A program made the translations under genes and the position numbers. From Arcobacter defluvii (lineage in GTDB: Bacteria > Campylobacterota > Campylobacteria > Campylobacterales > Arcobacteraceae): DNA of 64,000 nt. The notes beneath the pieces are model-generated. The model was not told the DNA's origin and ran no database searches. It saw only the letters and a program-made list of their open reading frames with translations. Below, in pieces: positions 1 through 64,000 of this stretch (within the stretch, counting starts at the first letter, position 1; each line of letters opens with the position of its first letter). Where the stretch lies: positions 1,798,001-1,862,000 of the forward strand of contig NZ_CP053835.1 of the NCBI RefSeq assembly GCF_013201725.1, given 5' to 3'.

Positions 1-685
1 CTCCACTAAATCCACCATCTATATCACAAGCTGGCCCAAATTCTCGAATTGCTTTAAAGCTATCTTCATCTTTTGAATTTAAACCTTTTTCTATCATAAC
101 TTGAAATGAATCATCATATTCATTTTTAAGTTTTAAAATAGACTTTGTTATGTCATTTTTTTCTAAAACTAAAAGAAGTAATCTTGCAAAAAAATCTACA
201 CACTCTTTTGCTTTTTTACTATTGTGGGTTACTTGTACAAAAATTTGTACATTTTTTAAAAATTCTTCTTTATTTTTTGATACTTTTAAAAGAGGAGCAA
301 TTCTTCCAACAATTGATAAATCAGTTGAATTTGAGCCACTTGGAGTGGTTTTATTCTCAATATTTAAAATAGTATTTCTTGAAGCAGAATCCAAATATCC
401 TGTATAATTTTTCATTTTTTTATACCAAAAATCTCTATATAAATCCACATCAAAACTATTTTTATCTTTCAAAAATTCATATAACCAAAGAGTTTGATCT
501 CCATAATGAGTAAAATCTCCTGCTTCTTTTCCTTTATGCCATAAAGCTTTAGGAGCATTTAAAACTTGCCAATTAAAGTTTTTATCTAAAAGTTGTTCTT
601 CATCATAAACCCAATGCATTCCTAAACAGTAAGAATCTATAACTAACACAGATAAAACTAAATCTTTTATTTTTTCTTCAAACAT
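1..685 (-). CDS. ADP-ribosylglycohydrolase family protein (3' part beyond window)
   Basis: Partial gene running off the left edge; about 228 codons are visible from ATG 683-685. A ribosome site (AAGGAG, 692-697) lies 6 nt upstream of the start. The N-terminal motif DSYCLGMHWVYD matches the GD-x-LG-MP-type opening of ADP-ribosylglycohydrolases (DraG/ADPRH fold), and STDLSIVGRIAPLL resembles the segment supplying metal-binding Thr/Asp residues. Near the window edge GPACDIDGGFSG resembles a late helix of the family. Such enzymes remove ADP-ribose from proteins or small molecules using two magnesium ions; the substrate here cannot be told. The usual C-terminal GGD(T/S)D segment is outside the window. 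It starts 10 nt after the J-domain gene and may share its mRNA. Family assignment rests on motif recognition only. Confidence 0.7.
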   Translation of the reverse strand, partial: MFEEKIKDLVLSVLVIDSYCLGMHWVYDEEQLLDKNFNWQVLNAPKALWHKGKEAGDFTHYGDQTLWLYEFLKDKNSFDVDLYRDFWYKKMKNYTGYLDSASRNTILNIENKTTPSGSNSTDLSIVGRIAPLLKVSKNKEEFLKNVQIFVQVTHNSKKAKECVDFFARLLLLVLEKNDITKSILKLKNEYDDSFQVMIEKGLNSKDEDSFKAIREFGPACDIDGGFSG

Positions 686-695
686 TTGTATCTCC

Positions 696-962
696 TTATT
701 TCACCCAATTTTTATAGTTCGTAAATGCTGGAAACTGATGTCTAAACTCATCTTTATCAAATGAGTAACAATATGAATCCATATAAGCACAAAGTATTTC
801 GTAATTCTTTTTTAATTCAATAAACTTTTCATCACTACCTTCTGGCATATCAGGATGGTATTTTTTTGACAATTTTAAATACTTTTTTTTCAAATCTTTT
901 CTTGAAACTCTTGTTAATATTCCAAACATATCAACAGCTTTTTCAAATTCACTATAATCCAT
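696..962 (-). CDS. small J-domain (DnaJ-like) protein
   Basis: 88-aa protein that is almost entirely a J domain, with the HPD motif at residues 36-38 after a basic helix (KKKYLKLSKKYHPD). J domains stimulate the ATPase of DnaK-type chaperones; no Gly/Phe, zinc-finger or substrate-binding part is present, so it is probably a specialised co-chaperone. The frame is open up to an ATG at 1013, but I prefer the ATG at 960-962 because AAAGGA (968-973) sits 5 nt before it and the J domain begins there. The gene is followed after 10 nt by the ADP-ribosylglycohydrolase gene, suggesting co-transcription. Confidence 0.75.
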   Translation of the reverse strand: MDYSEFEKAVDMFGILTRVSRKDLKKKYLKLSKKYHPDMPEGSDEKFIELKKNYEILCAYMDSYCYSFDKDEFRHQFPAFTNYKNWVK

Positions 963-1061
963 ATAAATCCTTTTAAATTCATACATATTGTACTCAAAAA
1001 GTTTTAATATCAATTTAGGTAATCTAAATAAAAATAATAATTAATTTTTAGAAGGATTTTT

Positions 1062-1685
1062 ATGGTTTATACTCTATATTATGTACATGACCCAATGTGT
1101 TCATGGTGTTATGCATTTAAAGCAACATTAGATGAACTAAAAAAACATTTAGCATCAAATATAAAAATAGTTTATGTGGTTGGAGGTTTAGCAAAACATT
1201 CAGATGAGCCAATGCCAAAAGAAATGCAAGAAAAAATAGAAAATATTTGGTATGAAATAGAAGAAGTAACTGGAACTAAGTTTAATCATGATTTTTGGAA
1301 AAATTGTATTCCAAGACGTTCAACTTATCTTGCATGCCAAGCAACTATACTTGCACGTTATGAAGATAAAGAAGATGAAATGATAAATGCCATTCAAGAA
1401 GCTTATTATCAAAAAGCATTAAATCCAAGTGATGCTTCAACATTAATTAGTTTAGCAAAACAAATAGGAATGGATGAAAAAAAATTTGAAGAGGATTTAA
1501 AATCACAAAAAATAGAAGATGATTTACAAGAAGAACTAAACTTTAGACGTTCGCTTTATGTAAAAGTTTTTCCTTCATTGATTTTAAAATATAAAAAAGA
1601 ACTATATCCAATAAATATAAAATATAATGATTATAAAAGTATGTTAAATCAAATAAATGATTTAGTAGAAAATAGCTATTTTTAA
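1062..1685 (+). CDS. DsbA-family thioredoxin-like protein
   Basis: 207-aa protein with a CxxC active site, C13-S-W-C16, directly after the first beta strand, and a likely cis-proline loop (VFPSLIL) near the end. This is the layout of DsbA/FrnE-like thiol oxidoreductases with a helical insertion. There is no signal peptide or membrane segment, so it probably works in the cytoplasm rather than as the periplasmic DsbA. A ribosome site (GAAGGA) precedes ATG 1062. It is a single-gene unit closed by a hairpin terminator. The 2-hydroxychromene-2-carboxylate isomerase branch has a similar fold, but those enzymes usually lack the CxxC pair. Confidence 0.8.
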   Translation: MVYTLYYVHDPMCSWCYAFKATLDELKKHLASNIKIVYVVGGLAKHSDEPMPKEMQEKIENIWYEIEEVTGTKFNHDFWKNCIPRRSTYLACQATILARYEDKEDEMINAIQEAYYQKALNPSDASTLISLAKQIGMDEKKFEEDLKSQKIEDDLQEELNFRRSLYVKVFPSLILKYKKELYPINIKYNDYKSMLNQINDLVENSYF

Positions 1686-1714
1686 AAAGAAGAAGTTTTT
1701 ACTTCTTCTTTTTT
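1684..1714. terminator. bidirectional hairpin terminator
   Basis: Perfect stem AAAAAGAAGAAGT / ACTTCTTCTTTTT with a short T loop, A-rich on one side and T-rich on the other. It sits between the convergent DsbA-like gene and the lactate permease gene and could serve both. Confidence 0.8.
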
Positions 1715-1716
1715 AT

Positions 1717-3408
1717 TTATTTCATAAGTGGATCAGTTAATCCTAAATAATACATTCCAATTAAACCAACAATTCCAACAACTAAACAATAGTAAATTGT
1801 AGGAATAATAGTTTTTCTTAAAGTCTCACCTTCTTGGTCAAGTAATCCAACAGTTGCACTAGCTGCAACAACATTGTGAATTGCTATCATATTTCCAGCT
1901 GCTGCTCCAACTGCTTGAAGAGCAACCATAAATGCTGTAGAAACACCTAACGCATCAGCAACACCAAATTGGAATTGACTTAACATCATATTTGAAACTG
2001 TATTACTTCCAGCAATAAATGCTCCTAAAGCTCCAACAACTGGTGCAAATAAAGGATAAATATCTCCAACTGAATGAGCAACAAAATTTGCCATTGCAAT
2101 TGGCATGGAATCAAATCCAGAAGCATTAACACCTGAATTAATTAAAACTCTTACAAGTGGAATAGTAAATACAAGTACAAATCCAGCACCAATCATTACT
2201 CTTGAAGATTCACCAACAGCTGCTTTTAACTCTTTAAATTCCATTTTATGTAAAAAATAAGTGATAATTACAACAAATACTAAAATTCCTCCTGGTAAAT
2301 ATAAAGGATTCATAGTAAAGTTTAGACCTTCTCCTAAAATATTTTTGTATGAGAATGCTAAAGACATAACAAAAGCTTTTGCATCAGCACTAACTCTTGT
2401 TAATACTAAAATTGCAGCAACTAATACATAAGGAATCCAAGCTTTTGTTAAAGACATAGCTTCTTTTGATGTCATTGCATCAAATTTCATTTCAAATTTA
2501 GAAACCCATGCAACTGGCCATTTTTCTCTTGGAGCAAAATCCCAAGATTTTTTAGGAACTAAGAATCCATTTTTAGCTGCTAAGACAACGATTGGTAAAC
2601 CAACTAATGCACCAATTAATGATGGGAACTCTGCACCTAAAAATACACCTGTTAAAGCATAAGGAATTGTAAACGCAAGACCTGCAAAAATTGCAAAAGG
2701 AATTATTGATAATCCTTCACTCCAAGATTTATTTTCTCCAAAAAATCTTGTAAGCATGATAATCATAAATAAAGGAATAAATGTTCCAGCAATTGCATGA
2801 GTAATAGCTACTTCTGATGTAATAATTTGAAGATATGAATCCCAAGAAGAACCAAAATTTGATAAAGTTGCTCCAATTCCAGCTGAATCTAATCCTTTAT
2901 TTACTCCAATTAAAATAGGAGTTCCAACTGCACCAAAAGATACAGGAGTACTTTGGATCATCATACCAACCATAACAGCTGCCATAGCAGGAAATCCAAT
3001 AGCTACAAGTAATGGAGCAGCAATAGCAGCAGGTGTTCCAAAACCAGAAGCTCCTTCAATAAATGAACCAAATAACCAAGCTACGATAATAACTTGTATT
3101 CTTCTATCAGGACTAATATTATTAAATCCTTCTCTAATTACAATAATTGCACCTGAATGTTTTAGTGTATTTAAAAGTAAAATAGCACCAAAAATAATCC
3201 ATAAAACAGAAATTGTGATTAACATTCCTTCAATCGTTGAAGCAAGAACTCTTTCAAAAGAAACTTCCCAAACCAAAAATGCAACTGCGATTGTTGCAAT
3301 ATAAACTAAAGGCATTGCTTTTTTTGCAGAAACTCTAAGTCCTACAAGTAAAATACCAGCAAATATGATTGGTAACGCAGCAAAAAATGCTTGAAAACCT
3401 AAACTCAT
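1717..3408 (-). CDS. lctP: L-lactate permease (LctP family)
   Basis: 563-aa, very hydrophobic inner-membrane protein with about a dozen predicted transmembrane segments. Length and motifs match the lactate permease family (LctP/LldP): the conserved [19 protein letters not shown] segment near residues 114-132 and the late [14 protein letters not shown] segment. It imports L- or D-lactate, and related glycolate, with protons. A strong ribosome site (AGGAGG) precedes the start at 3408. No lactate dehydrogenase gene is adjacent. It appears to be a single-gene unit sharing a bidirectional terminator at its 3' end. Substrate preference between lactate and glycolate cannot be settled from sequence. 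Confidence 0.9.
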
Positions 3409-3543
3409 AAACTTTCCTCCTAATAAAAATTAGACTAAGAATAGTTTTGAGATATGATATTTTTATGAGAAAAAATATCTAGTAAGAAAATAACATAAAT
3501 TTATCTATAAAAGTGATAATTTTGGTAACAAATTAGTTACATT

Positions 3544-5949
3544 TTATATAATTATTCTAAATTCTGCTCCAATAAATTTTTGATTTTTATATACAAAATT
3601 TTTATTTGAAACAAAAATTTCTCCATTTAATCCTTTTGTAATTATCTCTTCACTCATATATAAACCAATTCCCGTTCCAACTGATTTATGTTTTGTTGTA
3701 AAATATGGTTCAAAAACATGGGCAATAACATTTTCATTTATTCCACCTGCATTATCATAAATCTCAATAATTTTTTTTCCTTCTTCTTCATAAAGATTTA
3801 TAAATATTAATTTTAAATCTTGTTCTTTTTCAATAAAAGCATCTTTTGCATTTATTAAGATATTCATCATAACTTGTAAAAATTGGTTTCTAATACCTTT
3901 TATTTCAAAATTATCATCATTGACAAAAACAAGTTCAATATTATGTTTTACTAGCTCTGTTTTTATCAGATTTAAACTACTATTAATAGCTTGTTTTACA
4001 TCAAAGTTACTTTTTACTGAGTCTTCTTTATAAAAATTCCTAAAATCATCAATAGTATTTGATAAATATTTTGTAGAATTTAAAATCACTTCTATAAAAT
4101 CAATAATTTCTTCTTTTGAATAAAACCCCTCTTCTTCATGAAGTTTAATAGCACTCGTTGAAGAACTAATCACACTTAAAGGTTGTCTCCATTGATGGGC
4201 AATATTTCCTATCATTTCACCCATAGCTGATAATTTTGATTGTTGAAAAAGAAGTTTTTCTTTTTCATGTAAAAGTCTTTCTTGTTCTTTTTGTAAAGTT
4301 ATATCAGAAAAAACTGCAATATAATTTGTCAATTTATTATTTTCATTATAAACAGCATTTATTTTTATTCTTTCAATATAAAGTTTCCCATTTTTATCTT
4401 TATTTGTTATTTCACCTTCCCAATAACCTGTAGAAATCAACTCTGTCCACATATTTTTATAAAAATCTTCTTCTTGAAGACCTGATTTTAAGATTTTTGG
4501 ATTTCTTCCAACAACTTCTTTTAATGTATATCCAGTATTTAATTCAAATGCTTTATTTACATTTACGATATTTGCTTTATCATCAGTTACAACTATTCCA
4601 TCATGGGCATTTTTGAAAACAATATGAGCATTTTTAAGTTCTTTTTCTCTTTGTTTTTTTATTGTAATATCTAAAGCAATTAGTACATATTCAATATGTT
4701 CATCAATTTCAAAAGATGATATTACGATTTCTAATACTCTTGGTTTTCCATCTAAATCATATATATTTAACTCTTTTTGTACTTTTTCACCATCCGTATA
4801 ATTTCTAAAAATACTTTCTAACCATTTTTTTTCACTCTCAGGCCAACATGAATATTCCCAAATATTTTTATCTTCAATTTTATTTTCAAAAAATAAAGAT
4901 AGAAAACTCTTATTTATATCTAAAATTTTTCCATCAGAATCTACTATTAGAGCAAAAAAACTACTTTGTTCAAACAAAATTTTAAATTTTTTATTTAGAG
5001 AAAATTCTTTGTTAATTCTTTTATTATAAGTAATTAACCATGAAATTATTAGAATAATAGATAAGATTAATAAAGCAAAAATAGTTACTAAAAAAGTATA
5101 ACTTTTTTCTTCCCAAGTTTGTAAAGTTTTGTCAAAATTCAATCTTACTATTACTAAAAATGGATAATTTAAAGTGCTGTTATAAGAAAGAATAGTTTTT
5201 TCTTTATTAAAATCAAAAATACCAGAAAATGAATTTTTTTCTTTTATAATAGTCTTTAACTCATCACTAATATCTATATTGCTTTGTTCTCTAAAATCGT
5301 TTGAAACCAATAATGTTCCATCTATTTTTAAAATATCAATATAACAATGTTCAATATTTAAAAAATTATTATATCGATTAAGTAAAAAATCACCATTTAT
5401 GGCAATTAAAACTTTAACTCTTTTATAACCTAAAGAAACCTCTTTTAATATAGGAAAAAAATTTATATCCAAATTATTCTTTGAATACTCGATATTTTTT
5501 GCATCAAAAAAATCTCTTCCCTCTTTCGTATTTCCAACTCTTAAAATATCTTTACTATAAGTTGGTATTGGATAAAAAGATTCTAAATTTATTAAAAGAT
5601 TTTTATTTAACTTATTTGAGCTATATATGATTTTATTATTCTCATCTAAAATATTTATTGATCTTATTTCTAAATTCTCTTTTAATAAATTTAGTAGTTT
5701 ATTATTAATAATTTCCTCTTTTTCTTCATTTTTTAAAAGTACCACTAAACTTTGAGAAAATAAATCCATAGAGTTTATTGTTTTTGTTAGATTATCAACA
5801 AAAATACTTGAATATAATTGAACTAATTTTAAATGAGTTTTTATTGTTTCATCTTTTAAAACACTTATAGAAAAAAAAACACCTGAGATTACAAGAAAAA
5901 TGATAAATAAACTTGCAATAATTATTTTTGAAACTGTAAACTTCATCAA
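3544..5949 (-). CDS. membrane PAS-domain sensor histidine kinase
   Basis: 801-aa sensor kinase. Order of parts: transmembrane segment at about 7-27, a periplasmic region at about 28-283 that looks like a Cache-type sensor, a second transmembrane segment at about 284-306, PAS domain 1 (about 318-430), PAS domain 2 (about 440-555), then a short coiled linker. The dimerisation/phosphoacceptor helix has GNIAHQWRQPL with His585, and an ATPase domain has N (NILINAKDAF), G1 (IYDNAGGI) and G2 (GTGIGLYMS) boxes. No receiver domain is attached. Its start lies 7 nt after the stop of the binding-protein gene at 5957-6742, so the two form an operon and the binding protein may present ligand to this kinase. 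No cognate response regulator is adjacent. Confidence 0.9.
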   Translation of the reverse strand: MMKFTVSKIIIASLFIIFLVISGVFFSISVLKDETIKTHLKLVQLYSSIFVDNLTKTINSMDLFSQSLVVLLKNEEKEEIINNKLLNLLKENLEIRSINILDENNKIIYSSNKLNKNLLINLESFYPIPTYSKDILRVGNTKEGRDFFDAKNIEYSKNNLDINFFPILKEVSLGYKRVKVLIAINGDFLLNRYNNFLNIEHCYIDILKIDGTLLVSNDFREQSNIDISDELKTIIKEKNSFSGIFDFNKEKTILSYNSTLNYPFLVIVRLNFDKTLQTWEEKSYTFLVTIFALLILSIILIISWLITYNKRINKEFSLNKKFKILFEQSSFFALIVDSDGKILDINKSFLSLFFENKIEDKNIWEYSCWPESEKKWLESIFRNYTDGEKVQKELNIYDLDGKPRVLEIVISSFEIDEHIEYVLIALDITIKKQREKELKNAHIVFKNAHDGIVVTDDKANIVNVNKAFELNTGYTLKEVVGRNPKILKSGLQEEDFYKNMWTELISTGYWEGEITNKDKNGKLYIERIKINAVYNENNKLTNYIAVFSDITLQKEQERLLHEKEKLLFQQSKLSAMGEMIGNIAHQWRQPLSVISSSTSAIKLHEEEGFYSKEEIIDFIEVILNSTKYLSNTIDDFRNFYKEDSVKSNFDVKQAINSSLNLIKTELVKHNIELVFVNDDNFEIKGIRNQFLQVMMNILINAKDAFIEKEQDLKLIFINLYEEEGKKIIEIYDNAGGINENVIAHVFEPYFTTKHKSVGTGIGLYMSEEIITKGLNGEIFVSNKNFVYKNQKFIGAEFRIII

Positions 5950-5956
5950 AATATAC

Positions 5957-6742
5957 TTATTTTAATTTAACAATTGGTTCTAAACCATTTTTTTTAGCTA
6001 ATAAAAGAAGTCTGCCATCTACTTTTATATCATCAATAAATTTCTCAACTCTATTATAAAATTTATCATCACCATATTTCATAGCCCAAGCATAATCAGT
6101 TTTAAAATAAGTAGTTTTTGGTTCTATTAATTTTGCCCAATTAGTTTTGATTAGCATTCTTTTAGCAAAAGGATAATCTGTCATAAAAACATCAGCACGA
6201 CCAGATTGAACTTCTTCTTCCCTTTGATGCATTTTATCCACAACTAAAAGTTCAGCATTTTTTAATTTTTCTTTCATAATTGGCTCATGATAAGTTCCCT
6301 TTGCAACTGCAACAATATTACCTTTTTTATCAATATCATCCCAATTTTGAATTCTTCTATTATTTTTTGTAGTAATTGCATAAACATCACTTGATAAATG
6401 CGCTGTTGTAAATCTAATCTTTTCTCGTCTTTGGGCAGTGTTTCCAATTGCAAACATTGCAATTTGACAAACATCATTATTTATATCATCAATTAAAGTT
6501 GCAAAAGAACTCATTACAAACTCTAAATTTACATTTAAATCTTTTGCCAATTCTTGAGCTAAATCACTATCTATTCCTGAAAATTGTTGAGTTCTTTGGT
6601 CTAAATAAGAGATTCCATAATATTCAGGCCAAACACAAACTCTTAGTTTATTTGTTGATTTTATCTCATCAAGAATATCTCCATTTGCAAAAAGAGCTAA
6701 AGAGAAAAATAATAGTAAATATAATTTTTTAATGTGTCTCAT
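5957..6742 (-). CDS. periplasmic solute-binding protein, family 3
   Basis: 261-aa protein with a signal peptide (basic start, hydrophobic LLLFFSLALFA, cleavage near residue 20) followed by one bacterial extracellular solute-binding family 3 domain: LRVCVWPEYYGI at the start, GIDSDLAQELAKDL, and FTTAHLSSDVYAI in the hinge. Such domains bind amino acids or small organic acids. No ABC permease or ATPase gene is next to it. Instead it is 7 nt upstream of a sensor kinase, which suggests a signalling role in place of, or besides, import. Ligand unknown. Confidence 0.85.
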   Translation of the reverse strand: MRHIKKLYLLLFFSLALFANGDILDEIKSTNKLRVCVWPEYYGISYLDQRTQQFSGIDSDLAQELAKDLNVNLEFVMSSFATLIDDINNDVCQIAMFAIGNTAQRREKIRFTTAHLSSDVYAITTKNNRRIQNWDDIDKKGNIVAVAKGTYHEPIMKEKLKNAELLVVDKMHQREEEVQSGRADVFMTDYPFAKRMLIKTNWAKLIEPKTTYFKTDYAWAMKYGDDKFYNRVEKFIDDIKVDGRLLLLAKKNGLEPIVKLK

Positions 6743-6905
6743 TTAATATTCCTAATAACGTAAAATATCAATGATTATACAAAATATAGGTATAAACTAT
6801 ATTAAATGAAAATCTTTATCAATAAAATAATTTTTTGTTAATATTGATTAATTTATTTATAGTATAAAGCATTATATAATACGCAACTATTTAAAAAGGG
6901 ATTTT
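6743..6905. promoter_or_regulatory. divergent promoter region
   Basis: 163-bp AT-rich stretch between divergent genes. TATAAT-like boxes are visible on the plus strand around 6868-6882 ahead of the J-domain gene at 6906, preceded by the T-rich periodicity usual for Campylobacterota sigma-70 promoters. No coding sequence is seen. Confidence 0.4.
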
Positions 6906-7376
6906 ATGTATAACAACACAATTATTTATATATTTAATAGATTAATAAGACTAGCCATATTATTTTTTATTCTATATTTAATTTTTACAAATTTTGGTAC
7001 TTTTATGATAATAGTAGGAATTTTTGTTTTGATTATCGCTTTTATTATTTATAACTTTAAGAAAAAAATGAAAGCAAATAGTTTTTCATTTAGATTTGAT
7101 AGCTCACAATTTCAAAATGGTACAAATTTTGATTTTAGAGATTTTAATAACTTCAATAATTCAGGCTTTCAAGGTTTTGCAAATGCTCCAAGATTTAATG
7201 AAGTTGAAAAAGCAAAAGAGTTTTTTGGATTTACTCACTCTCCAACAAAAGAAGAGATAAAAAAAAGATATAAAGAACTTGCACGTAAATATCATCCAGA
7301 TATGAATGGTGGAAATGATGAAAAAATGAAAGAATTAAACAATTATAGAGATATTTTGATGAAAACTGTAGAGTGA
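6906..7376 (+). CDS. membrane-anchored J-domain protein
   Basis: 156-aa protein with two closely spaced hydrophobic segments near the N-terminus (about residues 12-52), an Asn/Phe-rich linker, and a C-terminal J domain (about 97-156) with the HPD motif in RKYHPDMNGG. The architecture is that of DjlA/TerB-like or DnaJ-C-terminal proteins: a membrane anchor placing a J domain in the cytoplasm to recruit DnaK at the membrane. The start at 6906 follows an AAAAGGGA ribosome site. It converges with the M50-family gene, separated by 2 nt. Confidence 0.8.
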   Translation: MYNNTIIYIFNRLIRLAILFFILYLIFTNFGTFMIIVGIFVLIIAFIIYNFKKKMKANSFSFRFDSSQFQNGTNFDFRDFNNFNNSGFQGFANAPRFNEVEKAKEFFGFTHSPTKEEIKKRYKELARKYHPDMNGGNDEKMKELNNYRDILMKTVE

Positions 7377-7392
7377 ATTTAAAATTCACTCT
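7370..7392. terminator. palindrome across two convergent stop codons
   Basis: Eleven-base arms (AGAGTGAATTT and AAATTCACTCT) with a one-base spacer. It overlaps the stop codons of both the J-domain gene and the M50 gene. It may act as a two-way terminator, but no clear T-run follows. Confidence 0.4.
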
Positions 7393-9514
7393 CTCTTATT
7401 AGAACTGAAACTGCTTTTTTAAAGATTCTTGAAATTATACTTGAAGATTCTCCTTGAGTAACTAAAACTCCAACCTTTCTATTTTCTAAATTTAATGAAA
7501 TATCATTTAAATCTATTGAGATTTTATAATAAGCTTGTTCTGTTTTTATCCCTTTATTTTTATCTTGTCTTGTAGCTATTTCTCCTCCAAAATCAGAAGA
7601 TAATTCAGGAAATTCTAAATATGGAACAGAAACTTTTGAGATATTTGATATTTTTGAATGAATATCTTTTATATCTCCTGAACTAAAAATAAATTTACTA
7701 TTACTATTTTCTTTCAATAATTTAAAATCATTTTCATTACAAAAACCAACTATTTTGTAGTTTAAATTATCATATAACACAAAAATTGGCTCTTTTTTAT
7801 TTATCCATTGATTTACTTTAAAAACATCATTGAAATAGATTTTTCCATCAAAATTTGCTTTTATTTCAAACTTATCTATAACTTTTTTTAAACCATCTAA
7901 TTCATTTTGTTTTTTCAATAAAGATTCTTCTAAAACAAAACGTTTATTTAGATTTTCTTTAAAACCTGCTTGTTTATTGATTTCAAGTTCAATTTGTGTT
8001 ATCTCTTTTTGAATTTGTGATATTTTAAACTCAAGTTGTGGAGATTTAATTTTCAATAATAGTTGATCTTTTTTTACATAATCTCCATTTGTAAAAAATA
8101 TTTTTTCTATAAATCCATCTTCAGCAGAGTAATACTCAATATAGTTCTTTGATTCAATAATTGCTGGCATTTTGATATTTGTATTCCAAGGAATAAATAT
8201 CAAAAATAAAAATATTATAAATAAAGTTAAAGAGATTTTATTTCTTTTATTAAATTCTACTTGTGCTTTTTTACTCCACCAAAATTTTAACTCTTTAAAA
8301 ATAGGTAAAAAAATAAACCAAATAATTTCAACTAAAAATAAAACTATTCCTAAAACTTTAAAAGCATAATAATAGACTAAAACAGCTATTCCTAAAAATA
8401 AGAAAAATCTATAAATCCAAGTTCCTATGGCATAAACAATAAAAAATCTCTCTTTTTCTTTTGGTAAGATTTCTGGTTTTACTTCATCTAAACCTAAAAT
8501 ATTTTTTCTTATAAACCATCTTGCCATTGCAAAAGAACGAGGTTGTAAATTTTTACTATCTGTAATATCTGATAAAGCATAATAACCATCAAATCGTAAA
8601 AATGGACTAATATTTATAAGTAATGAGCTAATCCAACTTGTTGTTGCAATAATAAATAAAATACTTTTTAATATCCCATCAGGAGCAAAAGACCATAAGA
8701 AAGTGGCAATTAAACCTAAATAAAGTTCTACTTTCATTCCAGCAACAACGATTTTTAATCTTTGATATTTTGATTTTAATTTCCAAGCATTTGTTGTATC
8801 TGTATATAAAACAGGAAATAAAACTAAAAATGCAACTCCCATAGTTGGAACTTTACAACCATATCTTTTGGCTGTAAAAGCATGCCCTAGTTCGTGAAAA
8901 CTTTTAACAAAAACTAAAGATAAAAAATAGTAAAAAAAACCTTCTTTTGAAAATAAATACATAAAAGTTGAAGTAAATTTTTCCCAATCTCTTAAGACAA
9001 AAATAATTCCAATAAAACCTAAAACTAAAACAATATTTTGCCAAAGCTTAGAATATAAAAAATCAACCCTAGTTTTATTTCTTTCAAGCCAAAGGTCTGG
9101 TTTTAAAAGAGGAATTCTAATAAATAGATAATTATGAATTAACCATTTAAAAATATTTTGTTTTGATTGTTTTTGAACATTTATCATTCTTGAAGTATAT
9201 TTTGAATCATCACAAACAATTAAATTATTATTTATTAAAAAATTAACAAAAGTTTGTAAAGATTCTTTATCAATCTCATAATCTTTTTTTTCTAAAATAG
9301 TTACAAACTCTTCAAGTTCAATATCACTTTGCCAATTTGAAATTAATTCAAAAGTATCAAGTCCAATATCAAAATATTTATTTTGAATTGGATCAAATAA
9401 AAGCCATCTTTTTGAACCATCTTCAGCAACGGAAGTTTCTAAAAGTTTTAAATCATCTCTTATTTTTGGTAATATCGTTTGTTCTTGTTGTTGAAACATT
9501 ACCAACCTATCCAT
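7379..9514 (-). CDS. M50-family membrane metalloprotease fused to HlyD-like adaptor
   Basis: 711-aa polytopic membrane protein. Residues about 1-105 look like a PqqD-like winged-helix domain (DPIQNKYFDIGLDTFELI). A membrane region follows with the zinc-protease motif HELGH at 207-211 and a matching downstream NISPFLRFDG at 301-310, the second metal-site motif of site-2 proteases. After further membrane helices (about 360-440) comes a periplasmic HlyD-type part: a lipoyl-like half (EDGFIEKIFFTNGDYVKKDQ), a short coiled coil, and a beta barrel. Both catalytic motifs look intact. It is the last gene of the TolC/HlyD/giant-protein operon and overlaps the preceding gene by 16 nt, implying tight coupling. 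I infer a role in processing or exporting the giant DUF4347 protein; no export mechanism is proven for this family. Confidence 0.8.
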   Translation of the reverse strand: MDRLVMFQQQEQTILPKIRDDLKLLETSVAEDGSKRWLLFDPIQNKYFDIGLDTFELISNWQSDIELEEFVTILEKKDYEIDKESLQTFVNFLINNNLIVCDDSKYTSRMINVQKQSKQNIFKWLIHNYLFIRIPLLKPDLWLERNKTRVDFLYSKLWQNIVLVLGFIGIIFVLRDWEKFTSTFMYLFSKEGFFYYFLSLVFVKSFHELGHAFTAKRYGCKVPTMGVAFLVLFPVLYTDTTNAWKLKSKYQRLKIVVAGMKVELYLGLIATFLWSFAPDGILKSILFIIATTSWISSLLINISPFLRFDGYYALSDITDSKNLQPRSFAMARWFIRKNILGLDEVKPEILPKEKERFFIVYAIGTWIYRFFLFLGIAVLVYYYAFKVLGIVLFLVEIIWFIFLPIFKELKFWWSKKAQVEFNKRNKISLTLFIIFLFLIFIPWNTNIKMPAIIESKNYIEYYSAEDGFIEKIFFTNGDYVKKDQLLLKIKSPQLEFKISQIQKEITQIELEINKQAGFKENLNKRFVLEESLLKKQNELDGLKKVIDKFEIKANFDGKIYFNDVFKVNQWINKKEPIFVLYDNLNYKIVGFCNENDFKLLKENSNSKFIFSSGDIKDIHSKISNISKVSVPYLEFPELSSDFGGEIATRQDKNKGIKTEQAYYKISIDLNDISLNLENRKVGVLVTQGESSSIISRIFKKAVSVLIRESEF

Positions 9515-10845
9515 TGTCTAACGGCAGTTATTGGTTTTCTAAATAAATAGAAAAATAAAGATACTTTTTTTGAATAAATCTTTGCAGTTCCTCTAAGTCC
9601 AATTGAAGGGATGTAACCATTTTCTTTTATATCATCAAAATTTGCAGTTATTCTATAAGATAAAATATTTTGTTCTGTAAGTTCTGGTTTATAAGAGATA
9701 TATTTTATTTTTGCACTCCAAGAGTTTGTTGGATCATTATCAAAAAAAGCTTTTACAATTGCATTTTCTTCTAAAAAAATAGCATCACTAACAGGCAACA
9801 TAATTTTTAATTCAATATTATTTGGTTTTGCTATTAAAAAAATTCTTTCTCCTGTTGATACAGGTTTTCCTTTCCAATCATTTGGATTATTTATAATTGC
9901 AATTCCATCTTCTTTAGCAAATATTTTTGTTTTATCAAGTTGGTCTTTTGCATAATCAAGTTCTGCTTCTTTTAATTTAACTTGATTCTCCAACTGTGAA
10001 ATTTGACTTTTTTGTTTTGGGTCTAAAAAACTACTCTGTTTTGTACTAAAAAGTTCGGCATTTGTAACATCCAAAGTTCTTTTTGCTACTAAATAATCAT
10101 TTGAAAAATCCACATCATCAAATTTTACAATCAATTGATTTTTTTCTATTTTATCATTTGGAAAAACTTTCACTTCTTCAATAACTGCATTTAATGGAGA
10201 TGTTACAACATAAGGATTTTTTGCATCAACTTCAAGTGGTGCTAAAACAGACAACCTAACAGGTAAAAACATCAAAATAAATAGCACAAGAACTGCTATT
10301 TTAAAATATTTATTTTTAAATGATAAATTCTTTAAGGTTTGAGAAATTCCACAACTTCGCATTGCAAATAAAAAATAAGTAAGAGAAGAAGACAAGTGTT
10401 TAATCATCAAAATATCATTTTCAACCCAAGATTCTTCTTTAAATAGAAGAAAAATATAATCCGTATCACTATTTTCTTTTGATTTCTTTAAAGGAATATA
10501 TAAGATATTTGATGGTGCAAATTCATGAAGAGATTTAAAATTTATCTCTTTTAAATCATTTTTAGTATCAACAATAAAAACATCTTTTGCTTTGTCATTT
10601 TTATGCAAATCAGTTATTACATCTTCTACCCATTGTACATAAGGAGATGTTGAATCAACTACTGAAATATCTGAAATAGCTACAACTTTGTATTTTCCTG
10701 TTAAATCAGTAGTTAATAAAATACCTTGTGAATAATTCACAAGGCTTCTTGTTCCATTTACTATTTGAAAATAGAGCTCTTTTTTACTTTCACAATTTCT
10801 ACAGTTGTGCTCCAACTGTAGAAGTTTTGATATATTTGATTCCAA
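9499..10845 (-). CDS. HlyD-family adaptor with GAF-like N-terminal domain
   Basis: 448-aa protein. The first 170 residues look like a GAF-type cytoplasmic domain; CRNCESKKELYFQIVN at its start and the alternation of strands and helices fit. One transmembrane helix follows at about 177-197. The rest is a periplasmic adaptor: lipoyl half-motifs (VVTSPLNAVIEEVKVFPNDK), a coiled-coil hairpin at about 255-305, and a barrel ending in GYIPSIGLRGTAKIY. It is the membrane-fusion type that bridges inner-membrane machinery to a TolC channel. It lies 20 nt after the giant-protein gene and overlaps the M50 gene. A cytoplasmic GAF domain on such an adaptor is unusual and could give ligand control of export. 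Confidence 0.8.
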   Translation of the reverse strand: MESNISKLLQLEHNCRNCESKKELYFQIVNGTRSLVNYSQGILLTTDLTGKYKVVAISDISVVDSTSPYVQWVEDVITDLHKNDKAKDVFIVDTKNDLKEINFKSLHEFAPSNILYIPLKKSKENSDTDYIFLLFKEESWVENDILMIKHLSSSLTYFLFAMRSCGISQTLKNLSFKNKYFKIAVLVLFILMFLPVRLSVLAPLEVDAKNPYVVTSPLNAVIEEVKVFPNDKIEKNQLIVKFDDVDFSNDYLVAKRTLDVTNAELFSTKQSSFLDPKQKSQISQLENQVKLKEAELDYAKDQLDKTKIFAKEDGIAIINNPNDWKGKPVSTGERIFLIAKPNNIELKIMLPVSDAIFLEENAIVKAFFDNDPTNSWSAKIKYISYKPELTEQNILSYRITANFDDIKENGYIPSIGLRGTAKIYSKKVSLFFYLFRKPITAVRQWIGW

Positions 10846-10865
10846 ATTTTATTTTGTCCTTTATG

Positions 10866-13800
10866 TTAAGCAAACAATTTAGTCAAATAAGAACCATAAC
10901 CATCTAATTTTTGATTTTCAAAAGCTATTTGCTCTTTTAATCCTATAAATTTCTCATTTACTTCTGCTTGCATTTTTTGTTTTAATTGTTTTAAATCTAA
11001 TTTCAAATTTAATACTCTTGTTGTTCCATCTAAATTTATGGCTTTAATACTTATTTCAAGTTTTTCTAAATCTTCAGGAATTACTCCACTAATATTACCA
11101 GTTCTTGGATCATAAGACAAGCCATTTGGTAATGGAGTTCCATCAATTTGTGTAACTATAAAGTTTTGTGCAGATTTTATATCTACAACTTTAATATCTA
11201 TATAATTGTTATTTATTTTAATATCTTCAATAGTTATTCCAACTATAGAGAAAGAATCTTGATTATCTTGATTAAATACAACTTGACCATTATTTAATAC
11301 ATTTAAATCTACATTTGCTTGTAAGATTCCTTTTTCGTTAGTATTTCCATTTACTTTATTTGCTGTATTATTTTCTCCTTGATTATCATTTCCTTTTCCA
11401 TTTTGAGAATCTTTTCCATTATTATCGCCTATAGATTCTGTATCAATAAATCCATTTCCAGTATCAGTACCTATTCCTTCATTTGAATTATAATTTAATA
11501 CTCCTAAATTATTTTGTCCATTATCATTAAAATTATTTAGTGAAATATCACCATTATTAATATTTGTTTCCCCTATTTTTGGAACTTCTATCAATACTGG
11601 AGAATCAGCTTTAGGAGGAGCAATAACTAATAAACTAAATGTTCTTGACACGTTTAAAGTTGGTGTACCAGAATCTTTTACTTTAACTGTTATTTCAAAT
11701 ATTCCTGATTCTATAGCTCTACCTGAAATAATTCCAGTATTAGAATCTATTGTCAATCCTCTAGGAAGATTGTCTGCTTCAAAAGTAAAGGTATCAGTTG
11801 TATCCAAATCACTAAATAAATAAGCAACTTCTTTTAGAAAATCTTTTCCAAATGGAGTTTTATCATCAATATCGTCAATAGAAACTATTGGAGTATCATT
11901 TGTTCCTACAATTGTAATAGTTACTGTTTGTTCATCAAAAGCATTTGAACTATCATCATCCATCGCTTTTATTGTATATGTTAATGTTAATGTCTCTCCA
12001 CTTGCTAAATAATCAAATGTTTCTTCCCCTGAGTTAAATGTCCATGAAATTGTCCCTATTTGATTTGTTCCATCTATTGGTGTTTGTGTAATACTCAACA
12101 TATTTGCTAAATCAATATTTATTGGTTCTAATGAATCTGTACTCATTACATTTCCATTTGCATCTTTTTGTACTGAACTTACACTATGACTTGTTGTTAT
12201 CACATCTGTTCTATCTAAATCTACTACACTTAAACTTCCTGTACTTGTCAAAGTTGTATTTGTCTCATTTATTGTCACTGCTTCTACATCTGTACTTTCA
12301 ACTGTTATATTTGGAGTATCATTTGTTCCTACAATTGTAATAGTTACTGTTTGTTCATCAAAAGCATTTGAACTATCATCATCCATCGCTTTTATTGTAT
12401 ATGTTAATGTTAATGTCTCTCCACTTGCTAAATAATCAAATGTTTCTTCCCCTGAGTTAAATGTCCAATTTATAACACCAGTTGTTGAAGAATTTGAAAT
12501 TATATTTCCACTATCTAAACTTAACATATCTAATAATGTAGCATTATCTGAAAGTAAACCATTAGTTGTTCCACTTGCAACAACATCAACTTTGCTAACA
12601 CTTACTGTTTGTGTAGTATCAACATCAGTTACGGTTAATGTTCCTAAAGTTGTTAAAGTTGTATTTGTTTCATCTATTGTTGCTGTTTCTTTATCACCTG
12701 ATTCTACTGTTATAATAGGATTATCATTGCTTCCTTTAATAACAAAACTTACCGTTTTTATAATCTCTTCAGCTCCTGAAACTACTTTTATAGAAACTGT
12801 TTCAGTTATACTATCCCCTGGTTTTAAAGCTTGTAATTCAGGAATACTATTTGAAATATAATATGTCATTACACCTGTTGTTGTATCAAAATATACTCCA
12901 CCGTATTGTGTTGTTCTTGAAACTTGATTACCTTCTAAAAACCAAACTTGTTGAGAAGTTGTTGTTTGAGTATTATTGTCATAAACATTTTCTCTAATAT
13001 CTGTTAAATAAGTTGTATCAAAAGATACTGCATCATCAACATCAACAGCTGAAAAAGTTATGTTAGCTACACTTGTTCCAACAATATCATTATTAACTCC
13101 ACCTGCTTCAATTAAATCAGCAGAATTTACATCTGTTGTAACAACTAAACTGTCATTAGCTCCATTTATTGTGATATTTAAAACTGCAATATCATTTCTA
13201 TTTGTACTATCTTTAATAGCATAGTTAAATGATTCTGTTAATGAATCTCCTACATTTAATGCTTCAACATCACTATTTGTTTCATCTAATGTATAAGTAT
13301 AAGCACCCGTCGTTTCATTTATAGTCAATGTACCATAACTTCCTGTTATTGTGTAAATTATATTTCCATTTCCATCATCAACACCTGAAACAACACCACT
13401 TCCAGCACCCTCAAGACTTCCAACTCTAACTTCAACTAAAGTTTTTGTATCTCCTGGATTTAAATCTGTATCATTTGTAAATAAGTTTCCACTAATTGCT
13501 CCACCAGCTGTCTCATTATTTAGTCCTCCACCTTCAGTAACACTTGCTGTATCATTTACAGCAACAGGTGCAACAGCACCTAATTGAACAGTTGTAGGAC
13601 TAACTGATTCAGGATTATTTAAACTATTTTGGTTATCTGTATATGAAGCTACAACTCTAATATATTTATTTCCATCATCATTTGTTAATGTATAAGAACT
13701 TCCTGTTGCACCACTTATTTGTGTCCAAGGTCCAGTATTTGAATTTCCACGATACCAAGTATAAGTTGGTTCAACTCCAACTAACCCATCACTATCATTT

Positions 13801-16800
13801 ATTGTAGCAACAACAACATCACCAGATGCCCAAGTTCCTGATAAACTAACATTTCCTGTATCATCCACATTTGCGATAGATAAAGCATTTGATTCTTGAG
13901 TTTCAGCAACATCTCCACCATCTGTATAGAACACTTTAGCTCTTACTTGTTTACCTGCTTCATTATTTGTCAAAGTATAATTTACATTTGTTGCATTACT
14001 AATATCTGTCCAAGTAGTTCCATTATCACTTACTTGCCATTGATAAGTTATTCCACCTGATGGATCTCCATCTGGGTCTGTTACAGAAGTCACACTTAAT
14101 GTTTGCCCTTCTGTTGGTGTTCCTCCAACTGTTACAACTCCTGGATTATTTGCAGTATATGCACCAACAGAACTTGTTGAAGCTGGATCTTGTAAATCTA
14201 ACTTAAATGTTGTTTCATTACTTGCTCCACCTGAATCTGTTGCAACTAATTTTATATCCAAAAATGGAACATTTCCTATTGGTGTTCCTGATATTGTTGT
14301 ACCTGTTATTGTAAGCCAAGAAGGTGCTGCTATCCAAGCTGTACCATCCCAAACTTCTGCGCTATAAGTTAAAGTTGAAGTAGTCGCACTTCCATCTGCA
14401 TTTCCATCTGGATCAGTAAATAAGTTACCAAAGTTATAACTGAAATCTTGTTCTTCTGTTACCAGTTGATCTTGTGCAACTGCTGTACCATTTAATACTG
14501 GTGCATCATTTGGGTTTGTAATAATTAAATCAAACTCACTTATTGCAGTTGAACTTTGTCCATTTTCAGTTGCTGTTATCGCTATTACATAAGTAGCAGC
14601 AGTACCATAAGGTGGATTTCCTGATAATACTCCAGTAGTTGGGTCTAAAGTCAACCAAGAAGGTAAAGGATTTCCATCAGCCGTTGCACTATAAGTTACA
14701 GTGTCACCTACATCATCAAATGTAAATGCATTTGATGGTATTTTAAAGGTATGTTCTCCTGAACCATTCCATATTTGATCGGGAATAGTTTGGTCTGTTG
14801 AAATTGTACTATCAGCACCATCATCTACATAAATAACAAATTGAGTTGTTGTTGATTTTCCACCACTATCAGTTGCTGTTAAATCAATAATATATTTTCC
14901 AGCAGCTAAAGTTCCATCACTTAAAAATTCTCTTGTTGTTGTATTAAAACTTAAATCTGTTCCATTTACATCATTATCTATTGATTGTCCTGCAATACTT
15001 GCTGAATAAGCTAATGCTGAACTATTATCAATATCATCACTAAACATATCTGTACCAGTACCAATTGGGATAGTATAAATAGGTGTTCCTATTGCTCCTT
15101 GAACAATAGCAACTCTATCAATTGGTTTTTCTACAACTGGAGCACTATTTTCAACATCACTAAATGTTACTTGGAAAGTATCAGTAGCACTTGCTCCCTC
15201 AGGATCTGTTGCAGTAACTTTTACATAAAAACTTCCATCTGTTATAGTGTCTTTATTTCCAAGAAAACTTCTTGTTGCTTCATCAAATGTTACACCTGTT
15301 GGTAATGAACCATCACCAACTAAAACACCATTACTATCAACTTGTTGAACAGTATAAGTAAGCCCATTACCTTCTCTATCTAAAAATGTATTTGCAGGAA
15401 TTTGATAAATCCAATTACCATTTCCACTAAATGTTTGGTCACTTATAGTTTGACTTACTTCTGGTAAATCATTTTCTCCAACAAGAGTAATAACCAAAGA
15501 TTGATTTGCTTGTGCTCCATTTGAATCTATGATTTTAAACATAAATTCATCAGTATCCGTATCACCAGCTGCAAGAGCATTTAAAGCCTCTTGTTTATTT
15601 GGTGTATAAATCCACTCTTTTGTTGTTCTATCTAAGCTTAATACACCATATTTACCCTGTAAAGTGTATGTATTTCCTGATAGTGTTCCACCTTGAATTG
15701 AGAAATTTAATGGTGTAGTTGAAATATCATCTTCAACATCTGTTCCACTTAAAGTTCCAGTTAAAGAACCAGAACTTGGTGTTAAAGAAGAAGGTACATC
15801 ATCTGCTGATGTTTCTGTTATCGTTGCAGCTCCTAAAGCACTTGTAATTACAGGTATATCATTTACAGAGTTTACTTGAACTGATAAGGTTGCTGTTCCA
15901 GATGAAGCTAAAACTCCACCTATTCCATTTCCTTGATCTCTTAATTTTACAGTTATTGTTCCTGGTGTTCCAAAATAATTTGCAACAGGAGTAAATCTTA
16001 TTTTATATGTATCATTCAATATCGCACCAACTGTTACTGTATTCCAGCTTGCTCCATTATCGCTTGAAAACTCATAAACTCCTTGTGTAGCAGAGTCTGC
16101 ATTTATACTTACAACTTCAACTGAACTTAAACTATCTGGTGAATCCACATCATTAAAAACTGGGTCAAATAAGCTATCAATTCTGCTACCTTTATTGTCT
16201 TCACTAGCTACATCTTCATTGATAGATTGAAGTTTAAGATTTGCGTTATTTGTCACTGTTGGAGCATCATTTACAGAATTTACTGTTACATTTACAGTTG
16301 CTGTTTCGTATTTTCCTCCACTTAATACTGTATAAGTAAAACTATCACTTCCATGCCAGTTTGCAGTTCTTGGAGTATATCTAACCTCCCCAGTTGAAGC
16401 ATTTACTATAGTTACATTTCCATAAGCTCCTTGAGTAACTGATGAAATAGAGTCATTTCCTTCAAAAGAGTCATTTGATAAAAGATTATAAGTAACAGAA
16501 GAATCTTCATTTACACTTATTGAATCATTTGCTATATCTGCAACAGCTGTCACATTTATATTTATTGTTCGATATACAGTATCTATACCATCTGTTAATT
16601 TAAAGGTTATAGCATCACTTCCATTATAATCAGCACTTGGTGTATATGTAAATGTATCACTTGCAGTTGGACTTCCTGATTGTGTTGCAAATCCTGAGAT
16701 TGTTCCATGAGAAGGACCTGAATGTAAAGATAAAGTTACATTATCATTTAAAGTCATACCATCTTTACCTGAAACAGTTATATTTACACTTCCATCTTCA

Positions 16801-17879
16801 GCAACAGTTGCACTTGTTCCTGATGTAAATTCAGGAGCAGCATTTCCACTTGTAGTAAAATTTGCCGATTTAACATTATAAACCCATCCTGAAACTTCTC
16901 CATAAATTCTAATAGTAGCTGTTCCAGCCGTATTAAAAGTTACATTATTAAAAGTAGTAGTAGAATCTACACCATTAGCTCCTTGTAAATAACCTAGAAA
17001 TCTTTCACTTGTATCATTTGCATCTTTAAAATAAACAGCATTTCTTTCACCTTGAGCATAATCAACATCATTTGCAACTATTTTAATAGTCCCTGTTCCT
17101 GAACCTGCTAAGTTTGCATATAAATATTTACTTGTACCAGCACTTCCACTACCAATAGGACTAAAATTAAAATTTCCATTAGCATCACTATCTAATGTAC
17201 CTACGTAATTACTCGCAACTAAACTACTAGCTTCAATACTCCCAGTATTAACTTCTAAAACCCAATCACCACCAAGAGCACTTGAACCAGTTAAATCATC
17301 AGATGCAGCAACATCTGCTTCTGTGATAGTTGCTAATTCTGTTATAAACTCTTCTCCACTTCCATCATTTGCTACATTACATCCATAAAGTAATATATCC
17401 CCATTCTCTGTTAATGATGATTTCATACTTTGTAATACTGCATCGAAATTTTGCAATGTATCTTTATTTAATACATCATTCCCTACAGTTATTTCACCTG
17501 TTTCTCCATGAGATAAAATATGTATTGCATCTATATTTGTTTCATTCTCTAATATTGATTTTATTTCATCTAAAGAACTTACTAAATAAGTCTCTACACC
17601 TTCTCCTACTCCATCAACTAATGTTTGATAATCTTTTACTGTTACATCTACAAAGGCTACTTCTTTTCTAGTCTTTTCAAACCCTTGAACTGCTTGTGCT
17701 TCATGTACACTATTCTCTGCATTATTATTTGTCATATCATTTGTAGTTGTTGAGTCATTTGTTGGTGTAAAACTACTATTATCAAGGACATCAACAGCTG
17801 TGGCAACTGCTGCCCCATCAAAAAGAATTCTTTGCTCTAAAGCACTAATCATTGGTTTTTTTAAATTTTTTCTTTTCAT
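10866..17879 (-). CDS. giant DUF4347/VCBS-repeat surface protein
   Basis: 2337-aa acidic, Thr/Ser/Asp/Asn-rich repeat protein. The basic N-terminus has ALEQRILFDGAA (residues 13-24), close to the LEPR-XLL-type N-terminal motif of large secreted repeat proteins. A DUF4347 domain follows at about 70-225 (HILSHGETGEI, LYGCNVANDGSGEEF). The body is cadherin-like/VCBS repeats (recurring GTNDTP or VNDAP junctions) plus putative Ig modules (LPSWLTLDPTTGVLSG, LPRGLTIDSNTGIISG). Near 2110-2200 there is an Asn/Gly-rich linker, then a last Ig-like module and a helical tail. No classical signal peptide and no GGxGxD RTX nonapeptides are seen. It is probably an exported adhesin or cell-surface fibre; export by the flanking TolC/HlyD/M50 genes is inferred from the operon. 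Confidence 0.85.
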   Translation of the reverse strand: MKRKNLKKPMISALEQRILFDGAAVATAVDVLDNSSFTPTNDSTTTNDMTNNNAENSVHEAQAVQGFEKTRKEVAFVDVTVKDYQTLVDGVGEGVETYLVSSLDEIKSILENETNIDAIHILSHGETGEITVGNDVLNKDTLQNFDAVLQSMKSSLTENGDILLYGCNVANDGSGEEFITELATITEADVAASDDLTGSSALGGDWVLEVNTGSIEASSLVASNYVGTLDSDANGNFNFSPIGSGSAGTSKYLYANLAGSGTGTIKIVANDVDYAQGERNAVYFKDANDTSERFLGYLQGANGVDSTTTFNNVTFNTAGTATIRIYGEVSGWVYNVKSANFTTSGNAAPEFTSGTSATVAEDGSVNITVSGKDGMTLNDNVTLSLHSGPSHGTISGFATQSGSPTASDTFTYTPSADYNGSDAITFKLTDGIDTVYRTININVTAVADIANDSISVNEDSSVTYNLLSNDSFEGNDSISSVTQGAYGNVTIVNASTGEVRYTPRTANWHGSDSFTYTVLSGGKYETATVNVTVNSVNDAPTVTNNANLKLQSINEDVASEDNKGSRIDSLFDPVFNDVDSPDSLSSVEVVSINADSATQGVYEFSSDNGASWNTVTVGAILNDTYKIRFTPVANYFGTPGTITVKLRDQGNGIGGVLASSGTATLSVQVNSVNDIPVITSALGAATITETSADDVPSSLTPSSGSLTGTLSGTDVEDDISTTPLNFSIQGGTLSGNTYTLQGKYGVLSLDRTTKEWIYTPNKQEALNALAAGDTDTDEFMFKIIDSNGAQANQSLVITLVGENDLPEVSQTISDQTFSGNGNWIYQIPANTFLDREGNGLTYTVQQVDSNGVLVGDGSLPTGVTFDEATRSFLGNKDTITDGSFYVKVTATDPEGASATDTFQVTFSDVENSAPVVEKPIDRVAIVQGAIGTPIYTIPIGTGTDMFSDDIDNSSALAYSASIAGQSIDNDVNGTDLSFNTTTREFLSDGTLAAGKYIIDLTATDSGGKSTTTQFVIYVDDGADSTISTDQTIPDQIWNGSGEHTFKIPSNAFTFDDVGDTVTYSATADGNPLPSWLTLDPTTGVLSGNPPYGTAATYVIAITATENGQSSTAISEFDLIITNPNDAPVLNGTAVAQDQLVTEEQDFSYNFGNLFTDPDGNADGSATTSTLTYSAEVWDGTAWIAAPSWLTITGTTISGTPIGNVPFLDIKLVATDSGGASNETTFKLDLQDPASTSSVGAYTANNPGVVTVGGTPTEGQTLSVTSVTDPDGDPSGGITYQWQVSDNGTTWTDISNATNVNYTLTNNEAGKQVRAKVFYTDGGDVAETQESNALSIANVDDTGNVSLSGTWASGDVVVATINDSDGLVGVEPTYTWYRGNSNTGPWTQISGATGSSYTLTNDDGNKYIRVVASYTDNQNSLNNPESVSPTTVQLGAVAPVAVNDTASVTEGGGLNNETAGGAISGNLFTNDTDLNPGDTKTLVEVRVGSLEGAGSGVVSGVDDGNGNIIYTITGSYGTLTINETTGAYTYTLDETNSDVEALNVGDSLTESFNYAIKDSTNRNDIAVLNITINGANDSLVVTTDVNSADLIEAGGVNNDIVGTSVANITFSAVDVDDAVSFDTTYLTDIRENVYDNNTQTTTSQQVWFLEGNQVSRTTQYGGVYFDTTTGVMTYYISNSIPELQALKPGDSITETVSIKVVSGAEEIIKTVSFVIKGSNDNPIITVESGDKETATIDETNTTLTTLGTLTVTDVDTTQTVSVSKVDVVASGTTNGLLSDNATLLDMLSLDSGNIISNSSTTGVINWTFNSGEETFDYLASGETLTLTYTIKAMDDDSSNAFDEQTVTITIVGTNDTPNITVESTDVEAVTINETNTTLTSTGSLSVVDLDRTDVITTSHSVSSVQKDANGNVMSTDSLEPINIDLANMLSITQTPIDGTNQIGTISWTFNSGEETFDYLASGETLTLTYTIKAMDDDSSNAFDEQTVTITIVGTNDTPIVSIDDIDDKTPFGKDFLKEVAYLFSDLDTTDTFTFEADNLPRGLTIDSNTGIISGRAIESGIFEITVKVKDSGTPTLNVSRTFSLLVIAPPKADSPVLIEVPKIGETNINNGDISLNNFNDNGQNNLGVLNYNSNEGIGTDTGNGFIDTESIGDNNGKDSQNGKGNDNQGENNTANKVNGNTNEKGILQANVDLNVLNNGQVVFNQDNQDSFSIVGITIEDIKINNNYIDIKVVDIKSAQNFIVTQIDGTPLPNGLSYDPRTGNISGVIPEDLEKLEISIKAINLDGTTRVLNLKLDLKQLKQKMQAEVNEKFIGLKEQIAFENQKLDGYGSYLTKLFA
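11888..12467. repeat. 157-bp direct repeat inside the giant protein gene
   Basis: The segments 11888-12044 and 12311-12467 read identically by eye. They encode the end of one VCBS-like module and the junction to the next. Identity at the DNA level points to recent duplication or gene conversion between modules, and makes the module number prone to change by recombination. Confidence 0.8.
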
Positions 17880-17896
17880 CTCTTATATCCTTGATA

Positions 17897-18619
17897 TTAG
17901 TTGTTTTCTTGGTAAAAGTTAGCTGTTGCACTCATACCTGGAATAATATTTTCAAATGGTTTTAACAATTTCGCTCTTACTGTTATAGATTGACTTGTTG
18001 GATCAACAATCGAATCTATTTGTACTATTTGTGCTTTTACACTTGTTTTTGTTTCATCAATATTCAAATCAAATTGAGTACCTCTTTTTAACCATACAAG
18101 CCAAGAAGAAGGCACAACTACTTTTGCTTCAAGATTATCTAATCCTACTATTTCTAAAAGTTCATCTTGAGGTTTAATACTTTGATATTTTGATACTTTT
18201 TTAGATGCTATTCTTCCATCAAATGGTGCTTTTATTTCACATCTTGATACATTTATACTAGCTATATCACTCTCAGCTTTTTGTTTATTAAAATTTTCTT
18301 GAGAAATTTGTATTTCAAAGGTACCTACTGAACCATAAGTATCTAATTTTTTATTTTTCTCTAGTTCTAGTTTTGCTATATTTTTTTCAACTTCAATTTT
18401 TCTTTTTTGAGCTTTATATATTGAGCAATCTATTTTTATCAATGATTCACCTTTTTTAAAGGCATCACCTTCTTGTTTTGATAATTCTATTATTTCTCCT
18501 GCTATTTCACTTGAGAGAACTGTTTTATCAAGAGAAACTATTACTGCTCTTGCTGTTAAATTTTCATTTGCATATAAAGTAGTTGAAATCAACAAAACTG
18601 AACTTAGAAATTTTTTCAT
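17897..18619 (-). CDS. periplasmic adaptor (HlyD/RND membrane-fusion type)
   Basis: 240-aa protein with a signal peptide (LSSVLLISTTLYA, cleavage near residue 17), a split lipoyl motif (LSSEIAGEIIELSKQEGD and CEIKAPFDGRIASK), a very short helical hairpin between about 65 and 120, and a beta-barrel ending in IIPGMSATANFY. It is short for an RND adaptor (usually 350 or more residues) because the hairpin and membrane-proximal domain are reduced. It lies 11 nt after the TolC-like gene and 17 nt before the giant-protein gene. It probably links the TolC-like channel to inner-membrane parts of the export machine. Confidence 0.85.
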   Translation of the reverse strand: MKKFLSSVLLISTTLYANENLTARAVIVSLDKTVLSSEIAGEIIELSKQEGDAFKKGESLIKIDCSIYKAQKRKIEVEKNIAKLELEKNKKLDTYGSVGTFEIQISQENFNKQKAESDIASINVSRCEIKAPFDGRIASKKVSKYQSIKPQDELLEIVGLDNLEAKVVVPSSWLVWLKRGTQFDLNIDETKTSVKAQIVQIDSIVDPTSQSITVRAKLLKPFENIIPGMSATANFYQENN

Positions 18620-18630
18620 TTAGATAACCT

Positions 18631-20142
18631 TTAATTTTTTACTTCAACTTTTTTTACACTATCATCTACTTTGATTAAAGCTGTTTCAGTCTTTTTATTT
18701 TCTATTTCTTTTTTATTATTCTCTTCAACTCCTAAAGAAGCAAAGATTCTTCCATAACTATTTTGTACATTTGCATAAGCTGATGAGTATCTTAAAGTTG
18801 CTAGGATATTATTTAATTTTTCTTTTATTAAAATCAATCTACTATTTATATTTAGATTATTTTCTACTTCTGTTAAGTTATAAATATCATCTGCTACATT
18901 CAAATACTCTTTTGCAAGTGTGTACTCTTTTTTAGCTTGATTAAATTTCACTATTGAAAGGTGTACTTGAGATAATACTGCCATTGAAAGTGCTAATTTT
19001 TGTTCTTTTGCTACTTCTACTTGAGTTTTTGCTAATTTATTCATTTCATTACCTTTAAATACATTTAAAAGATTCCATGAAACATTTGCTCCATAAGAGT
19101 ACCAATCATTATTTAGTAAATAATCACTATCATCATAAGACAATGATGCATTTAGATTAATTCCTGGTAACATTTTAAGTTTAGCTGCTGTTATCTCTTT
19201 TTCAGATATTCTTTCTTGATATCTACTCTCTGTTACTTCTGGTCTATTTTCTAATGCTATTTTTTCCATTTCATCTAGATTCATATGAAATTCTGGAATT
19301 ACATAATCTTTTTCTACTTTATCTGCTAATTCAAATTCTATCCCTGGTTTTAATCCCATTAATTCTGCTAATTCTATTTTTGCTGAAATTAGACCACTTT
19401 CTAGTGTATGTAATGATCTTAAGATATCTAACAACTCTCTTTGATAAGAAAGAGCTTCCATTGGAGATTTCCCTACTCTTTGATCTTGTATTTGTTTTGA
19501 ATCATTTAATGCTTGTTTTACTTCTACCATCATTGGTTGTATTCTTTTTAATAAATCTTGTGCTGAAACTGCTTGGTAGTAGGCTCTTCTTATATCTTGT
19601 GTTAAGTTATGTTCAACTTTTTTCTCTTTTTCTTTTGCTATTAAAAATTTATCTGCTTGTTGTTGTGCTCTTACATAAGACAATCCAAAATCTAATATAT
19701 TCCAACTAAATCCTATATCTGTTGTCACTCTTTCTTTATCTTGAGATACTGAATATGAAGGATTACTTCCTAATGGTTGTGGATTCCCATCAATGAACGA
19801 TGTACTTGCACTTGCTGCATAGTTATTTCTTTCTGAATATCCTGCTGCTGCTGTTAATCCTGGTAACATATCATAATAAACTAAATCTAGTTGTTTTTGT
19901 GATAAAGCACTCTCTAATACTTTTACTTTTTTTTGTAAATTATATTTTAATCCCCTCTCTATCGCTTCATCCAAAGATATTGGTTTTGTTACGGGTAGGA
20001 CAACTTCATTTAATACATTTAAATCTTTTTTTACTTGTTCTTGTATATCTTCTTTTTTCATCATTTCAGGTTTTACAGCACAACCTGTTATTACAAACGA
20101 TGTTACTATTGATATTGCAGCTATCCTTGTTACTTTTCTCAT
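18631..20142 (-). CDS. TolC-family outer membrane lipoprotein
   Basis: 503-aa protein starting with a lipoprotein signal; the lipobox VITGC puts the lipidated cysteine at residue 21. The body has two outer-membrane-efflux repeats: long helices with Gln/Lys/Glu heptads and strand segments such as ATSTSFIDG and NDWYSYGANVSWNLLNVF. The C-terminal tail is charged (ENKKTETALIKVDDSV). It should form the trimeric outer-membrane and periplasmic tunnel. It is the first gene of the five-gene export operon, and its upstream region is shared with the divergent response-regulator gene. Confidence 0.9.
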   Translation of the reverse strand: MRKVTRIAAISIVTSFVITGCAVKPEMMKKEDIQEQVKKDLNVLNEVVLPVTKPISLDEAIERGLKYNLQKKVKVLESALSQKQLDLVYYDMLPGLTAAAGYSERNNYAASASTSFIDGNPQPLGSNPSYSVSQDKERVTTDIGFSWNILDFGLSYVRAQQQADKFLIAKEKEKKVEHNLTQDIRRAYYQAVSAQDLLKRIQPMMVEVKQALNDSKQIQDQRVGKSPMEALSYQRELLDILRSLHTLESGLISAKIELAELMGLKPGIEFELADKVEKDYVIPEFHMNLDEMEKIALENRPEVTESRYQERISEKEITAAKLKMLPGINLNASLSYDDSDYLLNNDWYSYGANVSWNLLNVFKGNEMNKLAKTQVEVAKEQKLALSMAVLSQVHLSIVKFNQAKKEYTLAKEYLNVADDIYNLTEVENNLNINSRLILIKEKLNNILATLRYSSAYANVQNSYGRIFASLGVEENNKKEIENKKTETALIKVDDSVKKVEVKN

Positions 20143-20308
20143 AATTGTTTCCTTCTACTCTTGTTTTTGATTTATTATGATGTTATGGTAACATTCTAAT
20201 TTCTCAGCAAAGTCACAAAAATTAATTTTTTTTATCTTTTTTTGAGATGTATTTGAGATTTAAATATATTATTATTAATATTTAAATAATGATATTGAAA
20301 GGCTTATT
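20143..20308. promoter_or_regulatory. divergent control region with inverted repeat
   Basis: 166-bp region between the export operon (minus) and the two-component genes (plus). An interrupted palindrome, ATGTTA-TGG-TAACAT, lies at 20180-20194, 38 nt upstream of the TolC-like start. It is a reasonable operator for the adjacent OmpR-type regulator, but that is inference. The AT-rich part at 20258-20290 precedes the regulator, whose ribosome site is AAAGG. Confidence 0.45.
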
Positions 20309-20983
20309 ATGCAATTTTTTAATGATAAATATCTCTTATTATTAGAAGACAATGATGAATTTATTGAAAATGCAATTTCTTTATTTAATATGTTTGTTAA
20401 AAAAACTTTTATTGCAAAAAATATTGAAGAGGCTTTTAAAATTTTAGAAAATGAGAAAATTGATTTAATAATCTCTGATATTAATTTAAAAAATGAATCA
20501 GGTCTTGATTTTATTAAAAAATTTAGAGAAACTAACAATGAAATGCCTATTTTAATACTTTCAGGCTATAAAGATGAAGATTTATTATTTAAAGCAATGA
20601 CTTTAAATTTAAGTGGTTATTTAATAAAACCAATAAATTTCAATGCCTTAATTGAAAGTTTAGAAAAATGTGAACATAAAATTAAATTTAATAATCAAAC
20701 CATAATAGAGTTAAAAGATTCTTTCAAATATGATAAAGAACTAAAAAGAGTAATAAAGCAAAATGAAATTTTTGAATTAAACAAAAAAGAAATCTTATTT
20801 TTTGAAATGTTATGTGAAAATAAAAAAAGAATCATAACAAAAGATATGTTTATTCAATTTGTTTATGAATATGAACCAATGAGTGATAGTGCTTTAAATA
20901 ATTTTATATTAAGAATTAGAAAAAGATTTGGAAAAAATTTTTTACATACAATTCCTGATATTGGTTATAAAATGATTATTTAA
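20309..20983 (+). CDS. OmpR-type response regulator
   Basis: 224-aa regulator. The receiver domain (1-118) has acidic residues LLLEDND at 10-16, phosphoacceptor Asp57 (IISDINL), switch Ser85 (LILSGY) and Lys107 (LIKPI). The C-terminal winged helix (about 130-224) has the Trans_reg_C layout (ELNKKEILFFEMLCEN, FILRIRKRFG, HTIPDIGYKM). It is 7 nt upstream of a large sensor kinase, so they form a cognate pair. It is divergent from the TolC/HlyD/giant-protein operon, which is therefore a probable target. Confidence 0.93.
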   Translation: MQFFNDKYLLLLEDNDEFIENAISLFNMFVKKTFIAKNIEEAFKILENEKIDLIISDINLKNESGLDFIKKFRETNNEMPILILSGYKDEDLLFKAMTLNLSGYLIKPINFNALIESLEKCEHKIKFNNQTIIELKDSFKYDKELKRVIKQNEIFELNKKEILFFEMLCENKKRIITKDMFIQFVYEYEPMSDSALNNFILRIRKRFGKNFLHTIPDIGYKMII

Positions 20984-20990
20984 GGGAAAT

Positions 20991-23900
20991 ATGAAAAAAG
21001 TAATAAAACTACTATTTATACTGACAATAATATCAAATAATTTACTATATGGGAACTTAGAAAAAGTCTCTTTACAACTAGAATGGAAACATCAATTTGA
21101 ATTTGCAGGATTTTATACTGCATTAGAAAAAGGTTATTACAAAGATGTCGGTTTAGATCTTCAAATCAAAGAGTTTCAAGATGGTATAAACATTAGTCAA
21201 GATGTTATTGATGGAAAATCTACTTTTGGTATCTCTTCATCTGCTCTTATTTTAGAAAGATTAAAAAATAAACCTGTTATTTTAATTGCTTCTTATTTTA
21301 AACAAAATGCTTTAGCATTAGTTACAAAACCTTATATTAAAACTCCTGCTGATTTAAAAAACAAAAAAATCATGGCTTTAGACTGGGAAATGGGTCACAC
21401 AAGTTTAGGAGTTATGTTAAAAGATTATGGAATAACTTCTGATAGTTTTACTTTAATTAATCATGATTATAAAATTGACAAATTTGTAAATGGTGAAGTT
21501 GATGCTATGAGTATTTTTATAACTTCACAACCTTATGAGTTGGACAAATTAGGAATTAAATATAATATATTAAATCCTGCAAATTTTGGAATATATTCTT
21601 ATGATGTTGAATTATTTACAAGTGAAAATATTATAAATAAAAATCCAGAAATGGTTGAAAATTTTATTGAAGCAACAAATAAAGGTTGGGAATATGCTTT
21701 TAAAAATAAAGAAGAGATAGTTGATTTAATTTATAATAAATACACAAAAAGAAAAACAAAAGAATCTTTATTATATGAGGCGAATCAAACTGAACAAATA
21801 TTTAAAACAAACATATTTAAAATAGGAGCTATAGCTCCTGAATTAATAAAACTAAATGCTGATTTATATACAAAATTAGGTTTAGTTGATAAAAATTTAA
21901 ATATTACTTTTGCATTAGATTCTTATTATTTAAGGGACAATTATAAAAGATTAATACCATTTTCAAAAGAAGAAAAAGAGTATTTAAAAAAGCATTCAAC
22001 AATAAAAGTACACAATGAATCAAACTGGCCACCATTTAATTATAATTTAAAAGGAAAGCCAACAGGTTTTTCAATAGAATATATGGATTTGGTAGCTTCA
22101 AAACTAGGAATAAATATAGAGTATATTTCAGGTTATAGTTGGAACGAATTTATAGAAAAGTTAAAAAAAGATGAAATAGACGTAATGTTAAATATTTCAA
22201 AAACAGCACAAAGAGAAAAAGATTTTATTTTTACAAGTGATTATGTAAAAGCCATAGATACAATTTTTATAAAAAAGAGTGATATAAACTTAAAGAATAT
22301 AGAAGATTTCAAGGGAAAAACACTTGCAGTAATAAAAGGATTTTATGAAGAAGAGCTTTTAAAAGCATATTATCCTGATATTAAATTACTTTTAGTTAAA
22401 GATTCCCTTGAGGCATTAGAGAAAGTTGCTTTTGGAGAGGCTGATGGAGCAGTAGATAATTTTGCTGTTGGAAATTATTACATACAAAATAATCATATCT
22501 CAAATTTAAAACCAGGTTTTTCAATAGATGATGATAGATTTAATCTTAAGATGTATTTAGCAACAAATAAAAATAATATTATATTAAGAGATTTATTAGA
22601 AAAAGGCAAAGAACAAATTAGTGAAAAAGAGATTATTAGTTTAAAAAGAAAATGGATTAATTCAGAAGAATATGAAAAAATTTCTAATATAAATTTAACA
22701 AAAGATGAAAAAAATTATTTAGCTAAAAAAAAAGTAATCACAATGTGTACAGATCCTGATTGGGAGCCATTTGAAAAGATAAATGAAAAAGGTGAACATG
22801 AAGGAATTGCTGCTGATATTATAAATTTAATCTCTTCAAAATTAGGTATAGAAATAGAACTTATTCCTACAAAATCTTGGGAAGAGAGTATTATTTTTTC
22901 AAAAGAAAAAAAATGTGATATATTAAGTTTTTTAAATGAGACACAAAAGAGAAAAGAGTGGTTAAATTTTACAGAACCAATTTTTGAAGATCCAAATGTG
23001 ATTGTTGGAAGAATTGAGAATGAAGATATAAAAGATTTATCAAAAATCAAAGCGTCAATAGCCTTGCCAAAAGACACAGCTATGAGTGAAAGATTTCAAA
23101 AAGATTTTCCTAATTTGGTAATTATTCCAACAAATTCAGAAGATGAGGCTTTTAAATTTGTAGAAAACAAAAAGGCTGATTTTACAATTAGATCTTTAAT
23201 TGTTACTGCTCATACTATTAAGAAAAATGGTTTATTTAATCTTAAAATTATCTCTCAACCTTTAGAATATAAAAACATACTTAGAATTGGTGTTTTAAAA
23301 GATGAAGACTTATTAAGAAATATATTGAATAAAGCTATAAAAACAATAAGTAAGAAAGAGCTAGAACACATAGTCAATAATCATATATCTGTAAAAATTC
23401 CATCTGAAACAAAATATTTATCAGTGTTTATTTATATTTTAATATTTATTATTTTAATTGTTATTGTTGTATTACTATGGAATCATCAATTAAGAAAAAA
23501 AATAGCAATAGAAATAGAAAGAAATTCTACTCAGCAAGATTTAATGTTTAGACAAAATAAACAAGCAGAACTTGGAAATTTAATTGGAAATATATCTCAT
23601 CAATGGAGAGATTCTCTTACAAAGATTGGATATATAAATCTAAATTTAAGAGCAAGAATCTTACAGGAAAAAGATATATCTAAAGAATTCTTAAATAAAA
23701 GTACTTTAGAAATAGAAAAAAGTTTAGATTTTATGTCAGAAACTATGCAGAATTTTTTAGATTATTATAAACCTTCATTAAATACATTAAATTTTGAAGT
23801 TTATGATTCAATAAAAAGTGCTTTAAGTATCATAGATACAAAAATAAAATATTCTAATTTAGAAATAAATTTTATTGGAGATTTTACAATCAAAATAAAT

Positions 23901-24197
23901 GGAATTAGAAATGAATGGATGCAAGTTTGGATAAATCTTATAATTAACTCAATAAATATAGCTGAAAAAAGAGAGATAAAGAATCCTCAAATTTTAATTT
24001 CATTAAGTCAAGAAGAGATTGAATTTGAAGATAATTGTGGAAAAATTGATTCAACATTATTAGAAGAAATGAAAGAAGAAAGATATAGAGGTATTGGTAT
24101 AAAAATGGCTAAAGAAATTGCAAATAAAAATAATAAAAAAATGATTATTATAAATAGTGAAGATGGCGCAATTTTTAAATTTATTGAAAATAGATAA
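20991..24197 (+). CDS. sensor kinase with three fused periplasmic binding domains
   Basis: 1068-aa kinase. After a signal or anchor segment (about 5-22) come an NMT1/THI5-like binding domain (about 25-300, LQLEWKHQFEFAGFYTALEKG) and two family-3 solute-binding domains (about 330-555, VHNESNWPPFNYN; about 575-795, MCTDPDWEPFEKIN). A transmembrane helix lies at about 805-830 and a phosphoacceptor helix carries His870 in GNISHQWRDSL. The ATPase domain is degenerate at the end: the N box is present (WINLIINSINIA), but the G1 region is EDNCGKID and the G2 loop is only RYRGIGIKMAKEI. The usual HQWRQPL is changed to HQWRDSL. It should sense one or more small ligands outside and phosphorylate the adjacent regulator. 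Confidence 0.9.
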   Translation: MKKVIKLLFILTIISNNLLYGNLEKVSLQLEWKHQFEFAGFYTALEKGYYKDVGLDLQIKEFQDGINISQDVIDGKSTFGISSSALILERLKNKPVILIASYFKQNALALVTKPYIKTPADLKNKKIMALDWEMGHTSLGVMLKDYGITSDSFTLINHDYKIDKFVNGEVDAMSIFITSQPYELDKLGIKYNILNPANFGIYSYDVELFTSENIINKNPEMVENFIEATNKGWEYAFKNKEEIVDLIYNKYTKRKTKESLLYEANQTEQIFKTNIFKIGAIAPELIKLNADLYTKLGLVDKNLNITFALDSYYLRDNYKRLIPFSKEEKEYLKKHSTIKVHNESNWPPFNYNLKGKPTGFSIEYMDLVASKLGINIEYISGYSWNEFIEKLKKDEIDVMLNISKTAQREKDFIFTSDYVKAIDTIFIKKSDINLKNIEDFKGKTLAVIKGFYEEELLKAYYPDIKLLLVKDSLEALEKVAFGEADGAVDNFAVGNYYIQNNHISNLKPGFSIDDDRFNLKMYLATNKNNIILRDLLEKGKEQISEKEIISLKRKWINSEEYEKISNINLTKDEKNYLAKKKVITMCTDPDWEPFEKINEKGEHEGIAADIINLISSKLGIEIELIPTKSWEESIIFSKEKKCDILSFLNETQKRKEWLNFTEPIFEDPNVIVGRIENEDIKDLSKIKASIALPKDTAMSERFQKDFPNLVIIPTNSEDEAFKFVENKKADFTIRSLIVTAHTIKKNGLFNLKIISQPLEYKNILRIGVLKDEDLLRNILNKAIKTISKKELEHIVNNHISVKIPSETKYLSVFIYILIFIILIVIVVLLWNHQLRKKIAIEIERNSTQQDLMFRQNKQAELGNLIGNISHQWRDSLTKIGYINLNLRARILQEKDISKEFLNKSTLEIEKSLDFMSETMQNFLDYYKPSLNTLNFEVYDSIKSALSIIDTKIKYSNLEINFIGDFTIKINGIRNEWMQVWINLIINSINIAEKREIKNPQILISLSQEEIEFEDNCGKIDSTLLEEMKEERYRGIGIKMAKEIANKNNKKMIIINSEDGAIFKFIENR

Positions 24198-24245
24198 TTT
24201 ATTTTTTATATTATATACTTCCATTAGATAAACAAAGGAATTTTT

Positions 24246-24740
24246 TTGAATATAGACATGACAAAAGTAGCAAATGTAATTTTATATATGTTACATAAAC
24301 AAGTAAAACACTTAAATGATAAAAAAGTATCAATCATACTTTTCTTAATAGATTATAATCATTTGAAATATTGTGGTAAAAAAATATTTAATGAAGATTA
24401 TATAAAAGGAACTAGACATCCAGAACCTGTTATTCTTAGTGAATTATTTGATATTGTAGCAAATGAAGAAGATTTGGAAGAAGATGATGAAAGAATTTTT
24501 TTAATGCAAGAATTATTGGATTATTTAGATATTGCTGTTGAAAAAAAAGAAAAATTTATTGAATTGAATTTTATTAAAATGGAAGAAGATTTTGATGAAA
24601 CTTTATTTGATAAAGATGAAATAAAAACTATACATAAATTAATAAATCAATATACAAATACAACTGCAAGAAATATTGCAAATGAATGTTTTAAAATTGA
24701 TGAAGTAAGAAATACACAAAAAGGTGAGTTAATAATCTAA
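24246..24740 (+). CDS. Panacea/SocA-like domain protein (DUF4065)
   Basis: 164-aa acidic protein. The N-terminal part (KVANVILYMLHK, FLIDYNHLKYCGKKI, YIKGTRHPEPV) matches the Panacea/SocA-like fold used by antitoxins of several toxin-antitoxin systems and by ClpXP adaptor-like proteins. I choose TTG 24246 as start because AAGGAA ends 5 nt before it; the in-frame ATG at 24258 is too far away. No toxin gene is adjacent: upstream is the sensor kinase gene and downstream is a convergent LOG gene. It may be an orphan antitoxin or have another role. A hairpin terminator follows at once. Confidence 0.65.
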   Translation: MNIDMTKVANVILYMLHKQVKHLNDKKVSIILFLIDYNHLKYCGKKIFNEDYIKGTRHPEPVILSELFDIVANEEDLEEDDERIFLMQELLDYLDIAVEKKEKFIELNFIKMEEDFDETLFDKDEIKTIHKLINQYTNTTARNIANECFKIDEVRNTQKGELII

Positions 24741-24766
24741 AAAAGAGTTTTATTAAACTCTTTTTT
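24739..24766. terminator. bidirectional hairpin terminator
   Basis: Stem AAAAAAGAGTTT / AAACTCTTTTTT with loop TATT, between the convergent Panacea-domain and LOG-family genes. It overlaps the end of each. Confidence 0.85.
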
Positions 24767-25322
24767 ACCATTTGTTTTTAGGAGATTTATAATTTTCTAA
24801 AGATTTTAATAGTTCTTTTTCATTATCTGTATTTATAAGCATTTCAGAATAATCTTGTTTCAAAAATCCCGATAAACACATAGAATCAATCAACTCAAAC
24901 AATTTATCATAAAAACCATCTATATTATAAAAAGCACAAGCTTTATTGTGATACCCAAGTTGTGCCCACGTCCAAGCTTCAAATATTTCTTCGAGAGTTC
25001 CTGCACCACCAGGAAGAGTAACAAATGCATCTGCCATATCAGCCATCATAGCTTTTCGTTCATGCATTGTGTTTACAACATAAAGTTCTGTAATTCCTGT
25101 ATGAGCTAATTCTTTATTTTTTAATTTTTCAGGGATTACTCCATAAACTTTACCACCATTTTCTATAACAGAATCAGCAATAATACCCATTAGACCAACT
25201 TTTCCTCCACCATAAACAATATCAATATTATTTTGAGCAAAGAATTTTCCTAATGATTTTGTAGCCTCTATATATTTAATATTATTTCCTGAACTTGATC
25301 CACAAAAAACTGCAATTTTCAT
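24765..25322 (-). CDS. LOG-family phosphoribohydrolase
   Basis: 185-aa protein of the LOG/YvdD family (TIGR00730 type). The signature is intact: VFCGSSSG near the N-terminus, YGGGKVGLMG (37-46), ERKAMM (88-93) and PGGAGTLEE (104-112). These enzymes remove ribose 5-phosphate from nucleoside monophosphates such as AMP or cytokinin nucleotides; in bacteria the natural role is often purine salvage. Its neighbour guaB is also a purine gene, but there is a terminator between them, so it is transcribed separately. Confidence 0.9.
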   Translation of the reverse strand: MKIAVFCGSSSGNNIKYIEATKSLGKFFAQNNIDIVYGGGKVGLMGIIADSVIENGGKVYGVIPEKLKNKELAHTGITELYVVNTMHERKAMMADMADAFVTLPGGAGTLEEIFEAWTWAQLGYHNKACAFYNIDGFYDKLFELIDSMCLSGFLKQDYSEMLINTDNEKELLKSLENYKSPKNKW

Positions 25323-25415
25323 AAGTATAATCCTTTATAATTATTTTGAATAAAACATTTATTATATGGTAATTAACTTAATTATAGATTTTAAATAGAA
25401 TTTTTTAATATGTAG

Positions 25416-25447
25416 TTGAAAGCAGAATTAATAGATTCTGCTTTCAA
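25416..25447 (-). terminator. hairpin after guaB
   Basis: Perfect 13-base stem (TTGAAAGCAGAAT / ATTCTGCTTTCAA) with a 6-nt loop, just downstream of the guaB stop. No long T-run follows on the minus strand, so efficiency is uncertain. Confidence 0.65.
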
Positions 25448-25450
25448 AAT

Positions 25451-28278
<2,828 letters not shown>

Positions 28279-28382
28279 TCGGTTCTCCTATGATTTTACA
28301 GTTGTAGTATTGCGCGAAATAATATCAAAAAGTTAATTAAAAAAAGGTTAGGAAAAGATTTTTAAGAAATTAATTTGAGAAT

Positions 28383-28417
28383 AAAAAAAAGGTATAGAAA
28401 CTTAATTCTATCCCTTT
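28383..28417 (-). terminator. rho-independent terminator of the alpha operon
   Basis: Read on the minus strand: AAAGGGATAGAA, a short loop, TTCTATACCTTT and a run of Ts, 22 nt after the rplQ stop. One mismatch in a 12-bp stem. Confidence 0.85.
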
Positions 28418-28438
28418 CAAATTAAAAATAAAAAACTA

Positions 28439-28789
28439 TTATACAAATGAGATGAATGCCATTGGTGTAGCATCACCTCTTCTTATTCTAGTTTTTACTA
28501 TAGAAGTATATCCACCATTTCTACCTTCGTATTTTGGTGCAATTTCATTAATTAATTTTTTAGTAGCTTCTTTACTTTGTAAAGCTGCAAATACATATCT
28601 ATGTGTATTTAAATCAGCATTTCTTGCAACAGTTACTAATTTTTCAATATATCTTTTTAATTCTTTTGCTTTAGGTACAGTTGTTTCGATTTTTTCTCTT
28701 TCAATGATTGCAATTGCCATATTTTTTAACAATGCTTTTCTATGAGAAGAAGTTCTACTTAACTTTCTATATCCATGCTTATGTCTCAT
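28439..28789 (-). CDS. rplQ: 50S ribosomal protein L17
   Basis: 116-aa L17 with the standard start [20 protein letters not shown] and the C-terminal [16 protein letters not shown]. Last gene of the alpha operon, 13 nt after rpoA, followed by a terminator. Confidence 0.98.
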
Positions 28790-28802
28790 ATTAAACCCTT
28801 AA

Positions 28803-29801
28803 TTATGCTTTTAGTTGCTCTAATTTTCTTCTTAATGCAGAAGCAACATTTTCTGGAAGTGTATTTTCAACTGGGTATCCTAAAGATTCTAATTTTTCAG
28901 CAATCTCATCATAAGATTTTTTCCCAAGATTCTTAATATTTTTTACTTCAACTTCACTCATAAGTACTAATTCACCTAAGTATTTTAGTCCAGCTCTATC
29001 TAAAGAATTGAAACTTCTAGCACTTAAATTTAAATCATCAATTTTGATAACTAATTCTTTAAGTTCAACTGGCTCTTCACCACTTTCACTCACTGTTACT
29101 TCAGATAAATCAAATACTTTGTTAAATACTGACATTTGTGAGTACATAACTGAAACTGCTTCTTTAAATGCAGTTATTGGAGATATTTGTCCATTTGTTT
29201 GTACTGTAAATACAGCTTTTTCAAAGTTAGGATTATCTTCAACTAACATTTTTTCAATATCATAAACCACTTTTTTAACCGGTGTAAAGAAAGCATCAAT
29301 TGGAATATAATCAGCACCAACAATATCTCTAATGTCTTCGCTTGGCATATAACCAATACCTTTTTGAATAATAACTGAAAATGTTAAATTACAATCACTA
29401 TTAATTGTAGCTAAGTGAGCATCTTTTGATACAACTTCAACATCAGAATTAATAAGATCTTCACCTTTAATTCCTCTTGGTCCATTGAATGAATACTCAA
29501 CTACTACTTGCTCTTTATCACCATTTATTTTAAACTTAATATTCTTTAAATTTATAACAAAAATAGCTATATCTTCTAGCATACCTCTTAATGAGTCAAA
29601 CTCATGAGAAGCACCTTCAATTTTCACTGCAATTGGTGCATAGCCAACCGAAGAACTTAACAAAAGTCTTCTCAAAGGGTGTGCTAAAGTAATTGCAAAA
29701 CCATCCTCAAATGGATATGCTGATATTTTAGCCTCATTATCACTGATAGCCTCTATTTCAACTTCAGTTGGTAAAAACGGAGTTTCTGCAAATTTTTTCA
29801 T
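28803..29801 (-). CDS. rpoA: RNA polymerase alpha subunit
   Basis: 332-aa alpha subunit. The N-terminal dimerisation domain has HPLRRLLLSS, which is needed for assembly. The C-terminal domain has LNLSARSFNSLDRAGL and VKNIKNLGKKSYDEI, which contact UP elements and activators. Usual length, in the usual place between rpsD and rplQ. Confidence 0.98.
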   Translation of the reverse strand: MKKFAETPFLPTEVEIEAISDNEAKISAYPFEDGFAITLAHPLRRLLLSSSVGYAPIAVKIEGASHEFDSLRGMLEDIAIFVINLKNIKFKINGDKEQVVVEYSFNGPRGIKGEDLINSDVEVVSKDAHLATINSDCNLTFSVIIQKGIGYMPSEDIRDIVGADYIPIDAFFTPVKKVVYDIEKMLVEDNPNFEKAVFTVQTNGQISPITAFKEAVSVMYSQMSVFNKVFDLSEVTVSESGEEPVELKELVIKIDDLNLSARSFNSLDRAGLKYLGELVLMSEVEVKNIKNLGKKSYDEIAEKLESLGYPVENTLPENVASALRRKLEQLKA

Positions 29802-29818
29802 TAGCTACCTTTTACTTA

Positions 29819-30445
29819 TTATTTAGAATATAACTCTACTATTAATCTCTCTTCAACAGGAATAACAACTTCTTCTCTAGCTGGGATTCTTGTGAAAATT
29901 CCAAATACTTTATCTTTATCAACATTAACCCAATCAACCATACCAGTTTGATTTGTTAATTCTAATGCTCTTACAACTTGAGGATTAGATTTTGATTTTT
30001 CTTTAATTTCAATTTTTTGCCCTGGTCTTACAATGTAAGAAGGGATATCAACTTTTTTTCCATCTACTAAGATATGTCCATGTGTTGTAAATTGTCTTGC
30101 ATTTGCTCTAGTTGTAGCAAATCCCATTCTAAATACAACATTATCTAATCTTTGTTCGATTAAAGTAATTAGGTTAGCCCCTGTATTACCTTCTCTTCTT
30201 GCAGCTTCTTTAAAGTATTTTCTGAATTGTTTTTCAGAAACACCATACATAAATTTAGCTTTTTGTTTTTCTCTTAATTGTAATCCGTACTCAGAAATTT
30301 TAGCTCTTCTTTGTCCGTGTTGTCCTGGAGCAAATGGTCTTTTTTCTAAAGCACTTTTACCTGATAATCTTCTCTCACCTTTTAGTCCAAGATCCGCATC
30401 AAGTCTTCTTTCGATTTTTTCTACTGGTCCTCTGTATCTTGCCAT
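29819..30445 (-). CDS. rpsD: 30S ribosomal protein S4
   Basis: 208-aa S4 with [13 protein letters not shown] at the start and an S4 RNA-binding domain ([19 protein letters not shown]). S4 is a primary 16S rRNA binder and in many bacteria represses its own operon by binding the leader, which is relevant to the structured leader upstream of rpmJ. It has no zinc-knuckle cysteines. Confidence 0.98.
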
Positions 30446-30455
30446 TATTTACTCC

Positions 30456-30848
30456 TTACACTCTTCTTCTTTTAGGAGGTCTACAACCATTGTGTGGTAA
30501 TGGTGTAACATCTTTTAACCAAGTAACTCTAACTCCATCCATAGAACCTACTGCTTTAACAGCTGTATCTCTACCTGAACCTGGTCCTTGAATTTTAATC
30601 CCAACGTTTTTAATTCCGTGTTCCATTGCTTTATTCATTGCATCTTCAACTGCAGCTTGTGCAGCAAATGGAGTTGATTTTTTAGAACCTTTAAATCCTA
30701 AATTTCCAGCACTTGACCATGCGATTGCGTTTCCTGCATTATCTGTAACTGTAACCATTGTATTATTAAAACTTGCAGCAATATGTACGATACCGTCAGC
30801 AATATTTTTTCTTACAATTTTTTTTCTAGTAACTTTTCTTTTTGCCAT
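30456..30848 (-). CDS. rpsK: 30S ribosomal protein S11
   Basis: 130-aa S11 with [29 protein letters not shown] and the C-terminal [15 protein letters not shown]. It sits on the 30S platform. It lies 10 nt after rpsM in the alpha operon. Confidence 0.98.
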
Positions 30849-30858
30849 CTACAATCCC

Positions 30859-31227
30859 TTATTTAGTTGCTGCACCAACAGTTTTCTTTTTACCTTTTCT
30901 AGTTCTGGCATTTGTTTTTGTTTTTTGCCCTCTACAAGGTAAACCTTTTCTATGTCTTAACCCTCTATATGATCCTAAGTCCATTAAAGCTTTAATATCC
31001 ATTGCAACTTTTTTTCTTAAATCCCCTTCTACCATGTAGTTTTCTTGGATTTCTTTTCTAATTGTTGCTGCTTCATCTTCAGATAATTCAAATGCTCTTT
31101 TATTGTAATCAATACCAACTGCATCTAAAATTAATCTAGAGTTATGTAATCCGATTCCGTAAATATACGTTAAAGCATATTCCATTCTCTTTTTATTTGG
31201 TAAATCAACACCCGCGATTCTTGCCAT
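30859..31227 (-). CDS. rpsM: 30S ribosomal protein S13
   Basis: 122-aa S13 starting [19 protein letters not shown], with [20 protein letters not shown] and a basic C-terminal tail that reaches the P-site tRNA. It lies 5 nt after rpmJ. Confidence 0.98.
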
Positions 31228-31232
31228 GTGTC

Positions 31233-31346
31233 TTATCCTTGTCTTTGTTTGTGTTTTTTGTTTTCGCAGATTACTCTTACGACACCTCTTCTTTTGATAA
31301 CCTTACATTTATCACACATTTTTTTTACTGAAGCTCTTACTTTCAT
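31233..31346 (-). CDS. rpmJ: 50S ribosomal protein L36
   Basis: 37-aa L36: [20 protein letters not shown] at the start, then a second zinc-ligand pair (one Cys in [10 protein letters not shown] and its His). The C-x2-C...C...H zinc site is therefore kept (the C+ form). It is the first gene of the operon; infA, map and secY, which often precede it, are not here. Confidence 0.97.
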
Positions 31347-31541
31347 AAGTCTTGTCCTCTTTATTTGTGTTATTACCAATTTTCAACAGGGAAGAACTAC
31401 TTAATGAAAAAAGCAAAACTTTGCTTTTCTGTAGTTCACACTAAATTTTAGACTTAAAATCTAAAAATTTGTGGAGCCAAGCTAAGAGTTTTTAATATAT
31501 TAAAAACTAATTGCTTTTTTCTGTTTCTGCCCAACTCTTTA
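31347..31541 (-). promoter_or_regulatory. structured leader upstream of the alpha operon (or small RNA)
   Basis: About 195 nt without a gene. On the minus strand there is a possible promoter (TATATTTTATAA around 31541-31553) and then three stem-loops: 31488-31507 (GTTTTTA/TAAAAAC), 31444-31470 (AAATTTTAGA and its partner), and a nested hairpin at 31394-31437 (GAACTAC/GTAGTTC enclosing AAAAGCAAA/TTTGCTTTT). The 5' segment AAGAGTT can also pair with 484-490, which would open the first hairpin. It could be an S4-responsive leader or a separate RNA. The rest up to 31701 is AT-rich with no gene. Confidence 0.5.
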
Positions 31542-31701
31542 TAAAATATAATTATTTTACAAAAACTTCCTCAATGGTTGAAAAAATGGATTCGGATTAT
31601 AATTAATTTTTACTTAAAGCAAGTTGAAGATATATGTTTTTAATTTATTTAATTTTAATTATTGTAATATTCAAAAAATTTGAATTAATAAAGGACTTCT
31701 T

Positions 31702-32064
31702 GTGTTAGAGCTTTTTAAAAATGAGTTAATAAAAATAGAAATTGAACCATCAGAAATTCCATGGTTAAAAGTATTTACAAATGAGCCTATAAAAGAATTT
31801 TCATATTGTAATGAAACTACAAAAAAAGAGATTTGGAAATACTTAGACTTAATAGAAAAAGAGATGATTAATTATTTTAAACCCGAAAAAATAAATATAG
31901 CATCTTTTGGAAACTATGTTCCTCATGTGCATTTTCATATTATGGCAAGATTTAAAGAAGATTCTTTTTTCCCAGAATCAATGTGGGGGAAAAAACAAAG
32001 AGAGTCAAATTTAAATTTACCCTCTTTTGAAGAATTTTATAAAATTTTAGAAAAGAAGTTTTAA
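31702..32064 (+). CDS. HIT-family protein
   Basis: 120-aa protein with the histidine triad HVHFHIMARF near residue 74, preceded by NIASFGNYVPH. HIT proteins hydrolyse or transfer nucleotidyl groups, for example on AMP-linked substrates. I use GTG 31702 as start because AAAGGA lies 6 nt before it. It is a single gene ending in a palindrome shared with the convergent DHH gene. Confidence 0.88.
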   Translation: MLELFKNELIKIEIEPSEIPWLKVFTNEPIKEFSYCNETTKKEIWKYLDLIEKEMINYFKPEKINIASFGNYVPHVHFHIMARFKEDSFFPESMWGKKQRESNLNLPSFEEFYKILEKKF

Positions 32065-32075
32065 AACTTCTTTTT
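32051..32075. terminator. bidirectional hairpin terminator
   Basis: Palindrome AAAAGAAGTTTT / AAAACTTCTTTT plus a short T-run. It overlaps the HIT stop codon and lies at the 3' end of the DHH gene. Confidence 0.75.
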
Positions 32076-33003
32076 AACCATCTTGATTAATTTGTTTTAT
32101 TAACTCTTCTAAAACTACTTCTGCTTTATCTGTATCAATCTGACAACCGCCTGCTGCTTTATGCCCTCCACCATTATACTTAAGCATCAATTCACCAACA
32201 TTTGTTTTTGAACTTTTATTTATAATAGATTTTCCTGTACTAAATACAATATTTTGTTTATCTTTTCCCCAAACAACATGAATAGAAATATTTTGCTCTG
32301 GATGCATTGCATATACCATAAATCTATTTCCAGGATAAATTATTTCTTCATTTCTATAATCTATTATTAATAAATTATTTTTGATAGTAGTACATCTTTT
32401 TAATTGCTCTACAAAATCTTTTTCATATTTAAAATATAAATCTATTCTTTCTTTTATATCAGGTAAATCTAAAATTTCATCAATATTATGTCTTGCACAA
32501 TATTCAATTAAATCCATCATTAATTGATAATTTGAAATTCTAAAATTTCTAAATCTTCCAAGTCCAGTCCTAGAATCCATTAAAAAGCTTAATAATGCCC
32601 AACCTCTAGGCTTTAAAATATCATCTTGCGTAAAATCAGCAGAATCCGCTTTATTTGCTCCATTCATCATTGCAGTAAAATATCCAGGGAAAACTTCATC
32701 TCCTCCGTAATATTCATAAACAACTTGTGCTGCACTTGGAGCATCAGGATTAATAATATGATTGTCTTTTTTCTCATTTCTTAATGTTTCACTAAAATGA
32801 TGATCAAATGCTAAATATACACCATCAACATATGGAAGATTCGTTGTTATATCATCTTTTGTAATTTTTATTTTTCCATCTTGCATATCTTTTGGATGAA
32901 CAAATGCTATTTCATCAATAATATTTAAATACTTAAGTAAAGTACCACAAACTAAACCATCCATATCACTTCTAGTAACTAATCTATATTTTTTTTCACT
33001 CAT
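32074..33003 (-). CDS. DHH-family phosphoesterase
   Basis: 309-aa protein with the DHH-superfamily metal motifs: TRSDMDGLVCG at the N-terminus, the eponymous FDHHFSETL, NKADSADF, and a C-terminal DHHA1 motif (GGGHKAAGG). The family includes nanoRNase/pAp phosphatase (NrnA), cyclic-dinucleotide phosphodiesterases and exopolyphosphatase-like proteins. The substrate cannot be fixed; the first motif is DMDG where many members have DxDG or DADA. It lies downstream of the leuB remnant on the same strand. Confidence 0.85.
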   Translation of the reverse strand: MSEKKYRLVTRSDMDGLVCGTLLKYLNIIDEIAFVHPKDMQDGKIKITKDDITTNLPYVDGVYLAFDHHFSETLRNEKKDNHIINPDAPSAAQVVYEYYGGDEVFPGYFTAMMNGANKADSADFTQDDILKPRGWALLSFLMDSRTGLGRFRNFRISNYQLMMDLIEYCARHNIDEILDLPDIKERIDLYFKYEKDFVEQLKRCTTIKNNLLIIDYRNEEIIYPGNRFMVYAMHPEQNISIHVVWGKDKQNIVFSTGKSIINKSSKTNVGELMLKYNGGGHKAAGGCQIDTDKAEVVLEELIKQINQDG

Positions 33004-33047
33004 AATTAATCCTGAAATTTATAATTTATTTATTTTATCATAAAAAA

Positions 33048-34085
33048 TTATTTATTAATATATTTAACAATGACATCGCCCATAGCAGAAGTATTTAAAA
33101 CTTCTTTTGCATCATATGCTGCTAAATCTTTTGTTCTATATCCATCTTTTAACACTGATTTTATTGATTCTTCTATTAAATCTGCTGCTTTCTCTTCATT
33201 TAAAGAATATCTTAGCATCATTGCTGCACTTACTATTGTTGCCAATGGATTTGCTATTCCCATCCCTGCTATATCTGGTGCTGAACCATGTATTGGTTCA
33301 TATATTGCTGTTTTATCTCCTGTTGATGCTGATGGAAGTAATCCAATCGAACCAACTACCATTGATGCTGTATCAGATAGAATATCTCCAAAAATATTTC
33401 CTGTTACAATAACATCAAATTGTTTTGGGTTTCTTACAAGTTGCATTGCTGCGTTATCTACATACATATGACTTAAAGTTACTTCTGGGTAATCTTTTGA
33501 TAATTCATTCATAGTATCTCTCCAAAGTTGAGAAACTTCTAAAACATTTGCTTTATCTACTGAACAAACTCTTTTATCTCTTTTCATTGCAAGTTCAAAT
33601 GCTGTTTTACCAATTCTTACAATTTCTGGTTTTGTATATACCATTGTATTAAATGCTTTAAATCCATCATTCTCTCTTGGTTTACCAAAGTAAATACCAC
33701 CAATTAACTCTCTTACAATCATAATATCTACGCCAGTAATTACTTCAGGTTTTAAAGTTGATGCATTTACTAATTCATCATAGATAATTGCAGGTCTTAA
33801 GTTTGCGTAAACACCCATTTCTTCTCTAAATTTTAATAATCCAGTTTCAGGTCTTAATTCTCTAGGAAGTGTATCCCATTTTTCTCCACCAATTGCACCA
33901 AACAAACAAGCATCAGAATTTAAAACTCCATCAACTGTCTCTTGTGGTAATGGAACACCTGTAGTATCAATAGCAATACCACCCATTAGATATTCTTTAT
34001 AATTTAATTCAAAATTACATTTTTTTGCTGCTGCATTTAATACTTTTATTGCCTCATCAACGATTTCTGGTCCTATCTTTATGTC
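33048..34085 (-). pseudogene. leuB: 3-isopropylmalate dehydrogenase, 5' end removed by element insertion
   Basis: The reading frame from 33048 up to about 34079 is clearly Leu[70 protein letters not shown]. Upstream of IGPE the expected GDG and start codon are missing; the frame reads DIK and then TAA at 34086-34088. So the first 12-15 codons are lost where the integrase element begins. An internal ATG at 33984-33986 could start a 312-aa protein, but it would lack the first beta strand and the conserved GDGIGPE loop, so activity is unlikely. LeuB catalyses the NAD-dependent third step of leucine synthesis. Confidence 0.85.
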
Positions 34086-34100
34086 TTATATTTACATAAA
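34066..34100. other. probable left attachment junction (attL)
   Basis: Last bases with LeuB coding similarity are at about 34079; beyond them the sequence is non-coding and AT-rich. The exact core cannot be set without the right end. Nearby are an ATTTACAT motif (34090-34097) and a 9-base inverted repeat (TTATAGTAT 34129-34137, ATACTATAA 34150-34158). Confidence 0.55.
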
Positions 34101-34171
34101 CTTCCAATTCTTACTAAAAAAGCCTATTTTATAGTATTCATAAGTTCATATACTATAATATACAACTTATA

Positions 34172-34193
34172 AATTTACATTAATTTACATTTA
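34172..34193. repeat. ATTTACAT-type repeat flanking the integrase gene, copy 1
   Basis: Tandem ATTTACAT half-sites (TTACATTAATTTACATTT) just before the integrase ribosome site. A second copy is at 36058-36079, with one difference over 18 bases. They may be integrase arm sites or repressor sites. Confidence 0.5.
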
Positions 34194-34217
34194 AAAAAGA
34201 CACCTAAAAGGACACCT

Positions 34218-35300
34218 TTGGCAATACCAAAAACAACAAAGACTAATTATCCTGGAATAAGTTACTATAGTGATAGTCAAAAAGGTAAAGTATTTTTAGC
34301 AACATTTACAATCAATAAAAAGAAATATAGAAAAATCATTGGTTATGAAAATGATGAATTTAAAACAAATGCAAAAATTGCTTTTTTGAAAAAAGAAGAG
34401 ATGAAAAGTGAGATTGAAAATAATACATATATAAAAAAAGATTTAACTTTTAAACAATTATGGGAATTATATTTTAATCATATAATAGATTCAAAATCTG
34501 TATCTAAAAAAACTTTAACAAGTAAAAAAAGCACTTACAATTGTCATTTTAAATCAAGATTTGAAAACCTAAAAATAAATTCTATTCAAACATATAATAT
34601 ACAACTATTTGCAAATGAACTATTAAAGACAAAATCTCCTAAAAGTGTTGATAACTATCTTGCAGATTTATCAGCTCTTTTCAAATTTGCGATTAAATAT
34701 AAAATTACAACAAATAATCCTGTAATACTTGTAGATAAACCAAAATACGATAATACAAGAGAATATCCTTTAGATTTTGTAGAATCAAAAAGATTATTCA
34801 ATACAATAATAAATTTTAAAGAACCTTTATATAAAGACATATTTACTTTTTTATTACATGGAAGAAGAACTGGAGAAGTTTTAAATTTAACTTGGGATAT
34901 GATAGATTTTGAAAAAAGAACTTATACTATTAAATATGAAATAAACAAAGCAAAAAAGAATATGAGTTATGAAATGACTGATGAGCTCTATAATATCTTT
35001 ATAAATATAGAAGATAAAGATGGATATGTATTTAAATCTTTAGTAACAGGGGAAAAAATAAAAAATCTTAGATGGGCTTGGGATAGAATACTTAAAGAAG
35101 CAAATATTAATAAAAGTATGAGAATACATGATTTAAGACATTTAATTGGAGAAATATCTTTAAATAACACAGATAATAGTATGGAAGTTGTAGCAGCTAT
35201 ATTAGGACATAGTTCTACTAGACCCACAAGAAGATATGCAAAAGTTCAACAAAAAGTTGCAGCACAAGGAATTAAAAAAGTTTTTGATACTTTGAAGTAA
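34218..35300 (+). CDS. tyrosine-type site-specific integrase
   Basis: 360-aa integrase of the phage-like tyrosine recombinase family. An arm-binding region lies at about 1-70, a core-binding SAM-like domain at about 75-165, and a catalytic domain at about 180-360. Expected active-site residues are present: Arg217 (GRRTGEVLNL), Lys near 244-247 (NKAKKN), His304 and Arg307 (HDLRHL), His331 (LGHSST) and nucleophile Tyr340 (RRYAKV). TTG 34218 is the start, with AAAAGGA 5 nt before it. It catalyses integration and, with an excisionase, excision. It is the first gene of the element and is followed by a terminator. Confidence 0.95.
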   Translation: MAIPKTTKTNYPGISYYSDSQKGKVFLATFTINKKKYRKIIGYENDEFKTNAKIAFLKKEEMKSEIENNTYIKKDLTFKQLWELYFNHIIDSKSVSKKTLTSKKSTYNCHFKSRFENLKINSIQTYNIQLFANELLKTKSPKSVDNYLADLSALFKFAIKYKITTNNPVILVDKPKYDNTREYPLDFVESKRLFNTIINFKEPLYKDIFTFLLHGRRTGEVLNLTWDMIDFEKRTYTIKYEINKAKKNMSYEMTDELYNIFINIEDKDGYVFKSLVTGEKIKNLRWAWDRILKEANINKSMRIHDLRHLIGEISLNNTDNSMEVVAAILGHSSTRPTRRYAKVQQKVAAQGIKKVFDTLK

Positions 35301-35303
35301 TAC

Positions 35304-35330
35304 CAGGGGAGTGATGAAGTCCCCCTTTTA
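35304..35330 (+). terminator. terminator after the integrase gene
   Basis: AGGGGA, a 9-nt loop (GTGATGAAG), TCCCCC, then TTTT. The loop plus one flanking base reads GGAGTGATGA, the exact complement of 35512-35521. Confidence 0.7.
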
Positions 35331-35385
35331 TCAATATAACTTAATAGCAAATATTAAGCATATCAAAAGTAGTATTACTAATTTT

Positions 35386-35545
35386 TGAAACAAAGGTACT
35401 CCTTTTGAGAGAATCCCACTTTCCCCAGAATTTACATTCTTACCAAACCACCCAGCAAAAAAAAAGGTAAAGCTATAAAGCTCTACCTTTCTATGATTCT
35501 CTCTATTCAGGTCATCACTCCTGAAAAAAGGAAACCTTTGTTTCA
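35386..35545. ncRNA. strongly folded intergenic segment with nested inverted repeats
   Basis: Nested perfect inverted repeats: TGAAACAAAGGT (35386-35397) with 35534-35545, GAGAGAATC (35407-35415) with 35495-35503, and AGGTAAAGCT/AGCTCTACCT around 35465-35488. A minus-strand ORF crosses it (35331-35546), but the sequence is better explained by structure. It may be an RNA, an excision or transfer site (oriT-like), or a remnant insertion. Confidence 0.5.
35459..35488 (-). terminator. terminator of the repressor gene
   Basis: On the minus strand AGGTAGAGCT-TTAT-AGCTTTACCT is followed by a run of nine Ts, a canonical intrinsic terminator 120 nt after the repressor stop codon. Confidence 0.75.
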
Positions 35546-35607
35546 TGGAAGAATTATATCATGTTTTTTCTAAAATGATTAATCCTTCAAAGCAATTTTT
35601 ATTTATA

Positions 35608-35994
35608 TTAATCGCTTTTCAACTCATCTTCAATTAAATCAGCTTTTATTCTATGATAATAATATTCTTGTCGTTTTTGAGAAAGTTTCTGTATATCATT
35701 AAGTAATTCATCTTTAAATAAAGATTTATTTTCAACTAATAAATTAGAAGTATCATTTATATCTTTTTTAGGCGTTTCATTAGTTCTAAACATATTACCT
35801 GTATTTGTCAATAGCCAATTTATATTTATATTGAATACTTTATTCAAATTATTAATAATCTTAAATGGCAATTCAACTTGACCTTTTTCATATTTTGAGA
35901 TTAAATTTTGTGAAGTTTCCAATTTTTCAGCAAATTCAGTTTGATTTAATCCCAAAATCTTCCTAATATTAAGAAAGTTATTATTTATACTCAT
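35608..35994 (-). CDS. helix-turn-helix repressor, cI/XRE type
   Basis: 128-aa protein with an N-terminal HTH_3 domain (about 5-62): LNIRKILGLNQTEFAEKL and SQNLISKYEKGQVELPF are the two halves of the motif. Residues 65-128 are a charged helical tail, not a LexA/cI-type peptidase domain. It is divergent from the excisionase-like gene and probably keeps the element's early promoter off. With no peptidase domain, self-cleavage upon SOS induction is not expected. Confidence 0.85.
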   Translation of the reverse strand: MSINNNFLNIRKILGLNQTEFAEKLETSQNLISKYEKGQVELPFKIINNLNKVFNININWLLTNTGNMFRTNETPKKDINDTSNLLVENKSLFKDELLNDIQKLSQKRQEYYYHRIKADLIEDELKSD

Positions 35995-36175
35995 TATATT
36001 AATAATCCTATTGACATTTATTATTGTTTTGAATATAATTATTCAATAAGTTAATAAACTTACATTTATTTACATTTTAGCCTTTAAGGATACCTAAAAA
36101 TCCATTAAAAAGTGGATTTTCATACTCTTTTATAGGTGTAGGTTTATTTCATAAAAATAATAAAAAAGGATAAAA
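35995..36175. promoter_or_regulatory. divergent control region between repressor and excisionase-like gene
   Basis: 181 bp, AT-rich. It holds the second ATTTACAT-type repeat (36058-36079) and a short inverted repeat (AAATCCA at 36108-36114, TGGATTT further on). TATAAT-like boxes near 36034-36040 would suit the minus-strand repressor or plus-strand genes. Confidence 0.45.
36058..36079. repeat. ATTTACAT-type repeat, copy 2
   Basis: TTACATTTATTTACATTT in the repressor/excisionase control region. It matches 34172-34193 at 17 of 18 positions. Confidence 0.5.
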
Positions 36176-36373
36176 ATGAATGAAAATCTACTCACTAAAG
36201 AAGAATTAGCTGTAAGACTTAATTTATCTGTCTATGAAGTAGAACAATTAAGAAAAACAAAAAATATGCCTTACACCAAAATTGGAAGAGTATATAGATA
36301 TGACCTAGAAATAGTTTCAAAGTTTATTAAAACTTTATCTTCTACAAATGAAAAGAAAAAATCAGGTAATTAA
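36176..36373 (+). CDS. excisionase-like MerR-type DNA-binding protein
   Basis: 65-aa protein with a helix_turn_helix_17-type domain: LLTKEELAVRLNLSVYEVEQLRKTK followed by the wing IGRVYRYDLEIVSKFI, shown here only as family motifs. Proteins of this size act as excisionases or transcription switches in integrative elements. A ribosome site (AAAGGA) precedes ATG 36176. It is the first gene of the plus-strand early block. Confidence 0.75.
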   Translation: MNENLLTKEELAVRLNLSVYEVEQLRKTKNMPYTKIGRVYRYDLEIVSKFIKTLSSTNEKKKSGN

Positions 36374-36375
36374 AA

Positions 36376-36783
36376 ATGAAACTATATGAGACAAATAATA
36401 GCTTAGAAAATATGCTTAAAAATTTAAAAATTGAAGAAACTCTCATTAATCAAATAATTATTAGATATTCAACGAGTAAGCTGACTAAAACTTTTGTAGA
36501 AGAACTAAAAAAACAAAAAGAAGATGAAAATCCAATAAATTTAATTTTACATTTTTTCCTTCTAGCTGACAAAATGAAACCTATAACTTGTGATAAAAAA
36601 ACTCTTTCAAAACTTACTGGACTTTCTGAAAGAACGATAGATGAGAGAAGAAGAGCTAGACAACTTCCATTTATTCAACTAACAGGTAGCTTTAATGAAA
36701 AAGGTGGACGAAAAATAATAATTTTTGACCCCGATGAAGTAACAAATTATTTATATAGTGAAAAAGTAAAGGCTATAAGCTAA
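36376..36783 (+). CDS. hypothetical HTH-containing protein
   Basis: 135-aa protein, not assigned to a named family. Its C-terminal half has a helix-turn-helix-like stretch (CDKKTLSKLTGLSERTIDER) and a wing-like segment (GGRKIIIFDPDEVTNYLY), so it probably binds DNA. It lies 2 nt after the excisionase-like gene and overlaps the next start by one base (TAATG), in the same operon. Confidence 0.55.
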   Translation: MKLYETNNSLENMLKNLKIEETLINQIIIRYSTSKLTKTFVEELKKQKEDENPINLILHFFLLADKMKPITCDKKTLSKLTGLSERTIDERRRARQLPFIQLTGSFNEKGGRKIIIFDPDEVTNYLYSEKVKAIS

Positions 36784-37064
36784 TGGAAAATAAACATAGT
36801 TTTTCTCATATAGAACCTATTTTAATAGATAAAAACTTTATTAGATATTTAAATGAAGAACAACTAAAAGTTATAGGAGCGATATTAGCTTCTAATCAAC
36901 AAAAATCTTCTTTTCCTTTATCAGATAAAAGTATCGCTTTTTTTGGTGGATTCAATGATATTAAAATTGTCTCAAACATAAAAAAATCACTAGAGGATAT
37001 TGGTCTCTTAAAAAAGGATATGACACTTGATTTTGTGAATTGGGAAAGAAACATAAAAAAATGA
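36783..37064 (+). CDS. winged-helix protein, short paralogue of the next gene
   Basis: 93-aa protein sharing its pattern with residues 12-115 of the next gene: RYLNEEQLKVIGAILA, SFPLSDKSIAFFGGF, VSNIKKSLEDIGLLKKD. This looks like an HTH_36-type winged helix of replication initiators or replication-associated proteins. It ends with a 4-nt ATGA overlap with the next gene. It lacks the long C-terminal region of its neighbour and may be a duplicated, shortened copy. Confidence 0.6.
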   Translation: MENKHSFSHIEPILIDKNFIRYLNEEQLKVIGAILASNQQKSSFPLSDKSIAFFGGFNDIKIVSNIKKSLEDIGLLKKDMTLDFVNWERNIKK

Positions 37065-38152
37065 ATAAATTAAAAATTATAAAACCTAAAACTAGACCTA
37101 TACAAATTGAGCCTTGGTTCTTTAGATATTTAAATGAAGGACAACTAAAAGTTGTAGCTGCTATCTTATCTCATGCAGATATAAAAGATAGACAATCAAA
37201 TTCATTTCCTTCTAATAGAGTAATTGCATTTTATTGTGGATTCGGAAATTTTGAAAAAGGTTCAAAAGCTTATGAAAAATATGAAAAAATAGAAGATGAT
37301 GAAAAAATAAAATTTAAAAATGAAAAAATGAAAAATGCAATCATAACTGTTGCAAATATAAAAAAATCATTAGAAAAAATTGGACTTCTAAAAAGGGAAT
37401 ATGTAGGACCAAAAGGTAAACAAATTGTTTATATGACTTTAGATTTAGAATGGAAAAAAGAACAATATTTAAAAGAGCATGATGAGTTCTTTAATGATGT
37501 CAAATATGAAGATAAAGAAGATGAAAAAGAAAATATAGCTAAAGAACTTGCAGAACTACAAAGATTAAATGAAGAAGGAAATATATCTAAAGATAATCTA
37601 GCAAATAGATTAAAAAATTTAAGTAATAAGATAAATGCATCTAATACAGAAAATTCTCAAGTTCCTCTTGAAGATATAGAAAAAGTTGCAACTTATATAA
37701 TGAATACTTCTAAAGTTCAAAATAAAATAGATGAAGGAATTATTGAAAATAAAGAAGCTTATAAAAAATCAATAATTAAATCAATTTCAAATAATAGTTT
37801 CAATGGTGTAGATAAATATTATGAAGCTCTGGTAAAAAAAGAACAAAAAGATATTCTTGAAACACTAACTATATCTTTAGAACAAAATGAAAATGAAAAT
37901 TTCTACCAAAAAAATATTTTATACTTCAAAGATTTAATATTTACAAATAATATTTTCCTAGCAACTTATCAATCAAAAGATAAAAATTTTTCTAAAAAAT
38001 ACATAATTTCAGATGAAAAAATAAAATACTATTTACATTCATCTTATTTCTATACAAAACAAAATAAAGAACTACTAGATAACTATAACCAAGCAATAAA
38101 AAATTATCAAGAATTAATTAATACCCATAATTCAAAAAATAACTCTTCCTGA
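37061..38152 (+). CDS. winged-helix replication-initiator-like protein
   Basis: 363-aa protein. The N-terminal part (about 15-115) is a winged-helix/HTH_36-like domain with an insertion compared with its paralogue (RYLNEGQLKVVAAILSHAD, VANIKKSLEKIGLLKRE). The rest is charged, helical and probably coiled (EDEKENIAKELAELQRLNEE). I place the start at ATG 37061, overlapping the previous stop by 4 nt, instead of the upstream TTG. Possible roles are replication or partition of the excised element; this is inference. No Walker motif is seen. Confidence 0.55.
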   Translation: MNKLKIIKPKTRPIQIEPWFFRYLNEGQLKVVAAILSHADIKDRQSNSFPSNRVIAFYCGFGNFEKGSKAYEKYEKIEDDEKIKFKNEKMKNAIITVANIKKSLEKIGLLKREYVGPKGKQIVYMTLDLEWKKEQYLKEHDEFFNDVKYEDKEDEKENIAKELAELQRLNEEGNISKDNLANRLKNLSNKINASNTENSQVPLEDIEKVATYIMNTSKVQNKIDEGIIENKEAYKKSIIKSISNNSFNGVDKYYEALVKKEQKDILETLTISLEQNENENFYQKNILYFKDLIFTNNIFLATYQSKDKNFSKKYIISDEKIKYYLHSSYFYTKQNKELLDNYNQAIKNYQELINTHNSKNNSS

Positions 38153-38183
38153 TTACCTAATTATAAATTTTTAATTAAAACAA

Positions 38184-38297
38184 AACTCCGACTATGTGGA
38201 AGTGATAGGAGTATAAAACAAGATTCACCCTAAGCATAAACAGTAACTTGAAAGACTGGAACTAAGGCAAAAATCTTAGATTTGGAGTAGGAGTTAC
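38184..38297 (+). ncRNA. structured non-coding segment with alternative pairings
   Basis: In the 332-nt gap before virB2. AACTCCGACT (38184-38193) can pair with AGTAGGAGTT (38286-38295, one mismatch), or ACTCC plus TAT can pair locally with ATAGGAGT (38205-38212). A small hairpin CTAAG/CTTAG lies at 38262-38279. The two pairings exclude each other, as in a switch. Downstream at 38408-38438 a strong ribosome site precedes a five-codon ORF (MNFYY). No gene was recognised in the rest of the gap. Confidence 0.4.
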
Positions 38298-38484
38298 ATT
38301 TTATCAGAAAAATAAGTAGTTAATCTACTTATTAGATATTTAAATTAATTAAGCGTATTTTGATTTGTGTTAATTCTAATTTTTAGAGTTAATTAAAATC
38401 AATTATAAGGAGAAAAGAAGATGAATTTTTATTATTAAAAATAATAACTTAATAAACACTAAAAAAATAAATAAAAGGAAAAGA

Positions 38485-38766
38485 ATGAAAAGAAAAATTA
38501 TGATGTTATTAGCTCTTATGATATTACCAAATTTACTTTGGGGAGCATCAATTAGTACAGATGGCGCTACAAATGTATTAGAATCAATAAAAACAGCACT
38601 TTTTGCAGTTGCTGGTATTACTATTACTGTATTAATTGCTTATGTATCTTATCAGGTTATGCACAAAGGTCGTCCAATTGATGAGATGACAAAAATTATT
38701 GTTGGAGCTGGTTTATTAGCTTCTGCTACTGCGATTGGTGGAGTTTTTGCTTCATTTGTTAGTTAA
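38485..38766 (+). CDS. virB2: VirB2-like conjugative pilin
   Basis: 93-aa protein with a signal sequence (LALMILPNLLWGA, cleavage near residue 21) and two transmembrane helices (about 40-58 and 72-92), the TrbC/VirB2 pilin layout. The loop between them carries charged HKGRPIDEMTK. It forms the transfer pilus. It is 14 nt upstream of the VirB3-VirB4 fusion gene. Confidence 0.88.
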   Translation: MKRKIMMLLALMILPNLLWGASISTDGATNVLESIKTALFAVAGITITVLIAYVSYQVMHKGRPIDEMTKIIVGAGLLASATAIGGVFASFVS

Positions 38767-38780
38767 GTAAGGTTTATTTT

Positions 38781-41546
38781 ATGGCAAAGCAACCTGAAAT
38801 ATTATTTAAAGGTATGACTAGACCTGCTATGTTATATGGTGTTCCAATTTATCCTTTAATCTTAGTTATATCAATTTTTGCACTTGTTTCAGTTTGGACT
38901 AATATTATATATATGTTTTTTGTCATACCTGTAATACTAGTCATGAAATTTATTGTTATGCAAGATGATTATATGTTCAATTTGCTTTTTCAATCTTTTA
39001 AAACTAAAACACCTACCTTAAATAAAAAATATTATGGTGTAAAATCATATTCAAGTATGGAGTATAGAAAAATGAATAAAAATGTAGGATTTCCAACATT
39101 ATCAATTTTAGGATTAGATTCTAACCCTACTTTTGAAAAATTCATACCTTTTTCATCTTTGATAAAAAAAGATATTGTATTAACAAAAGATTTCAATTTG
39201 GTTAGTTCGTGGAAGATTCAAGGAATTAGTTTTGAGGTAGAATCTGATGAGAATCAAGATTTTATAAAAATATTATTAGCAAATGTTTTTCAATCGTTTT
39301 CAAGTGAACCTGTAAGTTTTTATTTCCATTCTACAAGGTTTGATATAGATACAGATTTGAAAGCAAAATATGATAATTCTTATTTACAAGAAATAAATGA
39401 TTTATATTATCTGTCTTTTTCAAAAGGTAATAGTAAATCAACAGATTTATATTTAACAATGATTTATAATCCATTTTTAAATAATCTAGAAAAAAGTAAA
39501 TTTTTAAGTTCTTCACCAGAAAAATCAAGAAAAGAACTTTTAAATTATATTTCTAAATTTCATGATTATTCTAATAGATTAGAAGCAAATTTAAGTAAAT
39601 TTGTTGCTAAAAAATTAAAAATATATGAGAAAGAAGGTAAAACTTTTTCAACACAATTAGAACTTTATAATTATTTATTGGGAGGTAAATTTCAAAAAGT
39701 AAGAGCATTAAATACACCTGTTTCTGAATATCTTATAGGTTCTTTAAAAAATATACAGTTTTCAAATGATTTAGTTCAACTTAATTATATTGATGGAACT
39801 AAAAAATTTGCACAACTAATTGAAATAAAAGATTATACTTCAATAACTTTTACAGGGATTTTAGACATTTTGATGTATTTGGATGTAAATTATACCCTTA
39901 CACAATCCTTTACTCCAATGCAAAGAAATAAAGCAAAAGAAAAATTAAAAAAGCAAAAAAAACATTTTAAATCAACTGATGATGATAGTATTACTCAAGA
40001 AGCTGAGTTTGATATAGCTCTTGATAGATTAACGAATGGTGATTTATGCTTTGGTAACTACCATTTTTCTTTATCGGTTTTTGGTGAAACTATTGAAGAA
40101 ACAAAATCTAATACAAATAAAGTAATTACTTGTTTGCAAGATATTGGATTACAAGTTATTCTTGCAGATATAGCACTTCCTTCTAGTTATTTTTCACAAA
40201 TACCTTGCAATTTTGGTTTAAGACCTCGTGTTAGTCCAGTAACAAATGAAAATTTTGCAAGTTTAATAGCTTTGCATAATTTTGCAAAAGGTAGAAAAAA
40301 AAACAACCAATGGGGAGATGCGATAACGATATTAAAAACTCCTTCAAAACAAATATACTATTTCAATATTCATGCTGAAAAATCCAAAAATGATTTTGGC
40401 GAGTTCACATTAGGTAATTTTTTAGTTTTAGGACAAAGTGGTGGTGGAAAAACAGCAATGTTACAATTTCTAAATAATCAATTGCTGAAGTTTGCAAATA
40501 AAGAAACTTTTCCTAAAAATATTCCTGATAATTTAAAAAAGATGACTTTAGTTTATTTGGATAAAGATTATGGTGCTAAAGGGAATATTTTAAGTGCTGG
40601 AGGAAGATATATCAATATTCAAAATGGACTTGAAACAGGATTTAATCCATTTATGATTGAAAATACTAAAAACAATAAAAGAAATTTACAAATATTAATG
40701 AAAATTCTTGTTACAGCAAACGGAGAAGTATTAAAAACAAGTGAAGAAAAAGAACTTGCAAATGCTATTGATTTTATCATGGATTTTATTCCATTATCTA
40801 AAAGAAAGTACGGCATTTCTTTACTCTTAGAAAACTTAACGGATGATAACACTGATGAAAATTCTTTAAAACAAAGATTCTCATTATGGAAGAAAGGTGC
40901 AAAATATGGATGGGTATTTGATAACGAAAATGATTTATTAGATTTTCCTGATGATATTAATATTTTTGGAATAGATGGAACAGAATTTTTAAATGACCCT
41001 GATGTATCAGCTCCTTTAAGTTTTTATATTTTATGGAGAGTAACAAATTTAATTGATGGTAGAAGGTTTGGATTAATTGCAGATGAATTTTGGCAATGGT
41101 TTGCAAATCTTCTTATTCAAGAAGAAATTTTTAATAAACTAAAAACTATTAGAAAAGAAAATGGTTTTATAGGTATGGCTTCTCAATCTGTGGAAGATGT
41201 TTTAAAATTAAAAATTGCAAGAGCAATAGTTGAACAAACATCTACACATATTTTCTTTCCAAATGAAAAAGCTAATAAAGATGATTATGTTGAAGGTTTA
41301 TCTTGTACAGAAGAAGAATTTAACATAATTAAAAATTTTAATACAGGCATGTACCCATTTTTGATAAAAAGAGGAAAAGAAGCAGCTATTGTAACTCTAG
41401 ATTTAAGCACTTTAGGAAAAGAAAATATATCAATAATTTCAACAGGGATAGTTCATGTCGAAAAAGTTGATGAAATATTTAATAGAAATGATATTTCTTT
41501 AGAAGAAAAAGTTAATGAACTTAGAAATTATTATAAAAATATTTAA
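38781..41546 (+). CDS. virB4: VirB3-VirB4 fusion ATPase
   Basis: 921-aa protein. Residues 1-95 are VirB3 (FKGMTRPAMLYGVPIYPL and two membrane helices); the rest is VirB4. Walker A is GQSGGGKT at about 551-558 and Walker B is LIADEF at about 763. VirB4 powers pilus assembly and substrate transfer. The fusion is typical of Campylobacterota and some other systems (such as CmgB3/4). Both domains look complete. Confidence 0.95.
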   Translation: MAKQPEILFKGMTRPAMLYGVPIYPLILVISIFALVSVWTNIIYMFFVIPVILVMKFIVMQDDYMFNLLFQSFKTKTPTLNKKYYGVKSYSSMEYRKMNKNVGFPTLSILGLDSNPTFEKFIPFSSLIKKDIVLTKDFNLVSSWKIQGISFEVESDENQDFIKILLANVFQSFSSEPVSFYFHSTRFDIDTDLKAKYDNSYLQEINDLYYLSFSKGNSKSTDLYLTMIYNPFLNNLEKSKFLSSSPEKSRKELLNYISKFHDYSNRLEANLSKFVAKKLKIYEKEGKTFSTQLELYNYLLGGKFQKVRALNTPVSEYLIGSLKNIQFSNDLVQLNYIDGTKKFAQLIEIKDYTSITFTGILDILMYLDVNYTLTQSFTPMQRNKAKEKLKKQKKHFKSTDDDSITQEAEFDIALDRLTNGDLCFGNYHFSLSVFGETIEETKSNTNKVITCLQDIGLQVILADIALPSSYFSQIPCNFGLRPRVSPVTNENFASLIALHNFAKGRKKNNQWGDAITILKTPSKQIYYFNIHAEKSKNDFGEFTLGNFLVLGQSGGGKTAMLQFLNNQLLKFANKETFPKNIPDNLKKMTLVYLDKDYGAKGNILSAGGRYINIQNGLETGFNPFMIENTKNNKRNLQILMKILVTANGEVLKTSEEKELANAIDFIMDFIPLSKRKYGISLLLENLTDDNTDENSLKQRFSLWKKGAKYGWVFDNENDLLDFPDDINIFGIDGTEFLNDPDVSAPLSFYILWRVTNLIDGRRFGLIADEFWQWFANLLIQEEIFNKLKTIRKENGFIGMASQSVEDVLKLKIARAIVEQTSTHIFFPNEKANKDDYVEGLSCTEEEFNIIKNFNTGMYPFLIKRGKEAAIVTLDLSTLGKENISIISTGIVHVEKVDEIFNRNDISLEEKVNELRNYYKNI

Positions 41547-41602
41547 TGAATAAATAATGTTAAATAGCAACAACAAATTAATAAAGAAATGGAGAAATAA
41601 AA

Positions 41603-42037
41603 ATGAATAAAAAAATATTACTAAGCTTAACAACTTTAGTAGTTTTAGGTACAGGTTGTTCAAACAAAATACCAAACGCTCAACCAGTTAAATGGCAAAA
41701 AGATAGTGCATTAACTATAAATCAAGAATTTTTATTAACAAAAGAGTTTAAAGTTCCAAAAGACCCAATATTAGACAAACAAAATTGGACTTTTCAAGCT
41801 CATGCAGAAAAACAAGGAAAATATCTTTTTAAAAATGAAGATATATCTAAAATATTTTTAGTTGGACATAACGCAAGTGAAATTATTTTAATTGGGAGAG
41901 AAGATTTAATAAATGAGTATAAAAACTATTTTTTAGAAAATCAAGTTACAGCTAATATAAAACTCCAAGCAGTAAAACCTATACATAAAGACTATAATAA
42001 AGTAAATATACTTTTCTTTAATACTATTAGTAAGTAA
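41603..42037 (+). CDS. lipoprotein, Cag12/VirB7-like
   Basis: 144-aa lipoprotein: signal with lipobox LGTGC (Cys19). The mature part has QPVKWQKDSALTINQEFLL and later LVGHNASEIILIGRED, resembling the Cag12 family of T4SS-associated lipoproteins in Helicobacter and Campylobacter elements. It probably sits at the outer membrane with the core complex. The next 132 nt hold no gene but a strong RNA hairpin. Confidence 0.65.
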   Translation: MNKKILLSLTTLVVLGTGCSNKIPNAQPVKWQKDSALTINQEFLLTKEFKVPKDPILDKQNWTFQAHAEKQGKYLFKNEDISKIFLVGHNASEIILIGREDLINEYKNYFLENQVTANIKLQAVKPIHKDYNKVNILFFNTISK

Positions 42038-42060
42038 AAACCAAGAAAAAAAGAACTAGG

Positions 42061-42129
42061 TCGGATATGGCAAACTTATAAAATAGATCAAGCGAATGCG
42101 TAATCTATTTTATAAGGCAAACATACCGA
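42061..42129 (+). ncRNA. long stem-loop in the T4SS operon
   Basis: A 14-bp perfect stem (CTTATAAAATAGAT 42075-42088 with 42103-42116) has a 14-nt loop CAAGCGAATGCGTA. Beyond a symmetric internal loop (GGCAAA on both sides) TCGG-A-TATG (42061-42069) pairs with CATACCGA (42122-42129). A small AACTC-GAA-GAGTT hairpin follows at 42133-42145. No ORF of meaning crosses it. Function unknown; candidates are an RNA processing or attenuation site, or a transfer-related site. Confidence 0.55.
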
Positions 42130-42169
42130 AAACTCGAAGAGTTATAAATCAGAAAAGAATGGAGAAAAA

Positions 42170-42874
42170 ATGAAAAAATATCTACTAAGTGCAATCTTGA
42201 GTACACAGTTATTATTTAGTGCTGGTATTCCTGTTATTGATGGAGTTGCAAATGCACAAGCAATGGCTCAGAATATAAAAACAATTGCAGAATGGGCAAA
42301 AGAAGCAGAAAGATGGGCAAATACTGTTACACATTATCAAGACCAGTTAAAAGCTTACGAAGATGAATTATTAAGTAAAACAGGTATTAGAGATACAGTA
42401 AGCTTTGTACAAGATTTAAACAGATTACAAAGTTATGCAAAAATTTATGGAAATGATTATTTAGATTTAGGTGCTGCATTAGCTAATAAGAACTCAATGG
42501 TTGGAAATCAAGCAAGACAATTATTTGATAAATACAATGTTTTTGATAGATGCTCAAGTAGTATTAATAAAGAAGCTTGTGAAAATAAACTAGAAAGAGA
42601 AGTAACAACAATAGCGACAGTTCAACAAACAAAAACACTTGTTGATAAATCAGCACAAAATTTAGAGAATTTATCAAAAAAAGTATCAAATACAGAAGAT
42701 ATAAAAGAAAGTCAAGATATTGCAAATGCAATAAATATTGAAATAGCTCAATTGCAAGTAGTTCAAATGAAAATGGATATGTTAGATAAACAAAATAATG
42801 CTGTTGATAAAAGTGAACAAGAACAAACAGAAAGATATTTTGCTTCAAAAGTTGGAGTGAAACCAAAATATTAA
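42170..42874 (+). CDS. virB5: VirB5-like T4SS protein
   Basis: 234-aa exported protein with signal LLSAILSTQLLFSA and the VirB5/TrbJ pattern: GIPVIDGVANAQAMAQNI, EWAKEAERWANTV, and a long helical region with coiled-coil heptads (about 120-215). VirB5 is a minor pilus component and adhesin. It has an AATGGAG ribosome site, after the hairpin region. Confidence 0.82.
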   Translation: MKKYLLSAILSTQLLFSAGIPVIDGVANAQAMAQNIKTIAEWAKEAERWANTVTHYQDQLKAYEDELLSKTGIRDTVSFVQDLNRLQSYAKIYGNDYLDLGAALANKNSMVGNQARQLFDKYNVFDRCSSSINKEACENKLEREVTTIATVQQTKTLVDKSAQNLENLSKKVSNTEDIKESQDIANAINIEIAQLQVVQMKMDMLDKQNNAVDKSEQEQTERYFASKVGVKPKY

Positions 42875-42924
42875 TATTCATTTAGATAAAATGAATTATT
42901 AAATTATAAAAAAGAAGGTAATTC

Positions 42925-43212
42925 ATGAAAAAAATTATATTAGGAACGGCAATAACATTAGCTATTTTATTATTATTAACTGGTTGTGGTGAAAGTGCAG
43001 AAGATAAAGCAAAACTAGAATTTAAAGAAAAGATGTTATCAATTAAACCTGAAAACTTTTTTATTGAAGTAGAAAAAACAAAAGATTTCTATGAAAAAGA
43101 GTATGGGATGAAGGCAAATGTATGGTTTGAAGAACTTAAAGAGACAAATGAATGGGAAGCTTTAGGAATTGAAGCTCTAAAATTACGAAGTGGTAAAGCA
43201 CCAAAATATTAA
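42925..43212 (+). CDS. small lipoprotein, possible entry-exclusion protein
   Basis: 95-aa lipoprotein with lipobox LLTGC (Cys21) and an acidic/lysine-rich mature part (GESAEDKAKLEFKEKM). Its place directly after VirB5 is where TrbK- or EexN-type entry-exclusion lipoproteins are encoded in other conjugation systems. The assignment is by position only; I see no family motif. Confidence 0.5.
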   Translation: MKKIILGTAITLAILLLLTGCGESAEDKAKLEFKEKMLSIKPENFFIEVEKTKDFYEKEYGMKANVWFEELKETNEWEALGIEALKLRSGKAPKY

Positions 43213-43226
43213 AAAAAGGAGAACTT

Positions 43227-43280
43227 ATGAAAATAGAATATAAAAATAAGTTAAAAAAATGGGATTCTTCGAATACTTAG
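43227..43280 (+). CDS. 17-aa upstream ORF overlapping virB6
   Basis: ATG 43227, after a strong AAGGAG site (43217-43222), opens a 17-codon frame (MKIEYKNKLKKWDSSNT) that overlaps the start of virB6 in another frame. The virB6 ATG has no good ribosome site of its own, so the small ORF may feed ribosomes to it by coupling. Confidence 0.4.
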   Translation: MKIEYKNKLKKWDSSNT

Positions 43281-44203
43281 GTGTATGGATAGATTCCCTT
43301 TTTGATTTTATAAAAAATTCTTCAAATACAGATGTTGTACAAATTCTTAGCACTTTAGTAGGATTAACAATCACGCTACAAATTATGTTTAAATCTTATC
43401 AGTCTTTTGCAGGTAAATCTAATGAGCCTGTGAAAGAGTTGATTTGGGATATTACGATTAGAGTTTTAGTAGTTGGTGTAGCTCTAAATTTAAATGGATA
43501 CCTAGATACTATAAAAACAGGTATGGAAAATCTTCACAATATCATGTCGGGAAATACAAATTTATATGCAGAACTAGATGAAAAATTTAATGCTACGACG
43601 AATTTAATTTCAAAAATTTGGCATGAATATAGTTTTTTAAAATCTGGTCATTCAATCTTTGCAACAGGATTATCAATAATTTTAGTTTTTTTAGGTTTCT
43701 TGTTTGGAATAGTACCATCATTTTTAATTGTTGTTACAACAGGAATAACATTAAAAATCTTATTATTAATAGCTCCTATTGTTATTTTTGCTACATTATA
43801 TCCTTGGTTCAAAAATGTTTTTACCCAATGGTTAAATATATTTATAACTAATCTTTTAACCGTATATATTGTTGGAATATTACTTAGTAAATTTACTGAG
43901 AAATATGGAGATTTTATTCAAAAAGCAGATAATAATTTCCAAACTTCAGATGTTTTAATTATTGGTTTTAATGCTTTAATAATGGGAACTCTTCTTGCTG
44001 GGCTTTTAAAAGTTGCAATATCTCTTGCAGATAAGATAGGAACTGTTAGTATAGAAACTTTATCCCAAAAATCTTTAACAAATAAGGATAATTTTACGAA
44101 TGGAAAAGATGCATTAAACACTATGCAATCGACAATTTCAGCTCCAAAAGCTGGTGCAGATTTTATACTTAATAAAATGAAAGGGCTTAATTCTAAATTT
44201 TAA
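43259..44203 (+). CDS. virB6: VirB6/TrbL-like membrane protein
   Basis: 314-aa polytopic protein with an N-terminal charged part, about six hydrophobic segments (among them GLSIILVFLGFLFGIVPSFL and IVVTTGITLKILLLIAPIVI) and a soluble C-terminus. TrbL/VirB6 proteins are the inner-membrane channel part of the T4SS. It lies after the exclusion-type lipoprotein and is followed by a terminator, so this block may end here. Confidence 0.85.
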   Translation: MGFFEYLGVWIDSLFDFIKNSSNTDVVQILSTLVGLTITLQIMFKSYQSFAGKSNEPVKELIWDITIRVLVVGVALNLNGYLDTIKTGMENLHNIMSGNTNLYAELDEKFNATTNLISKIWHEYSFLKSGHSIFATGLSIILVFLGFLFGIVPSFLIVVTTGITLKILLLIAPIVIFATLYPWFKNVFTQWLNIFITNLLTVYIVGILLSKFTEKYGDFIQKADNNFQTSDVLIIGFNALIMGTLLAGLLKVAISLADKIGTVSIETLSQKSLTNKDNFTNGKDALNTMQSTISAPKAGADFILNKMKGLNSKF

Positions 44204-44229
44204 AATTGGTTTTAGAATATTAGATAAAT

Positions 44230-44262
44230 AAAAAAGGTAGGACATTTGTTCTACCTTTTTTT
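44230..44262 (+). terminator. intrinsic terminator after virB6
   Basis: AAAAAAGGTAG, a loop, CTACCTTTTTTT, followed by T-rich sequence. Similar to the hairpin at 50281-50318. Confidence 0.85.
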
Positions 44263-44267
44263 ATGTG

Positions 44268-44310
44268 TTAATTAATATTATTTAGTATTAATTAGTATTT
44301 ATAATAAGGA
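44268..44310 (+). promoter_or_regulatory. AT-rich repeat ahead of virB7, copied before the methyltransferase gene
   Basis: A 22-base stretch (44268-44289) recurs exactly at 60424-60445. Both sites follow a terminator and precede a gene block. Likely a shared promoter or regulator site. Confidence 0.5.
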
Positions 44311-44315
44311 TAAAA

Positions 44316-44483
44316 ATGAAATATTTAATTTTTTGTTTTTTAATTTTTTTATTTACAGGTTGTGCAGCAACAACAAATACTGCTCAAATTGTAGAAGAAA
44401 ATAATAAAAAATTGTTTGATAGTAATAATTGGAAACCAATAAATAAAAATCCACTTATTGAAAATGAAAAGGTGATTAAATAA
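44316..44483 (+). CDS. VirB7-like lipoprotein
   Basis: 55-aa lipoprotein with lipobox LFTGC (Cys16) and a short mature part (SNNWKPINKNP). It has an AAGGA ribosome site and its stop overlaps the virB8 start by one base (TAATG). Size and place directly before virB8 fit VirB7, which anchors the core complex to the outer membrane. Confidence 0.75.
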   Translation: MKYLIFCFLIFLFTGCAATTNTAQIVEENNKKLFDSNNWKPINKNPLIENEKVIK

Positions 44484-45202
44484 TGAAAGAAAAAAAATAT
44501 ATAACTGAAAGTAATTATAAAGAAGATGATGCTTTAGATTACGAAACTTCTCGGAATTATTTAATTATTAGTAGTAACAAAAGAGCTTGGCTTGTAGCTG
44601 GAGCATCTCTATTTGTTGCTGTTTTGTTAGCTATTGCATTAGCAACATTAATACCTTTAAAAAGAGTTGATTTAGCAGTAGTTAAAGTTGATAAAAATGG
44701 CTTTATAGACATTATAACAAATTTAGATGAACAAATTATAACAAAAGATGAAGCACTAGATAAACATTTTATAGGTAAATATGTAAAAACTAGAGAACAA
44801 TATTTTTATAATACTTTAAATCAAGATTATGAGAATGTTCAAATGTATTCAAATAAAGATGTATCAAATGTATATGTAAAACAAATGACAGAAACCAAAA
44901 CTGGAAAGCTTGATACTTTAAAAAATAAATTTGAAATTGAAGCTGAAATTTTATCTATTGTTCTAAATGATAGCAATGGTACTAAAACAAGTACAGTAAG
45001 AGTTGAATTAAAAGAAAAAGATGTAACAACAAATTCAGTTGCTGTTATTACTAAGGTTATTACATTAACTTATGAATATATAAATTTGAAACAAAATGCA
45101 AAACAAAGATTAGAAAATCCTTTAGGATTTATAGTTAATTCTTATCGTATAGATGATGAAATAAAAAGAGTAGATGATGAAATAAAAGAGGAAAGTAAAT
45201 GA
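44483..45202 (+). CDS. virB8: VirB8-like T4SS protein
   Basis: 239-aa bitopic protein: a cytoplasmic head with SNYKEDDALDYETSRN, a transmembrane helix at about 36-57 (AWLVAGASLFVAVLLAIALA), and a periplasmic domain with the VirB8 pattern EQYFYNTLNQDYENV. It dimerises in the inner-membrane complex. It overlaps virB9 by four nucleotides (ATGA). Confidence 0.9.
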   Translation: MKEKKYITESNYKEDDALDYETSRNYLIISSNKRAWLVAGASLFVAVLLAIALATLIPLKRVDLAVVKVDKNGFIDIITNLDEQIITKDEALDKHFIGKYVKTREQYFYNTLNQDYENVQMYSNKDVSNVYVKQMTETKTGKLDTLKNKFEIEAEILSIVLNDSNGTKTSTVRVELKEKDVTTNSVAVITKVITLTYEYINLKQNAKQRLENPLGFIVNSYRIDDEIKRVDDEIKEESK

Positions 45203-46083
45203 AAAAAACAATTTTAATTTATTTTTTAACAATTACAATACTTTTTGCAATAGAAGTTCCTAAAAGTACAGTTTTTGATAAAAGAGTAGTTTATACTGAC
45301 TTTAATAAAGATGATGTATTTCAAATATATGCAAAAAATGGATATACAACAGTAATCCAATTTGCAGATGATGAAAGGATTCTTGATATGGCTTCAGGTT
45401 TTTCAAATGGATGGGATTTTCAAGATAGAAGAAATTTTATATTTATAAAACCTAAAGCTTATGAATCAACTTTTGCAGTTGATGAATATGGTGAAACAGT
45501 AAAAAAAACAACAATAATTGAACCAACTCCGATTGAATGGAAAACAAATTTAATAGTTTTAACAAATAAAAGAGAATATATCTTTAATCTTGATTTAAAT
45601 GTTGAAAAGAATAGCTTTTTTAAATTTACTTTTAATTATCCTTTAGAGAAATTAAAAAAAGAAGATATAAAACAACAACTTGCAAAAGCTGAGTCTGAAA
45701 AGCAAGATATTCAAGTAGAATTAAATAGAACAGCTGTTCCTCGAAATTGGGATTATTATATGAATATTAATCCTGAAAGCGAGAGTATTGCTCCTTCATT
45801 TGCATATGACGATGGTCTATTCACATATCTTGGATTTGACAATACAAAAGATATGCCCTCTATTTTTTTATATGAAAATGAAAAAGAGAGTATTTTAAAT
45901 ACTCATGTTAAAAAAGAAGGTAATTATGATGTTTTAGTAATTCAAAAAACAGCTAAACAGATGATTTTAAGAAGTGGTAAGAGAATAATTGGAATTTTAA
46001 ATAAAAGTTTTGGAGTTAATCCTCTTGAAGATTTTAAAAATACTAATTCACCTAATATAGAAAGAGTTCTAAATGGAAAATAA
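45199..46083 (+). CDS. virB9: VirB9-like T4SS protein
   Basis: 294-aa exported protein: signal peptide (about 1-17), VirB9/TrbG/CagX features such as VVYTDFNKDDVFQIYAKNGY at the N-terminal half, and a C-terminal beta domain (ESIAPSFAYDDGLFTYLGF, RSGKRIIGILNKSFG). It forms the outer-membrane ring of the core complex with VirB7 and VirB10. It overlaps virB10 by 11 nt. Confidence 0.92.
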   Translation: MKKTILIYFLTITILFAIEVPKSTVFDKRVVYTDFNKDDVFQIYAKNGYTTVIQFADDERILDMASGFSNGWDFQDRRNFIFIKPKAYESTFAVDEYGETVKKTTIIEPTPIEWKTNLIVLTNKREYIFNLDLNVEKNSFFKFTFNYPLEKLKKEDIKQQLAKAESEKQDIQVELNRTAVPRNWDYYMNINPESESIAPSFAYDDGLFTYLGFDNTKDMPSIFLYENEKESILNTHVKKEGNYDVLVIQKTAKQMILRSGKRIIGILNKSFGVNPLEDFKNTNSPNIERVLNGK

Positions 46084-47245
46084 TACTAATAATGAAGAAT
46101 TATCTATTAAAAAAGAAGAAATAAATATTATGAATCATAATAAAAGTGAATTAGTTGATAATAAAAATTCAACTGTAAAAAAATTACAGTTTTATATAAT
46201 TATGATACTTGGTTTTATAGTTACTATTTTGATTATTTATTCATTATTTAAAAATATTATAATTAATTATAATAAAAAAGATGAAGTAAAAAAGATAGAG
46301 ACGGCTAATGTAAAGGTTCTAAAAAAAGAAGATATTCCTTTAGAAAAAACTATATTATTTCCACCAGCTGAATGGAAAACTAAAGAAGTTGAAGATAAAA
46401 AAGAAGAAAAAATAGAAACTACTGACAATATGTTTTCAGTAACACCTAAAGAACCTCTTTTTAAAGCAAAAATAATAAAAGGTTCAACGGGTACTTTAGT
46501 TATTAATAATAATGATTTAAATTCCAAAGAGCAGAACAATTATAAACAACAAATAGATGAGTTAGTTGCTAATCAACAAAATATTAAAGAAGAAGATAGT
46601 AATAAAAATTTTACAGGGGATACATTTGTTCCAACTGCTGCTAAAATGAATGAATTTAATCCTGATTTACTTTTGCCAAAAGGTTCTTTTATTAGTTGTA
46701 GTTTAGATACACGATTTGTTTCTGCTATTGAAGGAAATACATCTTGTACAGTTAGCAACAATATTTACAGTTCAAATGGAAATGTTCTATTAATAGAAAA
46801 AGGTTCAAAACTTTTTGGAAATTTTAAAGGTGGTGAAACAAACGATGGAACAAGTAGATATTTAGTTATTTGGCAAGAAGTAAGAACACCTAATCATTTA
46901 AGAATACCTTTATATAGTGGAGCAACAGATGAACTTGGAGCATCTGGACTTGAAGGAGAGATTGACCATAAATGGTTAATGAGATTCGGTAGTTCAATAA
47001 TGTTAAGTGCCGTTGATGATTTATTTAATGTTTTAGCTTATAAGTTAACAAATTCTAATAATAATGATGATGATATAGATTATAGCGAGAACACAAGAGA
47101 TAATGCTTCAAATATGGCAACAATTGCTCTTGAAAAATTTATAAATATAAAACCAACTATTTATAAACAACATGGTGATTTAATAGGTGTTTATGTAAAT
47201 AGAGATGTTGATTTTTCAAAAGTTTACAAACTTGAAAAAAAGTAG
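46073..47245 (+). CDS. virB10: VirB10-like T4SS protein
   Basis: 390-aa protein: N-terminal cytoplasmic part, a transmembrane helix at about 42-62, a charged linker, and a TrbI/VirB10 C-terminal domain (about 185-390) with LLPKGSFISCSLDTRFVSAI and NRDVDFSKVY. It spans both membranes. A ribosome site lies inside virB9. It has no Pro-rich linker, which is instead Lys/Glu-rich. Confidence 0.92.
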   Translation: MENNTNNEELSIKKEEINIMNHNKSELVDNKNSTVKKLQFYIIMILGFIVTILIIYSLFKNIIINYNKKDEVKKIETANVKVLKKEDIPLEKTILFPPAEWKTKEVEDKKEEKIETTDNMFSVTPKEPLFKAKIIKGSTGTLVINNNDLNSKEQNNYKQQIDELVANQQNIKEEDSNKNFTGDTFVPTAAKMNEFNPDLLLPKGSFISCSLDTRFVSAIEGNTSCTVSNNIYSSNGNVLLIEKGSKLFGNFKGGETNDGTSRYLVIWQEVRTPNHLRIPLYSGATDELGASGLEGEIDHKWLMRFGSSIMLSAVDDLFNVLAYKLTNSNNNDDDIDYSENTRDNASNMATIALEKFINIKPTIYKQHGDLIGVYVNRDVDFSKVYKLEKK

Positions 47246-47251
47246 TTCAAA

Positions 47252-48280
47252 ATGAATGATAAAAACGAAAATAATATTTCAAGGTCTTTAAAAATACAAA
47301 CAGAATCTATTTTTGGAGATTTCTTAGCCGATGATTCAATAAATGAAATATGTGCGAATGGAGATGGTAGCATTTGGACTCAAGATTATAATGGAATTTG
47401 GGAAGAGCATAAAAAAGAAATACCTTATAAGCAAATGTTAGCTTTTGCAGTTCCAGTTGCAAGTCATAAGGAAGATACTATAAAGGCTAATAAACCTATT
47501 TTATCTGCAACTCTAAACAATGGAGAAAGAGTACAGATAGTTGTTCCTCCTGTTACAAAAAAAGATATGTTATCAATTACTATTAGAAAACCATCTAAAA
47601 CAAGATATACAATTGAAGATTATGAAAAACAAGGAATATTTAGTAATATAATACATGAAGATGATGTTCAATTAACTTTAGATGAAGTTAATTTATCTAA
47701 ATTATATAATGATAAAAAATATAAAGAATTTATTACTGAAGCAGTAAGAATTGGAAAAAATATTGTTATTGCTGGAGCAACTGGGTCGGGTAAAACTACT
47801 TTTATGAAATCTCTAATTGATTTTATTCCTTTAGAAGAAAGATTAATAACAATAGAAGATACAGAAGAAATAGTTTTTTATAAACATAAAAATCATGTAC
47901 AGTTATTTTATCCTTCTGAAGCAAAAGAAGGAGACCCTGTTACAAGTGCTATTTTATTAAAAAGTTGTCTGCGTATGAAACCTAATAGAATACTTTTAGC
48001 AGAGCTTCGAAGTGGAGAAGCTTATGATTATTTAAATGTTTTAAATTCAGGTCATGGAGGAAGTATTACTTCACTTCATGCTGGAAGTGTAAGAGAGACT
48101 TTTACACGACTTTCATTAATGATATTACAAAATCCACAAGGACAAAAATTACCCTTTGAAATTATCCAAAAAAACTTAAATGATGTAATTGATATTGTAG
48201 TACATATACAAGCACATAATGGTAAAAGAAATATAAGTGATATCTATTACAAAGGAGCTAAAGATGAAAAATATAAATAA
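47252..48280 (+). CDS. virB11: VirB11-like ATPase
   Basis: 342-aa hexameric secretion ATPase. Walker A GATGSGKT at about 174-181, an Asp box (ITIEDTEEI), Walker B-like LLAELRSGEAYDYL, and a His box (SGHGGSITSLHAGS). It works with VirB4 and VirD4. It lies 6 nt after virB10. Confidence 0.95.
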   Translation: MNDKNENNISRSLKIQTESIFGDFLADDSINEICANGDGSIWTQDYNGIWEEHKKEIPYKQMLAFAVPVASHKEDTIKANKPILSATLNNGERVQIVVPPVTKKDMLSITIRKPSKTRYTIEDYEKQGIFSNIIHEDDVQLTLDEVNLSKLYNDKKYKEFITEAVRIGKNIVIAGATGSGKTTFMKSLIDFIPLEERLITIEDTEEIVFYKHKNHVQLFYPSEAKEGDPVTSAILLKSCLRMKPNRILLAELRSGEAYDYLNVLNSGHGGSITSLHAGSVRETFTRLSLMILQNPQGQKLPFEIIQKNLNDVIDIVVHIQAHNGKRNISDIYYKGAKDEKYK

Positions 48281-50096
48281 AGGAAGTTTATTATTTTTTG
48301 TTTTCTCTGTAATATTTTTTACATATTTAACATCAGGTCTTTTAATCTTTTTTTTAAATGGATATTTTAATCTTAATTTATTCAAATTGATTAACAATAA
48401 TTATGATTTATTATTTACTTATAAAGCAATTATTAATAATTATCCAAGAATTTGGGAAGCTATATTTTATAGTGCTTCATTTTATAGTGTAGTTTTTTTT
48501 ATTTTAATACTTTTACCAAACAAAAAAAGCTTACATGGAGAAGCTCGTTTTGCAAATAGAAATGAAATAAAAAAGATGGGTCTTTTTCAAGACAAAGGTT
48601 TAGTTGTTGGAAAATTAGAAAGTGGTGAACTTCTTAAATGGAAGAGTAGTGAGTTTCTAGCTTTAGGAGCTCCTACAAGAAGTGGTAAAGGTGTTGGTAT
48701 AGTTATACCCAACTTAATGGAATGGGAAGAAAGTTGTGTTGTTTTAGATATAAAACAAGAATGTTTCGATTTTTCAAGTAAATATAGAAGAGATATCTTA
48801 GGACAAGAAGTTTATTTATTTAATCCTTTTGACTTTAGAACTCATAGATACAATCCTTTAACTTATATAGATTTAGAAAATGAAACAACAAGAGATAATG
48901 ACCTATTAGACTTTGTGAATTTACTTTATCCAGCTGATGGAGATAGTACAACAGTTTTCTTTAACCAATTAGCTCAAAATCTTTTTATAGGTCTTGCATA
49001 TCTTTATAAAGATTTAGCACTAACAAAGAATGGAAGAGAATTTTTAGAGGAACATAATTTAAATGTCGAATGGTCTATGTGTGGTTTATTAAATTTAAGT
49101 GCTGGATTTGATTTATCAATTCCAAGTGAAGAGGAAGAAGATACAAAAATTACAGGGCTTGATGATACTTTTGAATATTTAGAACATTTAGAAATAATTT
49201 CTAAACCGACTAAAGAAAAATTGAATAGCTATTTTACAATAGATAGCCAAAATACTAAATCAGGAGTTATGAGTTCTTTTAATGCTCCACTAATGATATA
49301 TAGGAATCAACCAATAACAACTGCAACAGCAACAAGTGATTTTGATTTAAGAGATTTAAGAAAGAAAAGAATGACTATTTTTATAGGTATAACACCTGAT
49401 AAACTTGCTATTGCAAGACCTATTTTAAATATCTTTTTTTCGCAATTACTTAGTGTAAATACAAAAGAGTTACCACAAAAAAATCCTGATTTAAAATATA
49501 CTTGTTTATTGTTATTAGATGAGTTCACAAGCATTGGGAATATGCCAATTCTTAAAAAAGGTGTTTCATATATTGCTAGTTTCCATTTAAGAATTTTGAT
49601 GATATTTCAAGCAATATCTCAACTTGAAGCTAGAACTCCTGATGGATATGATAAAGAGGGAGCTAATACCCTACTTCAAAATATGGGAGTAAAAATTTAT
49701 TACACACCTAACGAATTTGAAGAAGCTGAAAAAATTTCAAAAAGATTAGGAGATACAACATTTAAAGCAATTTCTAAATCTTATAATCACGGTAAGTTTT
49801 TAGAAGCTGGAAGTTCTTCTCATTCTGTTAGTGAACAAAAAAGAGCCTTAATGTTACCACAAGAACTTATGGAGTTATCACAAAGTAAAGCTTTATTAAT
49901 GATGAATTATCAAAAACCTATATTATGTAATAAAGCTTTTTATTACAATGATGAATATTTTATTAATAAATTTAGACAAGTTTCACCTTTTATGAAAAGT
50001 ATTAAAAATCCTAATCATAAAGATTGGGAAAAAATGCTTCAGTTAAATGAAACTAATATAGAGATTCCTATTCAAACACTAAATAATAATTCTTAG
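48264..50096 (+). CDS. virD4: VirD4-like coupling protein
   Basis: 610-aa coupling protein that brings the relaxase-DNA complex to the T4SS. Two N-terminal transmembrane helices (about 7-30 and 60-85), Walker A GAPTRSGKGVG at about 134-144, Walker B LLLLDEFTSIGNMP. I choose ATG 48264 after AAAGGAG; an upstream ATG at 48237 has no such site. The start overlaps virB11 by 17 nt. It is followed by two hairpins and a terminator. Confidence 0.93.
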   Translation: MKNINKGSLLFFVFSVIFFTYLTSGLLIFFLNGYFNLNLFKLINNNYDLLFTYKAIINNYPRIWEAIFYSASFYSVVFFILILLPNKKSLHGEARFANRNEIKKMGLFQDKGLVVGKLESGELLKWKSSEFLALGAPTRSGKGVGIVIPNLMEWEESCVVLDIKQECFDFSSKYRRDILGQEVYLFNPFDFRTHRYNPLTYIDLENETTRDNDLLDFVNLLYPADGDSTTVFFNQLAQNLFIGLAYLYKDLALTKNGREFLEEHNLNVEWSMCGLLNLSAGFDLSIPSEEEEDTKITGLDDTFEYLEHLEIISKPTKEKLNSYFTIDSQNTKSGVMSSFNAPLMIYRNQPITTATATSDFDLRDLRKKRMTIFIGITPDKLAIARPILNIFFSQLLSVNTKELPQKNPDLKYTCLLLLDEFTSIGNMPILKKGVSYIASFHLRILMIFQAISQLEARTPDGYDKEGANTLLQNMGVKIYYTPNEFEEAEKISKRLGDTTFKAISKSYNHGKFLEAGSSSHSVSEQKRALMLPQELMELSQSKALLMMNYQKPILCNKAFYYNDEYFINKFRQVSPFMKSIKNPNHKDWEKMLQLNETNIEIPIQTLNNNS

Positions 50097-50189
50097 ACCA
50101 ATTAAAATTGGTCCAGGTATTATTTAAAATTAAAAAAATTCAGAACTTATAAATTTAATCTATTTTAATAGATCAAATATTTATAAGTT
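50096..50189 (+). ncRNA. stem-loops following virD4
   Basis: First GACCAATT/AATTGGTC (50096-50113), overlapping the virD4 stop. Then a long stem AACTTATAAAT (50144-50154) with 50179-50189, enclosing ATCTATT/AATAGAT. The second resembles the hairpin at 42075-42116 in sequence (CTTATAAA, ATAGATCAA, TTATAAG). Confidence 0.45.
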
Positions 50190-50280
50190 TTACAATATAC
50201 GAATTTATAATACTTTACTAGAAAAACAAAATATTAAAAAATTAAACTTTTTAAAATATTAAAAGAAATAGAAATAATAT

Positions 50281-50318
50281 AAAAAAAGGTGGGACTCTTT
50301 TGAGTTTCACCTTTTTTT
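50281..50318 (+). terminator. intrinsic terminator after virD4
   Basis: AAAAAAAGGTG / CACCTTTTTTT with an inner ACTC/GAGT pair. The gap 50097-50459 otherwise contains only the hairpins described and a doubtful 15-codon ORF (GTG 50350-50397) preceded by AGGAGG. Confidence 0.85.
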
Positions 50319-50459
50319 ATATCCAAATTTTATTTAGGAGGTGTGAAATGTGAAATTAAATTTTAAAACAGAAAAGAAAAAATTGGTGAAGCTTTAAAAA
50401 GTTTTAGATTATAGAATATTTTCGATGATTAGTCGATGATAAACAAGAAGGACAATAAA

Positions 50460-51146
50460 ATGGCATTTATAGAATTAACAAAAGAAGAAAAACCAAAATT
50501 AGCAGTTCAAGTGAATAATTCTTTAAAATATAAAGATGCAGCTGGAAATTTACAAGATAGACAAAAAGTAACAGCTTTAATTAATATCGTAAAAGAAGCT
50601 GGACAAGTTGCAAATATGAATAAAGGAGCTGTTACGGTTTCTTTAAATACAGAAAAAGGTTATAAAAACTATTTTGTAAATAAAACAGATAAAGATGATA
50701 TTGCTTTAGTACCAATGGATAAAACTTTACAAGAGGATAAAGACAATTTTATTTACTTCAATAAAAAAGTAGATATAAATAATCCTGATAAATATTTTTA
50801 TAATATGAGTAAAGCTGGTAATGCTGAACAAGTTGTTGAAAGTATAAAAGTTACTGCAACTGATAAATCAGCTTACTTAGGTGCAAGAGTTACTCTAAAA
50901 AATGACGAAATTAAAGATTTATTAATTGATAAAGAATTTGATACTAATCAAAGACATACAGCAATAATTGGAAAAAATAAACTTGAAATTATATCAAATG
51001 GAGAGCTTCAAGCTAGAAGAGAATCAAAACAATCTCAAGAGCAAGATAAAAGTAAAGAAGCTCCAACCAAAGATACTGAAGATAAAAAAAAAGCATTTAA
51101 ACCACAAAATAAATCAAAAGTAAAAGAACAAGATATAGAGAGATAA
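50460..51146 (+). CDS. hypothetical protein of the conjugative element
   Basis: 228-aa hydrophilic protein. No family recognised. Residues about 8-185 alternate strands and helices (AFIELTKEEKPKLAVQVNNS; LGARVTLKNDEIKDLLI), and residues about 186-228 are a Lys/Glu/Gln-rich disordered tail. No signal peptide or membrane part, so cytoplasmic. Start at ATG 50460 (AAGGAC upstream) is better than 50436. It is first in a run leading to the TOPRIM gene and may help DNA handling; this is inferred from position only. Confidence 0.5.
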   Translation: MAFIELTKEEKPKLAVQVNNSLKYKDAAGNLQDRQKVTALINIVKEAGQVANMNKGAVTVSLNTEKGYKNYFVNKTDKDDIALVPMDKTLQEDKDNFIYFNKKVDINNPDKYFYNMSKAGNAEQVVESIKVTATDKSAYLGARVTLKNDEIKDLLIDKEFDTNQRHTAIIGKNKLEIISNGELQARRESKQSQEQDKSKEAPTKDTEDKKKAFKPQNKSKVKEQDIER

Positions 51147-51170
51147 TCTCTATATCATAAAGGCTTACAA

Positions 51171-51356
51171 ATGTATAAAAAAGAAGATTATTCTAATTAT
51201 ACAGGGTATTCAGATTCTGACCCTACTCCTAGCCCTAAGCTTTTTGGAGAAAAATCTGAAACTAAAGAACGAACAAACACCCCTCCTCCTCCAGTTAAAC
51301 AAAGAACTTTTAAACCTAAACAGAAAAATAAAAATCGTGGAAATTTTAGTAGATAA
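51171..51356 (+). CDS. small Pro/Lys-rich hypothetical protein
   Basis: 61-aa protein, disordered, with PTPSPK and TPPPPVKQ stretches and a basic tail. Its stop codon overlaps the start of the TOPRIM gene by one base (TAATG). No family recognised. Confidence 0.5.
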   Translation: MYKKEDYSNYTGYSDSDPTPSPKLFGEKSETKERTNTPPPPVKQRTFKPKQKNKNRGNFSR

Positions 51357-52417
51357 TGGCTTTAAATGCAGATAAAGAACAAGTGATGAATGCAATTTCA
51401 TCACTTGGCTACAAAGTATTTAAAAATGGTAGTTTCCATTGGAATAGTTCAGATACTCCTGATATGAAAATTTGTGATGATGGAAGTATTCATTGCTGGA
51501 CTACTTCACCATTTAAAAAAATTTTAAAAACAACTATTGGTGAAAAGGTTATAAAAACAGAAAATTATGGGAATCATGGTGATTTAATAGCTTTTATACA
51601 ACTCACAAATACTAATATGGATTTTCCTGAAGCTCAAGAAGAAGCTTACAAATTATTAAATTTAGAACTACCATCTTTAAATGCTTATGAAGGACATTAT
51701 TCTAACACAATAAAAAAAGATGGTTTTATTAGTAAAGAGTTTATGAAAGAGTTTGAAAAGCAAAGAGTAGAAAACTTTGATAGGTACAAAGAGTTATTAA
51801 AAGAAGCCTTACCTTCTTTAAATTTTGATAAACAAAAAAAAATAGCATTAATGTACCAAATTGGCTATATAAAACAATCAGATAGATTATGTATGCCCAT
51901 TCTTGATGACTATGGAAATATCTTAACCCTTTGGAAATATAACAAAAATCCTAAACCTTTTTTTAATACAGATGGCAAAGAAATTAAATTATCTAAAGTT
52001 TTATTTTCTAAAGGTAGAAAAAGAACGACTTTTAATCTTGCAGATTTAAAAGAGTATCGAAAAGATAAATCAATTGAAGTATATCTATGTGGGGGAGAAA
52101 AAGATGTTTTAAATATGGTTGGTAATGGTTATAGAGCTGTTACTTTAGGAGCTGAAAATAATGATATTCCAAAAGAACATTTGGAACTATTTAAAGATTT
52201 AAAAATCATAGTCGCTTATGACTATGATAAAGCTGGGCAAGAGGGAACAGCTAAGATGTTGGAACAATTAAAAAATGTTGCAAAAAGTGTAAAATCTTGG
52301 AACTGGGAAGATGAAGCAAAAAAACATAAATTGCAACTTTTTAAAGGTTTCGATATGACTGATTTATTAGTATTTATTAGTGAAAAGATTAGAAAAAATA
52401 AGGAAATAAAAATATGA
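51356..52417 (+). CDS. TOPRIM-domain primase-like protein
   Basis: 353-aa protein. The N-terminal part (about 1-110) resembles a zinc-finger-like primase leader (DDGSIHCW, NHGDLIAFIQ, FPEAQEEAYKLL). A TOPRIM domain lies at about 240-310 with the metal-binding Glu in LCGGEKDVLNM and DxD in VAYDYDKAGQEG. Such proteins prime DNA synthesis in recipient cells or support replication of mobile elements. It overlaps the next gene by 4 nt. Confidence 0.75.
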   Translation: MALNADKEQVMNAISSLGYKVFKNGSFHWNSSDTPDMKICDDGSIHCWTTSPFKKILKTTIGEKVIKTENYGNHGDLIAFIQLTNTNMDFPEAQEEAYKLLNLELPSLNAYEGHYSNTIKKDGFISKEFMKEFEKQRVENFDRYKELLKEALPSLNFDKQKKIALMYQIGYIKQSDRLCMPILDDYGNILTLWKYNKNPKPFFNTDGKEIKLSKVLFSKGRKRTTFNLADLKEYRKDKSIEVYLCGGEKDVLNMVGNGYRAVTLGAENNDIPKEHLELFKDLKIIVAYDYDKAGQEGTAKMLEQLKNVAKSVKSWNWEDEAKKHKLQLFKGFDMTDLLVFISEKIRKNKEIKI

Positions 52418-52626
52418 TTAAAAATATTGAATTATCTTTAAGTCTTAGGAGTTTAGAAATTCTAATAGAAGCATTAGTGGGAGAGATATCTTTCTTATCT
52501 TTTCAACAGATTGGGGAAGACAAAAAAAATATAATAAATGAATACAATGAAGTATTAAATGAGTTAAAAAATTTAGAAAAAAATCAATTAAAGGAAAAAC
52601 TATGGCAACAATTGCAGGAAGTGTAA
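52414..52626 (+). CDS. small hypothetical protein
   Basis: 70-aa, helical and acidic, no family recognised. It starts by ATGA overlap with the TOPRIM gene and ends 25 nt inside the adhesin gene, so translation of the three is coupled. Possibly a helper for the adhesin or primase. Confidence 0.5.
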   Translation: MIKNIELSLSLRSLEILIEALVGEISFLSFQQIGEDKKNIINEYNEVLNELKNLEKNQLKEKLWQQLQEV

Positions 52627-55600
52627 AAAGCTTATCAAGTGGAATTTTTCATGCAAAAGATGAAAATGGTAATATTAGAGTTTTACAAGAAGGTGATACA
52701 ATCTATGAGAATGACACGGTTTATGGTGACAATGGAAATTCTTCATCATCAAAAATAGAAATTCTTCTTTCTGGAAATGATGTTATTGTTTTAAGTGAAG
52801 GTCAAAAACAATTAATAGATTCTTCTTTAATTGAAACAGCTTTTGGAACAGAAGAGTTGTTTTTTACAAGAGAAGGTTTAGATTTAAAAGCTGATGAACA
52901 TAATTCAAATGCTGATGTTGATATAACGAATGAAGCGACAGCAGAAGGGCAAGAAACAGTTGAAGATAAAGATAAAAAAGAAGATGAATTTTTAGAGAGA
53001 GATGCTGCTGAAACAAATGTTGTTAGTAACCTAAGAACACAATCCTTTACACCAATTGAAGTATTTAAAAAAGATGTTGAAACAAAAAAAATAGTTACAA
53101 ATACAGATAATCTTGAATCTAATGAGGAGCAAATTCTTGAACCTGAACCAGTTCCAACACCTGAACCTGAACCAGTTCCAACACCTGAACCTGAACCAGT
53201 TCCAACACCTGAACCTGAACCAGTTCCAACACCTGAACCTGAACCAGTTCCAACACCTGAACCTTATGTTACAAAGATAGTATTATCTGCTCCACATGAA
53301 GTAATTGAAGGTGATGAAATAATTGTTACTGCAACAGTTGATAAAGCTCCTAAAACTGATTTATATGTACTTTTAGATAATGAGCAGCTTATAACTATTA
53401 AAGCTGGTGAACTTTCAGGAAGTGTTACAACTACACTTTATACAGATGATAGATATATTCAAGGTGATAGAACTTATGATATTTCAATTTCAAATGCAGA
53501 AGGTGGAGGATATGAAAAACTTGATACAAGTTCTAAATTAGACATTATTGTCAAAGATGATGCAGATGTTACAAAGATAGTATTATCTGCTCCACATGAA
53601 GTAATTGAAGGTGATGAAATAATTGTTACTGCAACAGTTGATAAAGCTCCTAAAACTGATTTATATGTACTTTTAGATAATGAGCAGCTTATAACTATTA
53701 AAGCTGGTGAACTTTCAGGAAGTGTTACAACTACACTTTATACAGATGATAGATATATTCAAGGTGATAGAACTTATGATATTTCAATTTCAAATGCAGA
53801 AGGTGGAGGATATGAAAAACTTGATACAAGTTCTAAATTAGACATTATTGTCAAAGATGATGCAGATGTTACAAAGATAGTATTATCTGCTCCACATGAA
53901 GTAATTGAAGGTGATGAAATAATTGTTACTGCAACAGTTGATAAAGCTCCTAAAACTGATTTATATGTACTTTTAGATAATGAGCAGCTTATAACTATTA
54001 AAGCTGGTGAACTTTCAGGAAGTGTTACAACTACACTTTATACAGATGATAGATATATTCAAGGTGATAGAACTTATGATATTTCAATTTCAAATGCAGA
54101 AGGTGGAGGATATGAAAAACTTGATACAAGTTCTAAATTAGACATTATTGTCAAAGATGATGCAGATGTTACAAAGATAGTATTATCTGCTCCACATGAA
54201 GTAATTGAAGGTGATGAAATAATTGTTACTGCAACAGTTGATAAAGCTCCTAAAACTGATTTATATGTACTTTTAGATAATGAGCAGCTTATAACTATTA
54301 AAGCTGGTGAACTTTCAGGAAGTGTTACAACTACACTTTATACAGATGATAGATATATTCAAGGTGATAGAACTTACGATATTTCAATTTCAAATGCAGA
54401 AGGTGGAGGATATGAAAAACTTGATACAAGTTCTAAATTAGACATTATTGTCAAAGATGATGCAGATGTTACAAAGATAGTATTATCTGCTCCACATGAA
54501 GTAATTGAAGGTGATGAAATAATTGTTACTGCAACAGTTGATAAAGCTCCTAAAACTGATTTATATGTACTTTTAGATAATGAGCAGCTTATAACTATTA
54601 AAGCTGGTGAACTTTCAGGAAGTGTTACAACTACACTTTATACAGATGATAGATATATTCAAGGTGATAGAACTTACGATATTTCAATTTCAAATGCAGA
54701 AGGTGGAGGATATGAAAAACTTGATACAAGTTCTAAATTAGACATTATTGTCAAAGATGATGCAGATGTTACAACTGTATCTATTAATAAAATTGAAGTT
54801 CCTGAAGAAATAACTATATATAGAGCTAATTCTACGACTGAAAATACAGGGAAAAGTAATTTAGTATATCTTGAAAATAGAACTGATAATTTACTACTTC
54901 AAGGTTATATTAAAGATGATGAATTGTATCAAATAGAAATGAAAGATTTTTATATTAAAAATAACGCTTGGGGTAAAGATGAACAAGGTTCTTTTTTAGA
55001 ATTTGTATTAACAATTCCTGAACCAATTACAAATGATTTAATCTTTTTAGCAAATAATTTACTTAAACCTAAAAATAGTTTTGAAGAAAATAGTAACAAT
55101 ACAGAATTTATTACTATTAAAGCTGGAGAAACAACGGGAATAGGTAAATATTATATTACAGAGTTTAAGGATTTACCTTATACGGATGAACCTAGAGAGT
55201 ATGGAACAGGAGCAATTTTTGCAGAAGATGCTTCTTCTTCTAATTATTCTTCTTTTTTTAGTATTGGTGGTAATGATTTTAAATTAAACATTAATGGAGA
55301 TTCTACTATTGATACAACAACAATTGATATTGCAGAGGTTATAGATAACATTGATGGAACAATGACTTTAAAAATAGAGTTATCCAATCCCCCTATTGAG
55401 AATGGTAGAATTGGAGGAAGTGGTAGCGTATCTTTTTTTGTAAATGGAGAACATTATAGAATACCTTTTGAGCATGGTGTACAAGAATATTATTTAACAA
55501 TAGAAAAAAAATTTGATACAAATGGTTCTATAAAAATTACACATTTTAATGCAGATGCATATTTTGAAGATATAAGTATTCCTGATAAAATGGGAGATTC

Positions 55601-56198
55601 TAGTGTTGCTGTTATTATAAAACAAGGGTATGATACTTATGAAATTGAAACTTCAAATCCCCCTGATGGAAATAAATACAACTTTGTTAATACATTTCCT
55701 ATTGCAACAATAGAAAAAACTTCTATTGATTATAGCAATAATGTAACTAAAGAAATTTATGAAGTTAATTTAGATAAGAATGGAAAAGGTACTTTAGTTA
55801 TAAATACAGATAGTACACAAAAATCAACTAATTTAAAAATTTTAGAAATTGGTGGAAATTTTGAAAAAGTTGATTTTGTAAATAATGATATTAATTTAAG
55901 TAATTTAGAAAATATTATTACAGATAATAATATAAACTTGAGAAATGAGAAAATAGATAATGTTAATATTACTTTAGAAGATGTTTTAAAACTTGCTCCA
56001 CAAAAAGAACTTACAATTAATTGTGATAATTTTGACAATTTAAATTTTAAAAATACTATTTCTAATGGAACGGAAAATAATTGGAGTAAAGCAACTGGTT
56101 CAGGTATTGATAGTGGATATGATATTTATACAAATAGTGGAGATTTAAGTATTCAAGTAAAAGTTGAGCAACCTATTTCAGATGGAATAACTAACTAA
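52602..56198 (+). CDS. LapA-like repeat adhesin carried by the element
   Basis: 1198-aa acidic protein. Residues 1-90 resemble a LapA-type retention module (MATIAGSVKSLSSGIFHAKD, LQEGDTIYENDTVYGDN, GNDVIVLSEGQ), which plugs the outer-membrane channel during secretion. After an acidic linker come about five PEPVPT repeats (180-221) and five 100-aa Ig-like/Calx-beta-like repeats (223-722) that are identical in protein sequence. The C-terminal part (723-1198) has two more repeat-like modules and an end resembling the C-terminus of type I secreted adhesins (LTINCDNFDNLNF, GYDIYTNSG). No canonical TAAG-type LapG site was found. No transporter is next to it, so export would need a system encoded elsewhere. 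ATG 52602 has AAGGAA in front. Confidence 0.75.
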   Translation: MATIAGSVKSLSSGIFHAKDENGNIRVLQEGDTIYENDTVYGDNGNSSSSKIEILLSGNDVIVLSEGQKQLIDSSLIETAFGTEELFFTREGLDLKADEHNSNADVDITNEATAEGQETVEDKDKKEDEFLERDAAETNVVSNLRTQSFTPIEVFKKDVETKKIVTNTDNLESNEEQILEPEPVPTPEPEPVPTPEPEPVPTPEPEPVPTPEPEPVPTPEPYVTKIVLSAPHEVIEGDEIIVTATVDKAPKTDLYVLLDNEQLITIKAGELSGSVTTTLYTDDRYIQGDRTYDISISNAEGGGYEKLDTSSKLDIIVKDDADVTKIVLSAPHEVIEGDEIIVTATVDKAPKTDLYVLLDNEQLITIKAGELSGSVTTTLYTDDRYIQGDRTYDISISNAEGGGYEKLDTSSKLDIIVKDDADVTKIVLSAPHEVIEGDEIIVTATVDKAPKTDLYVLLDNEQLITIKAGELSGSVTTTLYTDDRYIQGDRTYDISISNAEGGGYEKLDTSSKLDIIVKDDADVTKIVLSAPHEVIEGDEIIVTATVDKAPKTDLYVLLDNEQLITIKAGELSGSVTTTLYTDDRYIQGDRTYDISISNAEGGGYEKLDTSSKLDIIVKDDADVTKIVLSAPHEVIEGDEIIVTATVDKAPKTDLYVLLDNEQLITIKAGELSGSVTTTLYTDDRYIQGDRTYDISISNAEGGGYEKLDTSSKLDIIVKDDADVTTVSINKIEVPEEITIYRANSTTENTGKSNLVYLENRTDNLLLQGYIKDDELYQIEMKDFYIKNNAWGKDEQGSFLEFVLTIPEPITNDLIFLANNLLKPKNSFEENSNNTEFITIKAGETTGIGKYYITEFKDLPYTDEPREYGTGAIFAEDASSSNYSSFFSIGGNDFKLNINGDSTIDTTTIDIAEVIDNIDGTMTLKIELSNPPIENGRIGGSGSVSFFVNGEHYRIPFEHGVQEYYLTIEKKFDTNGSIKITHFNADAYFEDISIPDKMGDSSVAVIIKQGYDTYEIETSNPPDGNKYNFVNTFPIATIEKTSIDYSNNVTKEIYEVNLDKNGKGTLVINTDSTQKSTNLKILEIGGNFEKVDFVNNDINLSNLENIITDNNINLRNEKIDNVNITLEDVLKLAPQKELTINCDNFDNLNFKNTISNGTENNWSKATGSGIDSGYDIYTNSGDLSIQVKVEQPISDGITN
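53139..53264 (+). repeat. 24-bp tandem repeat encoding PEPVPT
   Basis: Five copies of a 24-bp unit (GAACCTGAACCAGTTCCAAC plus ACCT) and a partial sixth, coding a rigid Pro/Glu linker in the adhesin. Copy number may vary by slippage. Confidence 0.9.
53268..54767 (+). repeat. five 300-bp tandem repeats in the adhesin
   Basis: Five consecutive 300-bp units with no length change. By eye the only difference is a silent T to C (acttatgat / acttacgat), present in units 4 and 5. The near identity suggests a recent expansion or ongoing homogenisation. Confidence 0.9.
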
Positions 56199-56716
56199 TG
56201 TTAAATATTTTTATTTTTTTATATAAAAAAATTTTCTTTTTGTTTAAAAAAGAAAAATACTCTCATAAATGGAGAAAAGATTCAGCTCATAAAATTCTAA
56301 AAAGATTAGATACTTTAAATGAAGCCCAAATATTTGTATATTTAAGAAAAATTGACCCTTTTACAATGGAAGAACTTATCTTAACTGCATTAGAAAAAAG
56401 AGAAGATATTAAAATAGAAAGAAATACAAAATATACAGGTGATGGTGGTGTTGATGGAAGATTTTATCTTCTAAATAAAAATAGAAAACCTTTAAAATGT
56501 ATTATTCAGGCAAAAAGGTATAGTTCTTTAATTAATCCAAAGCATTTAAAAGAATTTGCTAATCAAATTAATCAAGAAAATGCCTATTTAGGTTTTTTTA
56601 TTCATACTGGGAGAACCAGTAAGAACTCTTTTGCTTATGCAAAAAGTATAAATAATTTAAGAATCATATCAGGACAAAGATTAATTAAATTAATCAAATT
56701 TGGTGCAATAGACTAA
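56198..56716 (+). CDS. Mrr-like restriction endonuclease-fold protein
   Basis: 172-aa protein: a hydrophobic or basic start (about 1-18, possibly membrane-linked) and a PD-(D/E)xK-type domain with GDGGVDGRFYLL and CIIQAKRYSS, which provide the Asp and Gln-x-Lys catalytic residues of the Mrr_cat family. The start overlaps the adhesin stop (TAATG). It may degrade modified or foreign DNA, or be an exclusion function of the element. Confidence 0.75.
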   Translation: MLNIFIFLYKKIFFLFKKEKYSHKWRKDSAHKILKRLDTLNEAQIFVYLRKIDPFTMEELILTALEKREDIKIERNTKYTGDGGVDGRFYLLNKNRKPLKCIIQAKRYSSLINPKHLKEFANQINQENAYLGFFIHTGRTSKNSFAYAKSINNLRIISGQRLIKLIKFGAID

Positions 56717-56900
56717 AGCCAAAAACAATATTTTATTCCTTTCGGTATAGCTTAATTTTAGTCGCTATTAGCAAGGTATTTTTTTTGATAAAGTATATCT
56801 CTATCTCTAAAAATTTCCAACCTTATAGCCCCTTAGGGGGCTTATTAATTTGAAACACATCTCAATATTATAATTCAATATCATAATAAAAGGAAAATAT
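56717..56900. other. intergenic with GC-rich hairpin
   Basis: 184 nt without a gene. AGCCCC-TTA-GGGGGCT (56827-56843) is a GC-rich hairpin, unusual for this AT-rich element, and probably a terminator; a TATAAT-like box near 56866-56872 could start the TrbM block. Confidence 0.5.
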
Positions 56901-57578
56901 ATGACAAAAATTATTGTTGGAGCAATTAGTGCTTCTTTTTTAACATTAAATTTAATTGCAGCAGAAAATGATTTTAAAGCAGAACTATTAACTGGTGATA
57001 CAAAACTAGCTTGCGAAGCTATTTTATGTTTAAGTTCAAGTACAAGACCTAGTGAATGTAATCCCTCTTTAAATCACTACTTTAGTTTAAAAGCAAAGAA
57101 GTGGAAGAATACTGTTAAGTTACGAAGAAATTTTTTAAAACTTTGTCCTGATGGTGGAGATGAAATTGAAGATTTAGTATATAAAGATTATAGAGATAAT
57201 TTTTTACCTAATGCAGCTGACCCTAGAGAATGTACAGCAGAATATTTAAACAAACAATTGGAGAACAAAGAAGAATTTTCTTATTTAGAAAATAAATTTT
57301 CTTTAAGTTATAGAGTTAATCCAAATATGCCAGCACCATGTATTACTTTATTTAAGCATCCATATACAGCTATTTCAAAACCAAATTATATTTGTACAGG
57401 AGAATTTTATACTTCTTTAGAATGGAAATTAAATGCTAAATTAATACGAATTTCTTATAAAGATTATACATATCTACCAAATTATGAGAAATATGAAATC
57501 TATATACCTGATGGCGAAGGTGGATATACAAATTATTATAAAAAAGTTCCTTTTTCAAAAACTTGCTGGATGGATTAG
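56901..57578 (+). CDS. TrbM/KikA-type conjugal transfer protein
   Basis: 225-aa exported Cys-rich protein with a signal peptide (about 1-20). LLTGDTKLACEAILCLSSST and PSECNPSLNHYFSLKAKK are signature for TrbM/KikA. Ten or so cysteines suggest disulphide bonds in the periplasm. TrbM helps mating pair formation. It is directly followed by the VirB1 gene. Confidence 0.85.
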   Translation: MTKIIVGAISASFLTLNLIAAENDFKAELLTGDTKLACEAILCLSSSTRPSECNPSLNHYFSLKAKKWKNTVKLRRNFLKLCPDGGDEIEDLVYKDYRDNFLPNAADPRECTAEYLNKQLENKEEFSYLENKFSLSYRVNPNMPAPCITLFKHPYTAISKPNYICTGEFYTSLEWKLNAKLIRISYKDYTYLPNYEKYEIYIPDGEGGYTNYYKKVPFSKTCWMD

Positions 57579-58067
57579 ATGTTAGAAACTTTATTTATTG
57601 AAGAATGTAAAAATATAAATGTTCGAACTCCTGTAGTAAGTATGATTATAAAAGAAGAAAGTTCAAAAAATCCGTATTCAGTGAATGTAAATAAAAATGG
57701 AAAAAGTTTAATTTCATTTTCTCCAAAAACAAAAAATGAAGCTAAAAAAATCGCTCAAAATTACATAAATGCTGGATTTAGTGTAGATGTTGGATATATG
57801 CAACTTAATAGTGATAATTTTAAGCTGCTAAATATAACTTTAGATGATGCTTTAGACCCTTGCAAAAATTTATATTTTGCTTCAACCGTATTCTATAATT
57901 TTTACAAAGATACTAATAAAAAAGATAGCTACATCGATAGAGTTAAAAAAAGTCTTAGTGCATATAATACAGGTTCTTATGAATTAGGTTTTACAAATGG
58001 ATATGTAGCCAAATATGATAAATATTTAGAAGAAAAATATAAACCTATGTTAATAAAAAATATTTAG
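57579..58067 (+). CDS. virB1: VirB1-like lytic transglycosylase
   Basis: 162-aa SLT-domain protein with catalytic Glu27 (IIKEESSKNPYSV), VDVGYMQLNSDNF and LSAYNTGSYE. It locally opens peptidoglycan for T4SS assembly. No signal peptide is visible, as in some short VirB1 proteins; it may be translated from the preceding gene's end (adjacent stop and start). Confidence 0.85.
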   Translation: MLETLFIEECKNINVRTPVVSMIIKEESSKNPYSVNVNKNGKSLISFSPKTKNEAKKIAQNYINAGFSVDVGYMQLNSDNFKLLNITLDDALDPCKNLYFASTVFYNFYKDTNKKDSYIDRVKKSLSAYNTGSYELGFTNGYVAKYDKYLEEKYKPMLIKNI

Positions 58068-58101
58068 GAGTAAATATGGAAAAAAATAAGGAATTAGAAA
58101 G

Positions 58102-60276
58102 ATGAAATTATTTATAGCAGAAAAACCTGAACTTGCAAAAGCAATAACAACAGGATTAAATGGAACAGTTCAAAGAGAAGATGGTTATTTTAAAGTTGGT
58201 GATAATCTAGTTACTTGGGCTTATGGACATATTTTAGGTCTTGCAATGCCTGAAGATTATGATGAAAAATTCAGAAGTTGGAATTTAAATGATTTACCAC
58301 TACAAATAGATACAAATAACTTCAAATATTTACCTCTTGATAATTCAAAAAAACAATTAAAGTTAATTGTTGATTTGATAAATAGTAAAGATATAAAAAC
58401 TATTGTAAATGCTGGGGATAATGATGAAGAAGGTCAAATACTTGTAGATGAAATATTAGCCTATGCAGATAATAAAAAACCTGTTGAAAGAGTTTTAATC
58501 TCTGATTTAACAGAAAAAGGTGTAAAAAAAGCTCTTCAAGATATAAAATCAAATGATGATTTTAAAGGATTATCTGATAGTGGATTTTCTCGTTCTCAAG
58601 CTGATTGGCTAGTAGGAATAAATTTTACTAGAGCTTACTCAAAATTGGCTCAACTTCAAGGTTATCAAGGTGTTTTAAGTGTTGGAAGAGTTCAAACTCC
58701 TATTTTAGGCTTAATTGTTGCAAGAGATAAAGAACATGAAAGTCATCAAAGTAGCTTTTATTATTCTATTAAAGGGACTTTTAATACTAATAATATACTT
58801 TTTAATGCAAATTTAAAACTAGATGAAAAAATTACAACTGAAGATGAAGCAAATAAAATTTTAAATGATTGTAAAGGGAGTTTAGGAACTGTTTTAAAAG
58901 CTATAAATGAGCCAAAGAGAACAAATCCTCCATTACCATACAATTTACTTGATTTACAAGCAGAATGCTCTAAAAAGTTTAGCTATAAACCTGATAAAAC
59001 TTTAGAAATAACACAAAGTTTAAGAGAGAAGCATAAACTTATTACTTATAACCGTTCTGATTGTAGTTATCTTCCTGAAAATTTATTTGAAGAAGCTCCA
59101 GCAACTTTAGAAAGTATAAAAGCAAATTTATTAGATTTCAAAGATTTTATAGATCATGCAGATAGTTCTATAAAATCTCTTGCATGGAATACGGCAAATA
59201 CAACAGCTCATCATGGAATTATTCCAACAGATAAAAGAGTAAAAATTGAAGATTTATCAAAAGATGAATTAAATGTTTATACTTTAATTGCTAGAAAATT
59301 TGTAGCTCAATTTTATGAAGCAAAAGAATATATCCATACTCAAATAGAAATATCAGTAAAAGATAATATCTTTACTACAAGTGCAAAAAGAACAACAAAA
59401 CAAGGTTTTGAAGTGCTGTTTAAAGGTGAGATTGAAGATGAAGAAAATGAAGAGTTAGAAAATAATACTAACTTAGAAAACATATCTCCAAATGCTCCAG
59501 TAAATTGTGAAGATATAACAGTATCAAAAGAGAAGACTAAACCAAAACCATATTACACTGTGTCATCACTTCTAAAAGATTTAACAAGTGTAGCTAAGTA
59601 TATAAAAAACCCTGAAATTAAAAAGCTTTTAATTGAAAAAGATAAAGACAAAAAAGGTGAAAATGGTGGAATTGGTACACCAGCTACAAGGTCGGCACAT
59701 ATTAAAAATCTTTTTGATAAGGGTTATATAGTAGAAGATAAAAAAGCTATTAAATCAACTACTACAGGAAGAAAATTAATAGAGTTATCTCCAGCAACTT
59801 TATCAAGTCCTGATATGACTGCTCTATGGTATGAACAACAAAAAGATATTCAAAATGGAACATTATCAAAAGAAGAGTTTTTAAACAATGTAGAAATTTA
59901 TATCAATGATGAAATAAATAGAATTAAAAACTCTAATAAATTTGAATCTCTTGCAAATGAAAATTCTATTAAATGCCCTACTTGTGAAACTGGAGTTTTA
60001 AGAAGATTAAAAAGTAATAAAGATAGTAAATTCTTTTGGGGTTGTAGCAATTATCAAGATGGTTGTAAAACTTCATTTTCTGATGATAAAGGTAAACCTT
60101 TAATCATTAAGCCAAGTGGTCATAAATATAAATGTCCTGATTGTAAAGATGGAGATTTAATCAAAAGAAAAACTATAAAAGATAAAAAAACATCTTATTG
60201 GTGGGGTTGTTCAAATTATTCAAAAGGTTGTAAATATACAACTTTTGATGATAAAGGTAAACCTAAAAAGAAATAA
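58102..60276 (+). CDS. topB: topoisomerase III (type IA) of the conjugative element
   Basis: 724-aa enzyme. N-terminal TOPRIM domain (KLFIAEKPELAKAI, DNDEEGQILVDEI), active-site Tyr at about 316 (LITYNRSDCSYLP), GTPATRSAHI in the late core, and two C-terminal zinc ribbons (CPTCETGVLRR..., WGCSNY repeated) from about 625. Elements of this type use it for decatenation or to help transfer. The start is ATG 58102; a nine-codon ORF just upstream (58076-58105) is likely incidental. Confidence 0.93.
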   Translation: MKLFIAEKPELAKAITTGLNGTVQREDGYFKVGDNLVTWAYGHILGLAMPEDYDEKFRSWNLNDLPLQIDTNNFKYLPLDNSKKQLKLIVDLINSKDIKTIVNAGDNDEEGQILVDEILAYADNKKPVERVLISDLTEKGVKKALQDIKSNDDFKGLSDSGFSRSQADWLVGINFTRAYSKLAQLQGYQGVLSVGRVQTPILGLIVARDKEHESHQSSFYYSIKGTFNTNNILFNANLKLDEKITTEDEANKILNDCKGSLGTVLKAINEPKRTNPPLPYNLLDLQAECSKKFSYKPDKTLEITQSLREKHKLITYNRSDCSYLPENLFEEAPATLESIKANLLDFKDFIDHADSSIKSLAWNTANTTAHHGIIPTDKRVKIEDLSKDELNVYTLIARKFVAQFYEAKEYIHTQIEISVKDNIFTTSAKRTTKQGFEVLFKGEIEDEENEELENNTNLENISPNAPVNCEDITVSKEKTKPKPYYTVSSLLKDLTSVAKYIKNPEIKKLLIEKDKDKKGENGGIGTPATRSAHIKNLFDKGYIVEDKKAIKSTTTGRKLIELSPATLSSPDMTALWYEQQKDIQNGTLSKEEFLNNVEIYINDEINRIKNSNKFESLANENSIKCPTCETGVLRRLKSNKDSKFFWGCSNYQDGCKTSFSDDKGKPLIIKPSGHKYKCPDCKDGDLIKRKTIKDKKTSYWWGCSNYSKGCKYTTFDDKGKPKKK

Positions 60277-60350
60277 ATCAGAAGAATTATTAAGAAAAAA
60301 ATGTAATTCCTTTGTTTATCAAATAGAAAACAATTAATAAACTGGCATAA

Positions 60351-60392
60351 ATATAGTACCAAGATTTTATCCTGGTACTATATTTTTTTTTG
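60351..60392 (+). terminator. intrinsic terminator after the topoisomerase gene
   Basis: Stem ATATAGTACCA / TGGTACTATAT with 11 pairs, followed by a run of Ts. Confidence 0.9.
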
Positions 60393-60399
60393 GCTCATT

Positions 60400-60511
60400 T
60401 TTAATTAATAGTATTATCTAATATTAATTAATATTATTTAGTATTTATTAATATTTAAAGATATTTTTAAGCATTAATTAACATTAAAAATTATATTGTT
60501 AGGAAACTAAA
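60400..60511 (+). promoter_or_regulatory. AT-rich repeat region before the methyltransferase/helicase gene
   Basis: 112 nt rich in ATTAAT-type repeats, containing the 22-base sequence shared with 44268-44289 (here 60424-60445). A ribosome site (AGGAAA) precedes ATG 60512. Confidence 0.5.
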
Positions 60512-63500
60512 ATGGCAAAAGCAAAAAAGAAAAAAGATAGTGAACTTTATAAAGGTTTATCTTTATTTGATTTTGTATCAAATGAGATAGAGAATAAATT
60601 AATAGATTTAAAAGAAAGGGTAGAAGATGGAAAGAATACAAGCGGAAGTGAACTGGGATTATTTGGAAGCGAATTTAACACAAGAACTGTATCGGGAGAT
60701 AGAGGACGAATTGGGGAACAGTGGAACAATAATGACTCCTTACAACTTGGAAATACTGGAGAGATGGATAAGGGAATTTCCAATAATCAAGACATTAACA
60801 GAATTAACAGGACTCTCAACAGCGATGAAATTACAAGGACAGATGGAGCTGGAAATATTGGAAAGCAATATAGCCAACAAGATGAGAGCGAATGGAATAA
60901 CGGATATGGAGATACTAGAAGAGAGAGGGATAGACCCGTTCAAATTCTTCAAAGAAATAATGATTTAAAAATTGATTTTAAATCAAATGATGAAGTTATT
61001 ATTACAGGTACGAAAGATAAATATAATAAAAATATAGAAGCTATAAAGCTTTTAAATATTCTTCAAAAAGAAAAAAGATATGCCACTCCTGAAGAACAAT
61101 TAACATTAAATAATTATTCGGGATGGGGTGGTATTCCTCAAGCTTTTGACAAAAATTCATCTTCTTGGTCTAAAGAATATGTAGAACTAAAAAATATACT
61201 TACAGAAGATGAATACAAAAGTGCTAAAACTTCAACGATGGATAGTCATTACACTCCTAAAATAGTCATAGATACTATTTATAATGCTTTGGATAAATTT
61301 GGATTTAATAAATCAAAAGAAACTAAAGAAATACTAGAACCAAGTGCTGGTAATGGTGCCTTTCTAAGTTTTTCTAAAAATCATTTTAATAATTTTAATT
61401 TTGATTGTGTTGAACTAGATAAAACATCAGCTAATTTATTGAGGAAGTTATATCCTAACCAAAAAATTTATAATGTTGGTTTTGAAATTTTAGAATCTAA
61501 AAAGAAATATGATGCAGTAATTGGTAATCCTCCTTATGGACAAAAGAAGATATTTGATATGAATAATAATGATATATCAATGTTAAGTGTTCATAACTAT
61601 TTTATGGCTAGAGCTATAAAAGAATTAAAAGATGATGGTATAGTAGCTTTTGTAACTTCTAGCTATTTCTTAGATTCTAAAGATTCAACATTAAGGGAAC
61701 AATTAAGCAATGAAGCTTCATTTGTTGGTGCTATTAGACTTCCGAATAATACATTTAAAAATAAAGCTGGTACAGAAGTAACGACTGATATAGTTTTCTT
61801 TAAAAAAGGTATAGATAAAGATATACACAAAGATTTTAAAGAAACAACAATATCAACGCATCATACAAAAGATATTGAAAAACCTATTTTTATAAATAAA
61901 TATTTTGAGGAAAATCCTTCAAATATTTTAGGAAAAATGGATTTTGTAATGAGTGGAATAGGAGAAACTACTCAATGTTTAGATATAGGTCTAAATATGG
62001 AAGAGGAACTTAAAAAAGCTATTTCAAGACTTCCTGAAAATATTTATAAATATCATAATGTTAAAGAACAAGCACAATATTTTGAATTAAAAAATCCTGA
62101 TTCACATTTATTAGATTTAAAGAAAAACAATTATTTTTTAAAAGATGATGAGATTTATATAAAAATCAATAATTTAGATACGGATGATGGAAAAGTTTTA
62201 TCGTATAAAAAACCTATATTAAACCAAAATGAAAAAAATAAAATACTTAAATTTATAAATATTAGAGATACTTTAAATTACATTATTGAACTTGAACAAG
62301 CTCCTATCGAAGATACTAATCCAAAACTTGTTGAACAAAGAGCATTACTAAATAAATATTATGATGAATTTGTAAAAAAAGAGGGTTATTTACATAAATC
62401 TACAAATAAAAAAGCTTTTGCAAATGATGTTGAAGCTCAAAAAATACTAGCTTTAGAATTAGAATATTCAGCTGGAGTTAGTAAAGAAGTTGCTAAAAAG
62501 AATAATATTGAACCTGTTGAAGCTAGTGCAAAAAAAGCTGATATTTTTGAAAGAAGAACTATATCGCCTTTTGTAAAAATAGAAGTAAACAATCCAAAAG
62601 AAGCTTTAATCTCTAGTTTAAATCAGTTTGGGAAAATTGATTTAAACTATATGGAAAATGAATTAAATATATCAAAAGATGTAATCATAAAAGATTTACT
62701 AGAAAAGAAATTAATATTCATAGACCACACAACTATCAAAAATGACGATGTTAGTTATGTTCTTGCAGAAAAATATCTATCAGGAAATGTTAAAAGTAAA
62801 TTCCAAGAAGTTCAAGAGTTGGTTAAAGAGCATAGAGAATTAGAGAGTAATTTAAACAGTTTAAATGAAGTTTTACCAAAAGATTTAAAAGCAGTTGAAA
62901 TTAGTGTTTCTTTAGGTACTTCTTGGATACCAAAAGAATATTATCATCAATTTTTTGAAAGTCATTATAAAACAAATAGGGATAATTGGAATTTATTACA
63001 CAATAAAACTTCGGGTGAGTGGACATTTGACGGGAACGGGAATTATTTACCAAGAGATATAGTTTCAAAATATGGTACTTCTAGGGTTGGAGTATTTAGA
63101 ATTGCTGAGAATGGTTTAAAAAATAGTCCTATTAAAGTATTTGATACTTACTTAGATGAAGAGGGCAAACAAAAACAAAAAATTAATCAAGAAGAAACAG
63201 CTCTTGCAAATTCTAAATTACAAATTTTAAAAAATGACTTTTCTGAATGGATTTATAAAGACATAGATAGAAGAACTGATTTAGAAAAAATTTATAATGA
63301 AACATTTAACACAGATGTAGAGCCTAACTATAATGGTTCTCATTTAACATTCCCTAATCTTAACAATTCAATTAAATTAAGAGTTCATCAAAAAAATGCG
63401 ATTTGGAGAGCAATACAGGATAAAAATGTATTATTCGACCATCAGGTGGGTGCTGGAAAAACTTTAGTTACGATTTGTTCTATTATGGAACAAAAAAGAA

Positions 63501-64000
63501 TGGGGTTAGTTAATAAACCTATTATAACTGTACCAAACCATTTGATTGGTCAATGGGAAAAAGAGTTTTACAAAGCATATCCTAACGCAAATTTATTAGC
63601 AACAAATAAAGAAGATTTAGAAAAAAATAATAGAGAACAATTTTTTGGAAGAATTGCTACAAATAATTATGATGCAGTCATAATGTCACATAGTCAATTT
63701 AAACTTTTACCAGCTCCTTATGAAATTGTAAAAGAGCAAATAAATGAGGATATTTCTATTTTAGAAGATATGCTTGAAACTCAAAAAGAAATAGCCCAAA
63801 GAGATGGTAAATCAACTAGAGGTTTTTCAATTAAAGCTACAGAAGGAAAAATAAGTAATTTTAAAGCTCGATTAGATAATTTATTGCAAGAAAATAAGAA
63901 ATCAAAGAGTATTGATTTTGGAGATTTAGGAGTGGATTTATTAGCAGTTGATGAAGCACATACTTATAAAAATTTATTAATTACAACTTCTATGGGAGAT
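60512..64000 (+). CDS. giant adenine methyltransferase-SNF2-like helicase (DarB-like), 3' end beyond window
   Basis: Frame open from ATG 60512 to the window edge (1163 codons visible). A basic/helical start (1-38), a low-complexity Asn/Gly/Arg/Asp-rich stretch (about 39-152), then an N6-adenine methyltransferase with the SAM motif EPSAGNGAF (276-284) and catalytic NPPY (339-342). A helicase follows with Walker A DHQVGAGKT (976-984) and DEAH (1147-1150). The layout matches large methyltransferase-helicase proteins of phages and conjugative elements (such as phage P1 DarB), some of which protect incoming DNA from restriction. Motif positions confirm one frame throughout. The low-complexity part coincides with a second ORF in another frame (60627-60968). 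Confidence 0.9.
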   Translation, partial: MAKAKKKKDSELYKGLSLFDFVSNEIENKLIDLKERVEDGKNTSGSELGLFGSEFNTRTVSGDRGRIGEQWNNNDSLQLGNTGEMDKGISNNQDINRINRTLNSDEITRTDGAGNIGKQYSQQDESEWNNGYGDTRRERDRPVQILQRNNDLKIDFKSNDEVIITGTKDKYNKNIEAIKLLNILQKEKRYATPEEQLTLNNYSGWGGIPQAFDKNSSSWSKEYVELKNILTEDEYKSAKTSTMDSHYTPKIVIDTIYNALDKFGFNKSKETKEILEPSAGNGAFLSFSKNHFNNFNFDCVELDKTSANLLRKLYPNQKIYNVGFEILESKKKYDAVIGNPPYGQKKIFDMNNNDISMLSVHNYFMARAIKELKDDGIVAFVTSSYFLDSKDSTLREQLSNEASFVGAIRLPNNTFKNKAGTEVTTDIVFFKKGIDKDIHKDFKETTISTHHTKDIEKPIFINKYFEENPSNILGKMDFVMSGIGETTQCLDIGLNMEEELKKAISRLPENIYKYHNVKEQAQYFELKNPDSHLLDLKKNNYFLKDDEIYIKINNLDTDDGKVLSYKKPILNQNEKNKILKFINIRDTLNYIIELEQAPIEDTNPKLVEQRALLNKYYDEFVKKEGYLHKSTNKKAFANDVEAQKILALELEYSAGVSKEVAKKNNIEPVEASAKKADIFERRTISPFVKIEVNNPKEALISSLNQFGKIDLNYMENELNISKDVIIKDLLEKKLIFIDHTTIKNDDVSYVLAEKYLSGNVKSKFQEVQELVKEHRELESNLNSLNEVLPKDLKAVEISVSLGTSWIPKEYYHQFFESHYKTNRDNWNLLHNKTSGEWTFDGNGNYLPRDIVSKYGTSRVGVFRIAENGLKNSPIKVFDTYLDEEGKQKQKINQEETALANSKLQILKNDFSEWIYKDIDRRTDLEKIYNETFNTDVEPNYNGSHLTFPNLNNSIKLRVHQKNAIWRAIQDKNVLFDHQVGAGKTLVTICSIMEQKRMGLVNKPIITVPNHLIGQWEKEFYKAYPNANLLATNKEDLEKNNREQFFGRIATNNYDAVIMSHSQFKLLPAPYEIVKEQINEDISILEDMLETQKEIAQRDGKSTRGFSIKATEGKISNFKARLDNLLQENKKSKSIDFGDLGVDLLAVDEAHTYKNLLITTSMGD
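60627..60968 (+). CDS. 113-aa ORF overprinted in the methyltransferase/helicase gene
   Basis: Entirely inside the larger gene, in the +1 frame. AAAGG lies 8 nt before ATG 60627. The protein looks like an ordinary helical acidic protein (VNWDYLEANLTQELYREIED, LEILERWIREFPIIKTLTEL), whereas the same DNA in the main frame yields low-complexity sequence with rare codons (AGC, TCG, CGA, CCC). GC content counted by eye is about 37-42% per line here and about 20% on either side. Function unknown. It could be an independent gene, or the outcome of a GC-rich insert. Confidence 0.6.
   Translation: MERIQAEVNWDYLEANLTQELYREIEDELGNSGTIMTPYNLEILERWIREFPIIKTLTELTGLSTAMKLQGQMELEILESNIANKMRANGITDMEILEERGIDPFKFFKEIMI

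Follow-up and report, generated by a model that had tools for sequence, protein, structure and literature searches.

An old and overlooked gene, probably nested in the +1 frame of a DarB-like methyltransferase-helicase gene

Significance

A 113-codon reading frame within a large methyltransferase-helicase gene of Arcobacter defluvii is very probably a genuine nested (overprinted) dual-coding gene, at once real, old, and overlooked, as judged from comparative sequence analysis. In the arrangement that we propose, a single mRNA would encode both a DarB-like methylase-helicase and a small +1-frame protein, the latter being translated by internal initiation at its own Shine-Dalgarno site. To our knowledge, convincing long-conserved same-strand overprinted genes in bacteria are few. 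This one sits on many conjugative plasmids and was missed, or the large gene truncated, in nearly all annotations examined; it directs attention to a protein, so far unstudied, that is carried by plasmids of Campylobacter, Pseudomonas, Salmonella, and others. Its location may have a chemical reason, namely that hydrophobic-poor linkers lack +1 stops. It also offers a natural experiment: the host frame died in some lineages while the nested gene survived, so that base composition can show what double coding costs.

Results

The source genome comprises 3.02 Mb in a single contig, and coordinates given below refer to the window, the whole stretch of 64,000 nucleotides that was analyzed. The initial annotation, made from the letters of the window, described a large gene open in one frame from 60512; the frame is indeed uninterrupted from the ATG at 60512 to the window end and continues past it in the genome, for a total of 1897 codons (L130 513-6206). 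Pfam scores are 46.9 bits for Eco57I, 32.0 bits for ResIII, and 30.2 bits for SNF2-rel_dom, and PADLOC returns methyltransferase-type and BrxH/PglX-type matches; the gene thus has the adenine methyltransferase domain followed by an SNF2-type helicase that marks DarB-like proteins. A +1 ORF of 113 codons with its own ribosome site, also described at that stage, was recovered exactly. The features are as follows:

60512..64000, extending past the window, + strand: large gene, N6-adenine methyltransferase plus SNF2-type helicase (DarB-like dyad), from ORF and Pfam
60554..60574, + strand: main-frame motif GLSLFDF, directly 5' of the nested gene, a pattern picked after inspection
60616..60620, + strand: Shine-Dalgarno-like AAGGG of the nested gene, read from the sequence
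60626..60967, + strand: overlap, main-frame residues 39-152, a hydrophilic low-complexity linker ahead of the methyltransferase domain
60627..60968, + strand: probable nested +1-frame gene, 113 codons, a member of what we call family A, from ORF, homologues, and selection
61403..61723, + strand: Eco57I-type methylase domain (Pfam, residues 298-404)
63371..63973, + strand: N-terminal part of the ResIII/SNF2 helicase (Pfam, residues 954-1154)

At least 20 kb of the element (44001-64000) is present in two identical, inverted chromosomal copies, the second at G000:C1:1242155-1262154, and a 1198-aa ORF upstream on the same element (52602-56198) contains near-identical repeats of ~100 residues. By eye, the ORFs 5' of the large gene resemble genes for type IV secretion, for a lytic transglycosylase, and for a topoisomerase; on a C. 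fetus plasmid, genes annotated as topoisomerase, transglycosylase, and toprim stand before the copy.

Among the window's 34 host ORFs of at least 200 aa, 60627-60968 is the only nested same-strand ORF of at least 80 aa. The stretch is also crossed on the minus strand, by ORFs of 78 and 70 aa, as had been remarked. The GC rise first counted by eye is borne out in 120-base windows: GC is 0.33-0.43 over the ORF (windows starting 60580-60820), compared with 0.12-0.23 before it (starting 60340-60520) and 0.18-0.22 after it (starting 60940-61000); in windows past 61000 it climbs to 0.32, within ordinary main-frame sequence. Main-frame codon use over the overlap is atypical, as proposed (mean log RSCU -0.016; all 129 training chunks are higher, with a minimum of 0.179), but the small frame, which had been called ordinary-looking, is even more so (mean log RSCU -0.363). 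Codon use as a guide to the older frame was dropped, both frames being atypical and the small one more strongly. AlphaFold2, run on the small protein with a two-row alignment, gives an all-helical model with a pLDDT of 46.8, which is unfit for a fold search. Searches of Pfam, NCBIfam, PHROGs, and the PDB gave no above-cut-off match for family A, and PADLOC gave none for the window's small protein.

A +1 stop requires a main-frame codon ending in TA or TG, and hence Leu, Ile, Val, or Met. Such codons are scarce in hydrophilic linkers, which rarely hold +1 stops; openness alone therefore proves little, and only conservation counts. For the main protein at hand, an open +1 run of at least 114 codons arose in 13 of 20000 synonymous resamplings with genome codons and in 85 of 20000 when the protein's own codons were permuted.

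A tblastn search with the 113-aa sequence found 218 plasmid records at E ≤0.1 (212 Campylobacter, 6 Helicobacter), with identity below 60% throughout and 80% query coverage in 6 records; a gene annotated as SNF2-related or helicase overlies most of the 60 matches listed, of the 218. Counting the source genome, the small ORF was present in 3 of the 104 genomes searched in the family, in 20 of 398 in the order (C. coli query), and in 42 of 397 in the phylum (21-row profile). Outside the phylum, a Burkholderia member matches the family A profile with E 1.4e-10 in a one-sequence search, and tblastn with this member yields 66 plasmid records, chiefly Pseudomonas, Salmonella, Burkholderia, and Xanthomonas. 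Viral contigs scanned with four queries contained no family A relatives. The relatives are ~100-270 aa long and share the pattern Il.RW(a)...P...L...Q..mEl.iL...a...r.qG.tdmEiL; in every intact locus examined, the small ORF is in the +1 frame of the large one. Since two phyla, Campylobacterota and Pseudomonadota, share it in the same frame of the same gene, family A is evidently old rather than young, which speaks against the earlier suggestion of a newer or imported gene.

Searching with the large gene instead returned 26 loci in 22 of 396 genomes, 18 of them with an open family A ORF (one runs off the locus end) and the remaining 8 with another +1 ORF, no +1 ORF, or only a gene fragment. Large-gene frames in genus g63 span 1,697-3,542 codons. 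The accessible part of the OrfQ literature puts the length of OrfQ at 2,800 codons or more in H. pylori and above 4,000 in H. cetorum (PMC2731543), and from these lengths we infer that g63 is Helicobacter with OrfQ.

Annotations of the locus differ. In one prophage record of H. bizzozeronii, it is the +1 ORF that is annotated as the gene; five plasmid records of Pseudomonas and Xanthomonas (L166, L168, L169, L170, L175) show the small gene and begin the large gene only after it; and other plasmid records annotate the large gene alone and omit the small one. The same five records have a zeta-toxin family gene annotated 5' of the nested gene.

The start of the small gene is conserved, as is its open frame, in homologues with both frames intact. 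A Shine-Dalgarno-like 4-mer lies no more than 18 bases upstream of 31 of 32 family A starts, whereas among all ATGs of these loci 466 of 3611 have one; the lone miss is a misplaced start in L171, whose ATG at 2507 is preceded by GAGGAG. Copies without the main frame (L114, L125, L117) retain both their own ATG and an SD-like site. On the main-frame side, 17 of 19 loci have an LF- or FDF-type motif 5' of the small gene (the Enterobacter and Salmonella loci lack it), the pattern having been defined post hoc, after the sequences had been inspected. Its variants are GLSLFDF, RSLFDFI, QLSFDF, and QLGFDF (window 60554-60574; counterparts in L041, L107, L136, L166, L173), and the motif resembles the sliding-clamp binding motif QLxLF. 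Because this motif precedes the small gene, a start of the large gene upstream of the small one is favored.

The two frames have had different fates. An intact small core is combined with a main frame open over that core in 49 distinct core sequences (51 listed minus the partial L058 and L109; many are close relatives); "open" here concerns the core alone, the main frame being interrupted elsewhere, shortened, or startless in L045, L046, L050, L051, L053, L066, L100-L103, L105, L108, and L110. In 7 further distinct sequences (L009/L040, L038/L114, L049, L057/L117, L106, L112, L115), the small core is intact and the main frame has stops, L112 and L115 being N-terminally shortened. The small frame is broken in four genomes (G115, G553, G550, G455); the main frame is also broken in three of these, and the main gene was not found in G455. 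A small ORF interrupted beside an intact main frame, which the initial annotation had named as counting against a second gene, occurs in 0 of the loci scanned.

Solo copies as the ancestral state were considered and rejected: the five solo copies lie scattered in the tree, which forces at least three changes. Because of this scatter, the solo copies look, tentatively, like repeated losses of the large gene, in a midpoint-rooted tree with long branches and weak deep forks. In L040 (Aliarcobacter STC_123), similar ORFs of 117 and 118 aa (4147-4500 and 5354-5710) flank the solo small gene.

In a +1 overlap, the main third position is the small second position and the main first position is the small wobble position. 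Substitutions at main positions 1/2/3 were counted in five sets:

Campylobacter-plasmid-type (n=7), per position: overlap.292/.149/.074; downstream.102/.051/.296
Helicobacter-type (n=4), per position: overlap.086/.051/.027; downstream.045/.033/.076
Pseudomonadota set 1 (n=3), counts: overlap 32/8/0; downstream 34/30/194
Pseudomonadota set 2 (n=3), counts: overlap 121/75/42; downstream 164/147/570
Pseudomonadota set 3 (n=2), counts: overlap 52/21/16; downstream 88/50/239

The pattern is inverted in all five sets, the main third position being the least variable in the overlap and the most variable downstream; the synonymous constraint that the initial annotation had proposed to look for is thus present. 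L046 was removed from the first set because an IS element cuts its large gene and its downstream part is partly non-homologous; with L046 as an eighth member the values are.286/.142/.073 in the overlap and.179/.117/.348 downstream. The seven-sequence count also leaves out L047 and L052 (near-copies) and L049, L050, L051, and L053 (main frame broken). Contingency tests on the counts containing L046 are extreme; pairwise counts are not independent, and the argument therefore rests on the inversion in five of five sets. Between the window and L040, whose main frame has 5 stops, the small-frame dN/dS is 0.071. Other copies whose main frame is dead or broken are less constrained: omega is 0.456 for G401/G480 and 0.158-0.436 for three pairs among G392, G206, and G146, with few changes. 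Together, these patterns indicate that the nested protein is under purifying selection and that its frame is conserved more strongly than the main frame over the shared stretch, a further point against a recent import.

The GC rise is a trace of double coding. All 13 of the 13 loci in which both frames are alive have a small-frame GC3 of 0.37-0.58, which exceeds the local GC3 (0.10-0.38). Loci with a dead or missing main frame have values of 0.27 (L040), 0.14 (L117), 0.16 (L115), 0.20 (L106), and 0.16 (L114), close to the local GC3 of 0.13-0.23, with GC1 and GC2 remaining similar. L118 and L119, in which the main frame is broken and little changed, still have small-frame GC3 of 0.39 and 0.38. 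For the Pseudomonadota, of higher GC, the opposite sign is predicted and found: main third-position GC is 0.32-0.38 in the overlap compared with 0.45-0.83 downstream (nine loci, read as small-frame GC2; L173 left out). As small-frame GC3 departs from background only with the main frame alive, the GC bump is a footprint of double coding, not of import. The same contrast between live and dead frames, taken with the 49 sequences whose main frame stays open over the core, indicates that the host frame is also under selection.

Other methyltransferase-helicase linkers hold +1 ORFs as well. A different one, family B, is found in the genes of G050, G071, and G315 (112, 105, and 126 codons stop to stop; loci L122, L123, L159), with pairwise E of 1e-6 to 1e-14, whereas the main frame over the same span does no better than 0.33; loci L121 and L157 (Campylobacterota) make up family C. 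These linker-ORF E-values are single-comparison values, with 28 pairs compared. Profile comparison of families A and B with hhalign (B with two rows) showed no similarity (probability 0.04%). One family B member found nothing in 248 genomes or in plasmids, and another found nothing in phages. G042 and G277 have a common further +1 ORF (E 4.8e-7) with no similarity in the main frame. On Listeria plasmids the nested +1 ORF (L135 3471-3812; L174 2501-2845) is TnpV (PF14198), at 28.7 bits with a cut-off of 27; one record annotates it as TnpV, and 95 of the 97 records found with it are Listeria. The nested ORFs of Anaerococcus and S. agalactiae are related (E 1e-31; main frame E 2e-5), and TnpV scores below the cut-off were obtained for Anaerococcus (25.1 bits), S. 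agalactiae (16.2), and G277 (18.1). A TnpV search of the window genome gave no match, but 14 control genomes were equally silent, so that this search carries no weight. Family A as a distant TnpV or a distant family B was rejected, as the window's small protein has no TnpV hit and the profiles of A and B are dissimilar.

The linkers of G255 (at least 371 codons; L156 2-1114) and G132 (at least 402; L158 2-1207) hold very long +1 open frames, whose similarity to each other is not significant (E 0.18). Chance appears to account for the +1 ORFs of GC-rich G387 (L160) and for those outside the linker in GC-rich Burkholderia. No +1 ORF of at least 80 codons was seen in the scanned stretch of the methyltransferase-helicases of G449, G147, and an Acinetobacter plasmid, and an Enterococcus plasmid has ORFs only across the ends of the large frame.

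Discussion

Four other explanations of the locus were weighed. The initial annotation had itself offered an inserted GC-rich linker open by chance, and a hydrophilic linker without Leu, Ile, Val, or Met codons does ease openness in +1 without there being a gene. Several methyltransferase-helicases have +1 ORFs in their linkers, the very long ones of G255 and G132 being dissimilar, and GC-rich hosts often have open +1 or +2 frames of at least 80 codons (eight +1 and five +2 in Burkholderia L136). Against this, the rarity of such openness for this particular main protein under resampling, the inverted codon-position rates indicating selection on the +1 protein, and the conserved start and SD site make chance very improbable. 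A small gene that is real by itself, with the large gene beginning downstream and its frame over the small one open by accident, would match the NCBI annotation of the five Pseudomonas and Xanthomonas plasmids; we consider this improbable too, if slightly less so, given the 49 distinct sequences with the main frame open over the small core, the LF/FDF-type motif upstream in most loci, and a small-frame GC3 kept far from background solely where the main frame is alive.

The shared strand and +1 register would also suit entry into the small ORF by +1 frameshifting from the large gene, with no start of its own. The near-universal ATG and SD-like site, both retained in L114, L125, and L117 where the main frame is gone, leave this reading little room. 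A conserved nucleic-acid element, such as an RNA fold or a recombination or transfer site, might be looked for on mobile elements; no direct evidence of one was found, the constraint has triplet periodicity in the +1 frame, and the protein similarity crosses phyla and GC contents, so that this is the least credible of the four. The preferred reading remains two overlapping proteins, as initially proposed, now strongly supported by conservation and selection.

The small frame would lie where it does since hydrophilic linkers stay open in +1. We lean, by a modest degree, toward a wider view in which DarB-like linkers are recurrent seats, or "nurseries," of nested +1 genes on mobile elements, with products serving the element's establishment, because hydrophobic-poor linkers cannot easily hold +1 stops. 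The sets concerned are family A; family B (G050, G071, G315); and the TnpV-like ORFs (Listeria, Anaerococcus/Streptococcus, perhaps G042/G277); outside family A, the evidence consists of pairwise conservation among two or three sequences each.

As to function, the co-made protein may act with or beside the methylase-helicase while the conjugative element becomes established in its new host cell; a partner in anti-restriction or in regulation would be one example. By eye, the solo copies have as neighbors a gene resembling type III DNA methylases (L117), one resembling hsdM of type I systems (L115), a transposase together with a relaxase-like gene (L114), and genes resembling HipA and Abi (L125). 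These neighbors and the DarB likeness of the large gene would fit a role in establishment in a restricting host; DarB is described as involved in antirestriction in the available part of PMC5512222. That the small protein is made together with the DarB-like methyltransferase-helicase and assists it, in establishment or against restriction, is a tentative proposal, to which we give somewhat less than even weight.

At title and abstract level, with subscription papers mostly uncovered, we found no earlier description of the nested gene, and an earlier report may exist. A C. jejuni Ribo-seq study numbers its ORFs on strain NCTC11168 (PMC11955535); "SNF2" is absent from its text, and no mention of the nested gene was seen in the portion available. 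DarB-like methylase-helicase dyads, for which an N-terminal LPD36 domain has been named, occur in phage P1, conjugative plasmids, and ICEs (PMC5512222), and OrfQ is the methyltransferase-helicase of H. pylori TnPZ/ICEHptfs (PMC2731543, PMC4234485). The large gene is like these, as the accessible parts of the sources present them, in the order of methyltransferase and SNF2-type helicase and in its location on a conjugative element; those parts of PMC5512222, PMC2731543, and PMC4234485 do not mention a nested gene. TnpV (PF14198) is nested in +1 in the Listeria plasmid methyltransferase-helicase but does not match the window's small protein, and on a Heyndrickxia plasmid it is a stand-alone gene, unlike the nested Listeria one. 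The genes pop and ano of E. coli O157:H7 are reportedly overlapping genes as well; they likewise place two proteins on one stretch of DNA, but in antisense and in E. coli, whereas the pair proposed here lies on the same strand, in the +1 frame, and in two phyla.
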